NCBI GenBank assembly: GCA_030427635.1
Contig: JAUIBA010000009.1
Location: 87,987 to 151,986 of the forward strand
Length of the DNA stretch: 64,000 nucleotides
DNA from: Bacteroidia bacterium
GTDB lineage: Bacteria; Bacteroidota; Bacteroidia; Chitinophagales; Chitinophagaceae
Direction: 5' to 3'
Shown here: one piece after another, positions 1 to 64,000 of the stretch
How positions within the stretch are numbered: the first letter of the stretch is position 1
Layout: each line of letters begins with the position of its first letter
Notes under the pieces: generated by a model
What the model saw: only the letters and a program-made list of their open reading frames with translations
The model's database searches: none
What the model was told of the DNA's origin: nothing
Program-made: the position numbers and the translations under genes

Positions 1-481
1 CTACATCCTCACCCACATAGCCGGCCTCGGTAAACACAGTAGCATCTACAATGGCAAAAGGCACCTGCAGCAGACGGGCTATTGTTTTTGCCAGGAGGGT
101 TTTACCGGTGCCGGTTTCGCCTACCATCATAATGTTGGATTTTTCAATCTCCACATCGTCGTGGCGGGGCATAGACAGGCGCTTGTAGTGGTTATATATG
201 GCTACAGAGAGTACCTTTTTGGCATCGTCCTGGCCTATAACATACTGGTCAAGGAATGCTTTTATCTCACGGGGCTTGTATAGCTTCCCCTTCAGGAAAT
301 CGGGCCCCTTGGCGGCGGGCTGCGCATCGGGCGCTTTGTCGCCGGTAGCTTCTATGAGCAGCGAGTGTGCATTTTCTATACACTGGTCGCAGATATTACC
401 CTTGATACCGGTAAAAAGGATATTTACGTCTGTCTCACTGCGGTCGCAGAATGAGCATCGTTTTTCAGTAAGCCTGGCCAT
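1..481 (-). CDS. clpX: ATP-dependent Clp protease ATP-binding subunit ClpX, N-terminal part (truncated by window edge)
   Basis: Reverse-strand translation [39 protein letters not shown]...[23 protein letters not shown]...[45 protein letters not shown]: ClpX zinc-binding domain plus Walker A. Confidence 0.95.
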
Positions 482-669
482 TTACAGTAGCTGGTTATAT
501 TTTTAGCCTGCAAAGGTACGGAAAAGGGCGATGTGAAAGCGGGAGTGGGGGTAATGGCCCACCCACGGAGATAATGGCGATTCAATTTCAGAACGAACAA
601 AATGCCCGGTGTACAGATAAAGTACTATAGTCCTATAGCCCGGCACCACCAGTAACAAGGTAAAACCCG

Positions 670-677
670 TACCTTTG
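670..677 (+). promoter_or_regulatory. Bacteroidota -7 element TAnnTTTG (TACCTTTG) upstream of the KorA-like gene
   Basis: TACCTTTG located 26 bp upstream of the ATG at 704. Confidence 0.5.
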
Positions 678-703
678 CGCGCAATTTTTATCTCATAACA
701 GTT

Positions 704-2554
704 ATGTCAATACCGGTTCAGACAGTAGAGGATGTGGTCATCAAATTTGCAGGTGACAGTGGTGATGGTATGCAGCTTACGGGCAGCCAGTTTACCAATA
801 ACAGCGCTCTTATAGGCAATGACCTTTCTACATTTCCCGACTTCCCGGCCGAAATACGCGCCCCGCAGGGTACGGTGCCGGGGGTGAGTGGCTTTCAGCT
901 ACACTTCTCCAGCAATAAGATATACACACCCGGCGACAACTGCGATGTGCTGGTGGCTATGAATGCCGCTGCACTGAAGGTGAACCTGAAAGCGCTGAAG
1001 CCGAATGGCATTATCATAGCAGACACTGACGGATTTGATGCCAAAAACCTGCGCCTGGCCAACTATGCCGAGGGTGACAACCCACTGGAAAATGGCAGCC
1101 TTACCGGCTACAGCCTGCACAAAATGGACATCACCAGGATGACCCGTGAAGCGCTGAAGGACATACAGATGGGGGTGAAGGAGAAGAGCCGTGCGAAAAA
1201 CATGTTTGTACTGGGATTCCTGTACTGGCTGTATAACCGCGACCTGACAAGCACCTTCTCGTTTCTTCATGACAAATTCGGCAAGCGGCCGGAAATACTG
1301 GAAAGCAACGTAAAAGCACTGCAGGCCGGCTATAATTATGGCGATACTACTGAGGCTTTTGCATCGCGCTACAAGGTAGAAAAAGCAAAGCTGCCTGCCG
1401 GAGTGTACCGCAACATAACCGGTAACATTGCGCTCTCTTACGGACTGATAGCAGCTGCCGAGAAGAGCCGCCTGCCTATGTTTCTGGGTTCATACCCCAT
1501 TACACCGGCATCAGATATACTGCATGAGCTGTCACGCCACAAAAACTTTGGTGTGCGTACCTTCCAGGCAGAGGATGAAATAGCAGCCATTACAGCGGCT
1601 ATAGGCGCGGCCTATGGCGGCAGCCTGGGTGTGACTACAACATCGGGCCCGGGTATGGCGCTGAAGACAGAAGCTATGGGCCTTGCGGTAATGCTGGAAA
1701 TACCACTGGTGATAGTGGATATACAACGCGGTGGCCCATCGACCGGATTACCTACCAAAACCGAACAGAGCGACCTGCTGCAGGCATATTACGGCCGCAA
1801 CGGTGAGTGCCCTATGCCGGTGATATCGGCATCTACGCCCAGCGACTGCTTTGATGCTGTATATGAGGCCACACGCATAGCGGTGGAGCATATGACACCG
1901 GTAATATTCCTGAGTGATGGTTATATAGCCAATGGCGCAGAGCCATGGCGTTTCCCAAAGAGCGAGGATCTGAAACCGATATCGGTGACCTTCCGCACGG
2001 AGCTGCAGGAAGGAAGCGACAAATACCTGCCTTACCAGCGCGATGAAAAACTCGTGCGCCCATGGGCTGTGCCGGGTACCGCAGGACTGGAACACCGTAT
2101 AGGTGGCCTGGAAAAAGAAGATATTACCGGCAACATATCCTATGACGCAGAGAACCACCAGCATATGGTGAAGACCCGCGAGGCCAAGGTAGATATGATA
2201 GCCAACTACATACCGCTACAGACGCTGGACAGCGGCCCGGAAACCGGCGATGTGCTGGTGCTGGGATGGGGCTCTACCTACGGGGCTATAAAGAGTGCGG
2301 TAATGGAGCTGCAGGCAGCGGGTAAAAGTGTGGCACATGCCCACCTGCGCTATGTGCGCCCCTTCCCCCGCAACCTGGGCGATATGATAGCCCGCTATAA
2401 GCACATACTGATACCCGAAATAAATAACGGACAACTGATAAAGATAATCCGCGACAAATATCTGGTAGATGCGGTGGGCTATAACAAGATAAAGGGTGTA
2501 CCCATTACCCGTACCGAGCTGGTAACCGCCATAGGCGAGCTGCTGGAAAAATAA
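704..2554 (+). CDS. korA: 2-oxoacid:acceptor (2-oxoglutarate:ferredoxin) oxidoreductase subunit alpha, gamma-alpha fused type
   Basis: 616 aa; IKFAGDSGDGMQLTGSQF N-terminal gamma domain and GSYPITPASDILHELSRHKNFGVRTFQAEDEIAAITAAIGAAYGG pyrimidine-binding domain. Confidence 0.9.
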   Translation: MSIPVQTVEDVVIKFAGDSGDGMQLTGSQFTNNSALIGNDLSTFPDFPAEIRAPQGTVPGVSGFQLHFSSNKIYTPGDNCDVLVAMNAAALKVNLKALKPNGIIIADTDGFDAKNLRLANYAEGDNPLENGSLTGYSLHKMDITRMTREALKDIQMGVKEKSRAKNMFVLGFLYWLYNRDLTSTFSFLHDKFGKRPEILESNVKALQAGYNYGDTTEAFASRYKVEKAKLPAGVYRNITGNIALSYGLIAAAEKSRLPMFLGSYPITPASDILHELSRHKNFGVRTFQAEDEIAAITAAIGAAYGGSLGVTTTSGPGMALKTEAMGLAVMLEIPLVIVDIQRGGPSTGLPTKTEQSDLLQAYYGRNGECPMPVISASTPSDCFDAVYEATRIAVEHMTPVIFLSDGYIANGAEPWRFPKSEDLKPISVTFRTELQEGSDKYLPYQRDEKLVRPWAVPGTAGLEHRIGGLEKEDITGNISYDAENHQHMVKTREAKVDMIANYIPLQTLDSGPETGDVLVLGWGSTYGAIKSAVMELQAAGKSVAHAHLRYVRPFPRNLGDMIARYKHILIPEINNGQLIKIIRDKYLVDAVGYNKIKGVPITRTELVTAIGELLEK

Positions 2555-2616
2555 GCTGCTACCCATAAAGGAAACAGATACTGCTAGCGGCTATATTTGC
2601 CGGTAAACCTGACTGT

Positions 2617-3129
2617 ATGAATACACTGCAAGCTACAGAGTACGCTCCCTATTTTCAGAAATACACTTCGCTGGTGCCCCATGAGGCTGTAGCGCCGCTG
2701 CTTGCCGCCAATGGCATAGAGGTGACCTCCTTCTTTCGCAGCATACCGGAGGCGCTGCACAGCTACCGCTATGCCCCGGGTAAATGGACCATTAAGGATG
2801 TGCTGCAGCATATAACCGATACGGAGCGGGTATTGGCCTTCCGCGCGCTGGCTGCGGCCCGTGGTGATGGCGCCAGCAGCCTGAGCCTGATGGATGAAAA
2901 CCTGTATGCCGCCGGTGCCGACACCAGCCATGTATCACTGGCACAGCTGATAGCAGAGTTTGAAGCGGTGCGCAGCAGTACGGTGCTGCTCTATACCCCC
3001 CTGAGCAATGATAAACTGCTACAGACCAGCCATGTAAACGGGCAGTACACGACTGCAAGAGCATGGGGCTACATTATGGCCGGGCATGGGCTGCATCATA
3101 TAAATGTGATCAGGGAAAGGTATATGTAA
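2617..3129 (+). CDS. DinB family protein
   Basis: 170 aa; YAPGKWTIKDVLQHITDTERVLAFRALAAARGD ... GHGLHHINVIRERY, DinB-like metal-site His pattern. Confidence 0.85.
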   Translation: MNTLQATEYAPYFQKYTSLVPHEAVAPLLAANGIEVTSFFRSIPEALHSYRYAPGKWTIKDVLQHITDTERVLAFRALAAARGDGASSLSLMDENLYAAGADTSHVSLAQLIAEFEAVRSSTVLLYTPLSNDKLLQTSHVNGQYTTARAWGYIMAGHGLHHINVIRERYM

Positions 3130-3140
3130 GGGGGGCAAGA

Positions 3141-3803
3141 CTAATACTCTACAAAAACCATAGGATACTTGTGCATGATGCCTATCTGAAAGCAGATGTA
3201 GGGCGTTTGTATGGGTGTGGGGCCTTTGCTGATGCCACCGGGCATAAAGCCTACCTCCTGCGATAGCATGATATTCCAGTAGCCGCGGGTGGGTATGCGC
3301 TCTGCCAGGCCAAAGCCCACGCGGGTTATAACAGAGGGCATGTTGTAAGAGGTATTCACGGCCAGTGTGTCGGCGCCATAGGGTGCACTGCCCGGAGGTG
3401 TCCATATGGGGGCGTGGGTAAAGGAGGTTTGCTTACCACCCATGCGCAGGCCTATGCCGGCCGTAGCAAAGATGTGGAAGTAGGAGCGGTAATTAATGGC
3501 ATAGTCAATCTTAGGCGACAGAAACATGTAGCTGGACTGCTGGCGGATGCTTACCACATCGCCATAGGATATGCTGCTGCTGTTGTGTACAGGGGCCGTA
3601 AGGGAGTAGCGCTGCAGAAACAGGGAACCGCCTGCGTAAAGATGATACCTGAGCTTGTGCAGGTAGTAAGCCTCCCATGCGGTAGTAAGGCGGGAGTCGT
3701 AACCTGTGGTATAGCCAAAGCCAGCCTGTGCGCCAAACATTCCCTGAGCGGCAGCAGACATTCCGGCGCAGCACAACACTATCGCAAGGAGATATCTCTT
3801 CAT
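3141..3803 (-). CDS. Hypothetical outer-membrane beta-barrel-like protein
   Basis: Signal peptide MKRYLLAIVLCCAGMSAAAQG, then alternating aromatic/hydrophobic strands. Confidence 0.65.
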   Translation of the reverse strand: MKRYLLAIVLCCAGMSAAAQGMFGAQAGFGYTTGYDSRLTTAWEAYYLHKLRYHLYAGGSLFLQRYSLTAPVHNSSSISYGDVVSIRQQSSYMFLSPKIDYAINYRSYFHIFATAGIGLRMGGKQTSFTHAPIWTPPGSAPYGADTLAVNTSYNMPSVITRVGFGLAERIPTRGYWNIMLSQEVGFMPGGISKGPTPIQTPYICFQIGIMHKYPMVFVEY

Positions 3804-3824
3804 AAAAGCGGCGTTTAAAAAAGA

Positions 3825-4514
3825 TTACCGGTTGCGCGTGCGGGCAATGCCTATGCGCAGCGAAATATATGCAGGATTGACCTTGCCGATGCTATATGGC
3901 GAGCGGGCCACATCTTCAAAATTGCTGGTGGCGGTGAGGCTTCCCGGCAGGAAACCAAAGTCGCCGGTGAAGGTAAAGCGCCAGTTATTGCCCAGATACA
4001 GATACTGGGTAATACCCAAGCCTACACGCAGCACGGTACTGTTTATATTGTCTGACTGGTCCAACGTGGTATCGTTACGCACAAAACCATTGGGAGTAGA
4101 AACGGTATTCCAGCGGCGTACAGAGTCATAGCCACCCATACTAAAGCCCAGACCTACATTAAAGTAGAGGTGTGTATTCTGATAACGGCCGGCGCAGTAG
4201 CGGAACTTAGGCGCTATAAAGAAGTATGCACTGTTGTGCCTGAGTATCTCACCTGCATAACCGGTGGCTTTCTTAGCAGAGTTTGCCTCATTGTCGTACA
4301 GGAGCGAATACTGCTGATAAAATGCTTCAATACCCATGAAGGAGCGCAGGTTCATGCCCCTTGCATAATCCAATCCACCTGATAATGCTACGTCATAATT
4401 GCCCGAGGTGGCAAGGCCCCCTCCGGCAAAAAATCCGAGTATCGTATTCTTCTGGGAGTATCCGGACATAGCGGACACTGATAGTAAAAAAGCCAGGAGA
4501 ATTGGTTTCATCAC
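3825..4514 (-). CDS. Hypothetical outer-membrane beta-barrel-like protein
   Basis: Signal peptide MMKPILLAFLLSVSAMSGYSQK; strand-rich; adjacent to a protein of similar architecture. Confidence 0.65.
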   Translation of the reverse strand: MMKPILLAFLLSVSAMSGYSQKNTILGFFAGGGLATSGNYDVALSGGLDYARGMNLRSFMGIEAFYQQYSLLYDNEANSAKKATGYAGEILRHNSAYFFIAPKFRYCAGRYQNTHLYFNVGLGFSMGGYDSVRRWNTVSTPNGFVRNDTTLDQSDNINSTVLRVGLGITQYLYLGNNWRFTFTGDFGFLPGSLTATSNFEDVARSPYSIGKVNPAYISLRIGIARTRNR

Positions 4515-4520
4515 CGAAAA

Positions 4521-5681
4521 TTAAACAAATTTTTTATTTCCCATAGCCTGTTTTCTCAATAAAGCACTTGCACGATATCTGTCCTCATGGTATTCGTTGT
4601 ACAACGCATCAAGCAGCGACAGGCATTTACCGCTGCCCCATTCATCGCACCACGCAAGCAGGCCTTTGGGGTAATTAACTCCTTTTGTCATGGCAGTTTC
4701 AAGATCGGCAGCGCTGGCCACGCCCAGATGCAATGCGTCAACAGCCTCATTTATCAACATCACAATGATACGCTCTGCAATCTTTCTGCCTTTTTCTTCG
4801 TCTCTGTCGGGGGTGGGTGATTCCGCACCTTCGGCATAGTCATAGAAGCCGCGGCCAGCCTTGCGGCCCAGCCACCCTGCTTCCAGCAGCCGCTTCTGAG
4901 AGAAGGACGGACGGTAGCGGGGGTCGTAAAAAAACGACTGAAATACGGTTTCTGTAACTACATAATTAACATCATGACCTATATAGTCAGTAAGCGTAAA
5001 CGGCCCCATACGGAAACCACCTATCTCAGTCATGGCCCAGTCTATAGTAGCCAAATCTGCTATACCCTCCTCCATAATGCGTATAGCCTCACCATAGAAT
5101 GGCCTTGCTACACGGTTCACTATGAAACCGGGAGTATCTTTTGCCACAACCGGGGTTTTGCCCCAGGCCTTCATAAGCTCTGCCGCCATAGGAACCAGCT
5201 CTGGCTTCGTCTGTATAGCGGGCACTACCTCTACCAGCGCCATAAGCGGTGCCGGATTGAAAAAGTGCAGCCCCATGACCCGTGAAGGTATGCGGCATGC
5301 CGCAGCAATAGAGGTGACAGAGAGCGAGGAAGTATTAGTGGCAAGGATACAGGTATCACTCACCATATTCTCTACACGTGCAAAAACTGCCTTTTTAACA
5401 TCGAGGTTTTCAACTATTGCCTCTATGATAAGACCACAGTCGCACATAATCTGTTGCTTTTCAGCAAACTGAATATTATCCAGTATTTCATCGGCAGACG
5501 CAATCTTCCCCTTTGCCTGCAACTTCTGCAGGGTAGCCAGCATATTTTTTCTGGCTTTATCCAGGGCATGAACATTATTGTCATGCAATATGACCTTATG
5601 GCCTGCCATAGCAGCTACCTGGGCGATTCCCGCACCCATAGCACCCGAACCTATTACACCAATGGTCGTGTTTTGCGTCAT
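4521..5681 (-). CDS. 3-hydroxyacyl-CoA dehydrogenase
   Basis: IGVIGSGAMGAGIAQVAAMAGHKVILHD Rossmann motif; LHFFNPAPLMALVEVV; PGFIVNRVARPFYGEAIRIMEEG. Confidence 0.93.
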   Translation of the reverse strand: MTQNTTIGVIGSGAMGAGIAQVAAMAGHKVILHDNNVHALDKARKNMLATLQKLQAKGKIASADEILDNIQFAEKQQIMCDCGLIIEAIVENLDVKKAVFARVENMVSDTCILATNTSSLSVTSIAAACRIPSRVMGLHFFNPAPLMALVEVVPAIQTKPELVPMAAELMKAWGKTPVVAKDTPGFIVNRVARPFYGEAIRIMEEGIADLATIDWAMTEIGGFRMGPFTLTDYIGHDVNYVVTETVFQSFFYDPRYRPSFSQKRLLEAGWLGRKAGRGFYDYAEGAESPTPDRDEEKGRKIAERIIVMLINEAVDALHLGVASAADLETAMTKGVNYPKGLLAWCDEWGSGKCLSLLDALYNEYHEDRYRASALLRKQAMGNKKFV

Positions 5682-5770
5682 TAATCAGTCGATCTTTGTG
5701 TTACCCGGTTGTTTTTTTTATGTTATTTGTTGATTATCAACGAAATAAGCATAAAAATATACAGCCTGCC

Positions 5771-5793
5771 CAAAAACAGTCCCTCAAAGGGAC
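5771..5793 (-). terminator. Intrinsic terminator-like hairpin downstream of the FAH-family gene
   Basis: Minus strand GTCCCT-TTG-AGGGAC followed by TGTTTTTGG. Confidence 0.5.
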
Positions 5794-5816
5794 ACAATCG
5801 GGGAGCCAATATAACA

Positions 5817-6818
5817 TTATTTCTTCTGAGCCAGTATGCTCCAGTCAGTTTTTTCTGCAACAATTGTATTAGAAAGGTGTCCGAGCGCCTCAATTTCCAT
5901 CTCTACAACGTCTCCATCCTGGAGCCATTGCTCTTTGTAATCGGGATTATTCAGCTTTCCGGTGCCATTCAGCTCCAGAAAACAGCCGGTACCTACGGTA
6001 CCGCTGCCTATTACATCGCCGGGCAGTATATCTGCACCATAGGCACAGCGCTCTATTATCTCGGCAAATGTCCAGTCCATATCGCCCATGCTACCCTCGC
6101 TCACCTGTACACCATTTACCTTACAGGTCATTTTCAGGTTGTAGCTATTGCCGGTGTGGCCGGGTTTTGCCGGTGTTTTATATAGTTCCAGCTCATCGGG
6201 CGTTACCAGCATAGGGCCTATAACGGTGCTGAAGTCCTTACCCTTGGCCGGGCCCAGATTCAGCATCATTTCCTCCATCTGCAGTGTACGGGCGCTCATA
6301 TCGTTCATAATCATATAGCCACCTATATACTCATCGGCCTCTGAGGCTTTGATATTGCGACCTTTGCGGCATATAACCACGGCTGCTTCCAGCTCAAAGT
6401 CCAGACGGCGGAAATGGTCGGGCATACACATAATATTGCCGGGGCCCTGTATAGCATTATGGTTGGTAAAGTACCAGATAGGATACTGGTCAAACTCCGG
6501 TATCATATCTACCTTACGATTGCGGCGGGCAGCAGCCACATGCTGGCGGAAGGCATAACCATCGCGGCAGGAAGTGGGGTGCGGCACCGGTGCCAGCACA
6601 TTCATACCCGTATATGGTATGCCCTGTGCGGTATTCTTTCCCTCACGTATATCGTGCGCCACATCTTTCATCTTACTGATATACTCATCCCATCCGTCCA
6701 GCAGCGCCTTCATGGTAGCGGGCAGTGAAGCATCAGCCTGCGTAGTAGCATATATGTTGTTGTTAATAAGAAATCCAAGATGTTCGCTGCCATTATGCAG
6801 GAAGGAAACGAGTTTCAT
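5817..6818 (-). CDS. Fumarylacetoacetate hydrolase family protein
   Basis: 333 aa; DFELEAAVVICRKGRNIKASEADEYIGGYMIMNDMSAR; GDVIGSGTVGTGCFLELNG. Confidence 0.9.
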   Translation of the reverse strand: MKLVSFLHNGSEHLGFLINNNIYATTQADASLPATMKALLDGWDEYISKMKDVAHDIREGKNTAQGIPYTGMNVLAPVPHPTSCRDGYAFRQHVAAARRNRKVDMIPEFDQYPIWYFTNHNAIQGPGNIMCMPDHFRRLDFELEAAVVICRKGRNIKASEADEYIGGYMIMNDMSARTLQMEEMMLNLGPAKGKDFSTVIGPMLVTPDELELYKTPAKPGHTGNSYNLKMTCKVNGVQVSEGSMGDMDWTFAEIIERCAYGADILPGDVIGSGTVGTGCFLELNGTGKLNNPDYKEQWLQDGDVVEMEIEALGHLSNTIVAEKTDWSILAQKK

Positions 6819-6917
6819 AAGCAGAAATTTGTTTGAGATTGTAAAAATAACCGTTGAGCCGGGTATTTTAAAGGAATGTTGCCGTATGGTGTGTAATATT
6901 GCTGCAAATAACCAGAT

Positions 6918-7562
6918 ATGAGTAACTATCAGGAATTATTTGACAACAATAAAAAGTGGGTGGAGTCCATCATTGCAAAGGATGCTACCTTCTTTGAGCG
7001 CCTGTCTAAGTTTCAGTCGCCGGACTTTCTTTACATAGGCTGCTCTGACAGTCGTGTACCCGCCAATGAAATCATGGGACTGGAGCCGGGTGAGGTATTT
7101 GTACACCGCAATGTGGCCAACCTGGTGGTGAGCATAGACCTGAATGTGATGTCTGTAATCAACTATGCTGTAGCACAGCTGAAGGTAAAGCACATCATAG
7201 TATGTGGTCACTACAACTGTGGCGGCGTAAAGGCTGCAATGGAGCCTAAAGACCTGGGCATACTGAACCCCTGGCTGCGCAACATACGCGATGTGTACCG
7301 CCTGCACAATGCCGAGCTGAGCGCAATAGCCGATGAACATGCCCGCTACAACCGCCTTGTGGAGCTGAATGTGCAGGAGCAATGCGTGAATGTGATAAAA
7401 ACAGCTGTTGTGCAGAAAAGCTATGCCCAGAACCGGTATCCGGTAGTACACGGATGGGTTTTTGATCTGGAAACGGGCTATATCAAGGATCTGGAAATAG
7501 ATTTTGATGAAAAACTGAAGGATATACAACAGATATACAACCTCACCGGCGGGCAATACTAA
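6918..7562 (+). CDS. can: Beta-class carbonic anhydrase
   Basis: CSDSRVPANEIMGLEPGEVFVHRNVANLV ... VCGHYNCGGVKAA zinc-ligand motifs. Confidence 0.95.
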   Translation: MSNYQELFDNNKKWVESIIAKDATFFERLSKFQSPDFLYIGCSDSRVPANEIMGLEPGEVFVHRNVANLVVSIDLNVMSVINYAVAQLKVKHIIVCGHYNCGGVKAAMEPKDLGILNPWLRNIRDVYRLHNAELSAIADEHARYNRLVELNVQEQCVNVIKTAVVQKSYAQNRYPVVHGWVFDLETGYIKDLEIDFDEKLKDIQQIYNLTGGQY

Positions 7563-7587
7563 AATACCTTTGTCATATTCTTGTCAT

Positions 7588-7610
7588 ATTATACCAATGG
7601 TATAATTTTG
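7588..7610 (+). promoter_or_regulatory. Perfect 9-1-9 inverted repeat (ATTATACCA-A-TGGTATAAT) overlapping a TAATTTTG -7 element
   Basis: Read directly; upstream of the c-type cytochrome gene at 7715. Confidence 0.6.
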
Positions 7611-7714
7611 CTGCCATTCCTGCGCTTCCGGCCGTGCTCTCCGTCCTGTGTCCTGATCTTCCGGCATGTATGCAGCTTTGATTATTTTTTTAATAAAAAT
7701 CAACCTGTTATAGT

Positions 7715-8698
7715 ATGAAGAAGATTATAAAAGTACTCGGCATACTGCTGCTGGTAATAGTTCTGGGCATAGGTGGCCTCATAGGTTATGCACTGATAGC
7801 ACTGCCGGATGTAGGCAAGGCACCAGACCTGAAAGTAGAAATTACACCTGAGCGTGTGCAGCGCGGCGATTATCTGGCCAATGCCGTAGCCAGCTGTATG
7901 GACTGCCACTCTACCCGCGACTGGACTAAATACTCAGGCCCGCTGGTGCCCGGTACTCTGGGCAAGGGAGGAGAAACATTTGACCAGAAGTTTGGGTTTC
8001 CCGGTGCATACTACTCCCGCAATCTGACCCCATATGGCCTGAGCCGCTATACCGATGGTGAGCTGTACCGTGTTATTACTACCGGTGTAACCAAAGAAGG
8101 CAGGGCTATGTTTCCCGTAATGCCGTACACACACTATGGCAAAATGGACCCGGAAGATATCTATGCCATCATAGCTTACCTGCGTACACTGCCAGAGATA
8201 AAGAATGATGTAGCCGAGTCAAAGTCGGACTTTCCGATGAATATCATTATCAATGCCATACCTAAAAAGCAGGCTCCCGGCAAACGGCCTGCCGCATCGG
8301 ACAAGCTGGCTCATGGCGCTTACCTGATTAATGCTGCGGGCTGTAACGAATGCCACACAAAAGATAAGAAAGGACAGATAATAGAAGAGCTTATGTACAG
8401 CGGTGGCCGTGAGTTTAAATTCCCTGACGGCGCTATAGTACGCTCATCCAACATCACCCCTGATGTAAATACCGGCATAGGTACCTGGACAGAAGAAATG
8501 TTCATTAACCGCTTCAAGGCATTCGGCGACTCAGGCTATGTAGCGCCGGGCGTGCCTATGGGCTCATTCAACACACTCATGCCATGGACTATGTATGGCA
8601 AAATGAGCCGTGAAGACCTTGCTGCCATATATGCCTATCTGAAGAGCCTGCCTCCTATGGCAAATGCGGTAGAGAAATTCACTCCGGCAAAGAAATAA
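7715..8698 (+). CDS. Membrane-anchored diheme c-type cytochrome
   Basis: N-terminal TM helix; two CXXCH motifs (CMDCH, CNECH); MSREDLAAIYAYLKSLPP. Confidence 0.88.
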   Translation: MKKIIKVLGILLLVIVLGIGGLIGYALIALPDVGKAPDLKVEITPERVQRGDYLANAVASCMDCHSTRDWTKYSGPLVPGTLGKGGETFDQKFGFPGAYYSRNLTPYGLSRYTDGELYRVITTGVTKEGRAMFPVMPYTHYGKMDPEDIYAIIAYLRTLPEIKNDVAESKSDFPMNIIINAIPKKQAPGKRPAASDKLAHGAYLINAAGCNECHTKDKKGQIIEELMYSGGREFKFPDGAIVRSSNITPDVNTGIGTWTEEMFINRFKAFGDSGYVAPGVPMGSFNTLMPWTMYGKMSREDLAAIYAYLKSLPPMANAVEKFTPAKK

Positions 8699-8714
8699 AT
8701 GCGCGGGAAGGTCA

Positions 8715-9593
8715 TCAGGGAATGATAACCTTCTGTGCTGCGGGCTGTACCGAGAATGTTATTTTGTTTTCGCAGGCGTGCGCATCCCCATCTGTCTGCA
8801 TGAGTTTCAGCTCGGGGTGGGAGATGGTAATGCTGCGACCGCGGAAGTGTCTTACATAAGGGCTCTTGTGTATAGTACCCGTCATAGCCCTGAGCGCTAT
8901 AACACCACCCAGTATACGCGGGAAACGGCGCACAATAATTACATCCAGCACACCATCGGTATAGGATGCCATAGGAGCAATGCGGAAGTTGTAGCCAAAC
9001 TGGGTACCATTGGCCACATTGACCATAAAAGCCTGCTCTGACATTTCCTGCCCGTCTACGCTTATCTGAAACCTGCGGGTGCGGTACAGCCACATATACT
9101 TGGTGACCAGCCAGCTGTAAACGGCAAATCCGCGGCGCTGGCTCTTTGCAAACTTGCGCGATATAAGCGCATCAAATGCTACGCCGGCATTACTTACAAA
9201 AATGCGGTCGTTAGCCACACCCAGGTCCATTGTCCCCATATTGCACCGGCTTATGACCTTAACAGCCTCATCTGTAACCAGTGGAATACCCATGGTACGA
9301 GCCATGCCATTGCCGGAGCCCTTGGGAATAATGCCCAGTGCGGTACCAGTGCCGGCCAGCCCGTGTACAATATCGTTGACAGAACCATCGCCACCCACGG
9401 CTACCACAGCAAATGCACCATCGGCAGCAGCCTGCCGTGCCAGCTCGGTACCATGGCGGGGATACTCTGTGAGCTTTATCTCGTAAGAGAATTTATCAGC
9501 ATCGAGATTATTCTCTACGGCAGCAGTAATTTCTTTCTGCCGCTCTACCCCCGAGCGGGGATTGACGATAAAGACCAGGTGTCTGCGTGTCAT
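8715..9593 (-). CDS. Diacylglycerol kinase family lipid kinase (YegS/BmrU-like)
   Basis: VFIVNPRSG, VAVGGDGSVNDIVHGL, LGIIPKGSGNGMARTMGIP. Confidence 0.93.
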   Translation of the reverse strand: MTRRHLVFIVNPRSGVERQKEITAAVENNLDADKFSYEIKLTEYPRHGTELARQAAADGAFAVVAVGGDGSVNDIVHGLAGTGTALGIIPKGSGNGMARTMGIPLVTDEAVKVISRCNMGTMDLGVANDRIFVSNAGVAFDALISRKFAKSQRRGFAVYSWLVTKYMWLYRTRRFQISVDGQEMSEQAFMVNVANGTQFGYNFRIAPMASYTDGVLDVIIVRRFPRILGGVIALRAMTGTIHKSPYVRHFRGRSITISHPELKLMQTDGDAHACENKITFSVQPAAQKVIIP

Positions 9594-10432
9594 GAGAGTT
9601 GTGCTTTCAGGCTCAGATCCATGCTTACTGCATGGTGCGTAAGTGCGCCCACTGATATATAATCCACCCCCGACTGTGCATAGTCAGTAATGTTATCAAG
9701 AGTAATGCCACCGGATGCCTCTGTTTCGTAGCGGCCATCTATAAGTGTTACCGCTTCTGCCAGCAGCTCCGGCGTGTAGTTATCCAGCATTATGCGGTGT
9801 ACATTGCCTACCGCCAGTATACGCTTCACATCATCTATGCTGCGGGTTTCCACCTCTATTTTCAGGTCCAGGCCATTGGCACTGAGATACTGATTGGTCT
9901 TTTCTATGGCCTGCTCTATACCGCCGCAGAAATCTATATGATTATCCTTGAGCATGACCATATCATACAGACCCATACGGTGGTTACTACCGCCACCTAT
10001 ACGCACAGCATCCTTCTCGCACATGCGAAAGAGAGGCGTTGTCTTACGGGTATCCAGTACAGTAGTATTGTACTGTGCTATAGCCTGTACATAAGTATTG
10101 GTAAGGGTAGCAATACCACTCATGCGCTGCATACAATTCAGCACCAGACGCTCTGCTTTAAGTATAGTATGTACACCGGCACTTACCTCAAAAGCTATTT
10201 CACCGGCCTGTACGCTATCGCCATCTTGCTTATATACCTGAAAAGCAGCATCGGGCTGCAGATAATGAAATATTGCCTGTGCCAGCTCCACACCGGCCAG
10301 CATTCCATTCTCCTTTATCTTCAGTATGGCCTTGCCCTGTGCCTGCGGGGCTATGCTGGACAAAGTAGAATAATCGCCTGGGCCTACATCTTCTCTGAGT
10401 GCTGCTTCTATAAATTCCTGTGTATTCAACAT
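9590..10432 (-). CDS. nadC: Nicotinate-nucleotide pyrophosphorylase (carboxylating)
   Basis: EDVGPGDYSTL; LNCMQRMSGIATLTNTYV; DTRKTTPLFRMCEKDAVRIGGGSNHRMGLYDMVMLKDNH; EASGGITLDNITDYAQSGVDYISVGALTH. Confidence 0.95.
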   Translation of the reverse strand: MLNTQEFIEAALREDVGPGDYSTLSSIAPQAQGKAILKIKENGMLAGVELAQAIFHYLQPDAAFQVYKQDGDSVQAGEIAFEVSAGVHTILKAERLVLNCMQRMSGIATLTNTYVQAIAQYNTTVLDTRKTTPLFRMCEKDAVRIGGGSNHRMGLYDMVMLKDNHIDFCGGIEQAIEKTNQYLSANGLDLKIEVETRSIDDVKRILAVGNVHRIMLDNYTPELLAEAVTLIDGRYETEASGGITLDNITDYAQSGVDYISVGALTHHAVSMDLSLKAQLS

Positions 10433-10555
10433 TGTGGATTTAGGTACAAAAAGTGCAAAATTATGAAATACAGATGGGGTAAATGATAAATTATCATTAC
10501 GTCACCAGCCGCCATAGTTATATACCTCAACTATTGTTTGCGTAATTTAACGGCT

Positions 10556-10885
10556 ATGGTTACAGAAGCTGCTTTCAGAAAAATGGCGCTTGCACTGCCC
10601 GATGTGACAGAGGAGCCGCACTTTGAGAAGCCCTCCTTTCGCCGCAAAGGAAAAATATTTGCCACCTACCACCGGGGCGATAATAAGGCCATGCTGAAGC
10701 TGACGCCTGTGCTGCAGGCTGTGTATGCAGCCTATGGACCAGATGTGTACCTGCCGGTACCGGGATACTGGGGCAGGCAGGGCGCAACCTTTGTACTACT
10801 GGCACTGGCCGATGAGACAGTTTTTGCCGAGGCGCTGCAGGCAGCATGGGAAGGTGTGGGCACAAAGAAAAAAGGAAAACAATAA
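10556..10885 (+). CDS. MmcQ/YjbR family DNA-binding protein
   Basis: FRKMALALPDVTEEPHFEKPSFRRKGKIFATYHRGDNKAMLKLTP; ATG chosen over upstream TTG. Confidence 0.85.
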   Translation: MVTEAAFRKMALALPDVTEEPHFEKPSFRRKGKIFATYHRGDNKAMLKLTPVLQAVYAAYGPDVYLPVPGYWGRQGATFVLLALADETVFAEALQAAWEGVGTKKKGKQ

Positions 10886-10967
10886 TCTTCACTACATACC
10901 GGGCACACGGTTTTTGCCCAATCGATGCCTTATTTGTACTTTGGCAGTATAAACAGATATATATACC

Positions 10968-13454
10968 GTGGCTGCGAAGAAAAAGCAACAGACAACCGGC
11001 AAACCTGCACCGGCAATGCAGGAGAAGCCTTCTGAAAAAGTAACCGTTGAGACGACGGCTACCATAACGGCCGACAGTTTACTGGAAAAGCTGGGAAAGA
11101 AATCAGTGTGGGTAGCGCTGGGGCTGCTGATGGTAGTAGCCGCCATTGTGTACCGTAAATATCTTTCAGGTGAGTTTGTCTTTTTCTTCAAGGATATAGG
11201 TAGCGATACGTACAACTATTCATTTCCGTACACCTACAGTGTGGCTGAGTACATACAGAAGTATGGTATGCCCTCATGGTCGTTCAACCGGTCTATGGGG
11301 CAGAGCCTCTACCCCTTTTGCCTGCGCGACCCTTTTGATTTGTTTATGTACATGAGCGGCCCTGAAAACCTGATACACGCTACTATCTATAAAGAGTATG
11401 CCAAAGTTGTGCTGGGCGGGCTGTTTTTCTTCTATTATCTGAGAACGGTGGGGCTTACGGCATTTACCTCTATAGCCGGCAGCCTTTTCTTTGCGTTCAG
11501 TGGCTTTATGGTAATAGGGGGCTCATGGGCGCTGTTCTCGTTTGAGGCTATGAATCTGGCACTGCTGCTGCTGGCCTTTGAGCAGCTGCTGCTGAAAAAG
11601 AACCTGCTGCTGTTCCCTATACCCATTTTCCTGTTTGGCGTATCACAGCCGTTTAACCTATGGGTGTATGGCATATTCCTGATAGCATATGCCATACTGC
11701 GCATGTACCAGACCGGCCTGTATGATGTAAAGAAGGGGGCCATACTGTTTCTGCAGATGGCGGGCCTTAGTGTGATAGGCCTTACGCTCAGTGGCTTTAT
11801 GGTGCTGGAAAACATAGTGCAGCTGCTGGAAAGCCCCCGTGGTAGTGGCAACACATCCTATGCACAGATACTTTCGTCCACACCCATGTTCAAAGCGGTA
11901 GATCAGTTTCAGCTGGGTACAGCTGTGACACGCTTCTTCTGCTCTGACCTCATGGGGGCGGGCAGTAACTTCAAGGGCTGGCAGAATACGCTGGAGGCAC
12001 CCTTGTTTTACTGTGGCATACCCAGCCTGGTGCTGCTGCCTCAGGTGTTCCCTGCGCTCAGTAAAAAGCTGAAGATTGCTTTTCTCGCATTTCTGGCGCT
12101 GTGGCTGCTGCCGCTGTTCTTCCCCTGGTTCCGTTATGCTTTCTGGCTGTTTACCGGCGACTATTACAGGGCATACTCTATGGTGGTGGCCTGTGTACTG
12201 CTATTTTACGCTGCCATGGGGTTGGATACGATAGTGCGCACTCGCAAGGTAAACCTGCCCATACTGGGTATAACTGTGGCAGTCCTCTTTATGCTGCTTA
12301 ACTACCCTTATTTCCCCGATGGCTCGTATATAGATTCTGCCGTTTTCACCTTTGTATGCTTTATGGTGCTGGTATATGGCGTGGTGCTTTTCCTCATGGG
12401 CAGGAAGGGCAGCCCGGCTTATATGGGCTATATACTGCTGGCAGCCATAGCGCTGGAGGTAAGTTACTTTGCCGGCATGTCGGTAAATGACCGTGAGCCG
12501 ATAAGCACTGCAGAGCTTACAGAGAAAAAGGGTTATAACGACTATACAATGGATGCCCTGGCAGCCATCAGAAAAACGGACAATTCATTCTTCAGAGTAG
12601 ATAAGGCCTATGCATCATCGCCCGCCATACACTACTCTCTTAATGATGCGCTCACCCAGAACTACCGCGGAACCAGCGGCTACAACTCATTCAATCAGCT
12701 CTATTATATACGCTTCCTGCAGCTGCTGGGCATATCAGACCGGAATAACGAGCAGGAATCGCGCTGGGCACGTGGCCTGATAGGCAGGCCGCTGCTGGAA
12801 AGTGCCAATCGTGTAAAGTATATGATGGATAAGGGCTTTACCATGCCTATATGGCGGGTGGTAGGCGACTCCATAGGCACCTATGGCGATGTGCGGGTTT
12901 TCCGTAACCGCTACCTGCTGCCATTTGGCTATACCTATAGCCGGTACATAAAAGAAAGCGTATTTGATGCGCTGTCCAATACACAGAAGGACTTTGTATC
13001 GCTGCAGGCATGTGTAGTGCCGGACGACAAGATAAGCGTGCTGAATGGTATGCAGGAGTTTCGCCTGAGCGATACCATACCGGCAGAAGCCTTTAACCTG
13101 GATGTGTACCGAAGCAAAATAGATGAGCTGGGCCGCGACAGCCTGGTAACAACTACCCTGCAGGAAACCCACATAGCGGGCAAGGTAACAACCGGCAGTG
13201 CAAAAATGCTGTACCTGACCGTACCCTATGACGAGGGCTGGAACCTGACCGTAGATGGTAAGCCACAGACCTCACAGATTGTATTTGCCGGTATGACGGG
13301 CATACCGCTTACTCAGGGAACACATAACATAGAATTTACTTATAAACTGCGGTATGTAGGCAAAGGCATGATACTTACCATACTGGGACTGCTGGCCTAT
13401 GCCGGCCTGTGGATAGTGGTGCGCAAAAACTCAAAAGCTGCTGTAATCGCTTAA
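10968..13454 (+). CDS. YfhO family polytopic membrane protein
   Basis: 828 aa with many TM segments; C-terminal VPYDEGWNLTVDGKPQ ... GIPLTQGTHNIEFTYKL typical of YfhO; GTG start. Confidence 0.85.
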   Translation: MAAKKKQQTTGKPAPAMQEKPSEKVTVETTATITADSLLEKLGKKSVWVALGLLMVVAAIVYRKYLSGEFVFFFKDIGSDTYNYSFPYTYSVAEYIQKYGMPSWSFNRSMGQSLYPFCLRDPFDLFMYMSGPENLIHATIYKEYAKVVLGGLFFFYYLRTVGLTAFTSIAGSLFFAFSGFMVIGGSWALFSFEAMNLALLLLAFEQLLLKKNLLLFPIPIFLFGVSQPFNLWVYGIFLIAYAILRMYQTGLYDVKKGAILFLQMAGLSVIGLTLSGFMVLENIVQLLESPRGSGNTSYAQILSSTPMFKAVDQFQLGTAVTRFFCSDLMGAGSNFKGWQNTLEAPLFYCGIPSLVLLPQVFPALSKKLKIAFLAFLALWLLPLFFPWFRYAFWLFTGDYYRAYSMVVACVLLFYAAMGLDTIVRTRKVNLPILGITVAVLFMLLNYPYFPDGSYIDSAVFTFVCFMVLVYGVVLFLMGRKGSPAYMGYILLAAIALEVSYFAGMSVNDREPISTAELTEKKGYNDYTMDALAAIRKTDNSFFRVDKAYASSPAIHYSLNDALTQNYRGTSGYNSFNQLYYIRFLQLLGISDRNNEQESRWARGLIGRPLLESANRVKYMMDKGFTMPIWRVVGDSIGTYGDVRVFRNRYLLPFGYTYSRYIKESVFDALSNTQKDFVSLQACVVPDDKISVLNGMQEFRLSDTIPAEAFNLDVYRSKIDELGRDSLVTTTLQETHIAGKVTTGSAKMLYLTVPYDEGWNLTVDGKPQTSQIVFAGMTGIPLTQGTHNIEFTYKLRYVGKGMILTILGLLAYAGLWIVVRKNSKAAVIA

Positions 13455-13471
13455 TTCTTATATTTACAGCC

Positions 13472-14815
13472 ATGCGTTTTCTGACGGGATTTTGTTTTTT
13501 GTTTCTGATAGGATTTTCGGTGTACGGTCAGGCTGGAAAGCCTAAAGCTGCTGCGCCCAAACAGCTTACCGCTGAGAAAGCAAAGGCGGGCAAGGGCAAT
13601 GTGCAATCTATGTACAATGTAGGCTGTTACTACTACTACGGCACCGGCGTGCAGGTAAACTTTCTCACGGCCAGCCAATGGCTTACAAAAGCTGCCAACA
13701 AAAATCACGTAGACGCTATGCTGCTGCTGGCCGACATATATGATGAGGGTGGCAGTGGCGTAAAAAAAGATGCCACAAAGTGCCTGAGCTGGTATAAGAA
13801 AGCTGCAGCAAAAGGCAGCTCTGATGCCGCCTATGAGCTGGGAGAAAAATATGAGAATGGCGATGGTGTAACAGAAAATATGGTTGAGGCGGTAAAGTGG
13901 TACACCATAGCAGCAGAAAAGGGCGATGGTGATGCTATGATAGCACTGGCATTCTGCTATATGGATGGTGACGGCGTAACTGCCGACCAGACAGAAGGAC
14001 GCCGATGGTTCCTAAAAGCAGCAGAAGCCGGCCTGCCTGAGGCAATGCGCTACCTGGGCGATTTCTTTGCCCAGGCCGATATGGGTAATGACTGCAAAAA
14101 CGCCATCACATGGTACATGAAAGCGGCAGATGCGGGTGACAGCGTATCGGTAAAGCCGGTAGGTGTAATGCTGATGAAGGATGAGTGCCCAGGCACGGAC
14201 AAAGCTACCATTGCTTCATGGATGAAGCGCAAGGCCGACGATGGTAATGCGGAAGCCTGCTTTTATATGGGTGGCTTTTATATAACCGGCATGGGTGTAC
14301 CCCGCAATAGCGGACGTGGAATGGAATATCTTATAAAGAACCATGAGCTGAGTGGCATATCGGGCGCAGCAAGAAACTATTCTACCAATAACCTGTTCAC
14401 ACTCTATAACTCGGGAGAACTGCCCGAAAGTGATAAAAGAGTGCTGCTGAACTGGTTTGAAAAAACGGCAACAGAAACTAATGACGATGAAATGATGGCT
14501 GTGATAGCCAATATATTTCTCAATAAAGAGCCTGCCAGTGGCAACGATTACAGAGCCGGTTATGAATGGGCTTTAAAATCGGCCGAAAGAGGTAATCCTG
14601 GCGGCTGTTTCTGGCTGGGCTTCATCTATTACAAAGGGCTGGGCGACGTGCCGCAGAGTGACAGCAAAGCATTCTCATGGATACTGAAAGCTGCACAGAA
14701 AGGCGATAAGGATGCCATGAAGCTGGTGAGCTCATTCTATGAGTTTGGTACCGGTACTACCCGCAATCCGCTGAAAGCAGCAGAGTGGAAGGCAAAAGCT
14801 GAGGTGGAGGAGTAA
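13472..14815 (+). CDS. SEL1-like repeat (tetratricopeptide) secreted protein
   Basis: Signal peptide MRFLTGFCFLFLIGFSVYG; repeated A-x-x-W-Y/F-x-K-A-A-x-x-G Sel1 units. ORF-track start 13409 overlaps the upstream gene, so ATG 13472 preferred. Confidence 0.9.
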   Translation: MRFLTGFCFLFLIGFSVYGQAGKPKAAAPKQLTAEKAKAGKGNVQSMYNVGCYYYYGTGVQVNFLTASQWLTKAANKNHVDAMLLLADIYDEGGSGVKKDATKCLSWYKKAAAKGSSDAAYELGEKYENGDGVTENMVEAVKWYTIAAEKGDGDAMIALAFCYMDGDGVTADQTEGRRWFLKAAEAGLPEAMRYLGDFFAQADMGNDCKNAITWYMKAADAGDSVSVKPVGVMLMKDECPGTDKATIASWMKRKADDGNAEACFYMGGFYITGMGVPRNSGRGMEYLIKNHELSGISGAARNYSTNNLFTLYNSGELPESDKRVLLNWFEKTATETNDDEMMAVIANIFLNKEPASGNDYRAGYEWALKSAERGNPGGCFWLGFIYYKGLGDVPQSDSKAFSWILKAAQKGDKDAMKLVSSFYEFGTGTTRNPLKAAEWKAKAEVEE

Positions 14816-14826
14816 GTGTAATATCT

Positions 14827-14834
14827 TACTTTTG
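14827..14834 (+). promoter_or_regulatory. TAnnTTTG -7 element (TACTTTTG) four nt before the ATG
   Basis: TACTTTTG then CAGT-ATG at 14839. Confidence 0.45.
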
Positions 14835-14838
14835 CAGT

Positions 14839-16113
14839 ATGTATCACCATATTCCCCGTGCGAAGACCCTTTCCGCACTCCTCACCATCGTATGCGCTGT
14901 TGTGGTTATGAACAATGCCACAGCCCGTACAAAGCGCATCTTCTTTGCAGGTAACAGCTACACTTATACCAACTCCATGCCCGACATGCTGAAGGCCCTG
15001 GCTACAGCCATGGGCGACACCGTCGTCTATGCAATGTCGGCACCGGGTGGGCATACCTTTCAGCAGCATACTACCAATACTACTACGCTTACCGGTATCA
15101 CATCACAGCCGTGGGATATAGTAATACTACAGGAGCAGAGCCAGATACCCTCCTTCCCTCCGGCACAGGTAGCTACTGACTGCTACCCCTATGCACGCTG
15201 GCTGGACAGCTTTATCAATGACTATGACTCCTGTATAGAAACCATGTTTATGATGACATGGGGCCGCAAAAACGGAGATGCTATGAACTGTGCCTCCTAC
15301 CCAGTGGTGTGTACCTATGCCGGTATGCAGGGCAGGCTACGGGAAAGCTATCTGGAAATGACCATGAACAATCATGCCTCGGTAGCGCCGGTAGGTGCAG
15401 CGTGGAAGGTAGTTGTAGACAGCTTTCCGGCAATAGAGCTTTACCAGCCCGATGAGTCGCACCCATCTGTAGCAGGCTCCTACCTGGAAGCATGTGTGCT
15501 TTATGCATCTGCATTTCACCGCAGTCCTGAAGGCTGTAGTTATGTGAGCAGTCTTACCCCATCGGTAGCCGCTACCCTGCAGCGTATAGCGGCCCGTGTA
15601 ACGCTGGACAGTCTGGAGCAATGGCAGCAGTACGGGCATTATCCTCATGCCGCATTCACCTATGCACTTACAACGCCGGCTACGGTGAACCTAACCAATA
15701 CTTCCCAGCGTGCCGATAGCTACGTATGGCAGTTTGGCGACGGAGGCACGGCTGCTACGGCCAGCCCCAGCCATACCTATACAGCATCAGGCACCTATAC
15801 CATTACCCTCACTGCTACCAACGACTGCAGCAGTAACATAAGTACCGACACGGTAACGGTAACCGGCACAACCGGTATAGATAATATACATAGCAGCAGC
15901 AACGTAATGATTATGAACAGCGGTAATGGTCATATCAGTTTCGTGCTGCCAGGCGCCGGTCATCTATCTGTTTATGACATAAACGGGAGAACTATCAGAA
16001 GCTATGACAGAACGGCTAATGCGCAGGTAACTGATATGTTTCCTGCCGGGTTATACCTGTACCGCTTCACTACCACTGAGGGCAGCATTACCGGTAAGTT
16101 CAGCACTTATTAA
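14839..16113 (+). CDS. DUF4886/SGNH-like domain + PKD domain + T9SS C-terminal sorting domain protein
   Basis: KRIFFAGNSYTYTNSMPDMLKALA ... WDIVILQEQSQIP ... DESHPSVAGSYLEACVLY; PKD DSYVWQFGDGGTAATASPSHTYTASGTYTITLTATN; type A-like CTD LSVYDINGRTIRSYD...FPAGLYLYRFTTTEGSITGKFSTY. Confidence 0.82.
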   Translation: MYHHIPRAKTLSALLTIVCAVVVMNNATARTKRIFFAGNSYTYTNSMPDMLKALATAMGDTVVYAMSAPGGHTFQQHTTNTTTLTGITSQPWDIVILQEQSQIPSFPPAQVATDCYPYARWLDSFINDYDSCIETMFMMTWGRKNGDAMNCASYPVVCTYAGMQGRLRESYLEMTMNNHASVAPVGAAWKVVVDSFPAIELYQPDESHPSVAGSYLEACVLYASAFHRSPEGCSYVSSLTPSVAATLQRIAARVTLDSLEQWQQYGHYPHAAFTYALTTPATVNLTNTSQRADSYVWQFGDGGTAATASPSHTYTASGTYTITLTATNDCSSNISTDTVTVTGTTGIDNIHSSSNVMIMNSGNGHISFVLPGAGHLSVYDINGRTIRSYDRTANAQVTDMFPAGLYLYRFTTTEGSITGKFSTY

Positions 16114-16940
16114 ATGGGAATGTCTATACGTATCTGGCGGGTATAAGGTTTACCGTTGGCATCCTTACCTACTATCTTCCACATCACAGCCCGTAACTCG
16201 CCATGCAGTGGCGACTGATTTACCGAGCGCACTTTGCGCACATCGTTAATCATGTCATTCATCTTGCTGCGGCTTACGCGATGCTTGCGTGCGGCCTTCT
16301 GCACGGCAGAGCGTATATCGCCCGCATTGGCCCGGTGGTATTGTATAGAGCCCTTATCCAGACCAGTGATGCCATATTTGTTTCCTGAACCGTTCACCTC
16401 TTTCCACGATGCTGTAATGGTGAGTGCATCAAGAATGATATCGCCTATATCGCTCTTCATCATTACCACCGACTGGTAGCGCTGATATACTTTTACTATT
16501 TCACCACCCTCTGGTTTCAGCAGCAGGGTTCCTCCGTTTATTTCACCTCCGTTGAGCATATAAGACGCTCCATAGGCTTTACGCAGGTCAGAACTACCAC
16601 CGATTTTTACATCCAGGCCGGGTATCATTACCGTAAGCTCACCAAACTCTGCTTTAAGGCCTGGGCCGGATGGCAGCGCTGCCACAGCCTGCTCCTGCGG
16701 GGCCGGTTTTGCAACAGTATCTGTTTTTGCGGGCTCTTCCTCGGGGTCTTTGGATGGTGGTATTACCGGTTGCAGGTCGGTAACAAGGTCTTTCAGCTGT
16801 TGCTCATCTGCTTCTGTAACAATAGAGGCAGAGTCGCCAAGAACAATGGGGGTGCCATCATTACTACCTCCGTCATTGCAGGAAGCAGTAAGCAATGCAA
16901 TGCCTGCCGTAAGTGCGATAATATGCCACCGTTTATTCAT
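16110..16940 (-). CDS. Hypothetical lipoprotein
   Basis: Lipobox-like LTASCND after a hydrophobic N-terminus; no recognised domain. Confidence 0.65.
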   Translation of the reverse strand: MNKRWHIIALTAGIALLTASCNDGGSNDGTPIVLGDSASIVTEADEQQLKDLVTDLQPVIPPSKDPEEEPAKTDTVAKPAPQEQAVAALPSGPGLKAEFGELTVMIPGLDVKIGGSSDLRKAYGASYMLNGGEINGGTLLLKPEGGEIVKVYQRYQSVVMMKSDIGDIILDALTITASWKEVNGSGNKYGITGLDKGSIQYHRANAGDIRSAVQKAARKHRVSRSKMNDMINDVRKVRSVNQSPLHGELRAVMWKIVGKDANGKPYTRQIRIDIPI

Positions 16941-16996
16941 TGTTCAGGGACGAATTTACAGAAACCGGCCGACTTTAGCCGCCAGCTTCCCGATTA

Positions 16997-18973
16997 TCAA
17001 TAGCTCAGCAGCTTCTGCACCGCTGCATCCAGCCGTGCCGAAGCCATAAAGTTCTTTTCCAGTTCAATAGCAAAAGGTACAGGAGTATCCAGACTGGCAC
17101 AGCGTACCAGCGGCCCGTCCAGTAGATCAAAACAATACTCTGCTATCCACGCTGCTATCTCACCACCCAGGCCTCCAAAGAGGGTATCTTCATGCAGCAG
17201 CAGCACCTTGCCGGTAGCACCCACTGCCGTTGCTATAGCCTCATAGTCCAATGGCAGCAGTGTGCGCAGGTCCAGTATATAGCAGGACACATCAGGGTGT
17301 GCGGCAGCCCATGTCTGCGCCCAGTGTACCCCCATACCGTAAGTAATGATAGTAACATCATCGCCCTCCTGCACCAGGCGGGCCTTACCTATCTCTACCG
17401 TATAGTATTCATCAGGCACCATGCCGCTTATACTGCGGTACAGCCCTTTATGCTCAAAGTACATAACGGGGTTAGGGTCCTGAATGGCTGCATTGATAAG
17501 TCCTTTAGCATCGGCAGGCGTGGAGGGATATACTACCTTCAGGCCGGGCACATGGGTAAACCATGCCTCTGTACTCTGTGAGTGGAACGGACCAGCACCT
17601 ACACCGCCGCCCGTAGGCATACGTATCACCACATCTGCATTCTGCCCCCAGCGGTAGTGTATCTTGGCCAGGTTATTTACTATCTGGTTAAAGCCCACCG
17701 TTACAAAGTCAGAGAACTGCATCTCCATCATCGCCTTATGCTTTTTGATAGAGAGGCCCAGAGCCGCACCTACAATAGCACTCTCGCACAGGGGCGTATT
17801 GCGCACACGCTCCTTGCCAAATGTGGCTGTAAAGCCATCTGTTACCTTAAAGGCCCCGCCATACTCAGCTATATCCTGCCCCATGAGCACCAGCTGCGGA
17901 TAGCGCTCCATGCTCTGGCGCAGACCATCGCTCAGTGCCTGAATAAACTTCTTCTCTGTGCCCTGCGATACGGGATGCACTACGGCTTCCGTAGCAGGCG
18001 CATATATATCGGCTAGCTCTTCTGTAGTGTCTGCTACTACAGGAGGGGCTGCAAATCCCTTTGCCAGACCGTCTTCTATATCATGCTGTATGCCGGCACG
18101 TATATCGGCTATTTTAGCTTCATCCAGCAGACCTATGCTTGTCAGATACTGCTCATAATTGTGAAGCGGGTCTTTTTTACCCCATTCTTCAAACAGCTCT
18201 TTGGGTACATATTTTACACCACTGGCCTCTTCATGGCCTCTCATGCGAAAGGTCATACACTCTATAAGTACCGGCTTCTGCTCTTTGATACAGTATTCGC
18301 GGGCCTTCTGCACCTCGCGGTACACCTCCAGTATGTTATTGCCATCTATGGTAATGCCGCGCATACCGTAGCCCACAGCCCTGTCGGCCAGCTGCTCACA
18401 TACAAACTGCTCATTGACAGGTGTGCTGAGACCGTAACCATTGTTTTCTATAATGAATATAACCGGTAGCCCCCATACAGCAGCTACATTGAGCGCCTCA
18501 TGAAAGTCGCCCTCAGAGGTACCACCATCACCTGAGAATGCTACCGATACTTTTTCTTCTTTTTTCAGCTTATGTGCCAGCGCCACACCATCGGCTATAG
18601 CCAACTGCGGCCCCAGGTGCGATATCATGCCACATATATGATATTCGTTGGCGCCAAAGTGAAATGAGCGCTCACGCCCCTTGCTGAAGCCATCTTTACT
18701 ACCCTGCCACTGCCTGAACAGCTTATCGAAAGGCATTTTACGTACGGTAAAAACACCCAGATTGCGGTGCAGCGGCATTACATACTCATCTGCATCCAAT
18801 GCCATAGTAGCACCTACAGCTATTGCCTCCTGACCTATGCCGCTGAACCATTTACTGATACGACCCTGACGCAGCAGCACCAGCATCTTTTCCTCAATCA
18901 TACGCGGACGCAGCACCTCGGCATAGAGTTGCAGTAAAAGCTCATCAGACAGGCCATTACGGTCGAATTGCAT
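16997..18973 (-). CDS. Branched-chain 2-oxoacid (2-oxoisovalerate) dehydrogenase E1, alpha-beta fused
   Basis: E1 alpha GQEAIAVGATMALDADEYVMPLHRNLG, GDGGTSEGDFHEALNVAAVWGLPVIFIIENNGYG; E1 beta MGQDIAEYGGAFKVTDGF...RVRNTPLCESAIVGAALGLS. Confidence 0.93.
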   Translation of the reverse strand: MQFDRNGLSDELLLQLYAEVLRPRMIEEKMLVLLRQGRISKWFSGIGQEAIAVGATMALDADEYVMPLHRNLGVFTVRKMPFDKLFRQWQGSKDGFSKGRERSFHFGANEYHICGMISHLGPQLAIADGVALAHKLKKEEKVSVAFSGDGGTSEGDFHEALNVAAVWGLPVIFIIENNGYGLSTPVNEQFVCEQLADRAVGYGMRGITIDGNNILEVYREVQKAREYCIKEQKPVLIECMTFRMRGHEEASGVKYVPKELFEEWGKKDPLHNYEQYLTSIGLLDEAKIADIRAGIQHDIEDGLAKGFAAPPVVADTTEELADIYAPATEAVVHPVSQGTEKKFIQALSDGLRQSMERYPQLVLMGQDIAEYGGAFKVTDGFTATFGKERVRNTPLCESAIVGAALGLSIKKHKAMMEMQFSDFVTVGFNQIVNNLAKIHYRWGQNADVVIRMPTGGGVGAGPFHSQSTEAWFTHVPGLKVVYPSTPADAKGLINAAIQDPNPVMYFEHKGLYRSISGMVPDEYYTVEIGKARLVQEGDDVTIITYGMGVHWAQTWAAAHPDVSCYILDLRTLLPLDYEAIATAVGATGKVLLLHEDTLFGGLGGEIAAWIAEYCFDLLDGPLVRCASLDTPVPFAIELEKNFMASARLDAAVQKLLSY

Positions 18974-19100
18974 AGCATTAATTTAGCTGCAAATGTAAAA
19001 CGGTATATCGTAATGCCGACTTAAATTTTAGCAGGGGCTTCCCGTCTCTGTGGCAAAAATATTCCTCTGTTCTTGTTACTTTCGGATAACAAAATATTCT

Positions 19101-19787
19101 ATGATGAAATACCTTGCAGCAGCGGTGGTACTGATGACGTGTTGCAGTTTTGTTTCTTTCCGGTTTGTACAGAAAAATGAACAGGAGTGGGACCTGTACA
19201 TCTATCCGCTTGCGGTGGATACTGTTAATACATACATTGTACAGCACTGTAAACTTATGCCACGTACCAGTGTGCAACGCATACACAGCAAGGTATGGGA
19301 GGAGCTGCAACAAGGATACCTGACTACCGAAAAATTCTTCCTGCGGGGAGAAGAGGTGAGGAACCTGGCACATTATCCGGCAGTGGGGGTGGAGAAAGAG
19401 CAATGGGTGAGCAGCTTGTATAATGGCGGTGAGCGGGATAGCCATGGAGTGCGTGTGCGGGCTACAGGTATGTCCAGCACACTGGTGATTGAAGACTCTT
19501 TTACCGTCACGACCACCTATTATCCCAACGGTCTCCTAAAAGGCTGCTCAGTAAGCAACCGGCCGGACAGGGGCAGCATGCTGGCATGCGACTCTCTGCA
19601 CAAGACCTTCTCCACGGGTACCATTCGTTACGGTATTACGTCCGTTTACGACACTTTATATATACGCAATGATGAGGATGGCACTGAAACAATACGCATG
19701 TATGAATCAGATGTTGATGAGCTATATGGGAACTGGTGCACCTACAACCGGGAAGGGGAGCTAACAGAATCGCTATGGTTCAAATAA
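19101..19787 (+). CDS. Hypothetical secreted protein (toxin-antitoxin MORN-like tail possible)
   Basis: Signal-like MMKYLAAAVVLMTCCSFVSF; tail YGNWCTYNREGELTESLWFK resembles MORN-like variant repeats. Confidence 0.55.
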   Translation: MMKYLAAAVVLMTCCSFVSFRFVQKNEQEWDLYIYPLAVDTVNTYIVQHCKLMPRTSVQRIHSKVWEELQQGYLTTEKFFLRGEEVRNLAHYPAVGVEKEQWVSSLYNGGERDSHGVRVRATGMSSTLVIEDSFTVTTTYYPNGLLKGCSVSNRPDRGSMLACDSLHKTFSTGTIRYGITSVYDTLYIRNDEDGTETIRMYESDVDELYGNWCTYNREGELTESLWFK

Positions 19788-19797
19788 GTGTGGGATA

Positions 19798-20037
19798 CTA
19801 CCGCACATAGCAGGGCACATCACCAGACTGTGCATAGGCTTTCAGATAAGAGCCATGTGCATAGCAGGCATTGCGGGCCTCATTGATAGTCTGGCCTTTC
19901 ACTATAGTTTCCTGAGTACTGGGTGTATTGGCGTAGCGGTCGGTATAAGTGCACACACAGGTATACTCTCTCTTGGTACAAGACACCACTATAGCTGCTG
20001 CAAAAAACACTGCTCCGGCAATTAATACTTTTTTCAT
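19798..20037 (-). CDS. Small hypothetical lipoprotein
   Basis: MKKVLIAGAVFFAAAIVVSCTKREYTCVCTY lipobox. Confidence 0.65.
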   Translation of the reverse strand: MKKVLIAGAVFFAAAIVVSCTKREYTCVCTYTDRYANTPSTQETIVKGQTINEARNACYAHGSYLKAYAQSGDVPCYVR

Positions 20038-20091
20038 ACCTGTATCTGTACGTTTGCGAAGGGTAAATTTAAGTAAAGATGACAATATTTA

Positions 20092-20541
20092 CTACTCCTG
20101 CCCGTCACGGAATCCTATTCTTATATGTGAGCCGTCGCAAAAAGGCTTGTTGGCCGATGCGCCACAGCGGCAGAATGCCGTAACCTTACTCCTTGTGGTT
20201 TCATTTCCCATACTGTCTTTTACCTTCAGATTGCCATATACCATCAGCGGGCCATTTTTCATTGCCTCTACTGCTGTAGTCATATCTGCCTCCCCTCCGG
20301 ACACAGCTGTTACCGTCTCCTCTATATAGCTGAGCGCACCAGACGGGCACTTTGCCACCTGCTCCATAATACGTGCAGCATCTGCCCCATCCATATTTAC
20401 CCAGGGGCGCGCCTTAGGGTTAAACACCCTTATCAGGCCTTTCCAGCACAGGGTAGAGTGAATACACTTGTCCGGATTCCATATAACCGTAAGCCCCTCA
20501 CGGGTATATCTTTTCACATTGTTTTCCATTTGCTCATTCAT
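20092..20541 (-). CDS. Fused (4Fe-4S) mono-cluster (YjdI-like) + CDGSH iron-sulfur domain protein
   Basis: VIWNPDKCIHSTLCWKGL...VAKCPSGALSY and CRCGASANKPFCDGSH. Confidence 0.88.
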   Translation of the reverse strand: MNEQMENNVKRYTREGLTVIWNPDKCIHSTLCWKGLIRVFNPKARPWVNMDGADAARIMEQVAKCPSGALSYIEETVTAVSGGEADMTTAVEAMKNGPLMVYGNLKVKDSMGNETTRSKVTAFCRCGASANKPFCDGSHIRIGFRDGQE

Positions 20542-20610
20542 TTGTCAGAAACGATATCTAAATATAGAAAAACATACAGCTATCAGGTACTATCGCTTTC
20601 GCATATTATA

Positions 20611-20634
20611 AATAGTCTGTAGCTACAAACTATT
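20611..20634. promoter_or_regulatory. 24-bp near-perfect palindrome (operator candidate) in a divergent intergenic region
   Basis: AATAGTCTGTAGCTACAAACTATT; 22 of 24 positions palindromic around TGTAGCTACA. Confidence 0.45.
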
Positions 20635-20769
20635 CAGGCAGCACAGTTATACAGTTTAAGCATACAGTTATAAAAATGATATGGAAAAAATTAGGGAGAA
20701 TAGCAATTTATTCATATATTCAATTTCATTCTTAAACATCTTTCACTTAAACACACAAACCAGGAATTT

Positions 20770-21093
20770 ATGAAAATGAAACTGTTTATCTGCACTGTGA
20801 TGATTGTACTGGCATCTGTATTTACTGCCAGTAAAGCAAACGCCCATGGCTGCTACAGCCATTGTGGTCATTATTATGGCTGGCACTGGGGTCATGCTTA
20901 CTGCGGTCACCACCACCATTATGCCAGATGCTGCACGTATACTGCTCACCACTGCTGCACAAGGTACAATCATGCTCACCACCACCATGCCAGCTGCTGC
21001 AGTAACCATCACCGCCCTGCATCATCATGCTGTGGCAGCAACTGCAAAAAGAACGACAGAAGAGATAATGACAGGTATGACGACCGTGACTAA
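20770..21093 (+). CDS. Secreted His/Cys-rich small protein (metal-binding candidate)
   Basis: Signal peptide MKMKLFICTVMIVLASVFTASKANA then HGCYSHCGHYYGWHWGHAYCGHHHHYARCC...HHCC...HHHHASCCSNHH...SCCGSNC, acidic/basic tail. Confidence 0.7.
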   Translation: MKMKLFICTVMIVLASVFTASKANAHGCYSHCGHYYGWHWGHAYCGHHHHYARCCTYTAHHCCTRYNHAHHHHASCCSNHHRPASSCCGSNCKKNDRRDNDRYDDRD

Positions 21094-21121
21094 TTCTGTC
21101 CCGCTCTGTTTACCATACAAT

Positions 21122-21160
21122 AATGGCTCTGTGCAATAAACACAGAGCCATTATTCTTTT
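21122..21160. terminator. Intrinsic terminator between the convergent His/Cys-rich and pirin genes
   Basis: AATGGCTCTGTG-CAATAAA-CACAGAGCCATT then ATTCTTTT. Confidence 0.8.
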
Positions 21161-21181
21161 AAAGACTATTCACAACTATGG

Positions 21182-21904
21182 TCAGAAGTTCATAGGCAGT
21201 TCAAATACAAGGAAGTCTGCATCCTGCGATGCGGTAAGCGTTACCGTCTCCACATCAGCAATACCTAACGCATCGCGTCTGTTCAGAGTTTGCCCCTCTG
21301 CAGATACTACCCCGTTTATTACAAATACATACACACCATTGCCCGTGCCATGCAGCGTATGGGTTACCTGCTCACCAGCGGCCAGTGATGCCCGGTATAT
21401 CCATGCATCCTGATGTATGCCCAAAGCGCCATCCTCTAACCTGTTAAGTGGTGCCACCAGCGCCTGTAACCGATTATCCCGACCAGCATCCTCAAACATT
21501 TTCTGGTCGTAGCGTGGAGTCACATTACGCTCATTGGGAAATATCCATGTCTGCAGCAGGTTTACCGGCTTTTTAGCGTCATGGTTATACTCACTGTGAA
21601 ACACACCACTACCGGCACTCATCACCTGCACCTCTCCGGGCGATATTGTCTGTGTGTGTCCCATACTGTCCTTATGCTCCAGCACACCATCCAGTACTAT
21701 GGTTATTATCTCCATATTGTCATGCGGGTGTGTACCAAAGCCCTTTCCTCCGGCTACAATATCGTCATTCAGCACCCGCAGTGCACCATAGTGTATGCGG
21801 GAAGGATCATACCAGCCCGCAAAGCTGAATGAATGATGCGCATTTAACCAACCATGATTGGCATGTCCGCGCTCTGATGCCGGGTGAAAAACAGTTGTTG
21901 CCAT
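21182..21904 (-). CDS. Pirin family protein
   Basis: HHSFSFAGWYDPSRIHYGALRVLNDDIVAGGKGFGTHPHDNMEIITIVLDGVLEHKDSMGHTQTISPGEVQVMSAGSGVFHSEYN. Confidence 0.93.
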   Translation of the reverse strand: MATTVFHPASERGHANHGWLNAHHSFSFAGWYDPSRIHYGALRVLNDDIVAGGKGFGTHPHDNMEIITIVLDGVLEHKDSMGHTQTISPGEVQVMSAGSGVFHSEYNHDAKKPVNLLQTWIFPNERNVTPRYDQKMFEDAGRDNRLQALVAPLNRLEDGALGIHQDAWIYRASLAAGEQVTHTLHGTGNGVYVFVINGVVSAEGQTLNRRDALGIADVETVTLTASQDADFLVFELPMNF

Positions 21905-22094
21905 TTTATTTTCTCCTTTTTGTTTTAAAAATAGATGTACATACATGCATGCAAATAGGGTGCCAATATAAAACTATGTCATATTTACAGATTTTCACTG
22001 CTTTTACTGACATAACTACGGCAACAGATGCTTCCCACAGTTACAAAAAATGCAAAAAACGGAATAATGTGCAAAAAGAGAATTGTTTTCACTC

Positions 22095-22145
22095 GTGCCA
22101 AAAACCACAAAATATTGATTTTCAATCAATTACTTGTTTTGGCAC
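22095..22145. repeat. Nested inverted repeats (GTGCCAAAA...ATTGATT-TTC-AATCAAT...TTTTGGCAC)
   Basis: Two concentric perfect dyads upstream of the DUF4402 gene. Confidence 0.6.
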
Positions 22146-22188
22146 ATGGTTGGATATATGAGTAGCAAAACAACAAAAACAAAAAACG

Positions 22189-22713
22189 ATGAAAAACATC
22201 TTCAAATCACTCGCAATCGCAACTGTAGGTATCATAGGATTTTCTACAGCATCATTCGCTCAGGCTTCTGCTACTGCATCAGCTTCTGCCAACATTATTC
22301 TCCCAATATCTATAATTAAGACAGTAGATATGAACTTCGGCAATGTAGCTGTATCTGCCACAGTTGCAGGTACCGTCCTGCTGGACCCCGCAGGTACCCG
22401 CACTACCGGTGGCGCTGGTGGCGTTACACTTCCTGCCACTACAGGTACCGTATCTGCAGCCAGCTTTACTGTAAACGGTCAGGGCAGCTATACATACGCT
22501 ATAACACTGCCGGTATCATGCATCATCAGTGATGGTGCCAGCCACGATATGACAGTTGATGCATTTGTAAGCTCACCATCTGTAACGGGTCTTCTGAGCT
22601 CTGCAGGCAGTGAGGTAGTAAATGTGGGTGGTACACTCAACGTTGCCGCTGGCCAGGCTGCCGGTTTGTACACTAACACTACTGGTGTGCCGGTAACAGT
22701 AAATTATAACTAA
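22189..22713 (+). CDS. DUF4402 domain-containing secreted protein
   Basis: Signal peptide, ASATASASANIILPISIIKTVDMNFGNVAVSATVAGTVLLDPAGTRT... characteristic of DUF4402. Confidence 0.85.
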   Translation: MKNIFKSLAIATVGIIGFSTASFAQASATASASANIILPISIIKTVDMNFGNVAVSATVAGTVLLDPAGTRTTGGAGGVTLPATTGTVSAASFTVNGQGSYTYAITLPVSCIISDGASHDMTVDAFVSSPSVTGLLSSAGSEVVNVGGTLNVAAGQAAGLYTNTTGVPVTVNYN

Positions 22714-22772
22714 TAAGAGGGGAAATACAATAGGGGTTCAATTCAGAAATGGGTTGGTTTGGTGTGAAAAGA

Positions 22773-22798
22773 AACCCCACCGGGTATCCGGTTGGGTT
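22773..22798 (+). terminator. Hairpin downstream of the DUF4402 gene
   Basis: AACCCCACCGG-GTAT-CCGGTTGGGTT, one internal mismatch. Confidence 0.5.
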
Positions 22799-22823
22799 CT
22801 CTGTTTTCGGGGTATAAAATGTC

Positions 22824-23801
22824 TTACTGTCCGCTTATGTACTCATTCAGCTCAGTGCGGCTGGCATCAAACTTGAATACATTGCCCACTTTAAAATAAT
22901 TACTCTGGTCTGAGCAGCGGTCATAAGCATACTTGGCAAAATCCAGCATTGACGCCTCAAAAGAGAACATCTTACAGATCTGGGTTATCTGGTCGGTGCT
23001 CATGCAGTTTGAAGTGAGTACTGTTTTTGCAGTAGAGAGTTTTGTATCATCAAAGCTCGACTTTCCTATTGTTTCTTTTGCAGAACGGAAATTTCCGGCA
23101 TCCATAGGAAAGCGGCAGCGGTGCACGCGTGCAGGCGGCGGCGGGGGTGGTGTAGTACCGGCACCATAACCATCATTACCAGCATATCCCATGTCTGTAG
23201 TTGTAGTGGTGGTCGTAGTTCTGGTAACGGTACTGGTGCTACCCATGCTCATATCAGGGTCGCTGATGTTGATGTTCATATTCATACCGGCAGCGCCTAC
23301 ATTGATAGATGCACCCATACCTCCTGCAGGTGCACTACCTGTAGTCTGGGTTACGGTGGTCTGGGTTACGGTAGTACCGCCCATAACTGGTGGTGGGGGA
23401 GGGGCCGGCTGGCCATAGTGCATCACATACACATCTGGCGGTGGTACATAATTGGGTGCTACAGGTGTAGCAGAGAAGTAGCGCATTTTCAAATCGCCAC
23501 TCTTCTGTGTTTTAATTTTATAGGTAACATCGGCAAAGGCATTGGTGCCCGGGTCTGTAACAGGAACGTTTTTCTTAATTTCCGGCTTAGACCCATCTTC
23601 AAAAATAATTGTCGTGTTATAGTACGGCTGGGTAAGCCCATCTATACGCACGTTGGTCATTGGCACATTATTCTGTTTCTGGCCATTGAGTACCAGGTAG
23701 AATTTGTACCCGTCTTCAGAAAAAATAGTCAGGCTGCTCTGCGCAAAAAGAGACAAGGGGGCGAGCAGTAATAAGGCGATAGCCAGTTTTTTAAATTTCA
23801 T
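22824..23801 (-). CDS. DUF4476 domain-containing secreted protein with Pro/Thr-rich linker
   Basis: Signal peptide MKFKKLAIALLLLAPLSLFAQ; C-terminal FRSAKETIGKSSFDDTKLSTAKTVLTSNCMSTDQITQICKMFSFEASMLDFAKYAYDRCSDQSNYFKVGNVFKFDASRTELNEYI. Confidence 0.82.
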   Translation of the reverse strand: MKFKKLAIALLLLAPLSLFAQSSLTIFSEDGYKFYLVLNGQKQNNVPMTNVRIDGLTQPYYNTTIIFEDGSKPEIKKNVPVTDPGTNAFADVTYKIKTQKSGDLKMRYFSATPVAPNYVPPPDVYVMHYGQPAPPPPPVMGGTTVTQTTVTQTTGSAPAGGMGASINVGAAGMNMNINISDPDMSMGSTSTVTRTTTTTTTTDMGYAGNDGYGAGTTPPPPPPARVHRCRFPMDAGNFRSAKETIGKSSFDDTKLSTAKTVLTSNCMSTDQITQICKMFSFEASMLDFAKYAYDRCSDQSNYFKVGNVFKFDASRTELNEYISGQ

Positions 23802-24002
23802 ACATGCTGTATTTGGAGGCAAAAATAATTATAATATTTAATTTCAATAATATTTCCTTATGCTTAAAGATGCCCGGAATATGGTGACGAATGTATCAAA
23901 GCATGCACCACAAACTGTTAAATAATGTTGCAATAGTGTGTAAAGATGTTGCATGGCAGGCACAATAGGCCTCCGCAGCCCTGCTGGTAGAGTGGTTTGT
24001 CG

Positions 24003-24010
24003 TAATTTTG
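24003..24010 (+). promoter_or_regulatory. TAnnTTTG -7 element (TAATTTTG) upstream of nhaD
   Basis: TAATTTTG 36 bp before ATG 24047. Confidence 0.45.
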
Positions 24011-24046
24011 CACCCTGTCACACAATATTTACTACCATCCTTATAT

Positions 24047-25327
24047 ATGATAATACTAATACTGCTGGTGTTTGCTGCAGGTTATATAGCCATAGCTTCT
24101 GAACACTCCATAAGAATAAATAAAGCAGCAAGCGCCCTCATTACCGGGGTTGTATGCTGGACCATCTACATGCTCAGCACTGCCAACAAAGAGCTGGCCG
24201 ACAAGCAACTTACCGATGCTCTGGGCGAGCTGTCCGGAATTCTGTTCTTCCTCCTGGGTGCCATGACCATTGTAGAGCTTATAGATGCTCATAATGGATT
24301 TGGACTGATTACTGACCAGATAACGCAGAAAAATAAAAGAAAACTGTTATGGATTGTCTCCTTTATTACGTTTTTCCTTTCACCGCTGCTGGATAACCTG
24401 ACTACCACTATAGTTATGATATCCCTGGTAAGGCGCCTTATTGACAGCCAGACCGACCGCCTCTATTTTTCCGGCATGATCATCATTGCAGCCAATGCCG
24501 GTGGTGCATGGTCGCCTATTGGTGATGTGACCACCACCATGCTATGGATAGGCGGGCAGGTAACCGCAGGCAATATTACACAGCAATTGTTTATACCCAG
24601 CTTACTGTGCATGGTGCTGCCTCTGACAATACTGTCACTGAAGCTGAAAGGAGATATTACCGCACCGGTTACCGTAGAAGACCCTAATGCAAGAAAAATA
24701 TCGCGCCGCACCCAGAAAGCAGTACTGATATGTGGCATACTGATACTAATGATGGTGCCCATATTTAAAACCCTGACACATATGCCCCCATACATGGGTA
24801 TGCTGCTGGGCCTGGGCCTGCTGTGGGTAATAACCGAGCTGGTGCATGGCAAGCGCGATGAGGGCAACCGCAGAGAGCTTTCTGTGGCACGGGCATTACA
24901 GAAAATAGACACTCCCAGTATCCTCTTTTTCCTGGGTATACTTATCAGCATTGATGCCCTTAAGGTAACTGGCATACTGGGCGATATGGCCGGATGGATG
25001 AACGACCAGATAGGCAATCTGAATCTGATAGCCATGTCTATGGGTCTGCTTTCTTCTATTGTAGATAACGTGCCACTGGTAGCCGCCACACAGGGTATGT
25101 ATCATATGACAGACTTCCCTACCGATCATTTTCTGTGGGAGTTTCTGGCTTATACCACCGGTACAGGTGGCAGTGCGCTGGTAATAGGCAGCGCCGCCGG
25201 CGTAGCGGCTATGGGTATGGAGCAGATAGGCTTTATGTGGTATGTGAAAAAAATAACCCCCGTAGCGCTGTTAGGCTTCTTTGCGGGGGCTGTATATTTT
25301 ATTTTCCAGCACAATGTGCTGGGCTAA
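24047..25327 (+). CDS. nhaD: Sodium:proton antiporter NhaD
   Basis: LLDNLTTTIVMISLVRRLI, ANAGGAWSPIGDVTTTMLWIGGQV, SSIVDNVPLVAATQGMY; ATG 24047 preferred to the TTG used in the ORF track. Confidence 0.9.
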   Translation: MIILILLVFAAGYIAIASEHSIRINKAASALITGVVCWTIYMLSTANKELADKQLTDALGELSGILFFLLGAMTIVELIDAHNGFGLITDQITQKNKRKLLWIVSFITFFLSPLLDNLTTTIVMISLVRRLIDSQTDRLYFSGMIIIAANAGGAWSPIGDVTTTMLWIGGQVTAGNITQQLFIPSLLCMVLPLTILSLKLKGDITAPVTVEDPNARKISRRTQKAVLICGILILMMVPIFKTLTHMPPYMGMLLGLGLLWVITELVHGKRDEGNRRELSVARALQKIDTPSILFFLGILISIDALKVTGILGDMAGWMNDQIGNLNLIAMSMGLLSSIVDNVPLVAATQGMYHMTDFPTDHFLWEFLAYTTGTGGSALVIGSAAGVAAMGMEQIGFMWYVKKITPVALLGFFAGAVYFIFQHNVLG

Positions 25328-25328
25328 G

Positions 25329-26399
25329 TCAGAACTTGGGACAAACCATCTTTTTAGCCATACCCTTGTTGGTAAAGTCGCCCTGATGGAATAGTGTAAT
25401 CTCCACACCGCCATTCATCTTGCTGGCATCTTTCAGTGTAGAGGTGTTCACATCATAGCTCACCCCCAGCGACATGCTGTTGTATTTAACCCTTACCACA
25501 GGTATTACCGCATCGCGCATACGATAGAATGCACCACCCGTAAGCGCAAATGACTTACCTTCTGATATAAAGCGGGTCCAGGTTACAAGACCACCGCCCA
25601 TTATCTCACGGTATGCACCCTGAAATGCCACATTGCCCTGTAGCTGCATCATTACATCTTCCGTTACATTGAAGCTGGCGGCTGCATTACCATTCAGGCG
25701 CATGTTCTGCTTTATATCCTCTGACTGGTAGTAGGAAAACTTAGGCTGTGTAAAGTGATAACCCGAAACACCTATTACGTATGAAATATTGTTGTCTATA
25801 CCTGCGCTGGAGTTATAATTGACCCCTGCACCCAGGTCCCAGAAACTGATTTTCGCATTGGGTATGTTTTCCAGTGATGGCAGCGTGGGGTCAAACTTAC
25901 CGCCCATAAACTGATTATTGAATGTAGCCTTGCTGGGATCAAAGCTGTACTGCATATGCCCCCCGGTGAACCCTACCGACAGATAAGAGTTCTTATCCAC
26001 ATTCATGGACTTGTTATAGTTGATGGCAGGATATACGCCGGTAATACGCTGATCTATACTTCCTGCCTTATCAGTATAGCCCAGCAGCCCAAAGCTGAAG
26101 AAGTCTTCGGACGTAGAACTTACAGACACTCGTCCCTCGCCACTGGCCAGTGTAGTTACAAACGGATGGCTTATGGTACTCCACTGGTTTCTGTAATATA
26201 CACCTACCTTATAGTCGCTGGCAAATACTCCGGTCAGTGCAGGATTGCGTAGTATAGACGTTTCATAAAACTGAGAAAAGTGTATATCGGCCTGCGCACT
26301 TGCCCTGCCCTGCATAAGGCATAGCCCCAGCAGCGCTAATCCTCCTGCCCTTGCCAGCCGGCATCTACGTGATATTCCGTTTCCTATGCGTGCTTTCAT
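25329..26399 (-). CDS. Type IX secretion system membrane protein, PorP/SprF family
   Basis: ADIHFSQFYETSILRNPALTGVFASDYKVGVYYRNQWSTI hallmark of PorP/SprF. Confidence 0.93.
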   Translation of the reverse strand: MKARIGNGISRRCRLARAGGLALLGLCLMQGRASAQADIHFSQFYETSILRNPALTGVFASDYKVGVYYRNQWSTISHPFVTTLASGEGRVSVSSTSEDFFSFGLLGYTDKAGSIDQRITGVYPAINYNKSMNVDKNSYLSVGFTGGHMQYSFDPSKATFNNQFMGGKFDPTLPSLENIPNAKISFWDLGAGVNYNSSAGIDNNISYVIGVSGYHFTQPKFSYYQSEDIKQNMRLNGNAAASFNVTEDVMMQLQGNVAFQGAYREIMGGGLVTWTRFISEGKSFALTGGAFYRMRDAVIPVVRVKYNSMSLGVSYDVNTSTLKDASKMNGGVEITLFHQGDFTNKGMAKKMVCPKF

Positions 26400-26403
26400 A
26401 GCG

Positions 26404-29400
26404 CTACTTTATAATCGTTACGTCTCCTTTAATAAATATATCCTCTCCGGTATAGCACACCGCTTCTATGAGATACACATACACATCCGGTCTTGGCGTT
26501 CCGCCCTTATAGGAGCCATCCCATGCATTCTGCGCATCATTAAGCGTAATGTTGTTTCGTTCAAACAGTAATTCTCCCCACCTGTTATATATCCTGAATG
26601 TCTTCACGGTCTTTACCCCTATACCCCGCGGGTAGAACACATCATTCTCCCCATCGCCATTTGGTGTAAAGGCATTAGGCACAAACACCTGACTGTTGTC
26701 GCAATACAGGTATATAGTCACAGAGTCAGATGCACGGCAGCCATGTTTCGATACCGCATCGGCAGTATAGGTAGTATTTACTGTCATACTGGCCACGGGA
26801 CTGTAACAGTCATCACAGCTCAGTGTTTCAGATGGCCACCATGTGAGTGTTTCTATATTGCTGCCGGTAGCATTCAGCTGAGCCTGAGAGCCTGCCACCA
26901 GACGCTGGTCGGGGCCGGCATCAATAGTAGGCAGCGGATACACTTCTACCGTTACATAGTTGGTATCAGGTATACAGCTACCCAGCTGGGCTATAGCCAT
27001 ATATATTACCGTATATGGTGGCGTAGCTATGGGGTTAGGTATTGTATTGTCACTGAGGCCGGTAGCCGGCAGCCACAGGTAAGTATGACCTCCGGTATCA
27101 AACAGCGGAACAGGTACACCGTAGCACACCGCAGTATCGCCCCATGCATTTGCAATCGTATGCGTACGCAGGAATACTGATACCGTGGCGGTATCTATAC
27201 ACCCACGGCTGTCTGTACCCGTTACCGTATATACAGTAGGCACATCCGGCGTAGCATAGGTAGGGTTGCACGCAGTGCAGCTCAGCGTGGCAGGTGGCTC
27301 CCATGTGTAGGTAGCTGCACCATAGCCTATAAGTGTTGCCGGGTCGCTTACGCATACTGTGGTATCAGGACTGGCGGTAACCACCGGTGGTGGCTCTACT
27401 ATCAGCTCCTGAGTAAGGGAGTCCATACAGCCCCAGGCATTGGTCACTACCAGTTTTATAGGATAAGTGCCCGGCGTATTAATTGTGTGCGTAGGTGCCT
27501 GTACGGTACTTGTGTTACCGTCATAGGTCCACAGCCAGGTATCTACCGGATTCCAGTAGCCGGTGGAAGTTTCTACAAATGTGAACTCCATACCTATACA
27601 TACCGGACTGGGCGCTGTAGTGAAGGCTGCTTTTACCTCATCTATCTTTATCGTATCCAGCCCCACACTGGATGTCTGGCATCCGGTATTATCGCTCAGT
27701 ATCAGCTTGGGTACAAATGCCCCCGGCGTGGTATAGGTGTGCGATATGGTATCGGTAAACGATATAGAACTTGTAGAGCCGTCAGAGAAGTCCCAGGTAA
27801 TGAAAGGCACATTGCTCAGTGTGGCGGTGAAATGTACCGTAAGCGGCACGCAGCCGGTAAGCGGTGTGTAAGACAGTGCACCTGCATAACCAAATATGTT
27901 CACCGCACGCTCCATAGTATCCTTACAGCCCCACATATTGGTAGCTATAAGCCTTACAGGATAAAGGCCCGATGCTATATACATGTTGCTGGGCGATGGT
28001 ATCGTAGAGCTGCCACCATCACCAAAGGTCCAGTTATATGCGGTAGCGCCTGTACTGGTATTGGTAAAGTTCACTATCAGAGGCGGACATACAGAGACCG
28101 AATCGCTCATAGCAAAGTTTGCCACAGGTTTCGTGACGTTGATATAACCAGGATAAATTACTTCATCGGTACAGCCATGCGTATCCGTTACCGTGAGCTT
28201 CACGTTAAATGACCCGGTTATACTATAAGCATGTGTGGAAGTAGCGCCTGTGCCCGGAGGTGTACCATCACCATAGTCCCACGAGTAAGAAGCTATACCA
28301 CCTGTAGATGTACTGGTAAAGTTTACGTTACTACTGACACACGGATGCAGATTACTGGCTACAAACGACGCCTGCGGATCCCATACTGTAACAGCTCCAA
28401 ATTCTGATACGGAGTCTTTACAACCCAGGTTGTCCGTTACTATCAGCGTTACGCTGAATACACCACCGGCAGTATAGGTATGCACAGAGGGGGTACCTAC
28501 GCCGGTAAGACCATCACCATATTTCCACTCATACGACACCAGCGATGAGCCGGAAGTAGGTGTACTGGTACTGGTAAGTGTAACATTGAGCGGGGCACAG
28601 CCCGATGACGGGGCAACCGTTAGGCCCACGTTGGGTGCCGAAACAAAAATATAGTTGTCCAGCCTCATGGTATCCCAGCAGTCATTAACACTCCTTACCC
28701 TGAGCATAATATCATGATAGCCCGATGTTGTGAATATATGTGAAATGATAGGCCCGCTGGGTAAAGGCAGCCCTATAAGGGTTCCATTATCATACCATTG
28801 GTACTCCATAACTGCCCCTCCCAATACCGCAGCTGTAAATGTTACGGTATCGCCACTGCATATATTGGTACGGTTCGCCGTGAAGTTAGGTATAAGACTG
28901 TCTATGTATATATATATACTGGCAGTATCCCGGCACCCGCTGGCTATGTTATAAGTAGTCAGTGTCACCGTATGCGAACCATATGTGGAGAAATAGTGTA
29001 CCGGGTCGTCAACTGTAGAGGTTGTTCCGTCACTGAATATCCACAGGTGGGTATCATCACCCATTGATGCATTAAAAAAGTTTACACGGTTACGTGGAGA
29101 GCAGAGTATGTTATGGTTGATAATAGACTTCGGAGAGTCTATCTGAATATAATCTGTAATGAAAGTGGTAACACCAGGACAGCCATGGTAGTATGGTGTT
29201 ACAGATGGTGTAAAGTATACCCCCGGCACCGTGTATACGTGCGCTACAGGGCCTGGAGTAGATGAGGTATCATATACCACTACAGAACTACCGTCGTCAA
29301 AATCCCAGTGATATTCATCTACAGGGCCTACTACTATGGTAGGCGTAAACACTACAGGTATATGCTCACCATAACATACATGGCGGGGAGCAGCGCTGAA

Positions 29401-31002
29401 TATTACCTGTGGCGGCTCACCTACACGCACCTGTACAGTGGCCGTTACCGGACAGCCATTGGCCGTTACAGCCGATACCGTAATTGTATATACGCCTACT
29501 GCGGTAAATGTATGTGTGGGCGTAGGCATAGTGGATGGAGTACTGCCATCGCCAAAATCCCATACAAAAGAGCCGGCAGGCCCGTAAGGATAAGGATACA
29601 AACCCGGAGGCGGAATAGAAGTCTCAAGACTGGTACTGAAATTAACCGTTAGCGGCACACAGCCTTCATCCGGTGAGGCATACGCCTGGAAAATGATATC
29701 ATAAATGGTTATACCACCCTCTGCCGTATCTACACAGCCGGTATGCGGATCTGTTACTATTACCTGTGCTGTTTTTGTACCATTGGTAGGGTAGGTTACT
29801 ACCATAGGTGATCCGGTACCGGAACTACCACCGGTGCCCGGCGGTGAAAACAGCCATGAATATATCATACCGGGGGGCGATACTGAGTAAGTAATCGTTG
29901 CCGGTGCAGGACAAGGATCTGTAGGATTAACAGTGATGGTGATGTTAGGACCGGGAATCACTACTATCGGGTGTATTACCGTATCGGCACAGGGGCCATT
30001 ACCTATTATCAGCCGCACATTGTATACTCCTGGTGCAGAATATGCGTGAGAGCCGTGAGTACTGCCACTGGTAGCGCCATCGCCATAATTCCAGTTGGAA
30101 GAGGTAAATGGTGGCGGGCTGGTATTGGTAAAGGTCACATTATTATATACACACACCGTATCAGGGTGGGTAAATGAAGCGCTGATGTTACCAATGCTGA
30201 TGTTACTGATAAATGTATCCAGACAGCCATTACCGTCAGATACAATAAGGCGTACCGGATAGGTACCGGTAGAGCCATAAACGTGGGTTGTGGGGGAACC
30301 CGTTCCGGTAAAGCCATCACCAAAGTCCCATGAGCTGCCTAATGGTGCAGCGCCGCTACTGGTACTGGTAAAGGGGATAGACACCGGTGGATTACAGCCA
30401 CCACCCGGACTGGTAAACGAGGCCACGGGAGGTGGGTACACATGTATATATGCAGGCTTTGTAAGCGAGCCCACACACCCCTGAGAGTTGGTCACAAACA
30501 GCGTAACGGTATAGTCGCCGGGCGCACTATATGTATGTGTGGCCGGGCTGGAGGTACCGGTACCACTACCATCTCCCCAGTTCCATGTACAGGTCATAGG
30601 ACCCGGCACACCACTTATACTGGTATTGGTAAAGGTCACCGGAGTATTGGGACATACCGTAGTATCATTTGCCGTAAAGGAGACCGTAGGGGGTGGATGC
30701 ACCGTAATGGTCATAGAATAGGTACTTACAGATGTGCCATTGGTAGCAGTAAGCACTACTACATGCGTACCCGGGGTGGTGAAACTCGTGGACGGATTGG
30801 TAAGTACAGATGTACCTGATGTACCAAATGTCCAGGAGTAGGTAGTTCCTCCCGGCCCTGTAGTAAGGTTGGTAAAGCTTACCAGTAACGGCGCACATCC
30901 TGTAGCGGGCGTGGCGGTGAAACTTGCGGTAACCTGAGCGTCTGACGTGAAAGCCAGGAATAAGGTGACGAGTATAGAAAATACAAGTTTAAAACATTTC
31001 AT
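26404..31002 (-). CDS. Multi-PKD-domain surface protein with gliding-motility-associated C-terminal (T9SS type B) domain
   Basis: 1532 aa; many [W/F]DFGDG...HTY...G.Y.V.L PKD units; CTD QVFVPNAFTPNGDGENDVFYPRG...FRIYNRWGELLFE...WDGSYKGGTPRPDVYVYLIEAVC. Confidence 0.92.
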   Translation of the reverse strand: MKCFKLVFSILVTLFLAFTSDAQVTASFTATPATGCAPLLVSFTNLTTGPGGTTYSWTFGTSGTSVLTNPSTSFTTPGTHVVVLTATNGTSVSTYSMTITVHPPPTVSFTANDTTVCPNTPVTFTNTSISGVPGPMTCTWNWGDGSGTGTSSPATHTYSAPGDYTVTLFVTNSQGCVGSLTKPAYIHVYPPPVASFTSPGGGCNPPVSIPFTSTSSGAAPLGSSWDFGDGFTGTGSPTTHVYGSTGTYPVRLIVSDGNGCLDTFISNISIGNISASFTHPDTVCVYNNVTFTNTSPPPFTSSNWNYGDGATSGSTHGSHAYSAPGVYNVRLIIGNGPCADTVIHPIVVIPGPNITITVNPTDPCPAPATITYSVSPPGMIYSWLFSPPGTGGSSGTGSPMVVTYPTNGTKTAQVIVTDPHTGCVDTAEGGITIYDIIFQAYASPDEGCVPLTVNFSTSLETSIPPPGLYPYPYGPAGSFVWDFGDGSTPSTMPTPTHTFTAVGVYTITVSAVTANGCPVTATVQVRVGEPPQVIFSAAPRHVCYGEHIPVVFTPTIVVGPVDEYHWDFDDGSSVVVYDTSSTPGPVAHVYTVPGVYFTPSVTPYYHGCPGVTTFITDYIQIDSPKSIINHNILCSPRNRVNFFNASMGDDTHLWIFSDGTTSTVDDPVHYFSTYGSHTVTLTTYNIASGCRDTASIYIYIDSLIPNFTANRTNICSGDTVTFTAAVLGGAVMEYQWYDNGTLIGLPLPSGPIISHIFTTSGYHDIMLRVRSVNDCWDTMRLDNYIFVSAPNVGLTVAPSSGCAPLNVTLTSTSTPTSGSSLVSYEWKYGDGLTGVGTPSVHTYTAGGVFSVTLIVTDNLGCKDSVSEFGAVTVWDPQASFVASNLHPCVSSNVNFTSTSTGGIASYSWDYGDGTPPGTGATSTHAYSITGSFNVKLTVTDTHGCTDEVIYPGYINVTKPVANFAMSDSVSVCPPLIVNFTNTSTGATAYNWTFGDGGSSTIPSPSNMYIASGLYPVRLIATNMWGCKDTMERAVNIFGYAGALSYTPLTGCVPLTVHFTATLSNVPFITWDFSDGSTSSISFTDTISHTYTTPGAFVPKLILSDNTGCQTSSVGLDTIKIDEVKAAFTTAPSPVCIGMEFTFVETSTGYWNPVDTWLWTYDGNTSTVQAPTHTINTPGTYPIKLVVTNAWGCMDSLTQELIVEPPPVVTASPDTTVCVSDPATLIGYGAATYTWEPPATLSCTACNPTYATPDVPTVYTVTGTDSRGCIDTATVSVFLRTHTIANAWGDTAVCYGVPVPLFDTGGHTYLWLPATGLSDNTIPNPIATPPYTVIYMAIAQLGSCIPDTNYVTVEVYPLPTIDAGPDQRLVAGSQAQLNATGSNIETLTWWPSETLSCDDCYSPVASMTVNTTYTADAVSKHGCRASDSVTIYLYCDNSQVFVPNAFTPNGDGENDVFYPRGIGVKTVKTFRIYNRWGELLFERNNITLNDAQNAWDGSYKGGTPRPDVYVYLIEAVCYTGEDIFIKGDVTIIK

Positions 31003-31177
31003 GTTGTTTAAAATTGTAATTTGTTTTTATGGAGAAGGATAATAAAGATAGATAATATTGTGTTAAAAAGAGACGTTTACAGCCATAAATAAGTTGGGAT
31101 TTTTAAAAAATATATCGTTAGTTAAAAATATAAATGCATTATTAATTGGAGGTGTTTTCGTTATCATATTGATATTT

Positions 31178-34100
31178 TTATCTTATTATTGTTACATCGC
31201 CTTTTATCAGCACCGGCTGGCCTGTATAGCACACGGCTTCTACTACATAAACATACACATCCGGCCTTGGGTAGTCGCCATTATAGTTACCATCCCACGC
31301 ATTGGATGCATCGTTTACATTAATATTTCTTCGTTCAAAAAGCAGCTCTCCCCACCGGTTATATATCCTGAATGACTTAACAATGCTTATACCCGTTCCC
31401 CGGGGATAGAACACATCGTTTTCACCATCATTGTTGGGCGTAAACGTATTAGGGAGAAACACCTGCTTGCTGTTACAGAATACAAATACGGTTACAGAGT
31501 CAGAATGTCTGCAGCCCTGAGGAGAAATACCTGTGACCACATAGGTAGTTGTGGTGGTAACAGTTGCTTCCGGGTCTGAGCAGTCATAACAATCCAGTCC
31601 CTGAGGTGGGGTCCACTCCCAGGCAGCCGTATTGATACCGGTAGCCGTAAGCTGCACCGATGAACCCGACAGCACCTCCTGGTCAGGGCCCGCATCTACC
31701 CTGGGCGCAGGGAATACCTGCACTTTTACATAATCTGTATCAGGTATGCAGCCAGCCAGCTGCGCTATAACGGTATAGGTAATTGTTGATGCCGGAAATG
31801 CTATAGGATTCCATATGGTAGGGTCACTGAGACCTCCCGGTGGCAGCCACGTATATTTTGTACCTCCGGTATCAAAAAGCGGTATTGAGTTTCCGGAGCA
31901 CATTACAGAGTCTCCCCATGCATTGGCAAATGTATGCGTACGCAGCCCTACCGTCACAGTATCTGTATCCTTACAGCCTTTCACATCTGTACCCGTCACC
32001 GTATAAGTAGTCACTACAGGCGGCGTAGCCGATGTGGGATTGCAGGTAGCACAGCTTACCGTGGCCACAGGCTCCCACTCATAAGTAGCAGCTCCCCATG
32101 CCTCAAGCGATGCCGGGTCTCCCACACATACCACAGTATCGGCACTGGCCGATACCACCGGCAGCGGCAGCACTTCCAGGCTACTCACCAGTGTGGCCGT
32201 ACAGCCCCAGGCATTGGATACCGTAAGCGTTACCGGATAGATGCCCGGCTCATAAACAGTCCATGCAGGTGAGGAGTCGGTGCTTGTTATCCCGGGCCCG
32301 TAAGTCCAGTCCCAGCTGTCTATGGGCATCCAGAAGAAGGTAGAGGAGTCTACAAAATGAAACTCTGTACCCAGACACGCCGCCGGCGATACGTCAAACT
32401 TTGCAGTAATGCCATCTACCTTTATTGTGTCATCGCCCAGGGTGGAGTTCTGGCAGCCGGTATTATCACTCAGTATGAGCTTGGGTACATACCCCCCGGG
32501 AATGGTATATATATGTACAGCAGAATCTACTGCCGACATAACACTGGTATTACCATCGCCAAAGTCCCATATGATACCGGGCACATTACTGATAGCCGCA
32601 TGAAAATGTACCTCCAGCGGTGCACAGCCCGTAAGCGGTGCATAGGTAAGCGAGCCGGCATAGCCATATATGTTGACAATGCGCGATGCCGTATCGGCAC
32701 AGCCCCAGTAGTCCCGTACTATGAGCGTGGCAGTGTACAGGCCTGGCGATATATATACATTACTGGGCGACATAAGTGCAGATATATTGCCGTCGCCAAA
32801 GGTCCAGTCATAATACATGCCACCTGTACTGGTATTGGTAAAGGCCACAGTAAGTGGTGAGCATACCGAAAAGGTATCGCTGGGTATAAATGATGCCACA
32901 GGCTGGGTAACATTTATATAGCTGGCATTCGTCTGCGTATCGGTACAGCCATGTACATCTGTCACTACCAGTTTTACAGTATAGCTGCCGGCAGCAGTAT
33001 AAGCATGTACCGGCGATGTGGCGGTAGATGTAGTACCGTCACCAAACATCCAGAATGAGCTTACAATAGCTACCGAAGCATTGTTGAACGTTATAGGGAC
33101 ATTGATACAGGGGTGTACATTACTGGCAGTAAATACAGCATCTGGTTTGTACACGATTACTGCCGACGGATGAGCCGCGGTATCCATACAACCTATATTA
33201 TCCGTCACTATCTCTGTTACAGAATAAGTGCCGGGATTGGTATAAGTATGTGTGGTAACGGGTGTACTTACCGTAGTGCCACTGCCATCGCCAAAGTCCC
33301 ACTGAAACCCGGTCATGAACAGCCCCGGCACATCGGTACTGATATCAGTAAAGGTCACTGTAAGCGGCCAGCAACCGGGTACAGGAGCCACCGTAAAGTT
33401 AGCCACGGGTTTACCCACTATCACATAGTTATCCCGGATTACCGTATCAGGACAGAAGCGGTCATTAAGAAATGTAAACATGATGGAGTACAACCCTGGC
33501 ACATTGAATGTGTCGCGCATATGCATACCCACCTGCCATGGGTCGTTATGCCCGTTCACAAACCATGTGGCAGCAGATATGGTGCCGCCCGTTACTGTGG
33601 CAGTAAAGTTTACGGCATCGCCCTCACAAACAGTTGTATCATCAGCAGTGAAGTTCACCACCGGACTCAGCAGATTAATTACAGCATGAGCCGTATCCCG
33701 GCAGCCACTGGCCGCATTATATGTAGCCAGTGATACCGTATAGACCCCTATAGACGGGTAATCATGCACAGGGTCATCGGCCGTAGAGCTGGTACCATCG
33801 CCAAAGAACCATATGTGGGTATCAGCCCCCATGGAACTGTCCACAAAATTTACCCGCGTAAGCGGTGAGCAGGGAAAGGAGTGGTATATGATAGCCTTGG
33901 GAGAGTCTACCGTTATGACCACTGGCCATACATAGGGCGGCCCGGGACAGCCATGATAGTATGGCGTTACCGTAGCCGTATAAAAGCCGGGCGTATTATA
34001 GTAATGAACCGCCCCCGGCGAGGTAGCATATAGTGAGCCATCGCCAAACTCCCACTGATATGCATCTACAGGACCGGTAATAACCGTAGCGGTAAACACA

Positions 34101-35719
34101 ACGCTATCACCATAACATATATGTGTGGGTGCTGCGGTAAAAGTTACTTCGGGTGGTGTACCTACCTTCACCAGCAGTGTATCCGTCACCGGGCATCCAT
34201 TATCTGTTGTTGCGGTAACCGTTACCACATATACACCCACAGCTGTATAGGTGTGGTTAGGGGCAGAGGCGGTACTGGTAGGTGATCCATCGCCAAAATT
34301 CCACGTATAGCCCGATATCCCGTAAGGATATGGGTGCGATGTGGTATCCGGCTGCATAGTGTATGCCGCAGAGCTGAAGTTAACATTCAGCGGCACGCAC
34401 CCCATAGTGGGAGTGGCTATGCCTACAAATGTCAGGTCATATAGCGTATCACGGTGTACTACGGTATCTATACAGCCATGCACATCCGATATCACCATTT
34501 TTATGGTCTTTACCCCATCTGTACCCCAGTTGTGTGTATTAGTGGGGCCGGTAGCAGAGGTGCCATCACTGTACAGCCAGGTAACGCTGCTGCCCGGCGG
34601 CACAATAGAAGTATAAGATATATTCACCGGTGCAGGGCATGGATCTGCAGGGGTAAAGGTAAAGTCGCCCACCGGCAGCGGATGAATAGTAATGGTATGT
34701 GTTTCCACATCATTGCACGGTCCGCTGAGGATAGTAAGTGTTACCGTATAAGTACCCGGTGCTGTGTACACATGCATGCCGCTGAAGGAGGTATCTGCCG
34801 GGGTTCCGTCACCATAGTTCCAGCTGCGGGTGGTATGCACGCTGCTGGTATTGGTAAACGATACCGGAGAAAAAACACAGCCCGATGCAGGCCCGGTAAA
34901 CGCAGCATTGATGCTGCCTACAAATACATATGCAGGACGGGTAAGGCTGTCTTTACAACCATTACCATCTGTAACTACAAGCTTTACATCGTACGTCCCA
35001 GGCACACTGTAAGTGTTGGATGCCGGCGAGCCTGTAGCCATAATACCCGACCCGAATGTCCACAGGTAGGATAATGGCGCAGTACCTGAGCCCGTACTGG
35101 TAAATGTTACAGCGCCCGGAGGGTTACATACATTAAGCGGACTGCCGGCAAAGTTCACTGCCGGGGGTGTATGTACACGGATGTAGGCTACGCGGGTGAG
35201 TGTACGCACACAGCCCTGACTGTTGGTAGCCGTAAGCGTGATGTTATAGAAACCCGGAGTACTGAAAGTATGCACAGGGTTAGCCACAGTGGACGTACTG
35301 CCATCACCGAAGTTCCACAGCCATGTCATTGGGCCGGGCACACCACTACTGCTGGCATTGATGAATGATACCGCCTCTCCCGGGCATACTGCAGTATCGG
35401 TAGCTGAAAATGATACCGTAGGCAATGGATGCACCGTTATCACCATAGTGTGTATATCGGTACTGCCATCTGCTCCATAAGCAGTAAGCGTTACGGTATA
35501 GGTACCTACTGAAAGATAGCTGGTAGATGGGTCCGTAATAGGAGTAATAGTACCGTTACCCAGATTCCATGAATAGCTTGCTGCACCCGTAGATGTATTG
35601 GTAAAGTGCACCACATGTGGTGCACAGCCGGCGGCAAAGTCTGCAGTGAAGCCCGCTGTGACTGCCCCGGCTACAGCAGACTGCACTAAAAGCAGCAATA
35701 TGGTGAGCAGGTACCGCAT
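31178..35719 (-). CDS. Paralogous multi-PKD-domain surface protein with gliding-motility-associated C-terminal domain
   Basis: 1513 aa; colinear with the downstream paralogue; CTD QVFLPNTFTPNNDGENDVFYPRG...RIYNRWGELLFERRNINVND. Confidence 0.92.
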   Translation of the reverse strand: MRYLLTILLLLVQSAVAGAVTAGFTADFAAGCAPHVVHFTNTSTGAASYSWNLGNGTITPITDPSTSYLSVGTYTVTLTAYGADGSTDIHTMVITVHPLPTVSFSATDTAVCPGEAVSFINASSSGVPGPMTWLWNFGDGSTSTVANPVHTFSTPGFYNITLTATNSQGCVRTLTRVAYIRVHTPPAVNFAGSPLNVCNPPGAVTFTSTGSGTAPLSYLWTFGSGIMATGSPASNTYSVPGTYDVKLVVTDGNGCKDSLTRPAYVFVGSINAAFTGPASGCVFSPVSFTNTSSVHTTRSWNYGDGTPADTSFSGMHVYTAPGTYTVTLTILSGPCNDVETHTITIHPLPVGDFTFTPADPCPAPVNISYTSIVPPGSSVTWLYSDGTSATGPTNTHNWGTDGVKTIKMVISDVHGCIDTVVHRDTLYDLTFVGIATPTMGCVPLNVNFSSAAYTMQPDTTSHPYPYGISGYTWNFGDGSPTSTASAPNHTYTAVGVYVVTVTATTDNGCPVTDTLLVKVGTPPEVTFTAAPTHICYGDSVVFTATVITGPVDAYQWEFGDGSLYATSPGAVHYYNTPGFYTATVTPYYHGCPGPPYVWPVVITVDSPKAIIYHSFPCSPLTRVNFVDSSMGADTHIWFFGDGTSSTADDPVHDYPSIGVYTVSLATYNAASGCRDTAHAVINLLSPVVNFTADDTTVCEGDAVNFTATVTGGTISAATWFVNGHNDPWQVGMHMRDTFNVPGLYSIMFTFLNDRFCPDTVIRDNYVIVGKPVANFTVAPVPGCWPLTVTFTDISTDVPGLFMTGFQWDFGDGSGTTVSTPVTTHTYTNPGTYSVTEIVTDNIGCMDTAAHPSAVIVYKPDAVFTASNVHPCINVPITFNNASVAIVSSFWMFGDGTTSTATSPVHAYTAAGSYTVKLVVTDVHGCTDTQTNASYINVTQPVASFIPSDTFSVCSPLTVAFTNTSTGGMYYDWTFGDGNISALMSPSNVYISPGLYTATLIVRDYWGCADTASRIVNIYGYAGSLTYAPLTGCAPLEVHFHAAISNVPGIIWDFGDGNTSVMSAVDSAVHIYTIPGGYVPKLILSDNTGCQNSTLGDDTIKVDGITAKFDVSPAACLGTEFHFVDSSTFFWMPIDSWDWTYGPGITSTDSSPAWTVYEPGIYPVTLTVSNAWGCTATLVSSLEVLPLPVVSASADTVVCVGDPASLEAWGAATYEWEPVATVSCATCNPTSATPPVVTTYTVTGTDVKGCKDTDTVTVGLRTHTFANAWGDSVMCSGNSIPLFDTGGTKYTWLPPGGLSDPTIWNPIAFPASTITYTVIAQLAGCIPDTDYVKVQVFPAPRVDAGPDQEVLSGSSVQLTATGINTAAWEWTPPQGLDCYDCSDPEATVTTTTTYVVTGISPQGCRHSDSVTVFVFCNSKQVFLPNTFTPNNDGENDVFYPRGTGISIVKSFRIYNRWGELLFERRNINVNDASNAWDGNYNGDYPRPDVYVYVVEAVCYTGQPVLIKGDVTIIR

Positions 35720-35889
35720 AGGTATATAGCTATAAGGTGTTTAAAATTAAATAAACATTTTCAAAAAACAAATTCGAATTCACAGATATGTATTCCCGCA
35801 TATCAGCACAATTACCCCGGTCTGAATACGCTGCATTACAGAAGTGGCGTTATTGTTACCCGTGCACGTTAGATTATGGCACAAGAAAA

Positions 35890-35914
35890 CACTGCCCGCC
35901 ATTGGCGGGCAGTG
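35890..35914 (-). terminator. Intrinsic terminator downstream of mutL
   Basis: CACTGCCCGCC-ATT/AAT-GGCGGGCAGTG hairpin; minus strand continues TTTTCTTGT. Confidence 0.75.
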
Positions 35915-35946
35915 CACTTAATATGTAACTGATTCCTGTAAAAATG

Positions 35947-37776
35947 CTATCCCAGCATGGCATCCAGCTCTTCCTTCCTCAGCATCACAAAGGTCTTACG
36001 TCCGTCGGGCGTGAGGTCGGGCTGGGCACAGGCAAAGAGCTCATCTACCAGCATTTGCTGGTTTTCCGGCTGCGACAGTGCCTGCACATTATGGGCCATA
36101 CGGCGGGCCATAGTAGCCAGCAGCTTATCGGTACGGCTGCTCACAGCATCCGGCGACTCATGCTTCATCTGCTCCACCACCTCATCTATAGCCTGCTTTT
36201 CCTCTCCGGCAGCCAGGCCGGGAGGTATTCCCTGCACGGCAAAGGAGTTTTTACCCATAGGCGATATGTCAAAGCCTATACGTGCAAGGTCTGCCAGTGC
36301 ATCCTGCAGCACCAGCGCATCGGCCGCACCCAGCTCATAAGTAGCCGGAAACAGCACCTGCTGCGATGCCGTGGTCTCATTGTTCCACTCCCGCAGCAGC
36401 CGTTCATAGCATATACGCTCCTGTGCCCGGCGCACATGTATGAGCATGATGCCGCTCTTCACCGTTGTTACCAGCAGTGAGCCCTGTATCAGCATCATAC
36501 TGTTGCGGCTTTTTCCCTCACTGCCGGTAAATGCAGCACTCTGCTGTGTTTCCGGCGGCATTGCTGCCGAGGGCATCACAGATGGCGTTGCCGCTATTTC
36601 ATACAGCTCTTTCCACTGCTTCATACTATCGCTGCGCTCTATGGCATGTGCCTGCCCCCCCGATGCAAATGCATTGAAGAGATAGCTTTTCTGTACATCA
36701 TCGCGCTGGCGGTCTGTCACAGGCAGGTTTACCGATGGCAGGCGCTGAATGTCGGCATTAAGGGTAAAGTCCAGCGATGGCGCTATATTATACCGGGCCA
36801 GAGAGTGCTTAATAGCTGCCCCCAGATAGGAATACATGAGCCGGTCATCTTCAAACTTCACCTCCTGCTTGGTAGGATGCACATTCACATCCACCCGTGC
36901 AGGGTCGGCCTCCAGAAACAGCACGTAAAACGGGAACGAACCATTCTCTATAAGCCCCTCATAAGCCTGCACCACTGCATGGTTCAGGTATGCATTGCGT
37001 ATAAAACGGCCATTGATAAAGAAAAACTGCATACCCCGGGTGCGGGTAGCTGCCTGTGGCTTACCCACAAAGCCATATATATTCAGCAGGTCGGTACGCT
37101 GCTCCACCGGTACCAGGTTCTTCTCATACGAGCTTCCCAGCAGGGCCACTATGCGTGCCTTCAGTGAGCCGGGCTCCAGCCGGTGCTGCTCTGTACCATT
37201 GTTCCAGAAGCGGAAACCCACCGCCGGGTAAGCCAGCGCCACCCGGGTAAACTCATCTACTATATTGCGCAGCTCTGTTGTATTACTTTTCAGAAAGTTG
37301 CGGCGTGCCGGTACGTTATAGAAAAGGTTCTTTACACTCAGGCTGGTACCCGGCTGTGTAGCACAGGGCTCCTGCGTTTTCACCTCTGTTCCCTCTATTA
37401 CTATGCGGGTGCCTGTCTCCGCATCATGCCTCCGGGTTTTCATCTCTACCTGCGCCACAGCCGCTATAGATGCCAGCGCCTCCCCGCGAAAACCCATTGT
37501 TCTGATAGTAAACAGGTCTTCTATACTCTTTATTTTAGATGTGGCATGCCGCTCAAAGCTCATACGTGCATCCACCGGGCTCATTCCACTGCCATTATCT
37601 ATTACCTGTATCAGCTCCTTACCCGCATCTTTTATAATGAGTTGTATATCTGTAGCATGTGCATCTACCGCATTCTCCAGCATCTCCTTCACAGCCGATG
37701 CCGGGCGCTGCACCACCTCACCGGCTGCTATCTGGTTTGCTATATGTTCTGATAAGAGTTCTATTACGTCGGCCAC
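35947..37776 (-). CDS. mutL: DNA mismatch repair protein MutL
   Basis: IANQIAAGEVVQRPASAVKEMLENAVDAHAT; DNGSGMSPVDARMSFERHATSKI; GFRGEALASIAAV. Confidence 0.97.
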   Translation of the reverse strand: MADVIELLSEHIANQIAAGEVVQRPASAVKEMLENAVDAHATDIQLIIKDAGKELIQVIDNGSGMSPVDARMSFERHATSKIKSIEDLFTIRTMGFRGEALASIAAVAQVEMKTRRHDAETGTRIVIEGTEVKTQEPCATQPGTSLSVKNLFYNVPARRNFLKSNTTELRNIVDEFTRVALAYPAVGFRFWNNGTEQHRLEPGSLKARIVALLGSSYEKNLVPVEQRTDLLNIYGFVGKPQAATRTRGMQFFFINGRFIRNAYLNHAVVQAYEGLIENGSFPFYVLFLEADPARVDVNVHPTKQEVKFEDDRLMYSYLGAAIKHSLARYNIAPSLDFTLNADIQRLPSVNLPVTDRQRDDVQKSYLFNAFASGGQAHAIERSDSMKQWKELYEIAATPSVMPSAAMPPETQQSAAFTGSEGKSRNSMMLIQGSLLVTTVKSGIMLIHVRRAQERICYERLLREWNNETTASQQVLFPATYELGAADALVLQDALADLARIGFDISPMGKNSFAVQGIPPGLAAGEEKQAIDEVVEQMKHESPDAVSSRTDKLLATMARRMAHNVQALSQPENQQMLVDELFACAQPDLTPDGRKTFVMLRKEELDAMLG

Positions 37777-37939
37777 TGGCGGTCATTATTTGTATGCAAA
37801 GGTAAGGCATGCGCCGGGAGCTTCCCACGTACTCCTGAAGGCGGCAATTGGCCCCCTTTGCAAAAATTACGTAGAAATACTGACTGAATTTCCGTAAAAC
37901 TACGTGTGATTATTGTTGTAGGTCTATGTAGGTTTGTAT

Positions 37940-38160
37940 CAGAAAACAAAAACAGAAATGATAGCCGTTCTATTCATACTCATACTGATAGCAAAAGATA
38001 TCTACTCTGTGAAAAGTACATAACGATATAGCTTTAGTCACTATGCCCACAGTGAGCTGGTTCTCGTGGAAATCCGGCAGCTGTGCAAAAAATAATCCCG
38101 TTGTGACCCCTATGACTATAAAGCTAAAACGGCTGCCCTTCGTGGGCAGCCGCTCTTTTT
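37940..38160 (+). ncRNA. Candidate structured small RNA (unassigned) between mutL and clpC
   Basis: Plus-strand TAGGTTTG (37929-37936) matches TAnnTTTG; long-range pairing 38029-38040 TAGCTTTAGTCA with 38113-38126 TGACTATAAAGCTA; inner GTCAC/GTGAC; ends in a terminator hairpin although both neighbouring genes are on the minus strand. Confidence 0.4.
38130..38160. terminator. Strong GC hairpin terminator (plus-strand T-run; also usable by clpC on minus)
   Basis: CGGCTGCCC-TTCGT-GGGCAGCCG followed by CTCTTTTTT. Confidence 0.8.
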
Positions 38161-38178
38161 TATAGCTAACTGTATGAT

Positions 38179-40719
38179 TTACAATCCATCCACAGGCTCA
38201 GAAGCATTGGTAGCGCTACCTATTGTGAACACTATTTTGGCTTCTGTCTCGCTGTAGTCGGCTTCTACATTGTCTCCCGCGTTTATACGGTGGTTCAGTA
38301 TCTCCTCTGCCAGCGGGTCTTCCAGATACTTCTGTATAGCCCTGTGCAGCGGCCTGGCGCCAAACTGCTGGTCGTAGCCCTTCTCTGCTATGAACTTGCG
38401 TGCACCTGCCGTGAGCGACAGGGAGAAGCCCAGTGTATTCAGGCGCTTCAGCACATCTTTCATAATGATGTCTATAATCTTGCTGATGTGTGTTTCATCC
38501 AGCGTATTGAATATGACTACATCATCTATACGGTTCAGGAACTCAGGCGAGAAGGTACGCTTCAGCGCTTTCTCTATCACACCGCGGCTGGTTTCCTCTG
38601 CAGTCAGCGTCTTGGCGCTGGTAGCAAAGCCCACACCCGTACCGAAATCCTTCAGCTGGCGTGCACCAATGTTGGAGGTCATGATGATGAGCGTATTCTT
38701 GAAGTCTACCTTACGGCCCAGGCCATCAGTAAGCTGGCCATCGTCCAGCACCTGCAGCATGATGTTGAAGATATCCGGATGCGCTTTCTCTATCTCGTCC
38801 AGCAGCACTACAGAGTAAGGCTTGCGGCGTACTTTTTCAGTAAGCTGGCCACCCTCTTCATAGCCCACATAGCCGGGAGGTGCACCTATGAGCCTGCTCA
38901 GGGAGAATTTCTCCATGTACTCACTCATATCTACCCGTATCAGCGCATCTTCTCCGTCAAACATGTAGCGGGCCAGTGCTCGCGCCAGCTCAGTCTTACC
39001 CACACCCGTAGGGCCCAGGAATATGAATGAGCCTATCGGCTTGCGCGGGTCTTTAAGGCCCACACGGTTACGCTGTATAGCTTTTACCACCTTGGCTATT
39101 GCCTCGTCCTGGCCTACTACAGAGCCCTGCAGGTCTTCGCCCATGCGGCGCAGCTTGGCACTCTCTGCCTCCACCATGCGCATCACCGGTATGCCGGTCA
39201 TCATGCTTATCACCTCAGCTATTGCCTCCTCCCCTATCGGGTAGCGTCTGTGTTTGGCTTCTTCTTCCCACTCGGCCTTGGCCTTATCCAGCTCCTCACC
39301 CAGGCGCTTCTCACGGTCGCGCAGGGCCGCCGCTTCTTCAAAGCGCTGGCTCTTCACCACCTTGTTCTTCTCCTGCTTTATCTCCTCTATCTTCTTCTCC
39401 AGGTCCAGTATGTTCTGCGGCACATTGATGTTTTTCAGGTGCACGCGCGCTCCGGCCTCATCCAGCACATCTATTGCCTTGTCGGGCAGCAGACGGTCGG
39501 TCATATAGCGGTCACTCAGTTTAACACATGCATCTATCGATTCTGCATCATAGATTACATTGTGGAAGTCTTCGTATTTCGACTTTATGTTGTTCAGTAT
39601 CGTAATGGTCTCATCCACACTAGGCGGCTCTACCAGCACTTTCTGAAAGCGGCGGTCCAGTGCGCCGTCTTTCTCTATATACATGCGGTATTCGTCCAGC
39701 GTAGAGGCGCCTATGCATTGCAGGTCGCCACGGGCCAGTGCCGGCTTAAAGATGTTGGAAGCATCCAGCGAGCCCGATGCACCACCGGCACCCACTATCG
39801 TATGTATCTCGTCTATAAACAGGATTACATCGCGGTTCTTTTCCAGCTCATTCATGATGGCCTTCATACGCTCTTCAAACTGGCCACGGTATTTGGTACC
39901 GGCCACCAGCGCAGCAAGGTCCAGGCTTATCACCCGCTTGTCAAACAATACGCGCGATACCTTGCGCTGCACTATGCGCAGCGCCAGCCCTTCCACTATA
40001 GCCGTCTTACCCACACCCGGCTCACCTATCAGTATCGGGTTGTTCTTTTTACGGCGCGATAGTATCTGCGACACACGCTCTATCTCCTCCTCACGGCCCA
40101 CTATCGGGTCCAGATTGCCCAGCTCTGCTATACGTGTTATATCGCGGCCAAAGTTGTCCAGCACCGGCGTTTTAGACTTCGTGTTGCCCGACTGTGGCTT
40201 GCGCTGCTGATACTGCCTGCGTTCGTCATCATCTTCAAACTCTTCCGAGCCCGGATCGTTATAGTCGGCCGTAGGGCTGCCGCCCTGCAGTATGCTCAGC
40301 TCGCCTTTAAAGCGGTCATAGTCCACATCCAGATTACCCAGTATCTGCGTAGCCACATTCTCCTTATTCTTGAGTATGCTCAGCATCAGATGCTCAGTTT
40401 CTACCGACGGACTCTTGAGCGCCTTGGCTTCCAGTACCGTAATGCGTATTACCTTTTCGGCCTGGCGCGTCAGTGGCAGACTGTTGATGCTGGATGCAGG
40501 CTTGCTGTTCTTTTCCTTTATAGCGGTTTCAAGCTCCTTGCGCAGCTCAAAAAGATCTACATGCATGCTTTGCAGCACCTTCAGGGCCATCCCGTCACCC
40601 TCCCTTATAAGCCCCAGCAGCAGGTGCTCTGTGCCTATGAAATCATTACCCAGCCTCAGAGCCTCCTCCCGGCTGTAGGAAATAATCTCTTTTACCTTTG
40701 GTGAGAAATTAGAATCCAT
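38179..40719 (-). CDS. clpC: ATP-dependent Clp protease ATP-binding subunit ClpC
   Basis: Clp_N repeats, [18 protein letters not shown]-like [35 protein letters not shown]. Confidence 0.96.
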
Positions 40720-40925
40720 TGTCTTTAGTCCTCTTTATTTTTTTAAAGTTAGCGATTTTGATGGTATCCCGGCATTATCTGAAACTATAGCATTATTTCG
40801 CCGCTTTCCACCATTCTTCTTATATCCGGTACTGCGTTGTTTTCTCCTTCCATTACTTCTGTTGGTAACAATTTTATTATTTTACAACGTCGCATTGCCG
40901 GCAGCAATATCCTCAATCTTTTTAT

Positions 40926-41303
40926 ATGGACTTCAAAATTGATACCAGAGATACATTTACGGCAATAACGCCGGTTGCCACAGAAATATCAGGCATTTTG
41001 TCAGAATCACTACACAATACGGTACACAAAATGCGGCAAAGCGGCAGTCCTAACTTTATTATAGACCTTCAGAATGGTCTCAGCATTGCCCCCGAAGCTA
41101 TAGATAAACTGGTGCAGCTGCATGAAGAATGCTACGAAGCAGGCTGCTCACTGGTACTCACGGCCATAAAAAGCCCCGTACTGGCAGCCATCAAAGAGTC
41201 CGGCGCAGACGAGATACTGAACATTGCCCCTCAAATGATAGAAGCCATCGACATCGTAAGCATGGAAATACTGGAGCGCGATTTGTTTAATGAGGAGGAG
41301 TAA
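40926..41303 (+). CDS. STAS-domain-like protein (anti-sigma factor antagonist fold)
   Basis: 125 aa; FIIDLQNGLSIAPEAIDKLVQLHEECYEAGCSLVLTAIKSPVLAAIKESGADEILNIAPQMIEAIDIV. Confidence 0.7.
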   Translation: MDFKIDTRDTFTAITPVATEISGILSESLHNTVHKMRQSGSPNFIIDLQNGLSIAPEAIDKLVQLHEECYEAGCSLVLTAIKSPVLAAIKESGADEILNIAPQMIEAIDIVSMEILERDLFNEEE

Positions 41304-41477
41304 GGGGAGAACACAATCTACAACCATAAAGATTCACTACGCCTCTTAACATTACAGATATGGGTTGGGTATTTGTATACTTCATGACACAATGTTTTTT
41401 ATTGAAACGGATTTTAGGTTCTTGAATCTAAAATCCGTTTCTTTTTGTATTCACAATCTAAACCCCACCCCTCTCCC

Positions 41478-41485
41478 TACCTTTG
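41478..41485 (+). promoter_or_regulatory. TAnnTTTG -7 element (TACCTTTG) seven nt before the ATG
   Basis: TACCTTTG-CACCCCA-ATG (41493). Confidence 0.45.
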
Positions 41486-41492
41486 CACCCCA

Positions 41493-42101
41493 ATGCAGCC
41501 AGACAAACACCGCTATTTTGTGCTCAATAAGCCCTTCAAGGTGGTATCACAGTTTGTGTGTGTAGAGAATGTGCGCCTGCTGGGCGATCTGGGTTTTGAC
41601 TTTCCGCCGGGTACACATGCTGTGGGCCGGCTGGATAGCCTCTCAGAGGGGCTGCTGCTGCTTACTACCAATAAGAAGGTCACCAGTCTGCTGTTTCAGA
41701 GCGCCACACCCCATATGCGCACCTATCTGGTACGGGTACTTAACACCATCACCCCCGAAAAAGTGCAGCAACTGCGCGAGGGTGTTACCATACGTGTGCG
41801 GGGCGAGGGTGAATATCTCACACCGCCCTGCGAGGTGCACCTGCTGCCCGCCCCGCCCGACGTCTTCCCCCACCAGCTGGAGACCAATCCCCGCATTGCC
41901 CATTCCTGGCTGCAGATATCCCTCTCACAGGGCAAACGCCACCAGATACGCAGCATGGTGCGTGCCGTAGGGCATGAGTGCCGGCGGCTCATACGCATAG
42001 CTATAGAAGACATTACCCTGGGTAGTCTTGCTCCCGGCCAGGTGCGGGAAATGGAAGAGGAAGAGTTCTTCCGCCTGCTTAAAATAGATAGCCAGCAATA
42101 G
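41493..42101 (+). CDS. 23S rRNA pseudouridine synthase (RluE/RsuA family)
   Basis: YFVLNKPFKVVSQF; GTHAVGRLDSLSEGLLLLTTNKKVTSLL; SLSQGKRHQIRSMVRAVGHECRRLIRIAIEDI. Confidence 0.92.
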   Translation: MQPDKHRYFVLNKPFKVVSQFVCVENVRLLGDLGFDFPPGTHAVGRLDSLSEGLLLLTTNKKVTSLLFQSATPHMRTYLVRVLNTITPEKVQQLREGVTIRVRGEGEYLTPPCEVHLLPAPPDVFPHQLETNPRIAHSWLQISLSQGKRHQIRSMVRAVGHECRRLIRIAIEDITLGSLAPGQVREMEEEEFFRLLKIDSQQ

Positions 42102-42178
42102 GTAATCAGGTACACAAATGGGTGTTTCTGTTTTCATAGTGCATTTAGTATTTTTGTAAATACTAAACATTATCATAT

Positions 42179-43534
42179 ATGAGGGTGCTTTATATACTGG
42201 GTTTGTTCATGCTTATTTCACCATACCTGCATGCCCAGAACACGCACAAACTCACTTTTCACTTTACCACCTCCGGCACCAGGCCGGGCTTTGATCTGAT
42301 ATCATTGCTCCGGGTTTATTCCGACAATAAAATAATAGGGGAAAGTAAGCCTAAAAAACAGACAGAACCCAATGAAGTAACCCTGATTATACCCGAAGGT
42401 AAGCATGCCATAAAAGCCGTATTTGTGGCACTGCAAAAAGGAGCATGGGAAGAGCGCACCATAAAAAACCAATATTCTTATGACTGTATTTATAATACAG
42501 ACATTAATCTCACCAGCGATAAAAGCATTAATCTCGTTTTTGATATTGCCAATGAAAAAATCATAGTCGATGGCACCCCGGTAGCAAAGCCAGGTACTGC
42601 TACACCGGCTACCGTAGCTGCGGCTACCGGCAATGCCACTCCACCCATTACTAAAACAAATACGCCTGCTCCGCCCAGCCCGGTCAGGCAGCCGGTAACA
42701 GGAAGCTCACCTAAGGAGATTACCAAAAGCATACTGCAGGATGAGCTGAGTAAAATGAATAATTACCTGGAAACATTTAATGAGAATGTTTACTACCCTA
42801 TATCAATTACTAACAACGTCTGGTATAGCGAACACCGCAGTGGTTATCACTGTACGGTCAACATGAATGACATAGACGCTGTTGTGTACAGTGATGAAAA
42901 CCGTAGCGTATCGCTTAAATGCAGCGGCGGTAAAAACTGTATTACCTGTACCGGAAATAATCCGTCGCGAGCCACGCTTACCTATAAAACCAGTGACGAC
43001 AACAAAGACCCACATCGCCTGTATGAGCTCATGAATCGCTTCTTTACCGATTACCAGCAGTATAGCGGCCTGCACCCGAAGCAAAAGGAGCCAGAACCTA
43101 CAGACCCTGAAGTAAGAATATTACAGAAACAGATCAATGACATCAACGAGCACATAAAAAAGTACGCCACGCCCTCATACAAAGGACTGTACTTTGAAAA
43201 TAATCGCCTGATTTATGATGACGGAAAAGACCTGAAAGAACAGGTATTTCCAATGTCTCTGGACGAGGTAAAATATGATGCCACCAAAAAAGCAGCATAC
43301 ATTTTGTGCCTGTACCACCGGGGCTGTGTAGAAAACCTGAAAACATCAGAAAAAGTAAACAGAATGGACTTTTCTGCCATGCCCGAAGCTGCATCTAAAA
43401 AGCTGGTAGACATGCTGAAGCCCTTCCTGGAAAACCTGAAGAAAAAAATAGACCCTATAACCTACGGGCAGCAGGTACAGCAAAAAAAGCAGGAAAGTGA
43501 AGATGATGATGTGTACAATCTGCTGGGCTATTAA
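42179..43534 (+). CDS. Hypothetical secreted protein
   Basis: Signal peptide MRVLYILGLFMLISPYLHAQ; 451 aa; Thr/Pro/Ala-rich linker; no recognised domain. Confidence 0.65.
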   Translation: MRVLYILGLFMLISPYLHAQNTHKLTFHFTTSGTRPGFDLISLLRVYSDNKIIGESKPKKQTEPNEVTLIIPEGKHAIKAVFVALQKGAWEERTIKNQYSYDCIYNTDINLTSDKSINLVFDIANEKIIVDGTPVAKPGTATPATVAAATGNATPPITKTNTPAPPSPVRQPVTGSSPKEITKSILQDELSKMNNYLETFNENVYYPISITNNVWYSEHRSGYHCTVNMNDIDAVVYSDENRSVSLKCSGGKNCITCTGNNPSRATLTYKTSDDNKDPHRLYELMNRFFTDYQQYSGLHPKQKEPEPTDPEVRILQKQINDINEHIKKYATPSYKGLYFENNRLIYDDGKDLKEQVFPMSLDEVKYDATKKAAYILCLYHRGCVENLKTSEKVNRMDFSAMPEAASKKLVDMLKPFLENLKKKIDPITYGQQVQQKKQESEDDDVYNLLGY

Positions 43535-43570
43535 GCCCGCAGGAGACTAGTCTACTATTCTGCCTGTCAG

Positions 43571-44269
43571 CTACCTGCCTATACCTACCATCATACCCAC
43601 ATAAGGTGTCAGCGCCCAGTAACTGCCAGTCTCTTTCAGATAACTGTGATACAAGTCCATCACAGTGCCGTCATGAGTTATATACTGCCATGACTTAAAC
43701 CGCATGTCCAGCCCGCCATAGAAGTCGGCCACCAGTTTGGTTTTCCGGGTGCCACGCCCTACTACCGAACAGCCAAACAATATTCTTGCATTATACACAT
43801 TCATCCGCTCGGTTCTTGTTCCTGCAAAACGGCACCCCTCTACATTGCGGTAAGACACATCTTTATTATCAAACCACCAGTGGCGATACGACAACTGCCC
43901 ATCTATATAAACGCTTTTTTTCTTCTGCGGATGCAGATATGTTTTTGAGTTCACCCCGGCCGTGAGCGCATTATAGGCCTCATTCAGCATATTGCCCGAG
44001 CGGTAATTTCCGAAAAGCCCGGTAGCGCCTATAATCTCTCCCTGCTCGCGGGTAGCCGGTTTAAAAGCTACCGTCAGCCCCAGCGAACGCTTTTCAAAAT
44101 GCCGCTCTGCCGTAATACTGATGTTGGGTACCAGTAGCTCCAGCGGCCTTATCATCAGCTTATACTTTACATATTGTGCCTGCTCCACCTCATCAGTGTG
44201 CTGCTGTTCCTGTGCATTAGCCATGCTGGCTATCATAAGGGCTATGCCTGTATATAATATCTTTTTCAT
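43571..44269 (-). CDS. Hypothetical outer-membrane protein (DUF3575-like?)
   Basis: Signal MKKILYTGIALMIASMANAQ; beta-strand pattern; ending LTPYVGMMVGIGR. Confidence 0.6.
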   Translation of the reverse strand: MKKILYTGIALMIASMANAQEQQHTDEVEQAQYVKYKLMIRPLELLVPNISITAERHFEKRSLGLTVAFKPATREQGEIIGATGLFGNYRSGNMLNEAYNALTAGVNSKTYLHPQKKKSVYIDGQLSYRHWWFDNKDVSYRNVEGCRFAGTRTERMNVYNARILFGCSVVGRGTRKTKLVADFYGGLDMRFKSWQYITHDGTVMDLYHSYLKETGSYWALTPYVGMMVGIGR

Positions 44270-44374
44270 AGTAGAATTTATTATACTGACGCATATCCCA
44301 CCTCTAATGTTTGCACATAACAATTAATTCATTTTGGAACTATAGGTACCCATTCACACTTCTGGCACCGGCAC

Positions 44375-44917
44375 TCACCTGAAGGCTTTTGCTTTTAGTA
44401 CCATCCGCATAATGGACTGCTCGTCATTATACTCATGTACCACATCCAGCGGTACCCACTGTGCCTCATTTATTTCGGTATTTGGCCCTATCTCGTTGCC
44501 ATCATCTTCTGCATACACAGCATAGCGCACATCATAATGCAGGTGAGCCGCTACATCGCCTTTGGCCGGTATCAGGTGTATGTCCACATCAAATATCTCA
44601 GGAAACAGCGGTGTCACTGCCAGGCCGGTTTCTTCCAGTGCCTCATTAAGCGCTACAGCCATACAGTCGGGGTTTCCATCGCAATGTCCACCGGGTTGCA
44701 GCCACTTGTTTAGCTTCACATGGTGTATCAGCAGCGTTTTGGTAAGGTCTTTACTCATTATCCATGCCGAACCCGTCAGGTGCCCTGCCGTATTGCTCCT
44801 GTCAAAACAATCCGGGTTTTGCTCAACAAAAGCTATCATATCTGCTACCATCTTCCGCTCCACAGGGTCCTGCTGCAGGTATAGTTTCAGGTCGGTTAGT
44901 ATTTTATCACGCTTCAT
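44375..44917 (-). CDS. NUDIX hydrolase
   Basis: GGHCDGNPDCMAVALNEALEETGL Nudix-box-like motif. Confidence 0.85.
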   Translation of the reverse strand: MKRDKILTDLKLYLQQDPVERKMVADMIAFVEQNPDCFDRSNTAGHLTGSAWIMSKDLTKTLLIHHVKLNKWLQPGGHCDGNPDCMAVALNEALEETGLAVTPLFPEIFDVDIHLIPAKGDVAAHLHYDVRYAVYAEDDGNEIGPNTEINEAQWVPLDVVHEYNDEQSIMRMVLKAKAFR

Positions 44918-45088
44918 ATAGTATCTGTTTTGCTGCATGGGACGGCAGCCATACCACAAAAATAATACGTTCTGCTACCCGCCACAGAAAAAGGCTGTGC
45001 GGCTCCTGTGCCAATGGTTATCTGCATAATAACAACCAGTCTCCTGGTCTTTTGCAGCATACCCACCGCCACCCTCCTGCAAGTCTCA

Positions 45089-45355
45089 CCGGGAAAGTCA
45101 CATATATTTCATCATTACATCCACACAACCGATAACATCTGCATAACCGCTATTGTTGTACCTTTGTACCACAAACCCAATTCTGTAACCTATGTACCTA
45201 TCTATTGATTATATAATAATTTTTCCGCGAGCAACTTTTGTAACCTTTTTGCGACATTTTGCATCACAAAGAATATCACAAAGTATTGATTAACAGCAAA
45301 CTACGAAAGCGTACGCCTCAGAAAAATATTTTTCTTCCCACTGCGCAGTTTTCAT
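45089..45355 (+). repeat. Non-coding element copy A (~267 bp), homologous to 53544-53815 (minus strand)
   Basis: Colinear conserved blocks: ATAACATCTGYATARCCRCTATTRTYGTACCTTTGTACC, TATATAATAA(A)TTTTCCGCGAGCAAYTTTTGTAACCTTTTTGCGAMATTTTGC, TTTTCTTCCCACTGCGCAGTTTTCAT. Confidence 0.85.
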
Positions 45356-45520
45356 CTTTGTCTATCTTTTTCCTGTCTTGCAGGTCTGCTTTGGCATCCG
45401 TTCACATGCCCGGTTTTTAAATGAATAATCCACATTTCCACATCAGCAGTTAAACACTTTAGCGCATTATTTTTAGTTACTTTGCCTTCGGTAGTCATCT
45501 GCTATTAGCTACCTCTGAAC

Positions 45521-46030
45521 ATGAAACGTACCCTCATACTGATAAGGCACGCAAAATCAAGCTGGAATAATCCACTTCAGAGCGATTTTGAAAGGCCGTT
45601 GAATGACCGGGGCAATAAAGATGCTCCGGAAATGGGGGCACGACTAAGAAAAGCAAACATCATACCTGATATTATTATCTCCAGTGCAGCCGTGCGTACC
45701 CGGCAAACCACCGCCCATCTTGCAGCAGCGCTGGGTGTGCGGGAGCATAATATACAATGGGAGGAGAAGTTATATCATTGTGTACCTGCTGTTCTGGAAG
45801 AAGTGATTTATGCCCTGCCACAGGAAGTACACACTGTATTTATTGTAGCGCATAACCCCGGTATTACCGAGTTTGCCAATCAGCTTTCTCCCGACTTCTA
45901 TACCGGCAATATGCCCACCTGCAGCATAGTAGGCGTTCATCTTAGCTCCGATAACTGGTTTGATTTTGACAAAGTGAAAAAAGAGGTGTTTCTGTACGAT
46001 TACCCCAAAAATGAACATGAATCCGAATAA
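45521..46030 (+). CDS. SixA-like histidine phosphatase family protein
   Basis: LILIRHAKSSWNNPLQSDFERPLNDRGNKDAPEMG; VFIVAHNPGITEFANQL. Confidence 0.92.
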   Translation: MKRTLILIRHAKSSWNNPLQSDFERPLNDRGNKDAPEMGARLRKANIIPDIIISSAAVRTRQTTAHLAAALGVREHNIQWEEKLYHCVPAVLEEVIYALPQEVHTVFIVAHNPGITEFANQLSPDFYTGNMPTCSIVGVHLSSDNWFDFDKVKKEVFLYDYPKNEHESE

Positions 46031-47492
46031 GACAATAACACAAGTTACCACAACCCTTACTAAGCTCTTCGAAGAGCACTTTGAAAAAGAAGCAGAGTCT
46101 ATAGAAGCGCTGCCGGTATCCGGTTCAGACCGCCGTTACTATCGTCTCACAGCAGGCAACATTACTGCTATAGGCACTTACAATGCCAATGTTGCTGAGA
46201 ATAACACCTATTTCTATTTCACAGAGCTGTTCCGCCGCCATCAGATAAATGTGCCTGAGGTTTACCTGCGTAGCAAAGACCGTAAAGCATATCTGCAGCA
46301 GGACCTCGGCAGCACCACCCTTTTTGACCTCGTACTCTCTGAGGGTTATACCGATGAGGTGCGCCGTCACTACCACACAGCACTGGCACAGCTGGCCCGG
46401 CTGCAGTGGATAGCAGGCCGTGAGGCCGACTTCAAGCAGTGCTTCGCCTCCCGTCAGTTCGATGAGAAGGCCATCATGTCCGATCTGCTGTATTTCAAAT
46501 ATTACTTTGCCGACCTTCAGGGCATACCTTACGACCGCTCTCTGCTCATCAGTGAGATGGAGCAGCTAAGTAAAGACCTGGGCCGTGTGCAGCCACAAAC
46601 CCTCATGTTCCGCGACTTTCAGAGCCGCAACATAATGGTACATGAAGGCCAGTTATACTTTATAGATTTTCAGGGCTGTATGCAGGGCCCACCACAGTAC
46701 GATATTGCTTCTCTGCTATGGCAGGCACGCGCTCAGCTGCCGTCTTCCTTCCGCGATGAGTTGCTGAACGGCTATGTTACCACACTAGGCGAGCTCAATG
46801 TCCCCCGTATGGATGAAATATACTTCCGTCGCGGATATGTACAGTTTGTACTGGTACGCCTGCTGCAGGTACTGGGCGCATATGGGTTCAGAGGCCTGCT
46901 GCAGCACAAAGCACACTTTGTCACCAGCATAGGCCCGGCACTGAAGAATCTTGACCAGTTCCTTTCCGATCATCCACAAACACCGGCCTACCCCGAGCTG
47001 CGCACCCTTCTGGAGCGTATCTCCTCCCGCGATATGCAGGACCGCTACAATACCAGCCCTGCCGAGGAGCCCTCAAATCTGGAAATACAGATTTGCAGCT
47101 TTTCTTACAAGCAGGGTATTCCCCGGTCTACCGGCCAGCACGGCGGTGGTTATGTCTTTGACTGCCGCGGGCTGCTGAATCCCGGCCGCTACGCAGCCTA
47201 CAAGCACCTTACCGGTAACGATGAGCTGGTAAAACAGTTTCTGGAGCGGGAAACCCGTATGCCCGGCTTCATGGACCATGTCACGGCCCTTGTGTCTATC
47301 AATGTGGAAGATTATATAGCCCGTGGTTTTGAGCAGCTCAGCGTAGCCTTTGGCTGTACCGGTGGTCAGCACCGTTCTGTATATGCCGCCAATGCACTGG
47401 CAAAACACCTCACTTCCAGGTATAATGTCAAAGTAGTGGTGACCCATACCAATGAAAAGAAGTGGGTACTGGGCGATGCACCTGCAAGCTGA
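46011..47492 (+). CDS. Aminoglycoside-phosphotransferase-like (AmgK-like) kinase fused to a RapZ C-terminal domain
   Basis: MFRDFQSRNIMVHEGQLYFIDFQGCMQGPPQYDIASLLWQARA kinase catalytic motifs; C-terminal IQICSFSYKQGIP...GGGYVFDCRGLLNPGR...VAFGCTGGQHRSVYAANALAKHL = RapZ C-terminal domain. Confidence 0.88.
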   Translation: MNMNPNKTITQVTTTLTKLFEEHFEKEAESIEALPVSGSDRRYYRLTAGNITAIGTYNANVAENNTYFYFTELFRRHQINVPEVYLRSKDRKAYLQQDLGSTTLFDLVLSEGYTDEVRRHYHTALAQLARLQWIAGREADFKQCFASRQFDEKAIMSDLLYFKYYFADLQGIPYDRSLLISEMEQLSKDLGRVQPQTLMFRDFQSRNIMVHEGQLYFIDFQGCMQGPPQYDIASLLWQARAQLPSSFRDELLNGYVTTLGELNVPRMDEIYFRRGYVQFVLVRLLQVLGAYGFRGLLQHKAHFVTSIGPALKNLDQFLSDHPQTPAYPELRTLLERISSRDMQDRYNTSPAEEPSNLEIQICSFSYKQGIPRSTGQHGGGYVFDCRGLLNPGRYAAYKHLTGNDELVKQFLERETRMPGFMDHVTALVSINVEDYIARGFEQLSVAFGCTGGQHRSVYAANALAKHLTSRYNVKVVVTHTNEKKWVLGDAPAS

Positions 47493-47585
47493 TGCCAGGT
47501 GCAGTTATTTTAAATAGCGGTATCAGCGTAAGCAATGCCGCAAGCCGTAATATTTCAGTACTTTTGCGTTAAAATAGTTGATAAT

Positions 47586-48173
47586 ATGCTGAAGACAGGA
47601 AATACAATCGTGAGCATATATACCGAGATGACGCCCAATCCGGAGACCATGAAGTTTGTTGCCAATAAACTTCTTTATCCCGGCAAAAGCATAGACTTCC
47701 CCGATGAGTCAGCAGCAGGCCCTTCGCCACTGGCCCGGGAGTTGTTTGCTTTCCCGTTCATCCGTAGCGTATTCATTGCCAGTAACTTCGTAACACTTGC
47801 CAAAACTCCCGATACCAATTGGGATGATGTTATACCATCTATCCGCCAGTTTCTGAAAGAATATCTGGAAGAAGGTCGTGTGGTTATTAATGAAGACCAG
47901 GTAGTGAAGCCGGCAGAAGCTGCCATCAGCGATAGCGATACTGATGTTGTAGTGCGTATAAAAGAGCTGCTGGAAAACTATGTAAAACCAGCTGTGGAAA
48001 TGGACGGTGGTGCTATCAGCTTCAAAGGTTTTGAAGATGGTACAGTAACGCTCATGCTGCAGGGCTCATGCTCAGGCTGCCCCTCATCTATGATTACACT
48101 GAAGTCTGGTATAGAAGGTATGATGAAGCGCATGATACCAGAAGTTAAAGAAGTAGTTGCTGAAGCAGAGTAA
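47586..48173 (+). CDS. nfu: NifU family (Nfu) Fe-S scaffold protein
   Basis: Nfu_N: YTEMTPNPETMKFVANKLL; C-terminal DGGAISFKGFEDGTVTLMLQGSCSGCPSSMITLKSGIEGMMKRMIPEVKEV. Confidence 0.94.
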   Translation: MLKTGNTIVSIYTEMTPNPETMKFVANKLLYPGKSIDFPDESAAGPSPLARELFAFPFIRSVFIASNFVTLAKTPDTNWDDVIPSIRQFLKEYLEEGRVVINEDQVVKPAEAAISDSDTDVVVRIKELLENYVKPAVEMDGGAISFKGFEDGTVTLMLQGSCSGCPSSMITLKSGIEGMMKRMIPEVKEVVAEAE

Positions 48174-48208
48174 TACATTCTTTCTTTGTTAAATAATCCT
48201 TTTTATAT

Positions 48209-48240
48209 GCGGCAAACAACCAGTTTGCCGCTTTCTTTTT
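48209..48240 (+). terminator. Intrinsic terminator downstream of nfu
   Basis: GCGGCAAAC-AACCA-GTTTGCCGC then TTTCTTTTT. Confidence 0.85.
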
Positions 48241-48349
48241 GGTGCGCAGCACATGAAATTGTGTTATTTTTATACCCGGTTAACAATCTGCCCCCTACCC
48301 GTCTGCGGCACATCTGCTAAGGACCAGCGGGGGCACAGTACACTCGCAA

Positions 48350-49435
48350 ATGAAATTCGAGAACAATTATGTGGCCATTATGGCCGGCGGTATAGGTAGC
48401 AGATTCTGGCCGGAAAGCCGCACCCACCATCCCAAACAATTCCTTGACCTTCTGGGCACCGGAAAGTCTCTCATACAGTGGACCTATAACCGCTTCAGGC
48501 ATATATGCCCCAGGGAAAACATATACTTTATTACCAATGAGCAGTATATGGACACCCTGCGCCAGCAGATACCGGATATAAGTAACGACAATATAATCAG
48601 CGAGCCGTCCCGTAAGAATACAGCGCCCTGTGCTGCATACTTTGCACACAAGATAATGGCGCTGAACCCTGAGGCAAACATCATCATGTCTCCTGCCGAT
48701 CATCTGATAATGGATGAGCACTCTTTTGAGCGTACGGCCAATGATGCGCTGGAGTTTGTATCTAAGCACAAAGCGTTGCTGACACTGGGCGTAAAGCCCA
48801 CCCGCCCCGATACCGGTTATGGCTATATTCAGTACGATGTAGACCATGAAATTGATAAGGTATACCGGGTGAAGACTTTTACAGAAAAGCCTTCACTGGA
48901 ACTTGCCCGCACCTTCCTGAAGAGTGGCGACTTCCTGTGGAACTCCGGCATATTCGTCTGGAATGTACAGACCATTATGCAGGCACTGGAGCAGTTCCTG
49001 CCAGAAATGCATGAGGTTTTCCTGCAGGCAAAAGGTCTTTACAATACTCCCGGTGAGCACGATGCTATCGTAAAGCTGTACCCTCACTGCACCAATATTT
49101 CTATAGACTATGGCATCATGGAAAAAGCCCGTAACGTCTATGTAATACCATCCTACTTTGGCTGGTGCGACCTTGGCACATGGGAGTCGGCATATGACAA
49201 TAGCGAAAAAGACTATCTGGGTAACGCCGTTCTGGGCAACAATGTAATGGTGATAGACGCTACCGAATGCATGATAAAAGCCCCTGACGATAAGCTGGTA
49301 GTACTACAGGGACTGGAAAACTTTATAGTAGTAGATACAAATGATGTACTGCTTATATGTGAGCGCAACCGTGAGCAGCAGATTAAGGAATATGTGGCAG
49401 AAGTAAAACGCAACAAAGGAGATAAGTACCTGTAA
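48350..49435 (+). CDS. manC: Mannose-1-phosphate guanylyltransferase
   Basis: VAIMAGGIGSRFWPESRTHHPKQFLDLLGTGKSLIQWTYNRF; IIMSPADHLI; FTEKPSLELA. Confidence 0.93.
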   Translation: MKFENNYVAIMAGGIGSRFWPESRTHHPKQFLDLLGTGKSLIQWTYNRFRHICPRENIYFITNEQYMDTLRQQIPDISNDNIISEPSRKNTAPCAAYFAHKIMALNPEANIIMSPADHLIMDEHSFERTANDALEFVSKHKALLTLGVKPTRPDTGYGYIQYDVDHEIDKVYRVKTFTEKPSLELARTFLKSGDFLWNSGIFVWNVQTIMQALEQFLPEMHEVFLQAKGLYNTPGEHDAIVKLYPHCTNISIDYGIMEKARNVYVIPSYFGWCDLGTWESAYDNSEKDYLGNAVLGNNVMVIDATECMIKAPDDKLVVLQGLENFIVVDTNDVLLICERNREQQIKEYVAEVKRNKGDKYL

Positions 49436-49456
49436 GCCATCGCTTACAGTTCCTGC

Positions 49457-49900
49457 TTATTGCTTTTCCCTTACTGCTTTTACCTCTTCTGCTGTTACAG
49501 GCTGGCCGTTGTTTTCCATCATCCTGTTAGTGTATACAAATGTGAGTACTGCAGCTACTTCGTCATCGTTTAGCCGCTGCGGCGGCATAGTGTTATTATA
49601 CTCCTTTCCATTCACCACTATCTTGCCACTGCTGCCGTTGATTACCTGATGTATAGCCTGCTCTCTGTTACTAAGATAGTCCGACTTGGCAAGGGGAGGG
49701 TAAACATTGGCAATACCATCACCGGCGGCCATATGGCAGGAAGCACAGTTGCGCTTATACAGGTCCTCTCCCGATGGGGCCGATGAAGTCTTTACGTCGT
49801 CAGTTGTAAAGGGCTGTTTTTCGGTAGTGGTATCATTACTACCGCAGGAAATAACAGTAAGCGTAAGAGATACAGCCAGGAAAGATAGAATCTGTTTCAT
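49457..49900 (-). CDS. Monoheme c-type cytochrome lipoprotein
   Basis: Lipobox VISCGS; GEDLYKRNCASCHMAAGDG; MPPQRLNDDEVAAVLTFVYTN. Confidence 0.9.
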   Translation of the reverse strand: MKQILSFLAVSLTLTVISCGSNDTTTEKQPFTTDDVKTSSAPSGEDLYKRNCASCHMAAGDGIANVYPPLAKSDYLSNREQAIHQVINGSSGKIVVNGKEYNNTMPPQRLNDDEVAAVLTFVYTNRMMENNGQPVTAEEVKAVREKQ

Positions 49901-49978
49901 ACAGGTAGCAGTTTATATGCCGTATGCAAAAGTAGTGCTGCACACACGTAAATCCAACGAGGAACAGTCTTCTTACTG

Positions 49979-50494
49979 TCAGTAATCTGTTTGCTGCAGC
50001 CATGCTTCCTGTATCAGGTGATACGTAGCCTTTCCTGCAACGTCGGTATAGAGGGTAGCGCCGGTTTTTTCTACTGCCCTGCGCGATCTTATATTGCCCG
50101 ACCCTATATGAAAAACGACAACATCGGCCTGAGAGAACGCATGGTCTATCATCAATCGTTTGAGCTCATTGTTGTAGCCCTGCCCCCAGCATCTGCGCAC
50201 CAGAAAGGTGTAGCCTATAGCTATACTTCGCCCTGCAGCATCATATTCATAATACCGGGAGCTACCCAGCACAGCGCCACTGGCTTTGTCTACCAGCGTA
50301 AAAGCCGTGCCGGAGGATAAAGCACTGTTCCAGAACTTCAGGAAGACGTCAGGCTTATATCTGTCCTGTTCCGGGTGCTGCTCCCATATGAGGGGGTCGG
50401 CAGCTGCTGCAAAAAGAGGCGCTCTGTCTGAAAGCACCAGCGGACGCACCAGCAGGCGGTCGCTTTGTAATACAGGTTGCAGATTCCGGCTCAT
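49979..50494 (-). CDS. GNAT family N-acetyltransferase
   Basis: LQSDRLLVRPLVLSDRAPLFAAAADP; IAIGYTFLVRRCWGQGYNNELKRLMIDHAF; GSGNIRSRRAVEKTGA. Confidence 0.9.
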   Translation of the reverse strand: MSRNLQPVLQSDRLLVRPLVLSDRAPLFAAAADPLIWEQHPEQDRYKPDVFLKFWNSALSSGTAFTLVDKASGAVLGSSRYYEYDAAGRSIAIGYTFLVRRCWGQGYNNELKRLMIDHAFSQADVVVFHIGSGNIRSRRAVEKTGATLYTDVAGKATYHLIQEAWLQQTDY

Positions 50495-50606
50495 GAAAAG
50501 GACTAAGACATGCTAAGTTACCAAACATCCCATACACTCCGGAAAACAGTAGTGGCAGCACCTGTACCAGATGCTGCCACTGACAATGTAACAACAGTTT
50601 GTATTG

Positions 50607-51122
50607 TCAGCCTTTTTTAATGTGCCGTTTGGTAACACGTTTCAGCTTGCCCTGGCTACGCCACTTGCTGCGGGGTTTTCCTGCCATTGCCGCCGGTACG
50701 TCTATGAGGCGGGGCTTGAGGGTAAGTATGTTACCAGTCGGTATATCTATGAGCCAGCCAAAGCCACCTGTGAGCAGTGCATCTACCACTACTATTTTCC
50801 CCCACACTTTGGGCTTCAGCTCAACAGTGGCACGCTTGCCTGAGCCGGGGGAGTATAACTCCAGCGAAGCCCGTTTTTTGCGCGGCAGTTTTACCGATGA
50901 GGTATAATATGCCACGGAGCCATTGGTACGGCCGCTGGCGGCAAAAACATCGCTGCCTATACTAAGCCGCTCTCCACCGGACGAGACCTGAAGGTCTGAA
51001 GGGGCATCAATAAGGAAGACCTCTGTCTTGCCCTTTTTACTTGCATTGAGAATAGTGCCGCAACTACTGAACGACCACATGAGCCAGAGTGCTGCTACCA
51101 GAAAAAGTGTGTTGTTTTTCAT
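50607..51122 (-). CDS. Hypothetical lipoprotein
   Basis: MKNNTLFLVAALWLMWSFSSCGTILN lipobox; basic C-terminus. Confidence 0.65.
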   Translation of the reverse strand: MKNNTLFLVAALWLMWSFSSCGTILNASKKGKTEVFLIDAPSDLQVSSGGERLSIGSDVFAASGRTNGSVAYYTSSVKLPRKKRASLELYSPGSGKRATVELKPKVWGKIVVVDALLTGGFGWLIDIPTGNILTLKPRLIDVPAAMAGKPRSKWRSQGKLKRVTKRHIKKG

Positions 51123-51221
51123 GCTGTTCTGCTTAAGGATGAAAGAATATATTATCATCCGCAAAACTATTTCGGGGCACAACGGGGGTCAATTACACTT
51201 TAGTGGTATTTTGCAGGTATT

Positions 51222-51620
51222 ATGGCAATGCATAGTCTGGTACCGGGACAATCTGTAGTGCTCAGCATAGGGGCCGGGGAGCGGTATTCCGGTGAGGGGA
51301 TAGCAGTAAAGCCCGGTGAGCAATACCGGATATCCTGCGACAGGCAACAACGCTGGACCGATATGATAATACCCTCATCGCCGGATGGCTACCCAAACCC
51401 GCTGGCAAAACTGTGTGGGCTGCGGGTGCGGACTGCACGCTGCTTTTGCCTGTGTGGTGCGTGGGGCCGGCGTGATGCCACCGCATTTGCCATAGGCTCT
51501 GGCACACATACCATAGAAGCAGACCAGCATACAGACCTGACATTCTTTGCCAATGATGTGCGGGGCTTTGAATGGAACAACTGGGGCAGTATATCTCTTA
51601 CTGTGACCCGTATATCCTAG
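51222..51620 (+). CDS. Putative LecA/PA-IL-like carbohydrate-binding beta-sandwich protein
   Basis: C-terminal LTFFANDVRGFEWNNWGSISLTVTR resembles the P. aeruginosa LecA segment [21 protein letters not shown]; no signal peptide seen. Confidence 0.45.
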   Translation: MAMHSLVPGQSVVLSIGAGERYSGEGIAVKPGEQYRISCDRQQRWTDMIIPSSPDGYPNPLAKLCGLRVRTARCFCLCGAWGRRDATAFAIGSGTHTIEADQHTDLTFFANDVRGFEWNNWGSISLTVTRIS

Positions 51621-52060
51621 CGCAGCCGGTCTGTAGAACGCACCAGCTTATCATCGCGGCGTATAGCCATGAGCGCCAGCACTACAAATACCATTGCCAC
51701 AACCGGTAGTATGCCACCTATCCAGTAACTGCCGCTGCCTGCAGCATCGTCATTAGAGACACGGAACAGGGTGAGCGAAACAAAAGATACACAGGATAGC
51801 ATGGACACAGAACACAAGCGTATCTGCCGCTTGCGGTCGCGGTACATGAATACAGTAATAAGTGGCAGTGCTACCATTACCAGGGCTATAAGCAGAGACG
51901 GAAAGTGATTAGCTACTTTCAGGTCTTTTGCCGCTACGGTGCCGGCAGGTATTCTGTAAAGGTCAAATATAAATACGCCCGCACTGAGCAGTGATGCCAG
52001 CAGCAGCCAAAGAGACTGTTTGCGGAATATGAGGTCGTTCGATTTTTTGTTCTGTGTCAT
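51617..52060 (-). CDS. Hypothetical four-TM membrane protein
   Basis: Hydrophobic segments SLWLLLASLLSAGVFIF, LLIALVMVALPLITVFM, VVAMVFVVLALMAI. Confidence 0.6.
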   Translation of the reverse strand: MTQNKKSNDLIFRKQSLWLLLASLLSAGVFIFDLYRIPAGTVAAKDLKVANHFPSLLIALVMVALPLITVFMYRDRKRQIRLCSVSMLSCVSFVSLTLFRVSNDDAAGSGSYWIGGILPVVAMVFVVLALMAIRRDDKLVRSTDRLR

Positions 52061-52094
52061 TACTACTACTCAAAAAATGTCATGTAATGTGCTA

Positions 52095-53366
52095 TCAGCT
52101 TATCATGTCTTTACCGAAATAGCTGTGCAGTACCTGTGGTAGTTTTATACCGTCGGGTGTCTGATTATTTTCCAGCAGGCAGGCCACTATACGCGGCAGC
52201 GCCAGAGAGCTGCCATTGAGTGTATGGGCTATCTGTGTTTTGCCCTGAGCATCGCGCAGGCGTATCTTCATACGGTTTGCCTGGAAGGTCTCAAAGTTTG
52301 ATACGGAGCTTACCTCCAGCCAGCGCTCCTGTGCTGCGCTGAATACTTCAAAATCGTATGTGAGGGCCGACGTGAAGCTCATATCGCCACCACACAGGCG
52401 CAGTATGCGGTATGGCAGTCCCAGCGACTGTACCAGCTTTTCTACATGGCTCACCATCTGCTCCAGTGTATCATAGCTGCCGGCAGGGTCTGTAACCTGC
52501 ACTATCTCTACCTTATCGAACTGATGTACCCGGTTAAGGCCGCGTACGTCCTTGCCATAGGAGCCGGCCTCACGGCGGAAGCAGGGAGAATAGGCGGTCA
52601 TTTTTACCGGCATTTCCTGCTCTGGCACTATCACATCGCGGTATATGTTGGTAAGCGGCACCTCTGATGTAGGTATAAGGTAAAGGCCATCGGCGGTTAC
52701 GTGATACATCTGGCCTTCTTTATCGGGCAGCTGGCCCGTACCATAGGCGGTTTCCTCATTGACCATAAAGGGCGGGCAATGCTCTACATAACCGGCTGCG
52801 GTATTAAAGTCCAGAAAGTACTGTATGAGCGCACGCTGCAGACGGGCACCCTGCCCCATAAATACCGGAAATCCACTGCCGGCTATCTTGTTGCCCAGAC
52901 TGAGGTCCATGAGGCGGTATTGCGTCATAAGGTCCCAGTGGGGGAGTTTCTGCTCGGTAAGAGTTGGTATTTCGCCACCGCTGCGCACTATAACGTTTTC
53001 TTCGGGCGTTTTCCCCTCTGGTACGCTACTGTGCGGCAGGTTGGGCAGCTTTACGAGGGTGTCGTGTAGCTGCTGCTCAGCATCAGAAAGCTGCTGCACG
53101 AGGTCTTTAATAGTTTCCTTGTGCTGTGCTACCTGTGCTTTCAGCTCTTCGGCCTTGTCTTTCTCACCTTTTGCCATATGCATCCCTATCTGCTTAGAGG
53201 CGGCATTAACAGATGCTGCAAGGTTGTCATGCTCCAGCTGCAGGCGGCGACGTTTCTCATCTGTTTCTATGATGACATCTACCAGTTCTGTTTCTCTGAA
53301 GTGCTTTTTAGCTAATCCCTGTAGTATCAGTTCTCTATCCTGTCTGAAAAGTTGAATGGGCAACAT
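52095..53366 (-). CDS. serS: Seryl-tRNA synthetase
   Basis: MLPIQLFRQDRELILQGLAKK coiled coil; LYLIPTSEVPLTNIYRDVI; YSPCFRREAGSYGKDVRGLNRVHQFDKVEIV; NGSSLALPRIVACLLENNQ. Confidence 0.97.
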   Translation of the reverse strand: MLPIQLFRQDRELILQGLAKKHFRETELVDVIIETDEKRRRLQLEHDNLAASVNAASKQIGMHMAKGEKDKAEELKAQVAQHKETIKDLVQQLSDAEQQLHDTLVKLPNLPHSSVPEGKTPEENVIVRSGGEIPTLTEQKLPHWDLMTQYRLMDLSLGNKIAGSGFPVFMGQGARLQRALIQYFLDFNTAAGYVEHCPPFMVNEETAYGTGQLPDKEGQMYHVTADGLYLIPTSEVPLTNIYRDVIVPEQEMPVKMTAYSPCFRREAGSYGKDVRGLNRVHQFDKVEIVQVTDPAGSYDTLEQMVSHVEKLVQSLGLPYRILRLCGGDMSFTSALTYDFEVFSAAQERWLEVSSVSNFETFQANRMKIRLRDAQGKTQIAHTLNGSSLALPRIVACLLENNQTPDGIKLPQVLHSYFGKDMIS

Positions 53367-53490
53367 ATAGTTTGTAGTTGGTATGAAACAATGGCAAAGA
53401 TATACTTAGTGCGGCAATGTGCTTAATGAGAAAGCGGAGATTATTAATGTGAAGATTATGTATGTGTCACCCGCCGGAGAAAGAATGCAT

Positions 53491-53520
53491 TAAAAAAGCC
53501 TGTGTGCAATGCGTACAGGC
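53491..53520 (-). terminator. Terminator/attenuator-like hairpin upstream of serS
   Basis: Minus strand GCCTGTACGC-ATT-GCACACAGGC followed by TTTTTTAA; about 125 bp upstream of serS ATG. Confidence 0.55.
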
Positions 53521-53543
53521 GCTGACTAACAACCGGTAGATGC

Positions 53544-53815
53544 ATGAAAACTGCGCAGTGGGAAGAAAATTAGTTTTCTCATGGCACATTAACCACAACT
53601 GATTAGTAATCATAACATTGCGATTCTTTTTGCAGCGCAAAATTTCGCAAAAAGGTTACAAAAATTGCTCGCGGAAAATTTATTATATAAGCTGGCGGTG
53701 GGGGCATAAGGATACAGGGTGTGGAATGGGGTACAAAGGTACGATAATAGTGGCTATACAGATGTTATAGTGGGGATGAGTGTTATGATGAAACAGATGT
53801 GTGGCTTTGACCGGG
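53544..53815 (-). repeat. Non-coding element copy B (~272 bp), inverted homologue of 45089-45355
   Basis: Same ordered conserved blocks as copy A when read on the minus strand. Confidence 0.85.
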
Positions 53816-53869
53816 GGACTAGCAGATAGAAAAGGAACTTTCCATCTGTAACACATGGGGCAGCTCTAT

Positions 53870-53898
53870 TGTTAATGCAAGCGAGACGCTTCGACCAG
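53870..53898. repeat. REP-like palindromic repeat, left copy (TGTTAATGCAAGCGAGACGCTTCGACCAG)
   Basis: Shares TGTTAATGCAAGCG and GAGACGCTTCGACCAG with the right copy. Confidence 0.75.
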
Positions 53899-53910
53899 GG
53901 AAGACCCTCT

Positions 53911-55518
53911 TTATCTCTTAATAAATCTACCTAAATAGATATCACCTTTTTCCGTAGTCAATTGTAATAAGTACATACCTACAGGAAAATCCTGTACCGG
54001 AACTCCCTGTGCCAAGTTCGTTATTGAGCTGAAGTGTTGTAACCTGCCGGAAATATCATAAACCGACACGGAATACTGCCTCTCCAATCCGGCATTGGGT
54101 GTTTTTATATATAGCGTATTGGATACCGGGTCTGGATAAAGTATCAAACCTGTAGCTGTCTGCTGTTGCTGCAATACTCCAACATGTTTTCTCGGAATCT
54201 CGAGAAAAGAATCCAACTTCACAATATTACAGGCATCATCAATCTGCGCAACAAAAACAGAATTATCATCGTGCACTGTATGAATACTGTCGTTAATATC
54301 AGCTGCTCCCTGCCAGCAGAGATAGAGACTACTATCAAAGTCTATAGATATGTGTGCCCGAACAGCGCCCTCGCCTTGTGTCTTCACACGGCAAGCCTCG
54401 TTCAAAAAGGTATCCATTTTTACAACATAGGCTACATAATATGTCAGCGCTTCCACATAACGCAAGAACAAATGTCCTCCTCCATCGCTTACCAAACGGC
54501 CCCGATTATAGTAGACATCTGAAAAATAACCGGGGCTTATACCTGTGTTTCGGACTTCATGACCATCTGGTGTATAGGCAACCAAATAACCATTTTGTGC
54601 GGTTCCGGACGGGAGCAAGGGTGGTAACGTTGTAAAGTTAGCGGAACCGGCAAAAGTGCCATACATGACCGGAATACCATCTGGCTCGGTGCAAACAGCC
54701 AGGCCCTCACTAATAGCACCTTTTACAAAGCGCTGCCACAGGGGTGTGCCATCTGGCGCACACTTAAGAATAAATGAGTTGCTATCTGGCAGATAAGAAA
54801 TCTGTGTATCGCAAGTCTGCGCTCCAAAACAAGTCCCTACCATAAAGGTATTCCCCATTTTATCGGCATGAAAGTCATAAACATCCTTATACCCCAACAT
54901 TCCTTTTAGCCAAAGATTGTTTCCAGAGGAGTCAAAAGCCGTTACAAATCCAGATATGTATATAGGTGCGAGGGTATCTGTGCCGAAAGAAACCCAGGTA
55001 GGTGTAACTGCTCCAAAATAAATATTTGCGTGAGCATCTATCCCTAATCTCACCCCCTGTGCAATAATCTTTCCTTCATTTTTTCTATGCCATAGCAATC
55101 GACCGGCTGTATCATATTTTGCCAAAACGAAAGCCGGGGTCGCATATGGAGTAGTTACAAAGACAGTATCGGAAAGCACAATTGCACCAGAGAAGTAAAG
55201 CCCAACATAGGTACAGCCAACACTATCACTAACCACATCGGCCATATGAACACTTCCCGTCAATGCGGGATAAAAGTAACCAGCAAAAGCATGAAACCAC
55301 CTTAGCCTGAAATCCGGTGTAAACTGTACAATAAACGGCTTCTCATTATACCACCCATCATATATTAGTGTATCCTGAATCTTAAGAGTATCAGTAAAAG
55401 TACTATAGATGGTATAATTGCCATGTACAGTACGATTAAGTCTTGCCGGACAGTTATATTGCGCGGATAGCTGAAATGAAAACAGCAACAATAATAACGT
55501 ATAGGTATATCTCATCAT
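53911..55518 (-). CDS. Secreted beta-propeller-like protein with T9SS type A C-terminal sorting domain
   Basis: Signal MMRYTYTLLLLLFSFQLSAQ; repeated YDTAGRLLWHR / FDSSGNNLWLKG / PDGTPLWQRF units; CTD LYPDPVSNTLYIKTPN...SVSVYDISGRLQHFSS...FPVGMYLLQLTTEKGDIYLGRFIKR. Confidence 0.82.
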   Translation of the reverse strand: MMRYTYTLLLLLFSFQLSAQYNCPARLNRTVHGNYTIYSTFTDTLKIQDTLIYDGWYNEKPFIVQFTPDFRLRWFHAFAGYFYPALTGSVHMADVVSDSVGCTYVGLYFSGAIVLSDTVFVTTPYATPAFVLAKYDTAGRLLWHRKNEGKIIAQGVRLGIDAHANIYFGAVTPTWVSFGTDTLAPIYISGFVTAFDSSGNNLWLKGMLGYKDVYDFHADKMGNTFMVGTCFGAQTCDTQISYLPDSNSFILKCAPDGTPLWQRFVKGAISEGLAVCTEPDGIPVMYGTFAGSANFTTLPPLLPSGTAQNGYLVAYTPDGHEVRNTGISPGYFSDVYYNRGRLVSDGGGHLFLRYVEALTYYVAYVVKMDTFLNEACRVKTQGEGAVRAHISIDFDSSLYLCWQGAADINDSIHTVHDDNSVFVAQIDDACNIVKLDSFLEIPRKHVGVLQQQQTATGLILYPDPVSNTLYIKTPNAGLERQYSVSVYDISGRLQHFSSITNLAQGVPVQDFPVGMYLLQLTTEKGDIYLGRFIKR

Positions 55519-55633
55519 TCTAAAGCGGGAGTGGTGTTGTATGTATGCAGCAAATAATATGCCAAAAGTTAATATTATTATGCTTCCGGCTATTTCGTCT
55601 TCGTGCTGCATAACGAGTAACTCATGGAGAAAC

Positions 55634-55690
55634 TGTTAATGCAAGCGGGACGCTTGCAAAATATAGGACGAAGCGAGACGCTTCGACCAG
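55634..55690. repeat. REP-like palindromic repeat, right copy with two palindrome units
   Basis: TGTTAAT-GCAAGCG-GGA-CGCTTGC ... CGAAGCG-AGA-CGCTTCG-ACCAG. Confidence 0.75.
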
Positions 55691-55713
55691 TGACTATCTA
55701 TCTTTCCGTTGTT

Positions 55714-57102
55714 TTACCTGATATCCGGTATGGTGATTCCTGTCATTTTGCGGTAGAGGTCTATGGCGTAGAGGTCGGTCATGCCGGAGATGAAATCTAC
55801 TACGGACTGTACATCTGCATAGATGCTATGGCCGGAGATGGGGAACTGCGCCGGTATTATCTTACGCACCTTGCCCGACTTGCTACGCTGCGGGTGAAGT
55901 ATAGCCTGAATAAGCTCCCGCAGCAGGCCGCCGATAACGTTATAGCCTGCTATCTCTATCTCTGCTACACTGCGATAGTTGTATATATGCTGTACAGAAA
56001 AACTGTTGATACGCTCTATAAGCGCATACTGCTCCTGCGGCAGGCAGCGGAGGAGGTCTTTCTCCAGTGTGCCTGACAATAACTGCTCTTCATGCTGCAT
56101 GAAAATATCGGCCAGCTTTTCTGTCATGAGACCTATCCAGCGGGCACGTACATACTGCACGCGCTGGTTGTGGTCGTGAATATGTGCCAGCTTGCTCTCT
56201 ATATAAGCACGGGAGGTATAGGGGCCTGTTTCTGCATCGAAAAACGGCAGGAAGAGGTCCATAAAGGTATCTGTACTGATAATATGCAGGCGGTGTGCAT
56301 CTTCCAGGTCTATGACCCGGTAGCAGACATCATCGGCCGCCTCGGTAAGATATACAAACGGGTGACGTGCATATACCTGACCAGACTCCCCGATACATGG
56401 AATACCCAGCTGCTGCGCAATGTGGGTATAGACGGGTATCTCTGAGTCGAAAAAGCCGGATTTGCGGGTAGCAATGAGGCCCGTACTTTTGTTGAAACCG
56501 GCAACTGATGTGCAGGGGTACTTAACCAGAGATGCCAGGGTGGTATAGGTGAGCCTGTAACCGCCTGGCTCCGGCTCGTTAAAGCTATGGGTGAGTATGC
56601 GCAACGCATTAGAGTTGCCCTCAAACTTCTGAAAGTCGCGCATCTGATTATCTGAAAGGTTGTCATTCAGTATTTTCCGGTTATCTCCGTCCAGCTCATC
56701 GAAAAAGGCACGGATAGCATCCTCGCCGGAATGACCAAAAGGAGGGTTGCCGATGTCATGTGCCAGACATGCAGAAGCAATGACCGAGGCCAGCTCATGC
56801 CTGTAAAACTCCCGGAAGTCTTCTCCCTCTGAGGCATAGCGTGCAGCTATCTTCTCTCCTGCCGCCTTGCCCAGAGAGCGGCCTACTGAGGCAACCTCCA
56901 GGCTATGTGTGAGGCGATTGTGTACAAATATGGCACCGGGCAGGGGAAACACCTGCGTCTTGTTCTGCAGGCGGCGAAATGCCGACGAGAAAATGATACG
57001 GTCGTAGTCGCGCAGGAAAGAGTTGCGTACCGGGTCAAACACACGATTGTCGCGCGTGGGCTGCCCTGTGCGCTGCGAGGTATATAACGACTGCCATTTC
57101 AT
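55714..57102 (-). CDS. dgt: Deoxyguanosinetriphosphate triphosphohydrolase (dGTPase, HD domain)
   Basis: RDYDRIIFSSAFRRLQNKTQVFPLPGAIFVHNRLTHSLEVASVGRSLG; ACLAHDIGNPPFGHSGEDAIRAFF. Confidence 0.94.
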   Translation of the reverse strand: MKWQSLYTSQRTGQPTRDNRVFDPVRNSFLRDYDRIIFSSAFRRLQNKTQVFPLPGAIFVHNRLTHSLEVASVGRSLGKAAGEKIAARYASEGEDFREFYRHELASVIASACLAHDIGNPPFGHSGEDAIRAFFDELDGDNRKILNDNLSDNQMRDFQKFEGNSNALRILTHSFNEPEPGGYRLTYTTLASLVKYPCTSVAGFNKSTGLIATRKSGFFDSEIPVYTHIAQQLGIPCIGESGQVYARHPFVYLTEAADDVCYRVIDLEDAHRLHIISTDTFMDLFLPFFDAETGPYTSRAYIESKLAHIHDHNQRVQYVRARWIGLMTEKLADIFMQHEEQLLSGTLEKDLLRCLPQEQYALIERINSFSVQHIYNYRSVAEIEIAGYNVIGGLLRELIQAILHPQRSKSGKVRKIIPAQFPISGHSIYADVQSVVDFISGMTDLYAIDLYRKMTGITIPDIR

Positions 57103-57148
57103 GCGGTAAATATCCGTCAAAAAGCGGAAAGGAGGCAACAGGGCTGTA

Positions 57149-57460
57149 TCACGACTCTACCTCAAGCTCTGCCGGCTGCGCCATCTGCAGGAGGAGATCC
57201 TGCATGACCGGATATACCACGTTATAAATAGCCTGCTTTTCGTGAGGAACATCGCCCTGCTCTATAGCAAGAACCCAGATGAGAAATTCAGGTATCTCCA
57301 GGGCCTGACATAACTTTTCCAGTGTACGCTGACTTGGCTTTTTGAGACCTACTTCTATCTGCGAAAGAGCCGTTTGCGTAATCTCGCATTTCTGCGACAA
57401 TTCCAATTGAGACAAGGACAACCTTCTCCGGATAGTCCTTATCGCTGAGCCGATATGCAT
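57149..57460 (-). CDS. XRE family helix-turn-helix regulator
   Basis: IRTIRRRLSLSQLELSQKCEITQTALSQIEVGLKKPSQRTLEKLCQALEIP. Confidence 0.88.
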   Translation of the reverse strand: MHIGSAIRTIRRRLSLSQLELSQKCEITQTALSQIEVGLKKPSQRTLEKLCQALEIPEFLIWVLAIEQGDVPHEKQAIYNVVYPVMQDLLLQMAQPAELEVES

Positions 57461-57609
57461 ATTTCTACGTTTAGGGGGGTGTATAGTAGCTGATACAGCC
57501 GTAACCCGGACTGTATACTGCTGTAAGTTAATATCAGACTACAGATAGTTAACGTACGATTTGACAGGTGGAATCAAACAGCGGGAAAATGCGACAAAAG
57601 AGCCAAAAT

Positions 57610-57639
57610 GCCGTTAATGCCGTAAAAACGACCGTTCAT
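57610..57639 (+). promoter_or_regulatory. LytTR-type direct repeat GCCGTTAAT-N12-ACCGTTCAT
   Basis: Two 9-mers separated by exactly 12 bp, ~79 bp upstream of the LytS-like gene; second matches [TA][AC][CA]GTTN[AG][TG], first differs only at position 1. Confidence 0.55.
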
Positions 57640-57717
57640 CCAATAAAAAGGTGCGTTTATCCACGAATTACGCTATTAAGGGTAATAATGTGATATTTGT
57701 AATGCAACTGATGCCGC

Positions 57718-58788
57718 ATGCACTTCAAATCCAACCTATCGCCAGCGGCCGGCCGCATCATGCGCAATATGCTCTTCTGGCTGCTGCTGGCGTTTTATTT
57801 TGCCTCAGGGAGGCCTGCCGTATGGCGGGCATTTCCGCCATTGCTGCTGGTACTGCTTATGTCATTTGCAGTGCCGGCATATGTACATAATGATGTACTT
57901 GTGCCGAGGCTACTGCTACGCAGACGCTACTGGTGGTATGCACTATCACTGGCCGTACTGCTGTTCCTCACGGCCTGCTGCTCTTCATTATCCATGCAAT
58001 TTATCAACTACCTGTTTCCATGGCTGGAATATATGGGTAAGATGAAGGGCATAACACTTCCCTATCACCTGATACCGACCTGCATCATACTGACGATGCT
58101 GGCCCTGGGAAAACTAACTGCTGAAGCCATAAAAAATGAGCGCAGGATGGAGCGGATGGAAAAAGAGCGGCTGAGTACTGAGCTGGAGAGCCTGCGGGCA
58201 CAGATAAACCCCCACTTCCTGTTTAATGCGCTGAACACGATATATGGAATGGCCCGCAAACAGGATGAGCATACTGCAGATGCGGTAATAAAACTATCGG
58301 ACATACTGCGCCATGGACTTTATGAGTGTGAGGACGGGGAGGCAATGCTGGAGCAGGAGATAGCTTTCCTGCAGCAGTATGTGGACTTTGCCCGGCTGCG
58401 GATGCAGCACAGAAACTGCATAAAGATGCATATAGATACAGAGGACTATGGCATGCTGCGTATGGCCCCTATGCTGCTGACCCCATTTGTAGAAAATGCT
58501 ATAAAACACGGCTGTGACGGCAACATGACCGACCCGGCTATAGACATTTCACTTTCTGTAAAGAAAAACGAACTCACATTTGTATGTGAGAACAGCTATG
58601 ACCGCAACCAAACCAAATGGCAAAAGCCCTCAAGCGAGCAGGGGGGTATAGGCATAAGGAATGTGCAGCGGCGGCTGGAACTGTTATACAGCGGAAAACA
58701 TCACCTGAACATAAATGACTCCGGCACGCGTTTTCGTGTGGAGATGAACCTACAACTACATGAACCTGAACTGCGTAATAACCGATGA
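57718..58788 (+). CDS. LytS-family sensor histidine kinase (His_kinase domain)
   Basis: LRAQINPHFLFNALNTIYGMA; EQEIAFLQQYVDFARLRMQHR; APMLLTPFVENAIKHGCDG; GGIGIRNVQRRLELLY. Confidence 0.94.
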   Translation: MHFKSNLSPAAGRIMRNMLFWLLLAFYFASGRPAVWRAFPPLLLVLLMSFAVPAYVHNDVLVPRLLLRRRYWWYALSLAVLLFLTACCSSLSMQFINYLFPWLEYMGKMKGITLPYHLIPTCIILTMLALGKLTAEAIKNERRMERMEKERLSTELESLRAQINPHFLFNALNTIYGMARKQDEHTADAVIKLSDILRHGLYECEDGEAMLEQEIAFLQQYVDFARLRMQHRNCIKMHIDTEDYGMLRMAPMLLTPFVENAIKHGCDGNMTDPAIDISLSVKKNELTFVCENSYDRNQTKWQKPSSEQGGIGIRNVQRRLELLYSGKHHLNINDSGTRFRVEMNLQLHEPELRNNR

Positions 58789-59479
58789 TGAACCAATAGC
58801 AAGGGATATTCTGGAAGAGTATGCTAAAATGATACCGGGGCTGAATATCATAGCCAAATGCCGCAACGCAGTGGAAACACTGGAAGTGCTGCGCCATAAT
58901 AGTGTGGATGTACTGTTTACAGACATTCATATGCCCGGCATTACGGGCCTGGACTTTATACGGTCGCTCAAGGAGCCCCCTGCTATTATTATAACAACGG
59001 CCTATCCTAACTATGCTATAGACGGCTTTGATATAGACGCTATAGACTATCTGCTGAAGCCGATATCCATAGACAGGTTTCTGCGCGCCATCAATAAAGT
59101 GTACCGAAGACTGGAAACAGAAGAAACGGCGGAAAAGCCCGTGGCCCCTACGGCGGAAAAGACATTTTTCTTCATCAAATCGAACGCGGATCTGGTGAAG
59201 ATATCCTATGACGCCATACAGTATATAGAAGGGCTGGAAAACTATGTGCGCATACACTGTGAGGATAAATCCATCATATCCTTCACGACGATGAAGCATA
59301 TGGTAGACCTGCTGAGCAGGCATGGATTTCTGCGCATACACCGGTCTTACATCATAAATCTGAGCAAGGTGACCAGTGTGCAAAATCACTCATTCAAAAT
59401 AGGCAACACAGAACTGGCTATAGGTAAGAGCTACCGCAAGAGCGTAGCAGAGGTGCTGAAGAACTACTACTCTATATAA
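58760..59479 (+). CDS. LytTR family response regulator
   Basis: REC: VITDDEPIARDILEEY, VLFTDIHMPGITGLDFI; LytTR: FIKSNADLVKISYDAIQYIEGLENYVRIHCEDKSIISFTTMKHMVDLLSRHGFLRIHRSYIINLSKV. Confidence 0.95.
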   Translation: MNLNCVITDDEPIARDILEEYAKMIPGLNIIAKCRNAVETLEVLRHNSVDVLFTDIHMPGITGLDFIRSLKEPPAIIITTAYPNYAIDGFDIDAIDYLLKPISIDRFLRAINKVYRRLETEETAEKPVAPTAEKTFFFIKSNADLVKISYDAIQYIEGLENYVRIHCEDKSIISFTTMKHMVDLLSRHGFLRIHRSYIINLSKVTSVQNHSFKIGNTELAIGKSYRKSVAEVLKNYYSI

Positions 59480-59485
59480 GTAAAA

Positions 59486-59511
59486 AGGCGGGCGCAGTTT
59501 TGCGCCCGCCT
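59486..59511 (-). terminator. Intrinsic terminator for the minus-strand gene at 59532-60185
   Basis: AGGCGGGCGCA-GTTT/AAAC-TGCGCCCGCCT; minus strand continues TTTTTAC. Confidence 0.8.
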
Positions 59512-59531
59512 GTAACATTATCTGTCTTCCG

Positions 59532-60185
59532 TTATCCTTTATCGTCCTTTTTACACTGCTCCATAAACCAGTTAGTCTTATCACTACCCCAGTGCGGTAT
59601 TGCTATGTCGGTAACTGATGCTTCCTTTTCAAACAGTGAGGTTGCTTTCTCGAAATAAGGCATGGCCGCTTTTGCACCACCACCAAACTGCTTTGGCGTA
59701 TAAAATTTGCTGGTACCCTGCAGGTAGTACATGCGGGGGTTGTCCGGATTTTCCTTTTTGGCGCTCTCAAGGTTGTCAGCGAACACTTTGCCGTACTCCT
59801 GCCAGCGGTTCATAGGGTCTACCGCCATACGTGCATTAGCAATCATTGCCGCCAGTACATATGTCTCATCATTCTCTTTTTTCAGTATGCTTACAGCATC
59901 TTCCTTCTCTTTATCTGCCTCATCCAGATAAGCATCTCTTTTGGCAGCATCTTTTTCAAAATAAGAAAGCGTTGCCTTACTGTATGCTGCATAGTAATGG
60001 GTACTCCATTCTGAATCCCATTTCTTTGCTATGAGTGTGAGCTTATTGCTCTGCTCTATTTTCTTTGCCATATCCATAGTGGTATCGAAGGCAAGGAATG
60101 TTTTTTCCAGTGGTACTCTAAAGTCCTGAGCGGCGGCGGCTGTTGTTACAAATGCTGCAGCGGCAATTAGTATTGTGTTTTTCAT
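59532..60185 (-). CDS. Hypothetical secreted protein, TPR-like
   Basis: Signal MKNTILIAAAAFVTTAAAAQ; helix-rich; MYYLQGTSKFYTPKQFGGGAKAAMPYFEKATSLFEKE. Confidence 0.7.
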   Translation of the reverse strand: MKNTILIAAAAFVTTAAAAQDFRVPLEKTFLAFDTTMDMAKKIEQSNKLTLIAKKWDSEWSTHYYAAYSKATLSYFEKDAAKRDAYLDEADKEKEDAVSILKKENDETYVLAAMIANARMAVDPMNRWQEYGKVFADNLESAKKENPDNPRMYYLQGTSKFYTPKQFGGGAKAAMPYFEKATSLFEKEASVTDIAIPHWGSDKTNWFMEQCKKDDKG

Positions 60186-60221
60186 TTTGTTGGTTTGTTT
60201 GTTCTGGTATGGATGATTGTA

Positions 60222-62438
60222 TTAAAGTTCGTCTTTGCTGAATTCTGAGAGTGACATATTAACACCAAAGAAAACAGTGCGGTAAAGTGCCGGCACAATG
60301 GGGCCTACATTAGTAAACGTCCCGGAAGCATCCTGACTATAACGATAGCCAAATACATTCTTACGATTGGTAACATTATCTACACTGATGTAGAATACCG
60401 TGAACCATTTGCCAAAGCTATGCAGATATGCGGCCGTAAGTGACAGGCTATGATAGTTGGGCGTGAGCTGAGACAGGAATGCAGTACCGGGATCGTAATA
60501 GGGGCGGCCACTGGCAAAGCTGTATGTGGCATTGAAACTGGTTTTGAGCTTATCTATCCAATATTTGCCCACCGCATTAAAGTTGTGACCTGCTATGAAT
60601 GTGGGGGTGGCCTGTACCGGGAAGTTCATGTACTTCCTCTTTGTATCTATATAGCTGTAGGATATCCAATAGTCGGTGTTCTTAAACGTCTTTTTATCGC
60701 GCCAGAAGAGCTCTAAACCCTGTGCGTAGCCATTACCGCCATTAGTAATGCCCTTGATGTCACTGTCAGCAAAGCGATATGGGTTAGGAATATAGCCATT
60801 ACCCGTTTCCAGAATGAGCTTATCGTACTGCTTGTAGTAGCCTTCCAGCCGGAGGGTGCGATTGTCCTGACTCCACTGCCAGTTGGCAATATAATGCGTA
60901 GCCGCCTGCATATCCATATTCTTATATCCGGGCAGATAGTCTGCTATAAGATAGAAGTTGGCCGCCTCCTGATAAAACAGACCCCCAGCTACTGAGGCCT
61001 GACTATGAATGCCGGTTTTCAGCGCCATAGAGAGGCGGGGAGCAATCTTATCGGTACCTAAGAGGGTGCTATGCTCATATCGTACACCGGGCTTAATGGC
61101 GAAACGATTCACCGGTACCCACTCCAGCTCGGCATAGCCACCTATGAGTACTTCATTAAACTTCTGACCCAAAAGAGAATCTGAGCTGCCAAACTTAAAG
61201 TGGCGGTCCTGACCAAAGTTCTGCACATCGGTACCAACGAGCAGATTAAGCCTGCTGTTTATATAGTCTTTGCCCTCAATGCGGAACTGGCGACGGTAAT
61301 CGGTATTGTCACTATTAAACACGCTGAAATCGCTTAGGGTATTGTTCTGACTTACAGATGCAGCTGTGTACAGCATGTATTTATGCTTAAACATCTGCCG
61401 GTAAGAAACATTGCTGTAGTAGTTATGGTCTTTGGTAAGAAAGTTGGCAGTGTCGGCACTAAAGGGATTAGGGATGCGCACACCTGTGGTGGTATGCTGT
61501 GTATTGAGCGTAACCTTCAGAATACCATCTTTATTGGGCGCCCACATATAACGAATATTACCGCTGCCTCCCTGAGGTACTTTGTAGAAATCAAAGTTGC
61601 TTTTCACGATACCGTAAAAGGGCGCGAGATTGGTATAGCCGCCGCCAAGGTCCAGACTACTCTTTTCCCATTTCTTTACACCGGATGCATACAGACCGCC
61701 CATATTGGCACCGAGGTTGATGGTGCTTTTATCGGGCATATCGGTAGTATTAAGTTCCAGTATGCCAGACAGCGCCTGGCCGTAACGGGCGCTATAGCCG
61801 CCGCTGCTGAATGCCATACCCTTGTACTGAAAAGCTCCGAAACGGCTACGGGTGGCAACACCCGGTGCACCACTAAAAAATGCATTCTGCACAACCATTC
61901 CATCAACAATAACGGCAGCTTCGTTTGCATCACCACCACGAACGAACATACCATTGTCGGGGCCGGTCTGCTGTGTGCCGGGGAGCATCTGCATGGCTTT
62001 TACCACATCGGCACCGGAACCTGCGGTTGTTACTATATCCAGGGGTTTCAGTACGGTTTTTGTTTTATCGTTAGTGGCATCAAATGAGCCTGCGGTAATC
62101 ACTACCATATCCAGGTCTTTGGGTGCACTGGCTTTAAGCGTAATGATGAGGCCGATAAGGTCGCCGTTTATCACGATAGGCATACCTCCGGTGCTGTGTG
62201 TAATTTCGGAAGCAACAATCGTCTGATTGCCGGACTCGGTAGTGGTGAAGCTGAATTTGCCCATGCTATCAGATGTAGCACCATCAATAGTGTTTTCCAG
62301 ATAAACATTGGCACCTCTAACGGGCTTGCCCTTGTCTGTCATTACTACACCGCTGATGGTGTACTGTGCCATAGCGGTGGTAAAGCCACCCAGCATCATT
62401 AATAAAAGTAATAAGGAGGAGTAAATATGTCTTATCAT
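60222..62438 (-). CDS. TonB-dependent receptor with carboxypeptidase-like regulatory domain
   Basis: YTISGVVMTDKGKPVRGANVYLENTIDGATSDSMGKFSF; plug VKAMQMLPGTQQTGPDNGMFVRGGDANEAAVIVDGMVV. Confidence 0.92.
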   Translation of the reverse strand: MIRHIYSSLLLLLMMLGGFTTAMAQYTISGVVMTDKGKPVRGANVYLENTIDGATSDSMGKFSFTTTESGNQTIVASEITHSTGGMPIVINGDLIGLIITLKASAPKDLDMVVITAGSFDATNDKTKTVLKPLDIVTTAGSGADVVKAMQMLPGTQQTGPDNGMFVRGGDANEAAVIVDGMVVQNAFFSGAPGVATRSRFGAFQYKGMAFSSGGYSARYGQALSGILELNTTDMPDKSTINLGANMGGLYASGVKKWEKSSLDLGGGYTNLAPFYGIVKSNFDFYKVPQGGSGNIRYMWAPNKDGILKVTLNTQHTTTGVRIPNPFSADTANFLTKDHNYYSNVSYRQMFKHKYMLYTAASVSQNNTLSDFSVFNSDNTDYRRQFRIEGKDYINSRLNLLVGTDVQNFGQDRHFKFGSSDSLLGQKFNEVLIGGYAELEWVPVNRFAIKPGVRYEHSTLLGTDKIAPRLSMALKTGIHSQASVAGGLFYQEAANFYLIADYLPGYKNMDMQAATHYIANWQWSQDNRTLRLEGYYKQYDKLILETGNGYIPNPYRFADSDIKGITNGGNGYAQGLELFWRDKKTFKNTDYWISYSYIDTKRKYMNFPVQATPTFIAGHNFNAVGKYWIDKLKTSFNATYSFASGRPYYDPGTAFLSQLTPNYHSLSLTAAYLHSFGKWFTVFYISVDNVTNRKNVFGYRYSQDASGTFTNVGPIVPALYRTVFFGVNMSLSEFSKDEL

Positions 62439-62648
62439 GTAGTGTGTGTATTATGAGGCAAAACTATGCAGCAGAAAGAGGCATATGAAATGAATTTCGG
62501 CTAAAAATGCGGGCATGTCGGTAAACTGTCGTTTTTCAACGGTAAAGGCGATGACAAGCCAGGGCCGAAGCTGTTGTCGTTTTTTTATAAATTGCACTGA
62601 TACTATGCGCAGTAATGCGCTACACATCACATACTGAAACAAAACATC

Positions 62649-63812
62649 ATGAGCCAGAGCATACTAGTAATAGATGACGAAAAAGCAATACGCAAAGTAC
62701 TTACAGAGATACTCACCTTTGAGGGCTTCACAGTAGATGAGGCTGCCGATGGCGCTGAAGGAGCCAAAAAGATAAAAGAGGGCAATTATGACTGTATCCT
62801 GTGCGATGTGAAAATGCCTAAAATGGATGGTATGGAAGTGTTGCAACTGGCTAAGCAGGAACGTCCTGACACTCCCTTTATAGTGATATCGGGACATGGC
62901 ACGATAGAGACGGCCGTAGATGCTGTGAAGAAGGGGGCATATGACTACATATCCAAGCCACCGGACCTGAACCGACTGCTGATAACGATACGCAATGCGA
63001 TGGACAAAAAGTCGCTGGTGACGGAAACAAAGCAGCTGCGCAAGCGTATATCGCGCGGGTATGAGATGATAGGCGAAAGTGAACCTATCATGCGTATACA
63101 TGATACAATAGCCAAGGTAGCACCTACTGATGCCCGCGTGCTGATAACCGGTGAAAATGGCGTGGGTAAGGAGCTGGTAGCACGCCGCATACATGAGCTC
63201 AGTAACCGGTCGGCAGGACCGATAATAGAGGTGAACTGTGCGGCTATACCCAGTGAGCTGATAGAGAGTGAGCTATTTGGCCATGAAAAAGGGTCATTCA
63301 CATCGGCAATAAAGCAAAGAATAGGCAAGTTTGAACAGGCCAATGGCGGAACCCTGTTTCTGGACGAAATAGGCGATATGCACCTGGATGCACAGGCAAA
63401 GATGCTACGCGCACTGCAGGAGGGCAAAATAACGCGTGTAGGCGGCGAAAAAGATATAAAAGTAGATGTGCGTGTACTGGCGGCTACCAATAAGAATCTG
63501 ATGGAAGAGGTAGACGCCAAGAAGTTCCGACTAGACCTATACCACCGCCTGAGTGTGATACTGATACAGGTGCCCTCTCTGAATGCCCGTAAGGAGGACA
63601 TACCGGCACTGGTAAACCATTTCCTTAAAGCGATAAGTGATGAGTACAAACAAACACCCAAAGAGATAGAAAAAGAAGCAATAGAGGCGTTGCAGGCGCA
63701 TAACTGGACTGGTAACATAAGGGAGCTGCGCAATGTGGTGGAGCGCCTCATAATACTCTCTGACAAAACGATTACCCAAAAGGATGTGGAGTCGTATATA
63801 CTTATAGCATAA
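62649..63812 (+). CDS. Sigma-54-dependent (NtrC-family) response regulator lacking a C-terminal Fis HTH
   Basis: REC SILVIDDEKAIRKVLTEIL; AAA+ ITGENGVGKELVARRIH, ELFGHEKGSFTSAIKQRIGKFEQANGGTLFLDEIGDM, GAFTGA-like GSFTSA; ends shortly after NWTGNIRELRNVVERLIILS. Confidence 0.94.
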   Translation: MSQSILVIDDEKAIRKVLTEILTFEGFTVDEAADGAEGAKKIKEGNYDCILCDVKMPKMDGMEVLQLAKQERPDTPFIVISGHGTIETAVDAVKKGAYDYISKPPDLNRLLITIRNAMDKKSLVTETKQLRKRISRGYEMIGESEPIMRIHDTIAKVAPTDARVLITGENGVGKELVARRIHELSNRSAGPIIEVNCAAIPSELIESELFGHEKGSFTSAIKQRIGKFEQANGGTLFLDEIGDMHLDAQAKMLRALQEGKITRVGGEKDIKVDVRVLAATNKNLMEEVDAKKFRLDLYHRLSVILIQVPSLNARKEDIPALVNHFLKAISDEYKQTPKEIEKEAIEALQAHNWTGNIRELRNVVERLIILSDKTITQKDVESYILIA

Positions 63813-63833
63813 ACATAACCGATACTATTAACT

Positions 63834-63868
63834 AAGAGCGGCAGTCATAAAGACTGCCGCTCTTTTTA
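63834..63868 (+). terminator. Intrinsic terminator of the sigma-54 regulator gene
   Basis: AAGAGCGGCAGTC-ATAAA-GACTGCCGCTCTT then TTTATG. Confidence 0.9.
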
Positions 63869-63939
63869 TGTTTATACAGATATATAGGCCAAAAATGGTT
63901 GGTAAAATCTGCTGTAATCCTTTACTGCATTGATTTTGG

Positions 63940-63975
63940 AAGAAGTTTATTGAAATTAGTTTCAATAAACTTCTT
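63940..63975. repeat. Perfect 16-bp inverted repeat with 4-nt loop
   Basis: AAGAAGTTTATTGAAA-TTAG-TTTCAATAAACTTCTT. Confidence 0.85.
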
Positions 63976-64000
63976 TGCTTTATGGTTACTTCAAAAAAAA

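Follow-up and report, generated by a model that had tools for sequence, protein, structure and literature searches.

The paired elements and their neighbourhood

The window analysed in this work is a stretch of 64,000 nt from a Bacteroidia bacterium (Chitinophagaceae; GCA_030427635.1, JAUIBA010000009.1, positions 87,987-151,986, forward strand). It contains two short related elements in opposite orientations, twin copies 1 and 2, each located 5' of a co-oriented gene. An earlier note had described three conserved blocks in them, (i) to (iii) from left to right; the coordinates and orientations it gave, the blocks themselves and the perfect palindrome ACTGCGCAGT are all as quoted there, and its ~170 bp to the next gene corresponds to 165 bp (SixA-like) and 177 bp (serS). 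The features are the following (window coordinates unless marked C10):

45089-45355, +: twin copy 1, short element, read here as non-autonomous, 5' of the SixA-like gene (blastn, profile search)
45117-45125, +: ACATCCACA, degenerate form of the DnaA-box-like word TTATCCACA, twin copy 1
45159-45166, +: P1 of twin copy 1, TACCTTTG, putative -7 element of a Bacteroidota sigma-A promoter, left end of the element
45192-45293, +: short unconserved frame of 33 codons crossing block (ii), twin copy 1
45208-45259, +: R1 match of twin copy 1 to the block (ii) profile (C10:133194-133245)
45229-45261, +: core of block (ii) in twin copy 1, made up of three 11-bp units in tandem, GAGCAACTTTT / GTAACCTTTTT / GCGACATTTTG
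45284-45303, +: TATTGATTAACAGCAAACTA, IHF-like site of twin copy 1, offset from the start of the array by 55 bp (5 x 11)
45320-45355, +: block (iii), A-tract plus CTTCCCACTGCGCAGTTTTC, right end of twin copy 1
45521-46030, +: histidine phosphatase (SixA-like), co-oriented, 3' of twin copy 1 (PF00300, His_Phos_1, E 2e-11)
52095-53366, -: serS, co-oriented, 3' of twin copy 2 (PF00587, E 4e-36)
53544-53579, -: block (iii) of twin copy 2, with the palindrome at 53550-53559
53596-53615, -: TTATGATTACTAATCAGTTG, degenerate IHF-like site of twin copy 2 with a weak score of 5.9, again offset from the start of the array by 55 bp
53638-53670, -: three tandem 11-bp units, GAGCAATTTTT / GTAACCTTTTT / GCGAAATTTTG, twin copy 2
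C10:141626-141677, -: match of twin copy 2 to the block (ii) profile
53734-53741, -: P1 of twin copy 2, TACCTTTG
53544-53815, -: twin copy 2, short element, likewise read as non-autonomous, 5' of serS (blastn, profile search)

The twins are 74% identical over 257 bp (blastn in their own genome, E 7.9e-37), and the entire 267 bp of twin copy 1 has no other match there. At the left end, block (i) with its TAnnTTTG -7 element is, as had been proposed, a plausible sigma-A promoter, and its position corresponds to that of the promoter of the gene found in longer copies (see below). Many other copies carry the DnaA-box-like word ~36 nt 5' of P1. In each twin an ATG lies 33-34 nt 3' of P1 and opens a frame of 33-34 codons through block (ii), which is not the same between copies. 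The earlier view that no ORF is shared stands, and a conserved small protein was ruled out by the differing frames and by variation that does not fall at third positions. The short frame of twin copy 1 is a remnant or decoy of a gene start rather than a conserved protein.

Copy number and right-end layout of the dispersed family

The block (ii) profile recovered 66 copies in the same genome and almost none in 34 congeners, disposing of the possibility that only these two copies exist. As a pattern, block (ii) gave 35-46 matches in this genome and its reversed control none, which together with the twin match (E 8e-37) rules out a chance pair. The exact core matched nothing in other species or in viruses. 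About 60 of the copies are short, incomplete and scattered 5' of genes of this freshwater bacterium, with some sites occurring as tandem arrays.

In block (ii), 11-bp units are repeated in tandem, and units 0-2 carry 19.2, 13.5 and 7.8 bits of information (61 copies). Of 65 copies, 56 have an IHF-like site at exactly 44, 55, 66 or 77 bp, a distance of 4-7 units, and in 62 of the 65 it falls within 1 bp of a multiple of 11 bp; the site itself is weak in some copies, twin copy 2 included. The exact palindromic block (iii) is restricted to the twins, but almost every copy has a variant of it in the corresponding position; in the full-length copies the right end is CTTCCCAC. The right end is organised as B-DNA, a tandem 11-bp array with an IHF-like site a whole number of units away. 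The word TGTAACC, taken before for an ECF-sigma -35 element, turns out to be the second unit of the array, and the alignment has no conserved -10 CGTC at the expected spacing. Sigma-54, LytTR and OmpR arrays were also considered for the phased units and were superseded once the full-length copies with a TerS-like gene turned up.

The earlier suggestion of a functional ncRNA or regulatory family holds as far as the selectively conserved blocks are concerned; the family looks functional and not merely a decaying duplicate, again as had been suggested. As an ncRNA, a reading to which the promoter-like P1 lying 5' of conserved blocks in many copies would lend itself, it is extremely improbable: the covariation check gave an RNAalifold energy of -0.55 kcal/mol and no compensatory pair, and the Rfam check found no match in 44-55 kb except a sub-threshold L20 leader elsewhere. 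Since covariation and an Rfam match are both absent, the blocks work as DNA and not as RNA, and spacing quantised in exact 11-bp steps is a DNA signature.

Full-length copies and their TerS-like gene

Full length, ~1.06 kb, is reached by five copies, which are 89-92% identical and each encode one orphan protein of ~290 aa whose proline-rich tail is variable. Its N-terminal 140 aa are homologous to TerS, the small terminase, as found in Mu-like phages of Bacteroides, with matches to the TerL-adjacent gene of hankyphage (139 aa, hhalign probability 99.4, E 5e-22), to PHROG 4151 (E 3e-12) and to the TerS of the Mu-like prophage of the same genome (E 1e-20); it thus has the helix-turn-helix (HTH) and helical domain homologous to phage TerS. 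None of the five adjoins a TerL; only the TerS of a separate cluster and that of the prophage do. A search for the TerS fold in the PDB gave no match at E <= 0.001, and the best viral match (E 1e-5) was a phage protein labelled DDE transposase. No transposase was found in the full-length copies, where transposase matches were HTH-level and below the cut-off and the only HTH is of terminase type, nor were inverted termini seen by inspection or repeat search, in agreement with what had been noted for the twins.

Blocks (ii)-(iii) form the 3' end of the TerS-like gene in the full-length copies, and the promoter of this gene is the left end of at least seven short copies (nhmmer E 1e-21, 4e-20, 1e-18, 1e-15, 3e-11, 5e-6 and 6e-6; best of the shuffle control 0.036). 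As the right end is common to full-length and short copies and the left end to at least seven of the short ones, the short forms are internal-deletion derivatives. The left ends of the twins are too diverged to be scored against this promoter, the tie being made through blocks (ii)-(iii) and the position of P1. Their short frames after P1 have no similarity to the TerS-like protein. For the short copies in general, and the twins among them, the best reading is that of non-autonomous derivatives formed by deletion.

The twins thus probably belong, as short and non-autonomous copies, to a multi-copy element family in which each full-length member has a single gene, for an orphan HTH protein that is TerS-like (Mu-type small terminase). 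This protein would bind the 11-bp units, with the DNA bent at TTGATTATCAA by a protein of IHF/HU type, and both may build a nucleoprotein complex recruiting an enzyme that copies or moves the element. Against a mobile element stands the lack of a transposase and of terminal inverted repeats. As in MITEs, the short non-coding copies have the same two ends as a less frequent, gene-bearing full-length copy and are intergenic, in tens of copies and partly in tandem arrays; unlike MITEs, they keep one direction with respect to the gene that follows, and the full-length copy has neither of the two hallmarks just named. A match to a MITE end, named before as something that would refute the proposal, is the case only in part, the copies being MITE-like derivatives but the parent element having no recognised transposase or terminal inverted repeats. 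REP/BIME repeats with their RAYT genes are likewise species-specific, dispersed, intergenic and palindromic and tied to a multicopy protein gene, but the unit here is ~115-140 bp with an 11-bp array, and the protein is TerS-like and not a tyrosine transposase. In the family alignment no GTAG- or CGTC-tagged hairpin was seen.

Placement along the genome and in the genus

The gene 3' of the element is co-oriented in 56 of 61 scorable copies (background 0.61, P 5e-8), or in 50 of 53 with tandem arrays collapsed (P 2e-8). The start codon lies at a median of 262 bp from block (ii) (interquartile 230-303), and the gene promoters, TAnnTTTG, lie 200-270 bp downstream. These genes show no functional theme (serS, RNase R, ribBA, MutS-like, transporters). 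Such fixed direction, tight distance and promoter position, together with the helical phasing and the IHF-like site, would suit a cis-regulatory regulon, in which the TerS-like protein would now regulate transcription from the short elements, these serving as activating or repressing sites 5' of ~50 genes, and IHF would help to loop the DNA to the gene's own promoter. We find this unlikely, given targets without a theme, the absence of the element at serS in most congeners, a promoter and ATG of its own that are superfluous for an operator, and sites in tandem arrays or, in other species, inside the TerS-like coding sequence. A regulon conserved among congeners was ruled out, serS being the only clearly shared target of G000 and G207, a congener with its own dispersed short family. 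Under the preferred reading of deletion derivatives of a TerS-bearing element, copies would be placed or retained just 5' of promoters, in the direction of the gene. CTnDOT-like integration at GTAnnTTTG promoters, suggested by P1 and the gene promoters both being TAnnTTTG, was not adopted because block (iii) and the gene promoter do not lie a constant distance apart. At serS, the closest congener is only 79% identical in the gene and its intergenic DNA is not alignable for a comparison of target duplications or empty sites.

Of the 34 congeners, 33 have TerS-like genes in multiple copies. Their repeat words, where looked at, are specific to the genome, and several congeners keep the layout of the gene's 3' end but with other words. 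TerL relatives occur in 31 of 35 genomes of the genus, with a syntenic TerS-TerL-gp36-portal cluster in several congeners. Together with the TerS homology, this would fit packaging signals, blocks (ii)-(iii) being cos/pac-like start sites that the TerS-like protein would recognise and at which a Mu-like phage or phage-derived particle packages chromosomal DNA or the element. Lambda cosB, with R3-IHF-R2-R1 in 120 bp (PMC4669245), is similar to the [array]-IHF site-[array] found here in ~115-140 bp, and in full-length copies the site is inside the TerS gene, as P22 pac is in its terS (PMC9611059). The cos/pac layout, a predicted TerS-site array around an IHF-like site near or inside terS, is thus found as architecture, and a TerS-type protein and a span of ~120-140 bp are common to both; unlike those sites, the ones here are chromosomal, in tens of copies, made of 11-bp tandem units and without an adjoining TerL. 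The hankyphage TerS (PHROG 4151), homologous over 139 aa, is a single-copy protein of 148 aa beside TerL, and the one here is ~290 aa, orphan and multicopy. Packaging seems quite unlikely to us, as a headful mechanism would not explain why copies point the same way as the nearest gene and keep a set distance from it, no capsid gene was seen at the conserved cluster in the stretches read, and neither the cluster TerS nor the prophage TerS adjoins such an array. We give equally little credence to a wider version, a genus-wide fixed Mu-like packaging cluster (TerS-TerL-gp36-portal) with expanded species-specific TerS paralogues that recognise tens of dispersed cos/pac-like sites, whose words change between species while the layout of 11-bp units plus IHF stays. 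This would be a chromosomal network of packaging starts and a novel type of system, either GTA-like or a phage satellite.

In the literature searched, no described family matched this combination, in which predicted protein-binding sites, dispersed and fixed in orientation, go with a small-terminase-like gene in several copies and a transposase is lacking. The family poses the questions of whether an orphan TerS can drive the spread of DNA elements and whether chromosomal packaging sites occur in bacteria outside the known GTA lineages, and it offers a candidate for a fast-evolving protein-DNA recognition pair inside one genus.

A dispersed element family and its direction bias

The earlier note had paired two short copies of an element within the window:
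45089-45355 (+), upstream of a SixA-like gene
53544-53815 (-), upstream of serS

Both were found there in opposite orientation, with 74% identity over 257 bp (blastn against the own genome, E 7.9e-37). The pair is real and only these two match over the whole 267 bp, but one of its conserved parts, block (ii), recurs by itself widely in the genome. The observation is therefore larger than it first seemed, yet partly a different thing: the ncRNA family then suggested found no support, with neither RNA structure nor covariation in the alignment and nothing in Rfam matching the twins. Elsewhere in the window there is a sub-threshold match to Rfam L20_leader between two genes (48145-48245, +; 25 bits vs a cut-off of 58.7), and at 27426-34999 diverged direct repeats, seven copies each of 46 nt and 42 nt (one outlier), probably a gene for a repeat-domain protein.

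In the own genome, block (ii) gave 35 matches over 19 bp (≤2 mismatches) and 46 over 25 bp (≤3 mismatches; reversed-pattern control, 0), while the 25-bp pattern matched once among 199 other family members, in a congener. A sequence profile, with the best 150 candidates per genome scored, found 66 copies in this genome, possibly a lower bound because of that candidate number, and eight weak matches in 6 of the 34 congeners. The near relatives that bear names are uncultured Bacteroidetes/Chitinophagaceae from fresh water and one genome of a Taibaiella sp.

With genes called by a simple ORF scan, a co-oriented gene follows 56 of the 61 scorable copies, where a sample of 51 intergenic regions gives an expectation of 0.61 (P 5e-8); with tandem arrays collapsed the count is 50/53 (P 2e-8). 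The start codon lies a median of 262 bp beyond block (ii) (interquartile 230-303). No functional theme was seen among these downstream genes. Three accounts fit this link to the next gene's direction and position: copies insert upstream of promoters, antisense transcription from P1 (the promoter-like TAnnTTTG at the element's left end) is selected against, or the copies regulate the downstream genes, a reading that we rank second.

Phased 11-bp units and the IHF-like site

Three parts are conserved in an alignment of 35 copies:
part 1, TCATATAA..CGCGAGYAATTTTTGTAACCTTTTTG
part 2, IHF-like WATTGATTATCAAYnnnTTA
part 3, A-tract, then CTGCnCACTGCGCAGTTTT or CTTCCCAC

The core of block (ii) consists of three tandem 11-bp units, GAGCAATTTTT / GTAACCTTTTT / GCGAACTTTT, carrying 19.2, 13.5 and 7.8 bits (61 copies). 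When the best IHF-like site was sought freely 40-109 bp from the array start, it lay at 44 bp (10 copies), 55 (27), 66 (18) or 77 (1), and within 1 bp of those offsets in six further copies. The phase concentration of this helical layout is 0.99 at period 11, with a nominal P that overstates independence because the copies include tandem duplicates and near-identical sequences; the effect is also visible among unrelated copies, and the phased spacing is a DNA-level signature. Not confined to this element, the IHF-like motif is enriched family-wide over a reversed control. Most of the Chitinophagaceae genomes searched show enrichment of TTGATWATCAAYnnnTTA (e.g., L174, L180, L217-L221 in G043; L172, L184 in G159; L179, L185 in G080), beside genome-specific phased words (AAAAGTCAAAT, AAATGTAACTA, AATGTCCG), and some sites lie directly upstream of strong promoters, such as that of rplM.

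Full-length copies and the TerS-like gene

Five block (ii) matches fall inside a ~1.06-kb repeat (copies 89-92% identical), the full-length element:
contig C1, 182760
contig C16, 81775
contig C17, 165334
contig C22, 53582
contig C25, 3850

Each holds a gene of ~290 aa, whose promoter region comprises a ATATCATATGC-type palindrome, P1 and ATG and whose 3' end is blocks (ii) and (iii); similarity between the copies stops near CTTCCCAC. Seven short copies match this promoter region in the same direction (nhmmer E values from 1.4e-21 to 6e-6, against 0.036 for the best shuffled sequence), and other short copies, twins included, have P1-like promoters with an ATG 20-40 nt further on. From these left-end matches and this layout, the short copies are best read as internal-deletion derivatives of the full-length element. 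A word resembling TTATCCACA stands ~36 nt ahead of P1 in many of them, and around a dozen (e.g., L272, L276, L288) have TTATCCACA itself there, a perfect DnaA-box word.

Pfam Terminase_5 matches 30 of 30 tested members of the encoded protein family, with the window genome's copy scoring over the cut-off, and PHROG 4151 matches at E 3e-12. Phage matches (23 records) occur only in Bacteroides phages plus two unnamed ones, the gene lying directly upstream of TerL in both phages inspected. By hhalign, the protein aligns with a phage protein upstream of TerL (probability 99.4, E 5e-22, 139/148 aa) and with TerS of the own genome's Mu-like prophage (E 1e-20). We therefore name it TerS-like, by homology. 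Its predicted structure is a helical model of moderate confidence, with no match in PDB.

Of 34 congeners, 33 have the gene, with 1-14 copies apiece; in other genera it was found in 0 of 46 genomes (search at E 1e-4). Five congeners (G203, G209, G211, G212, G231) show a similar layout with other words at its 3' end or flank, and G207 has a dispersed family of its own, with one clear target in common, serS. The element is absent at serS in most congeners; sequences that resemble the element but use other words are found close to serS, or to the dGTPase gene next to it, at L121:1252-1400 (G207), L119 (G231) and L388:15256 (G212), a recurrence that is possibly more than coincidence. In TerS-like proteins of G208 and G231 (L340, L341) the segment LIINDLxxKTHETTGN is repeated, and its coding DNA consists of repeated IHF-like sites: the element's site appears to have been duplicated in frame inside its own gene.

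Packaging genes and ranking of the readings

What is shown is the family itself, the derivation of its short copies, the helical layout and the bias in direction; beyond that, the TerS-like protein would bind the 11-bp units together with an IHF-type protein. The units and IHF-like site resemble lambda cosB, in which TerS sites R3 and R2 flank an IHF site (PMC4669245), and in P22 pac is inside the terS gene (PMC9611059). Both likenesses favour a packaging-site role, as do a TerL relative in 31 of 35 genomes of the genus and, in several congeners, a recurring TerS-TerL-gp36-portal cluster next to ubiD or to the same neighbouring genes. That copies are tightly tied to where the next gene lies and which way it points argues against a pure packaging role, and we rank this reading third. 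The packaging genes and prophage are:
L380:9248-14533 (own genome, contig C33) and L382, L384, L386-L389, Mu-like packaging cluster with TerS, TerL, gp36-like, Portal_Mu (E 3e-66) and phrog_6911
contig C37:107441-142611 (own genome; L293, L298, L378), 35.2-kb Mu-like prophage with MuA-, MuB-, TerS-, TerL- and portal-like genes

Gene order and neighbours of the cluster are conserved across the genus and no capsid gene was seen at it; a GTA or domesticated phage is possible. The prophage, with ACAGACCGTWTAC sites at both ends, sits exactly within the first 11-bp unit of one element copy, with AATT(T) duplicated, a placement with a chance of ~5e-4 (one prophage; ~61 copies x 33 bp in 4.25 Mb). 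A mobile element ranks first among the readings, ahead of regulation and packaging, and the element is novel in combination.
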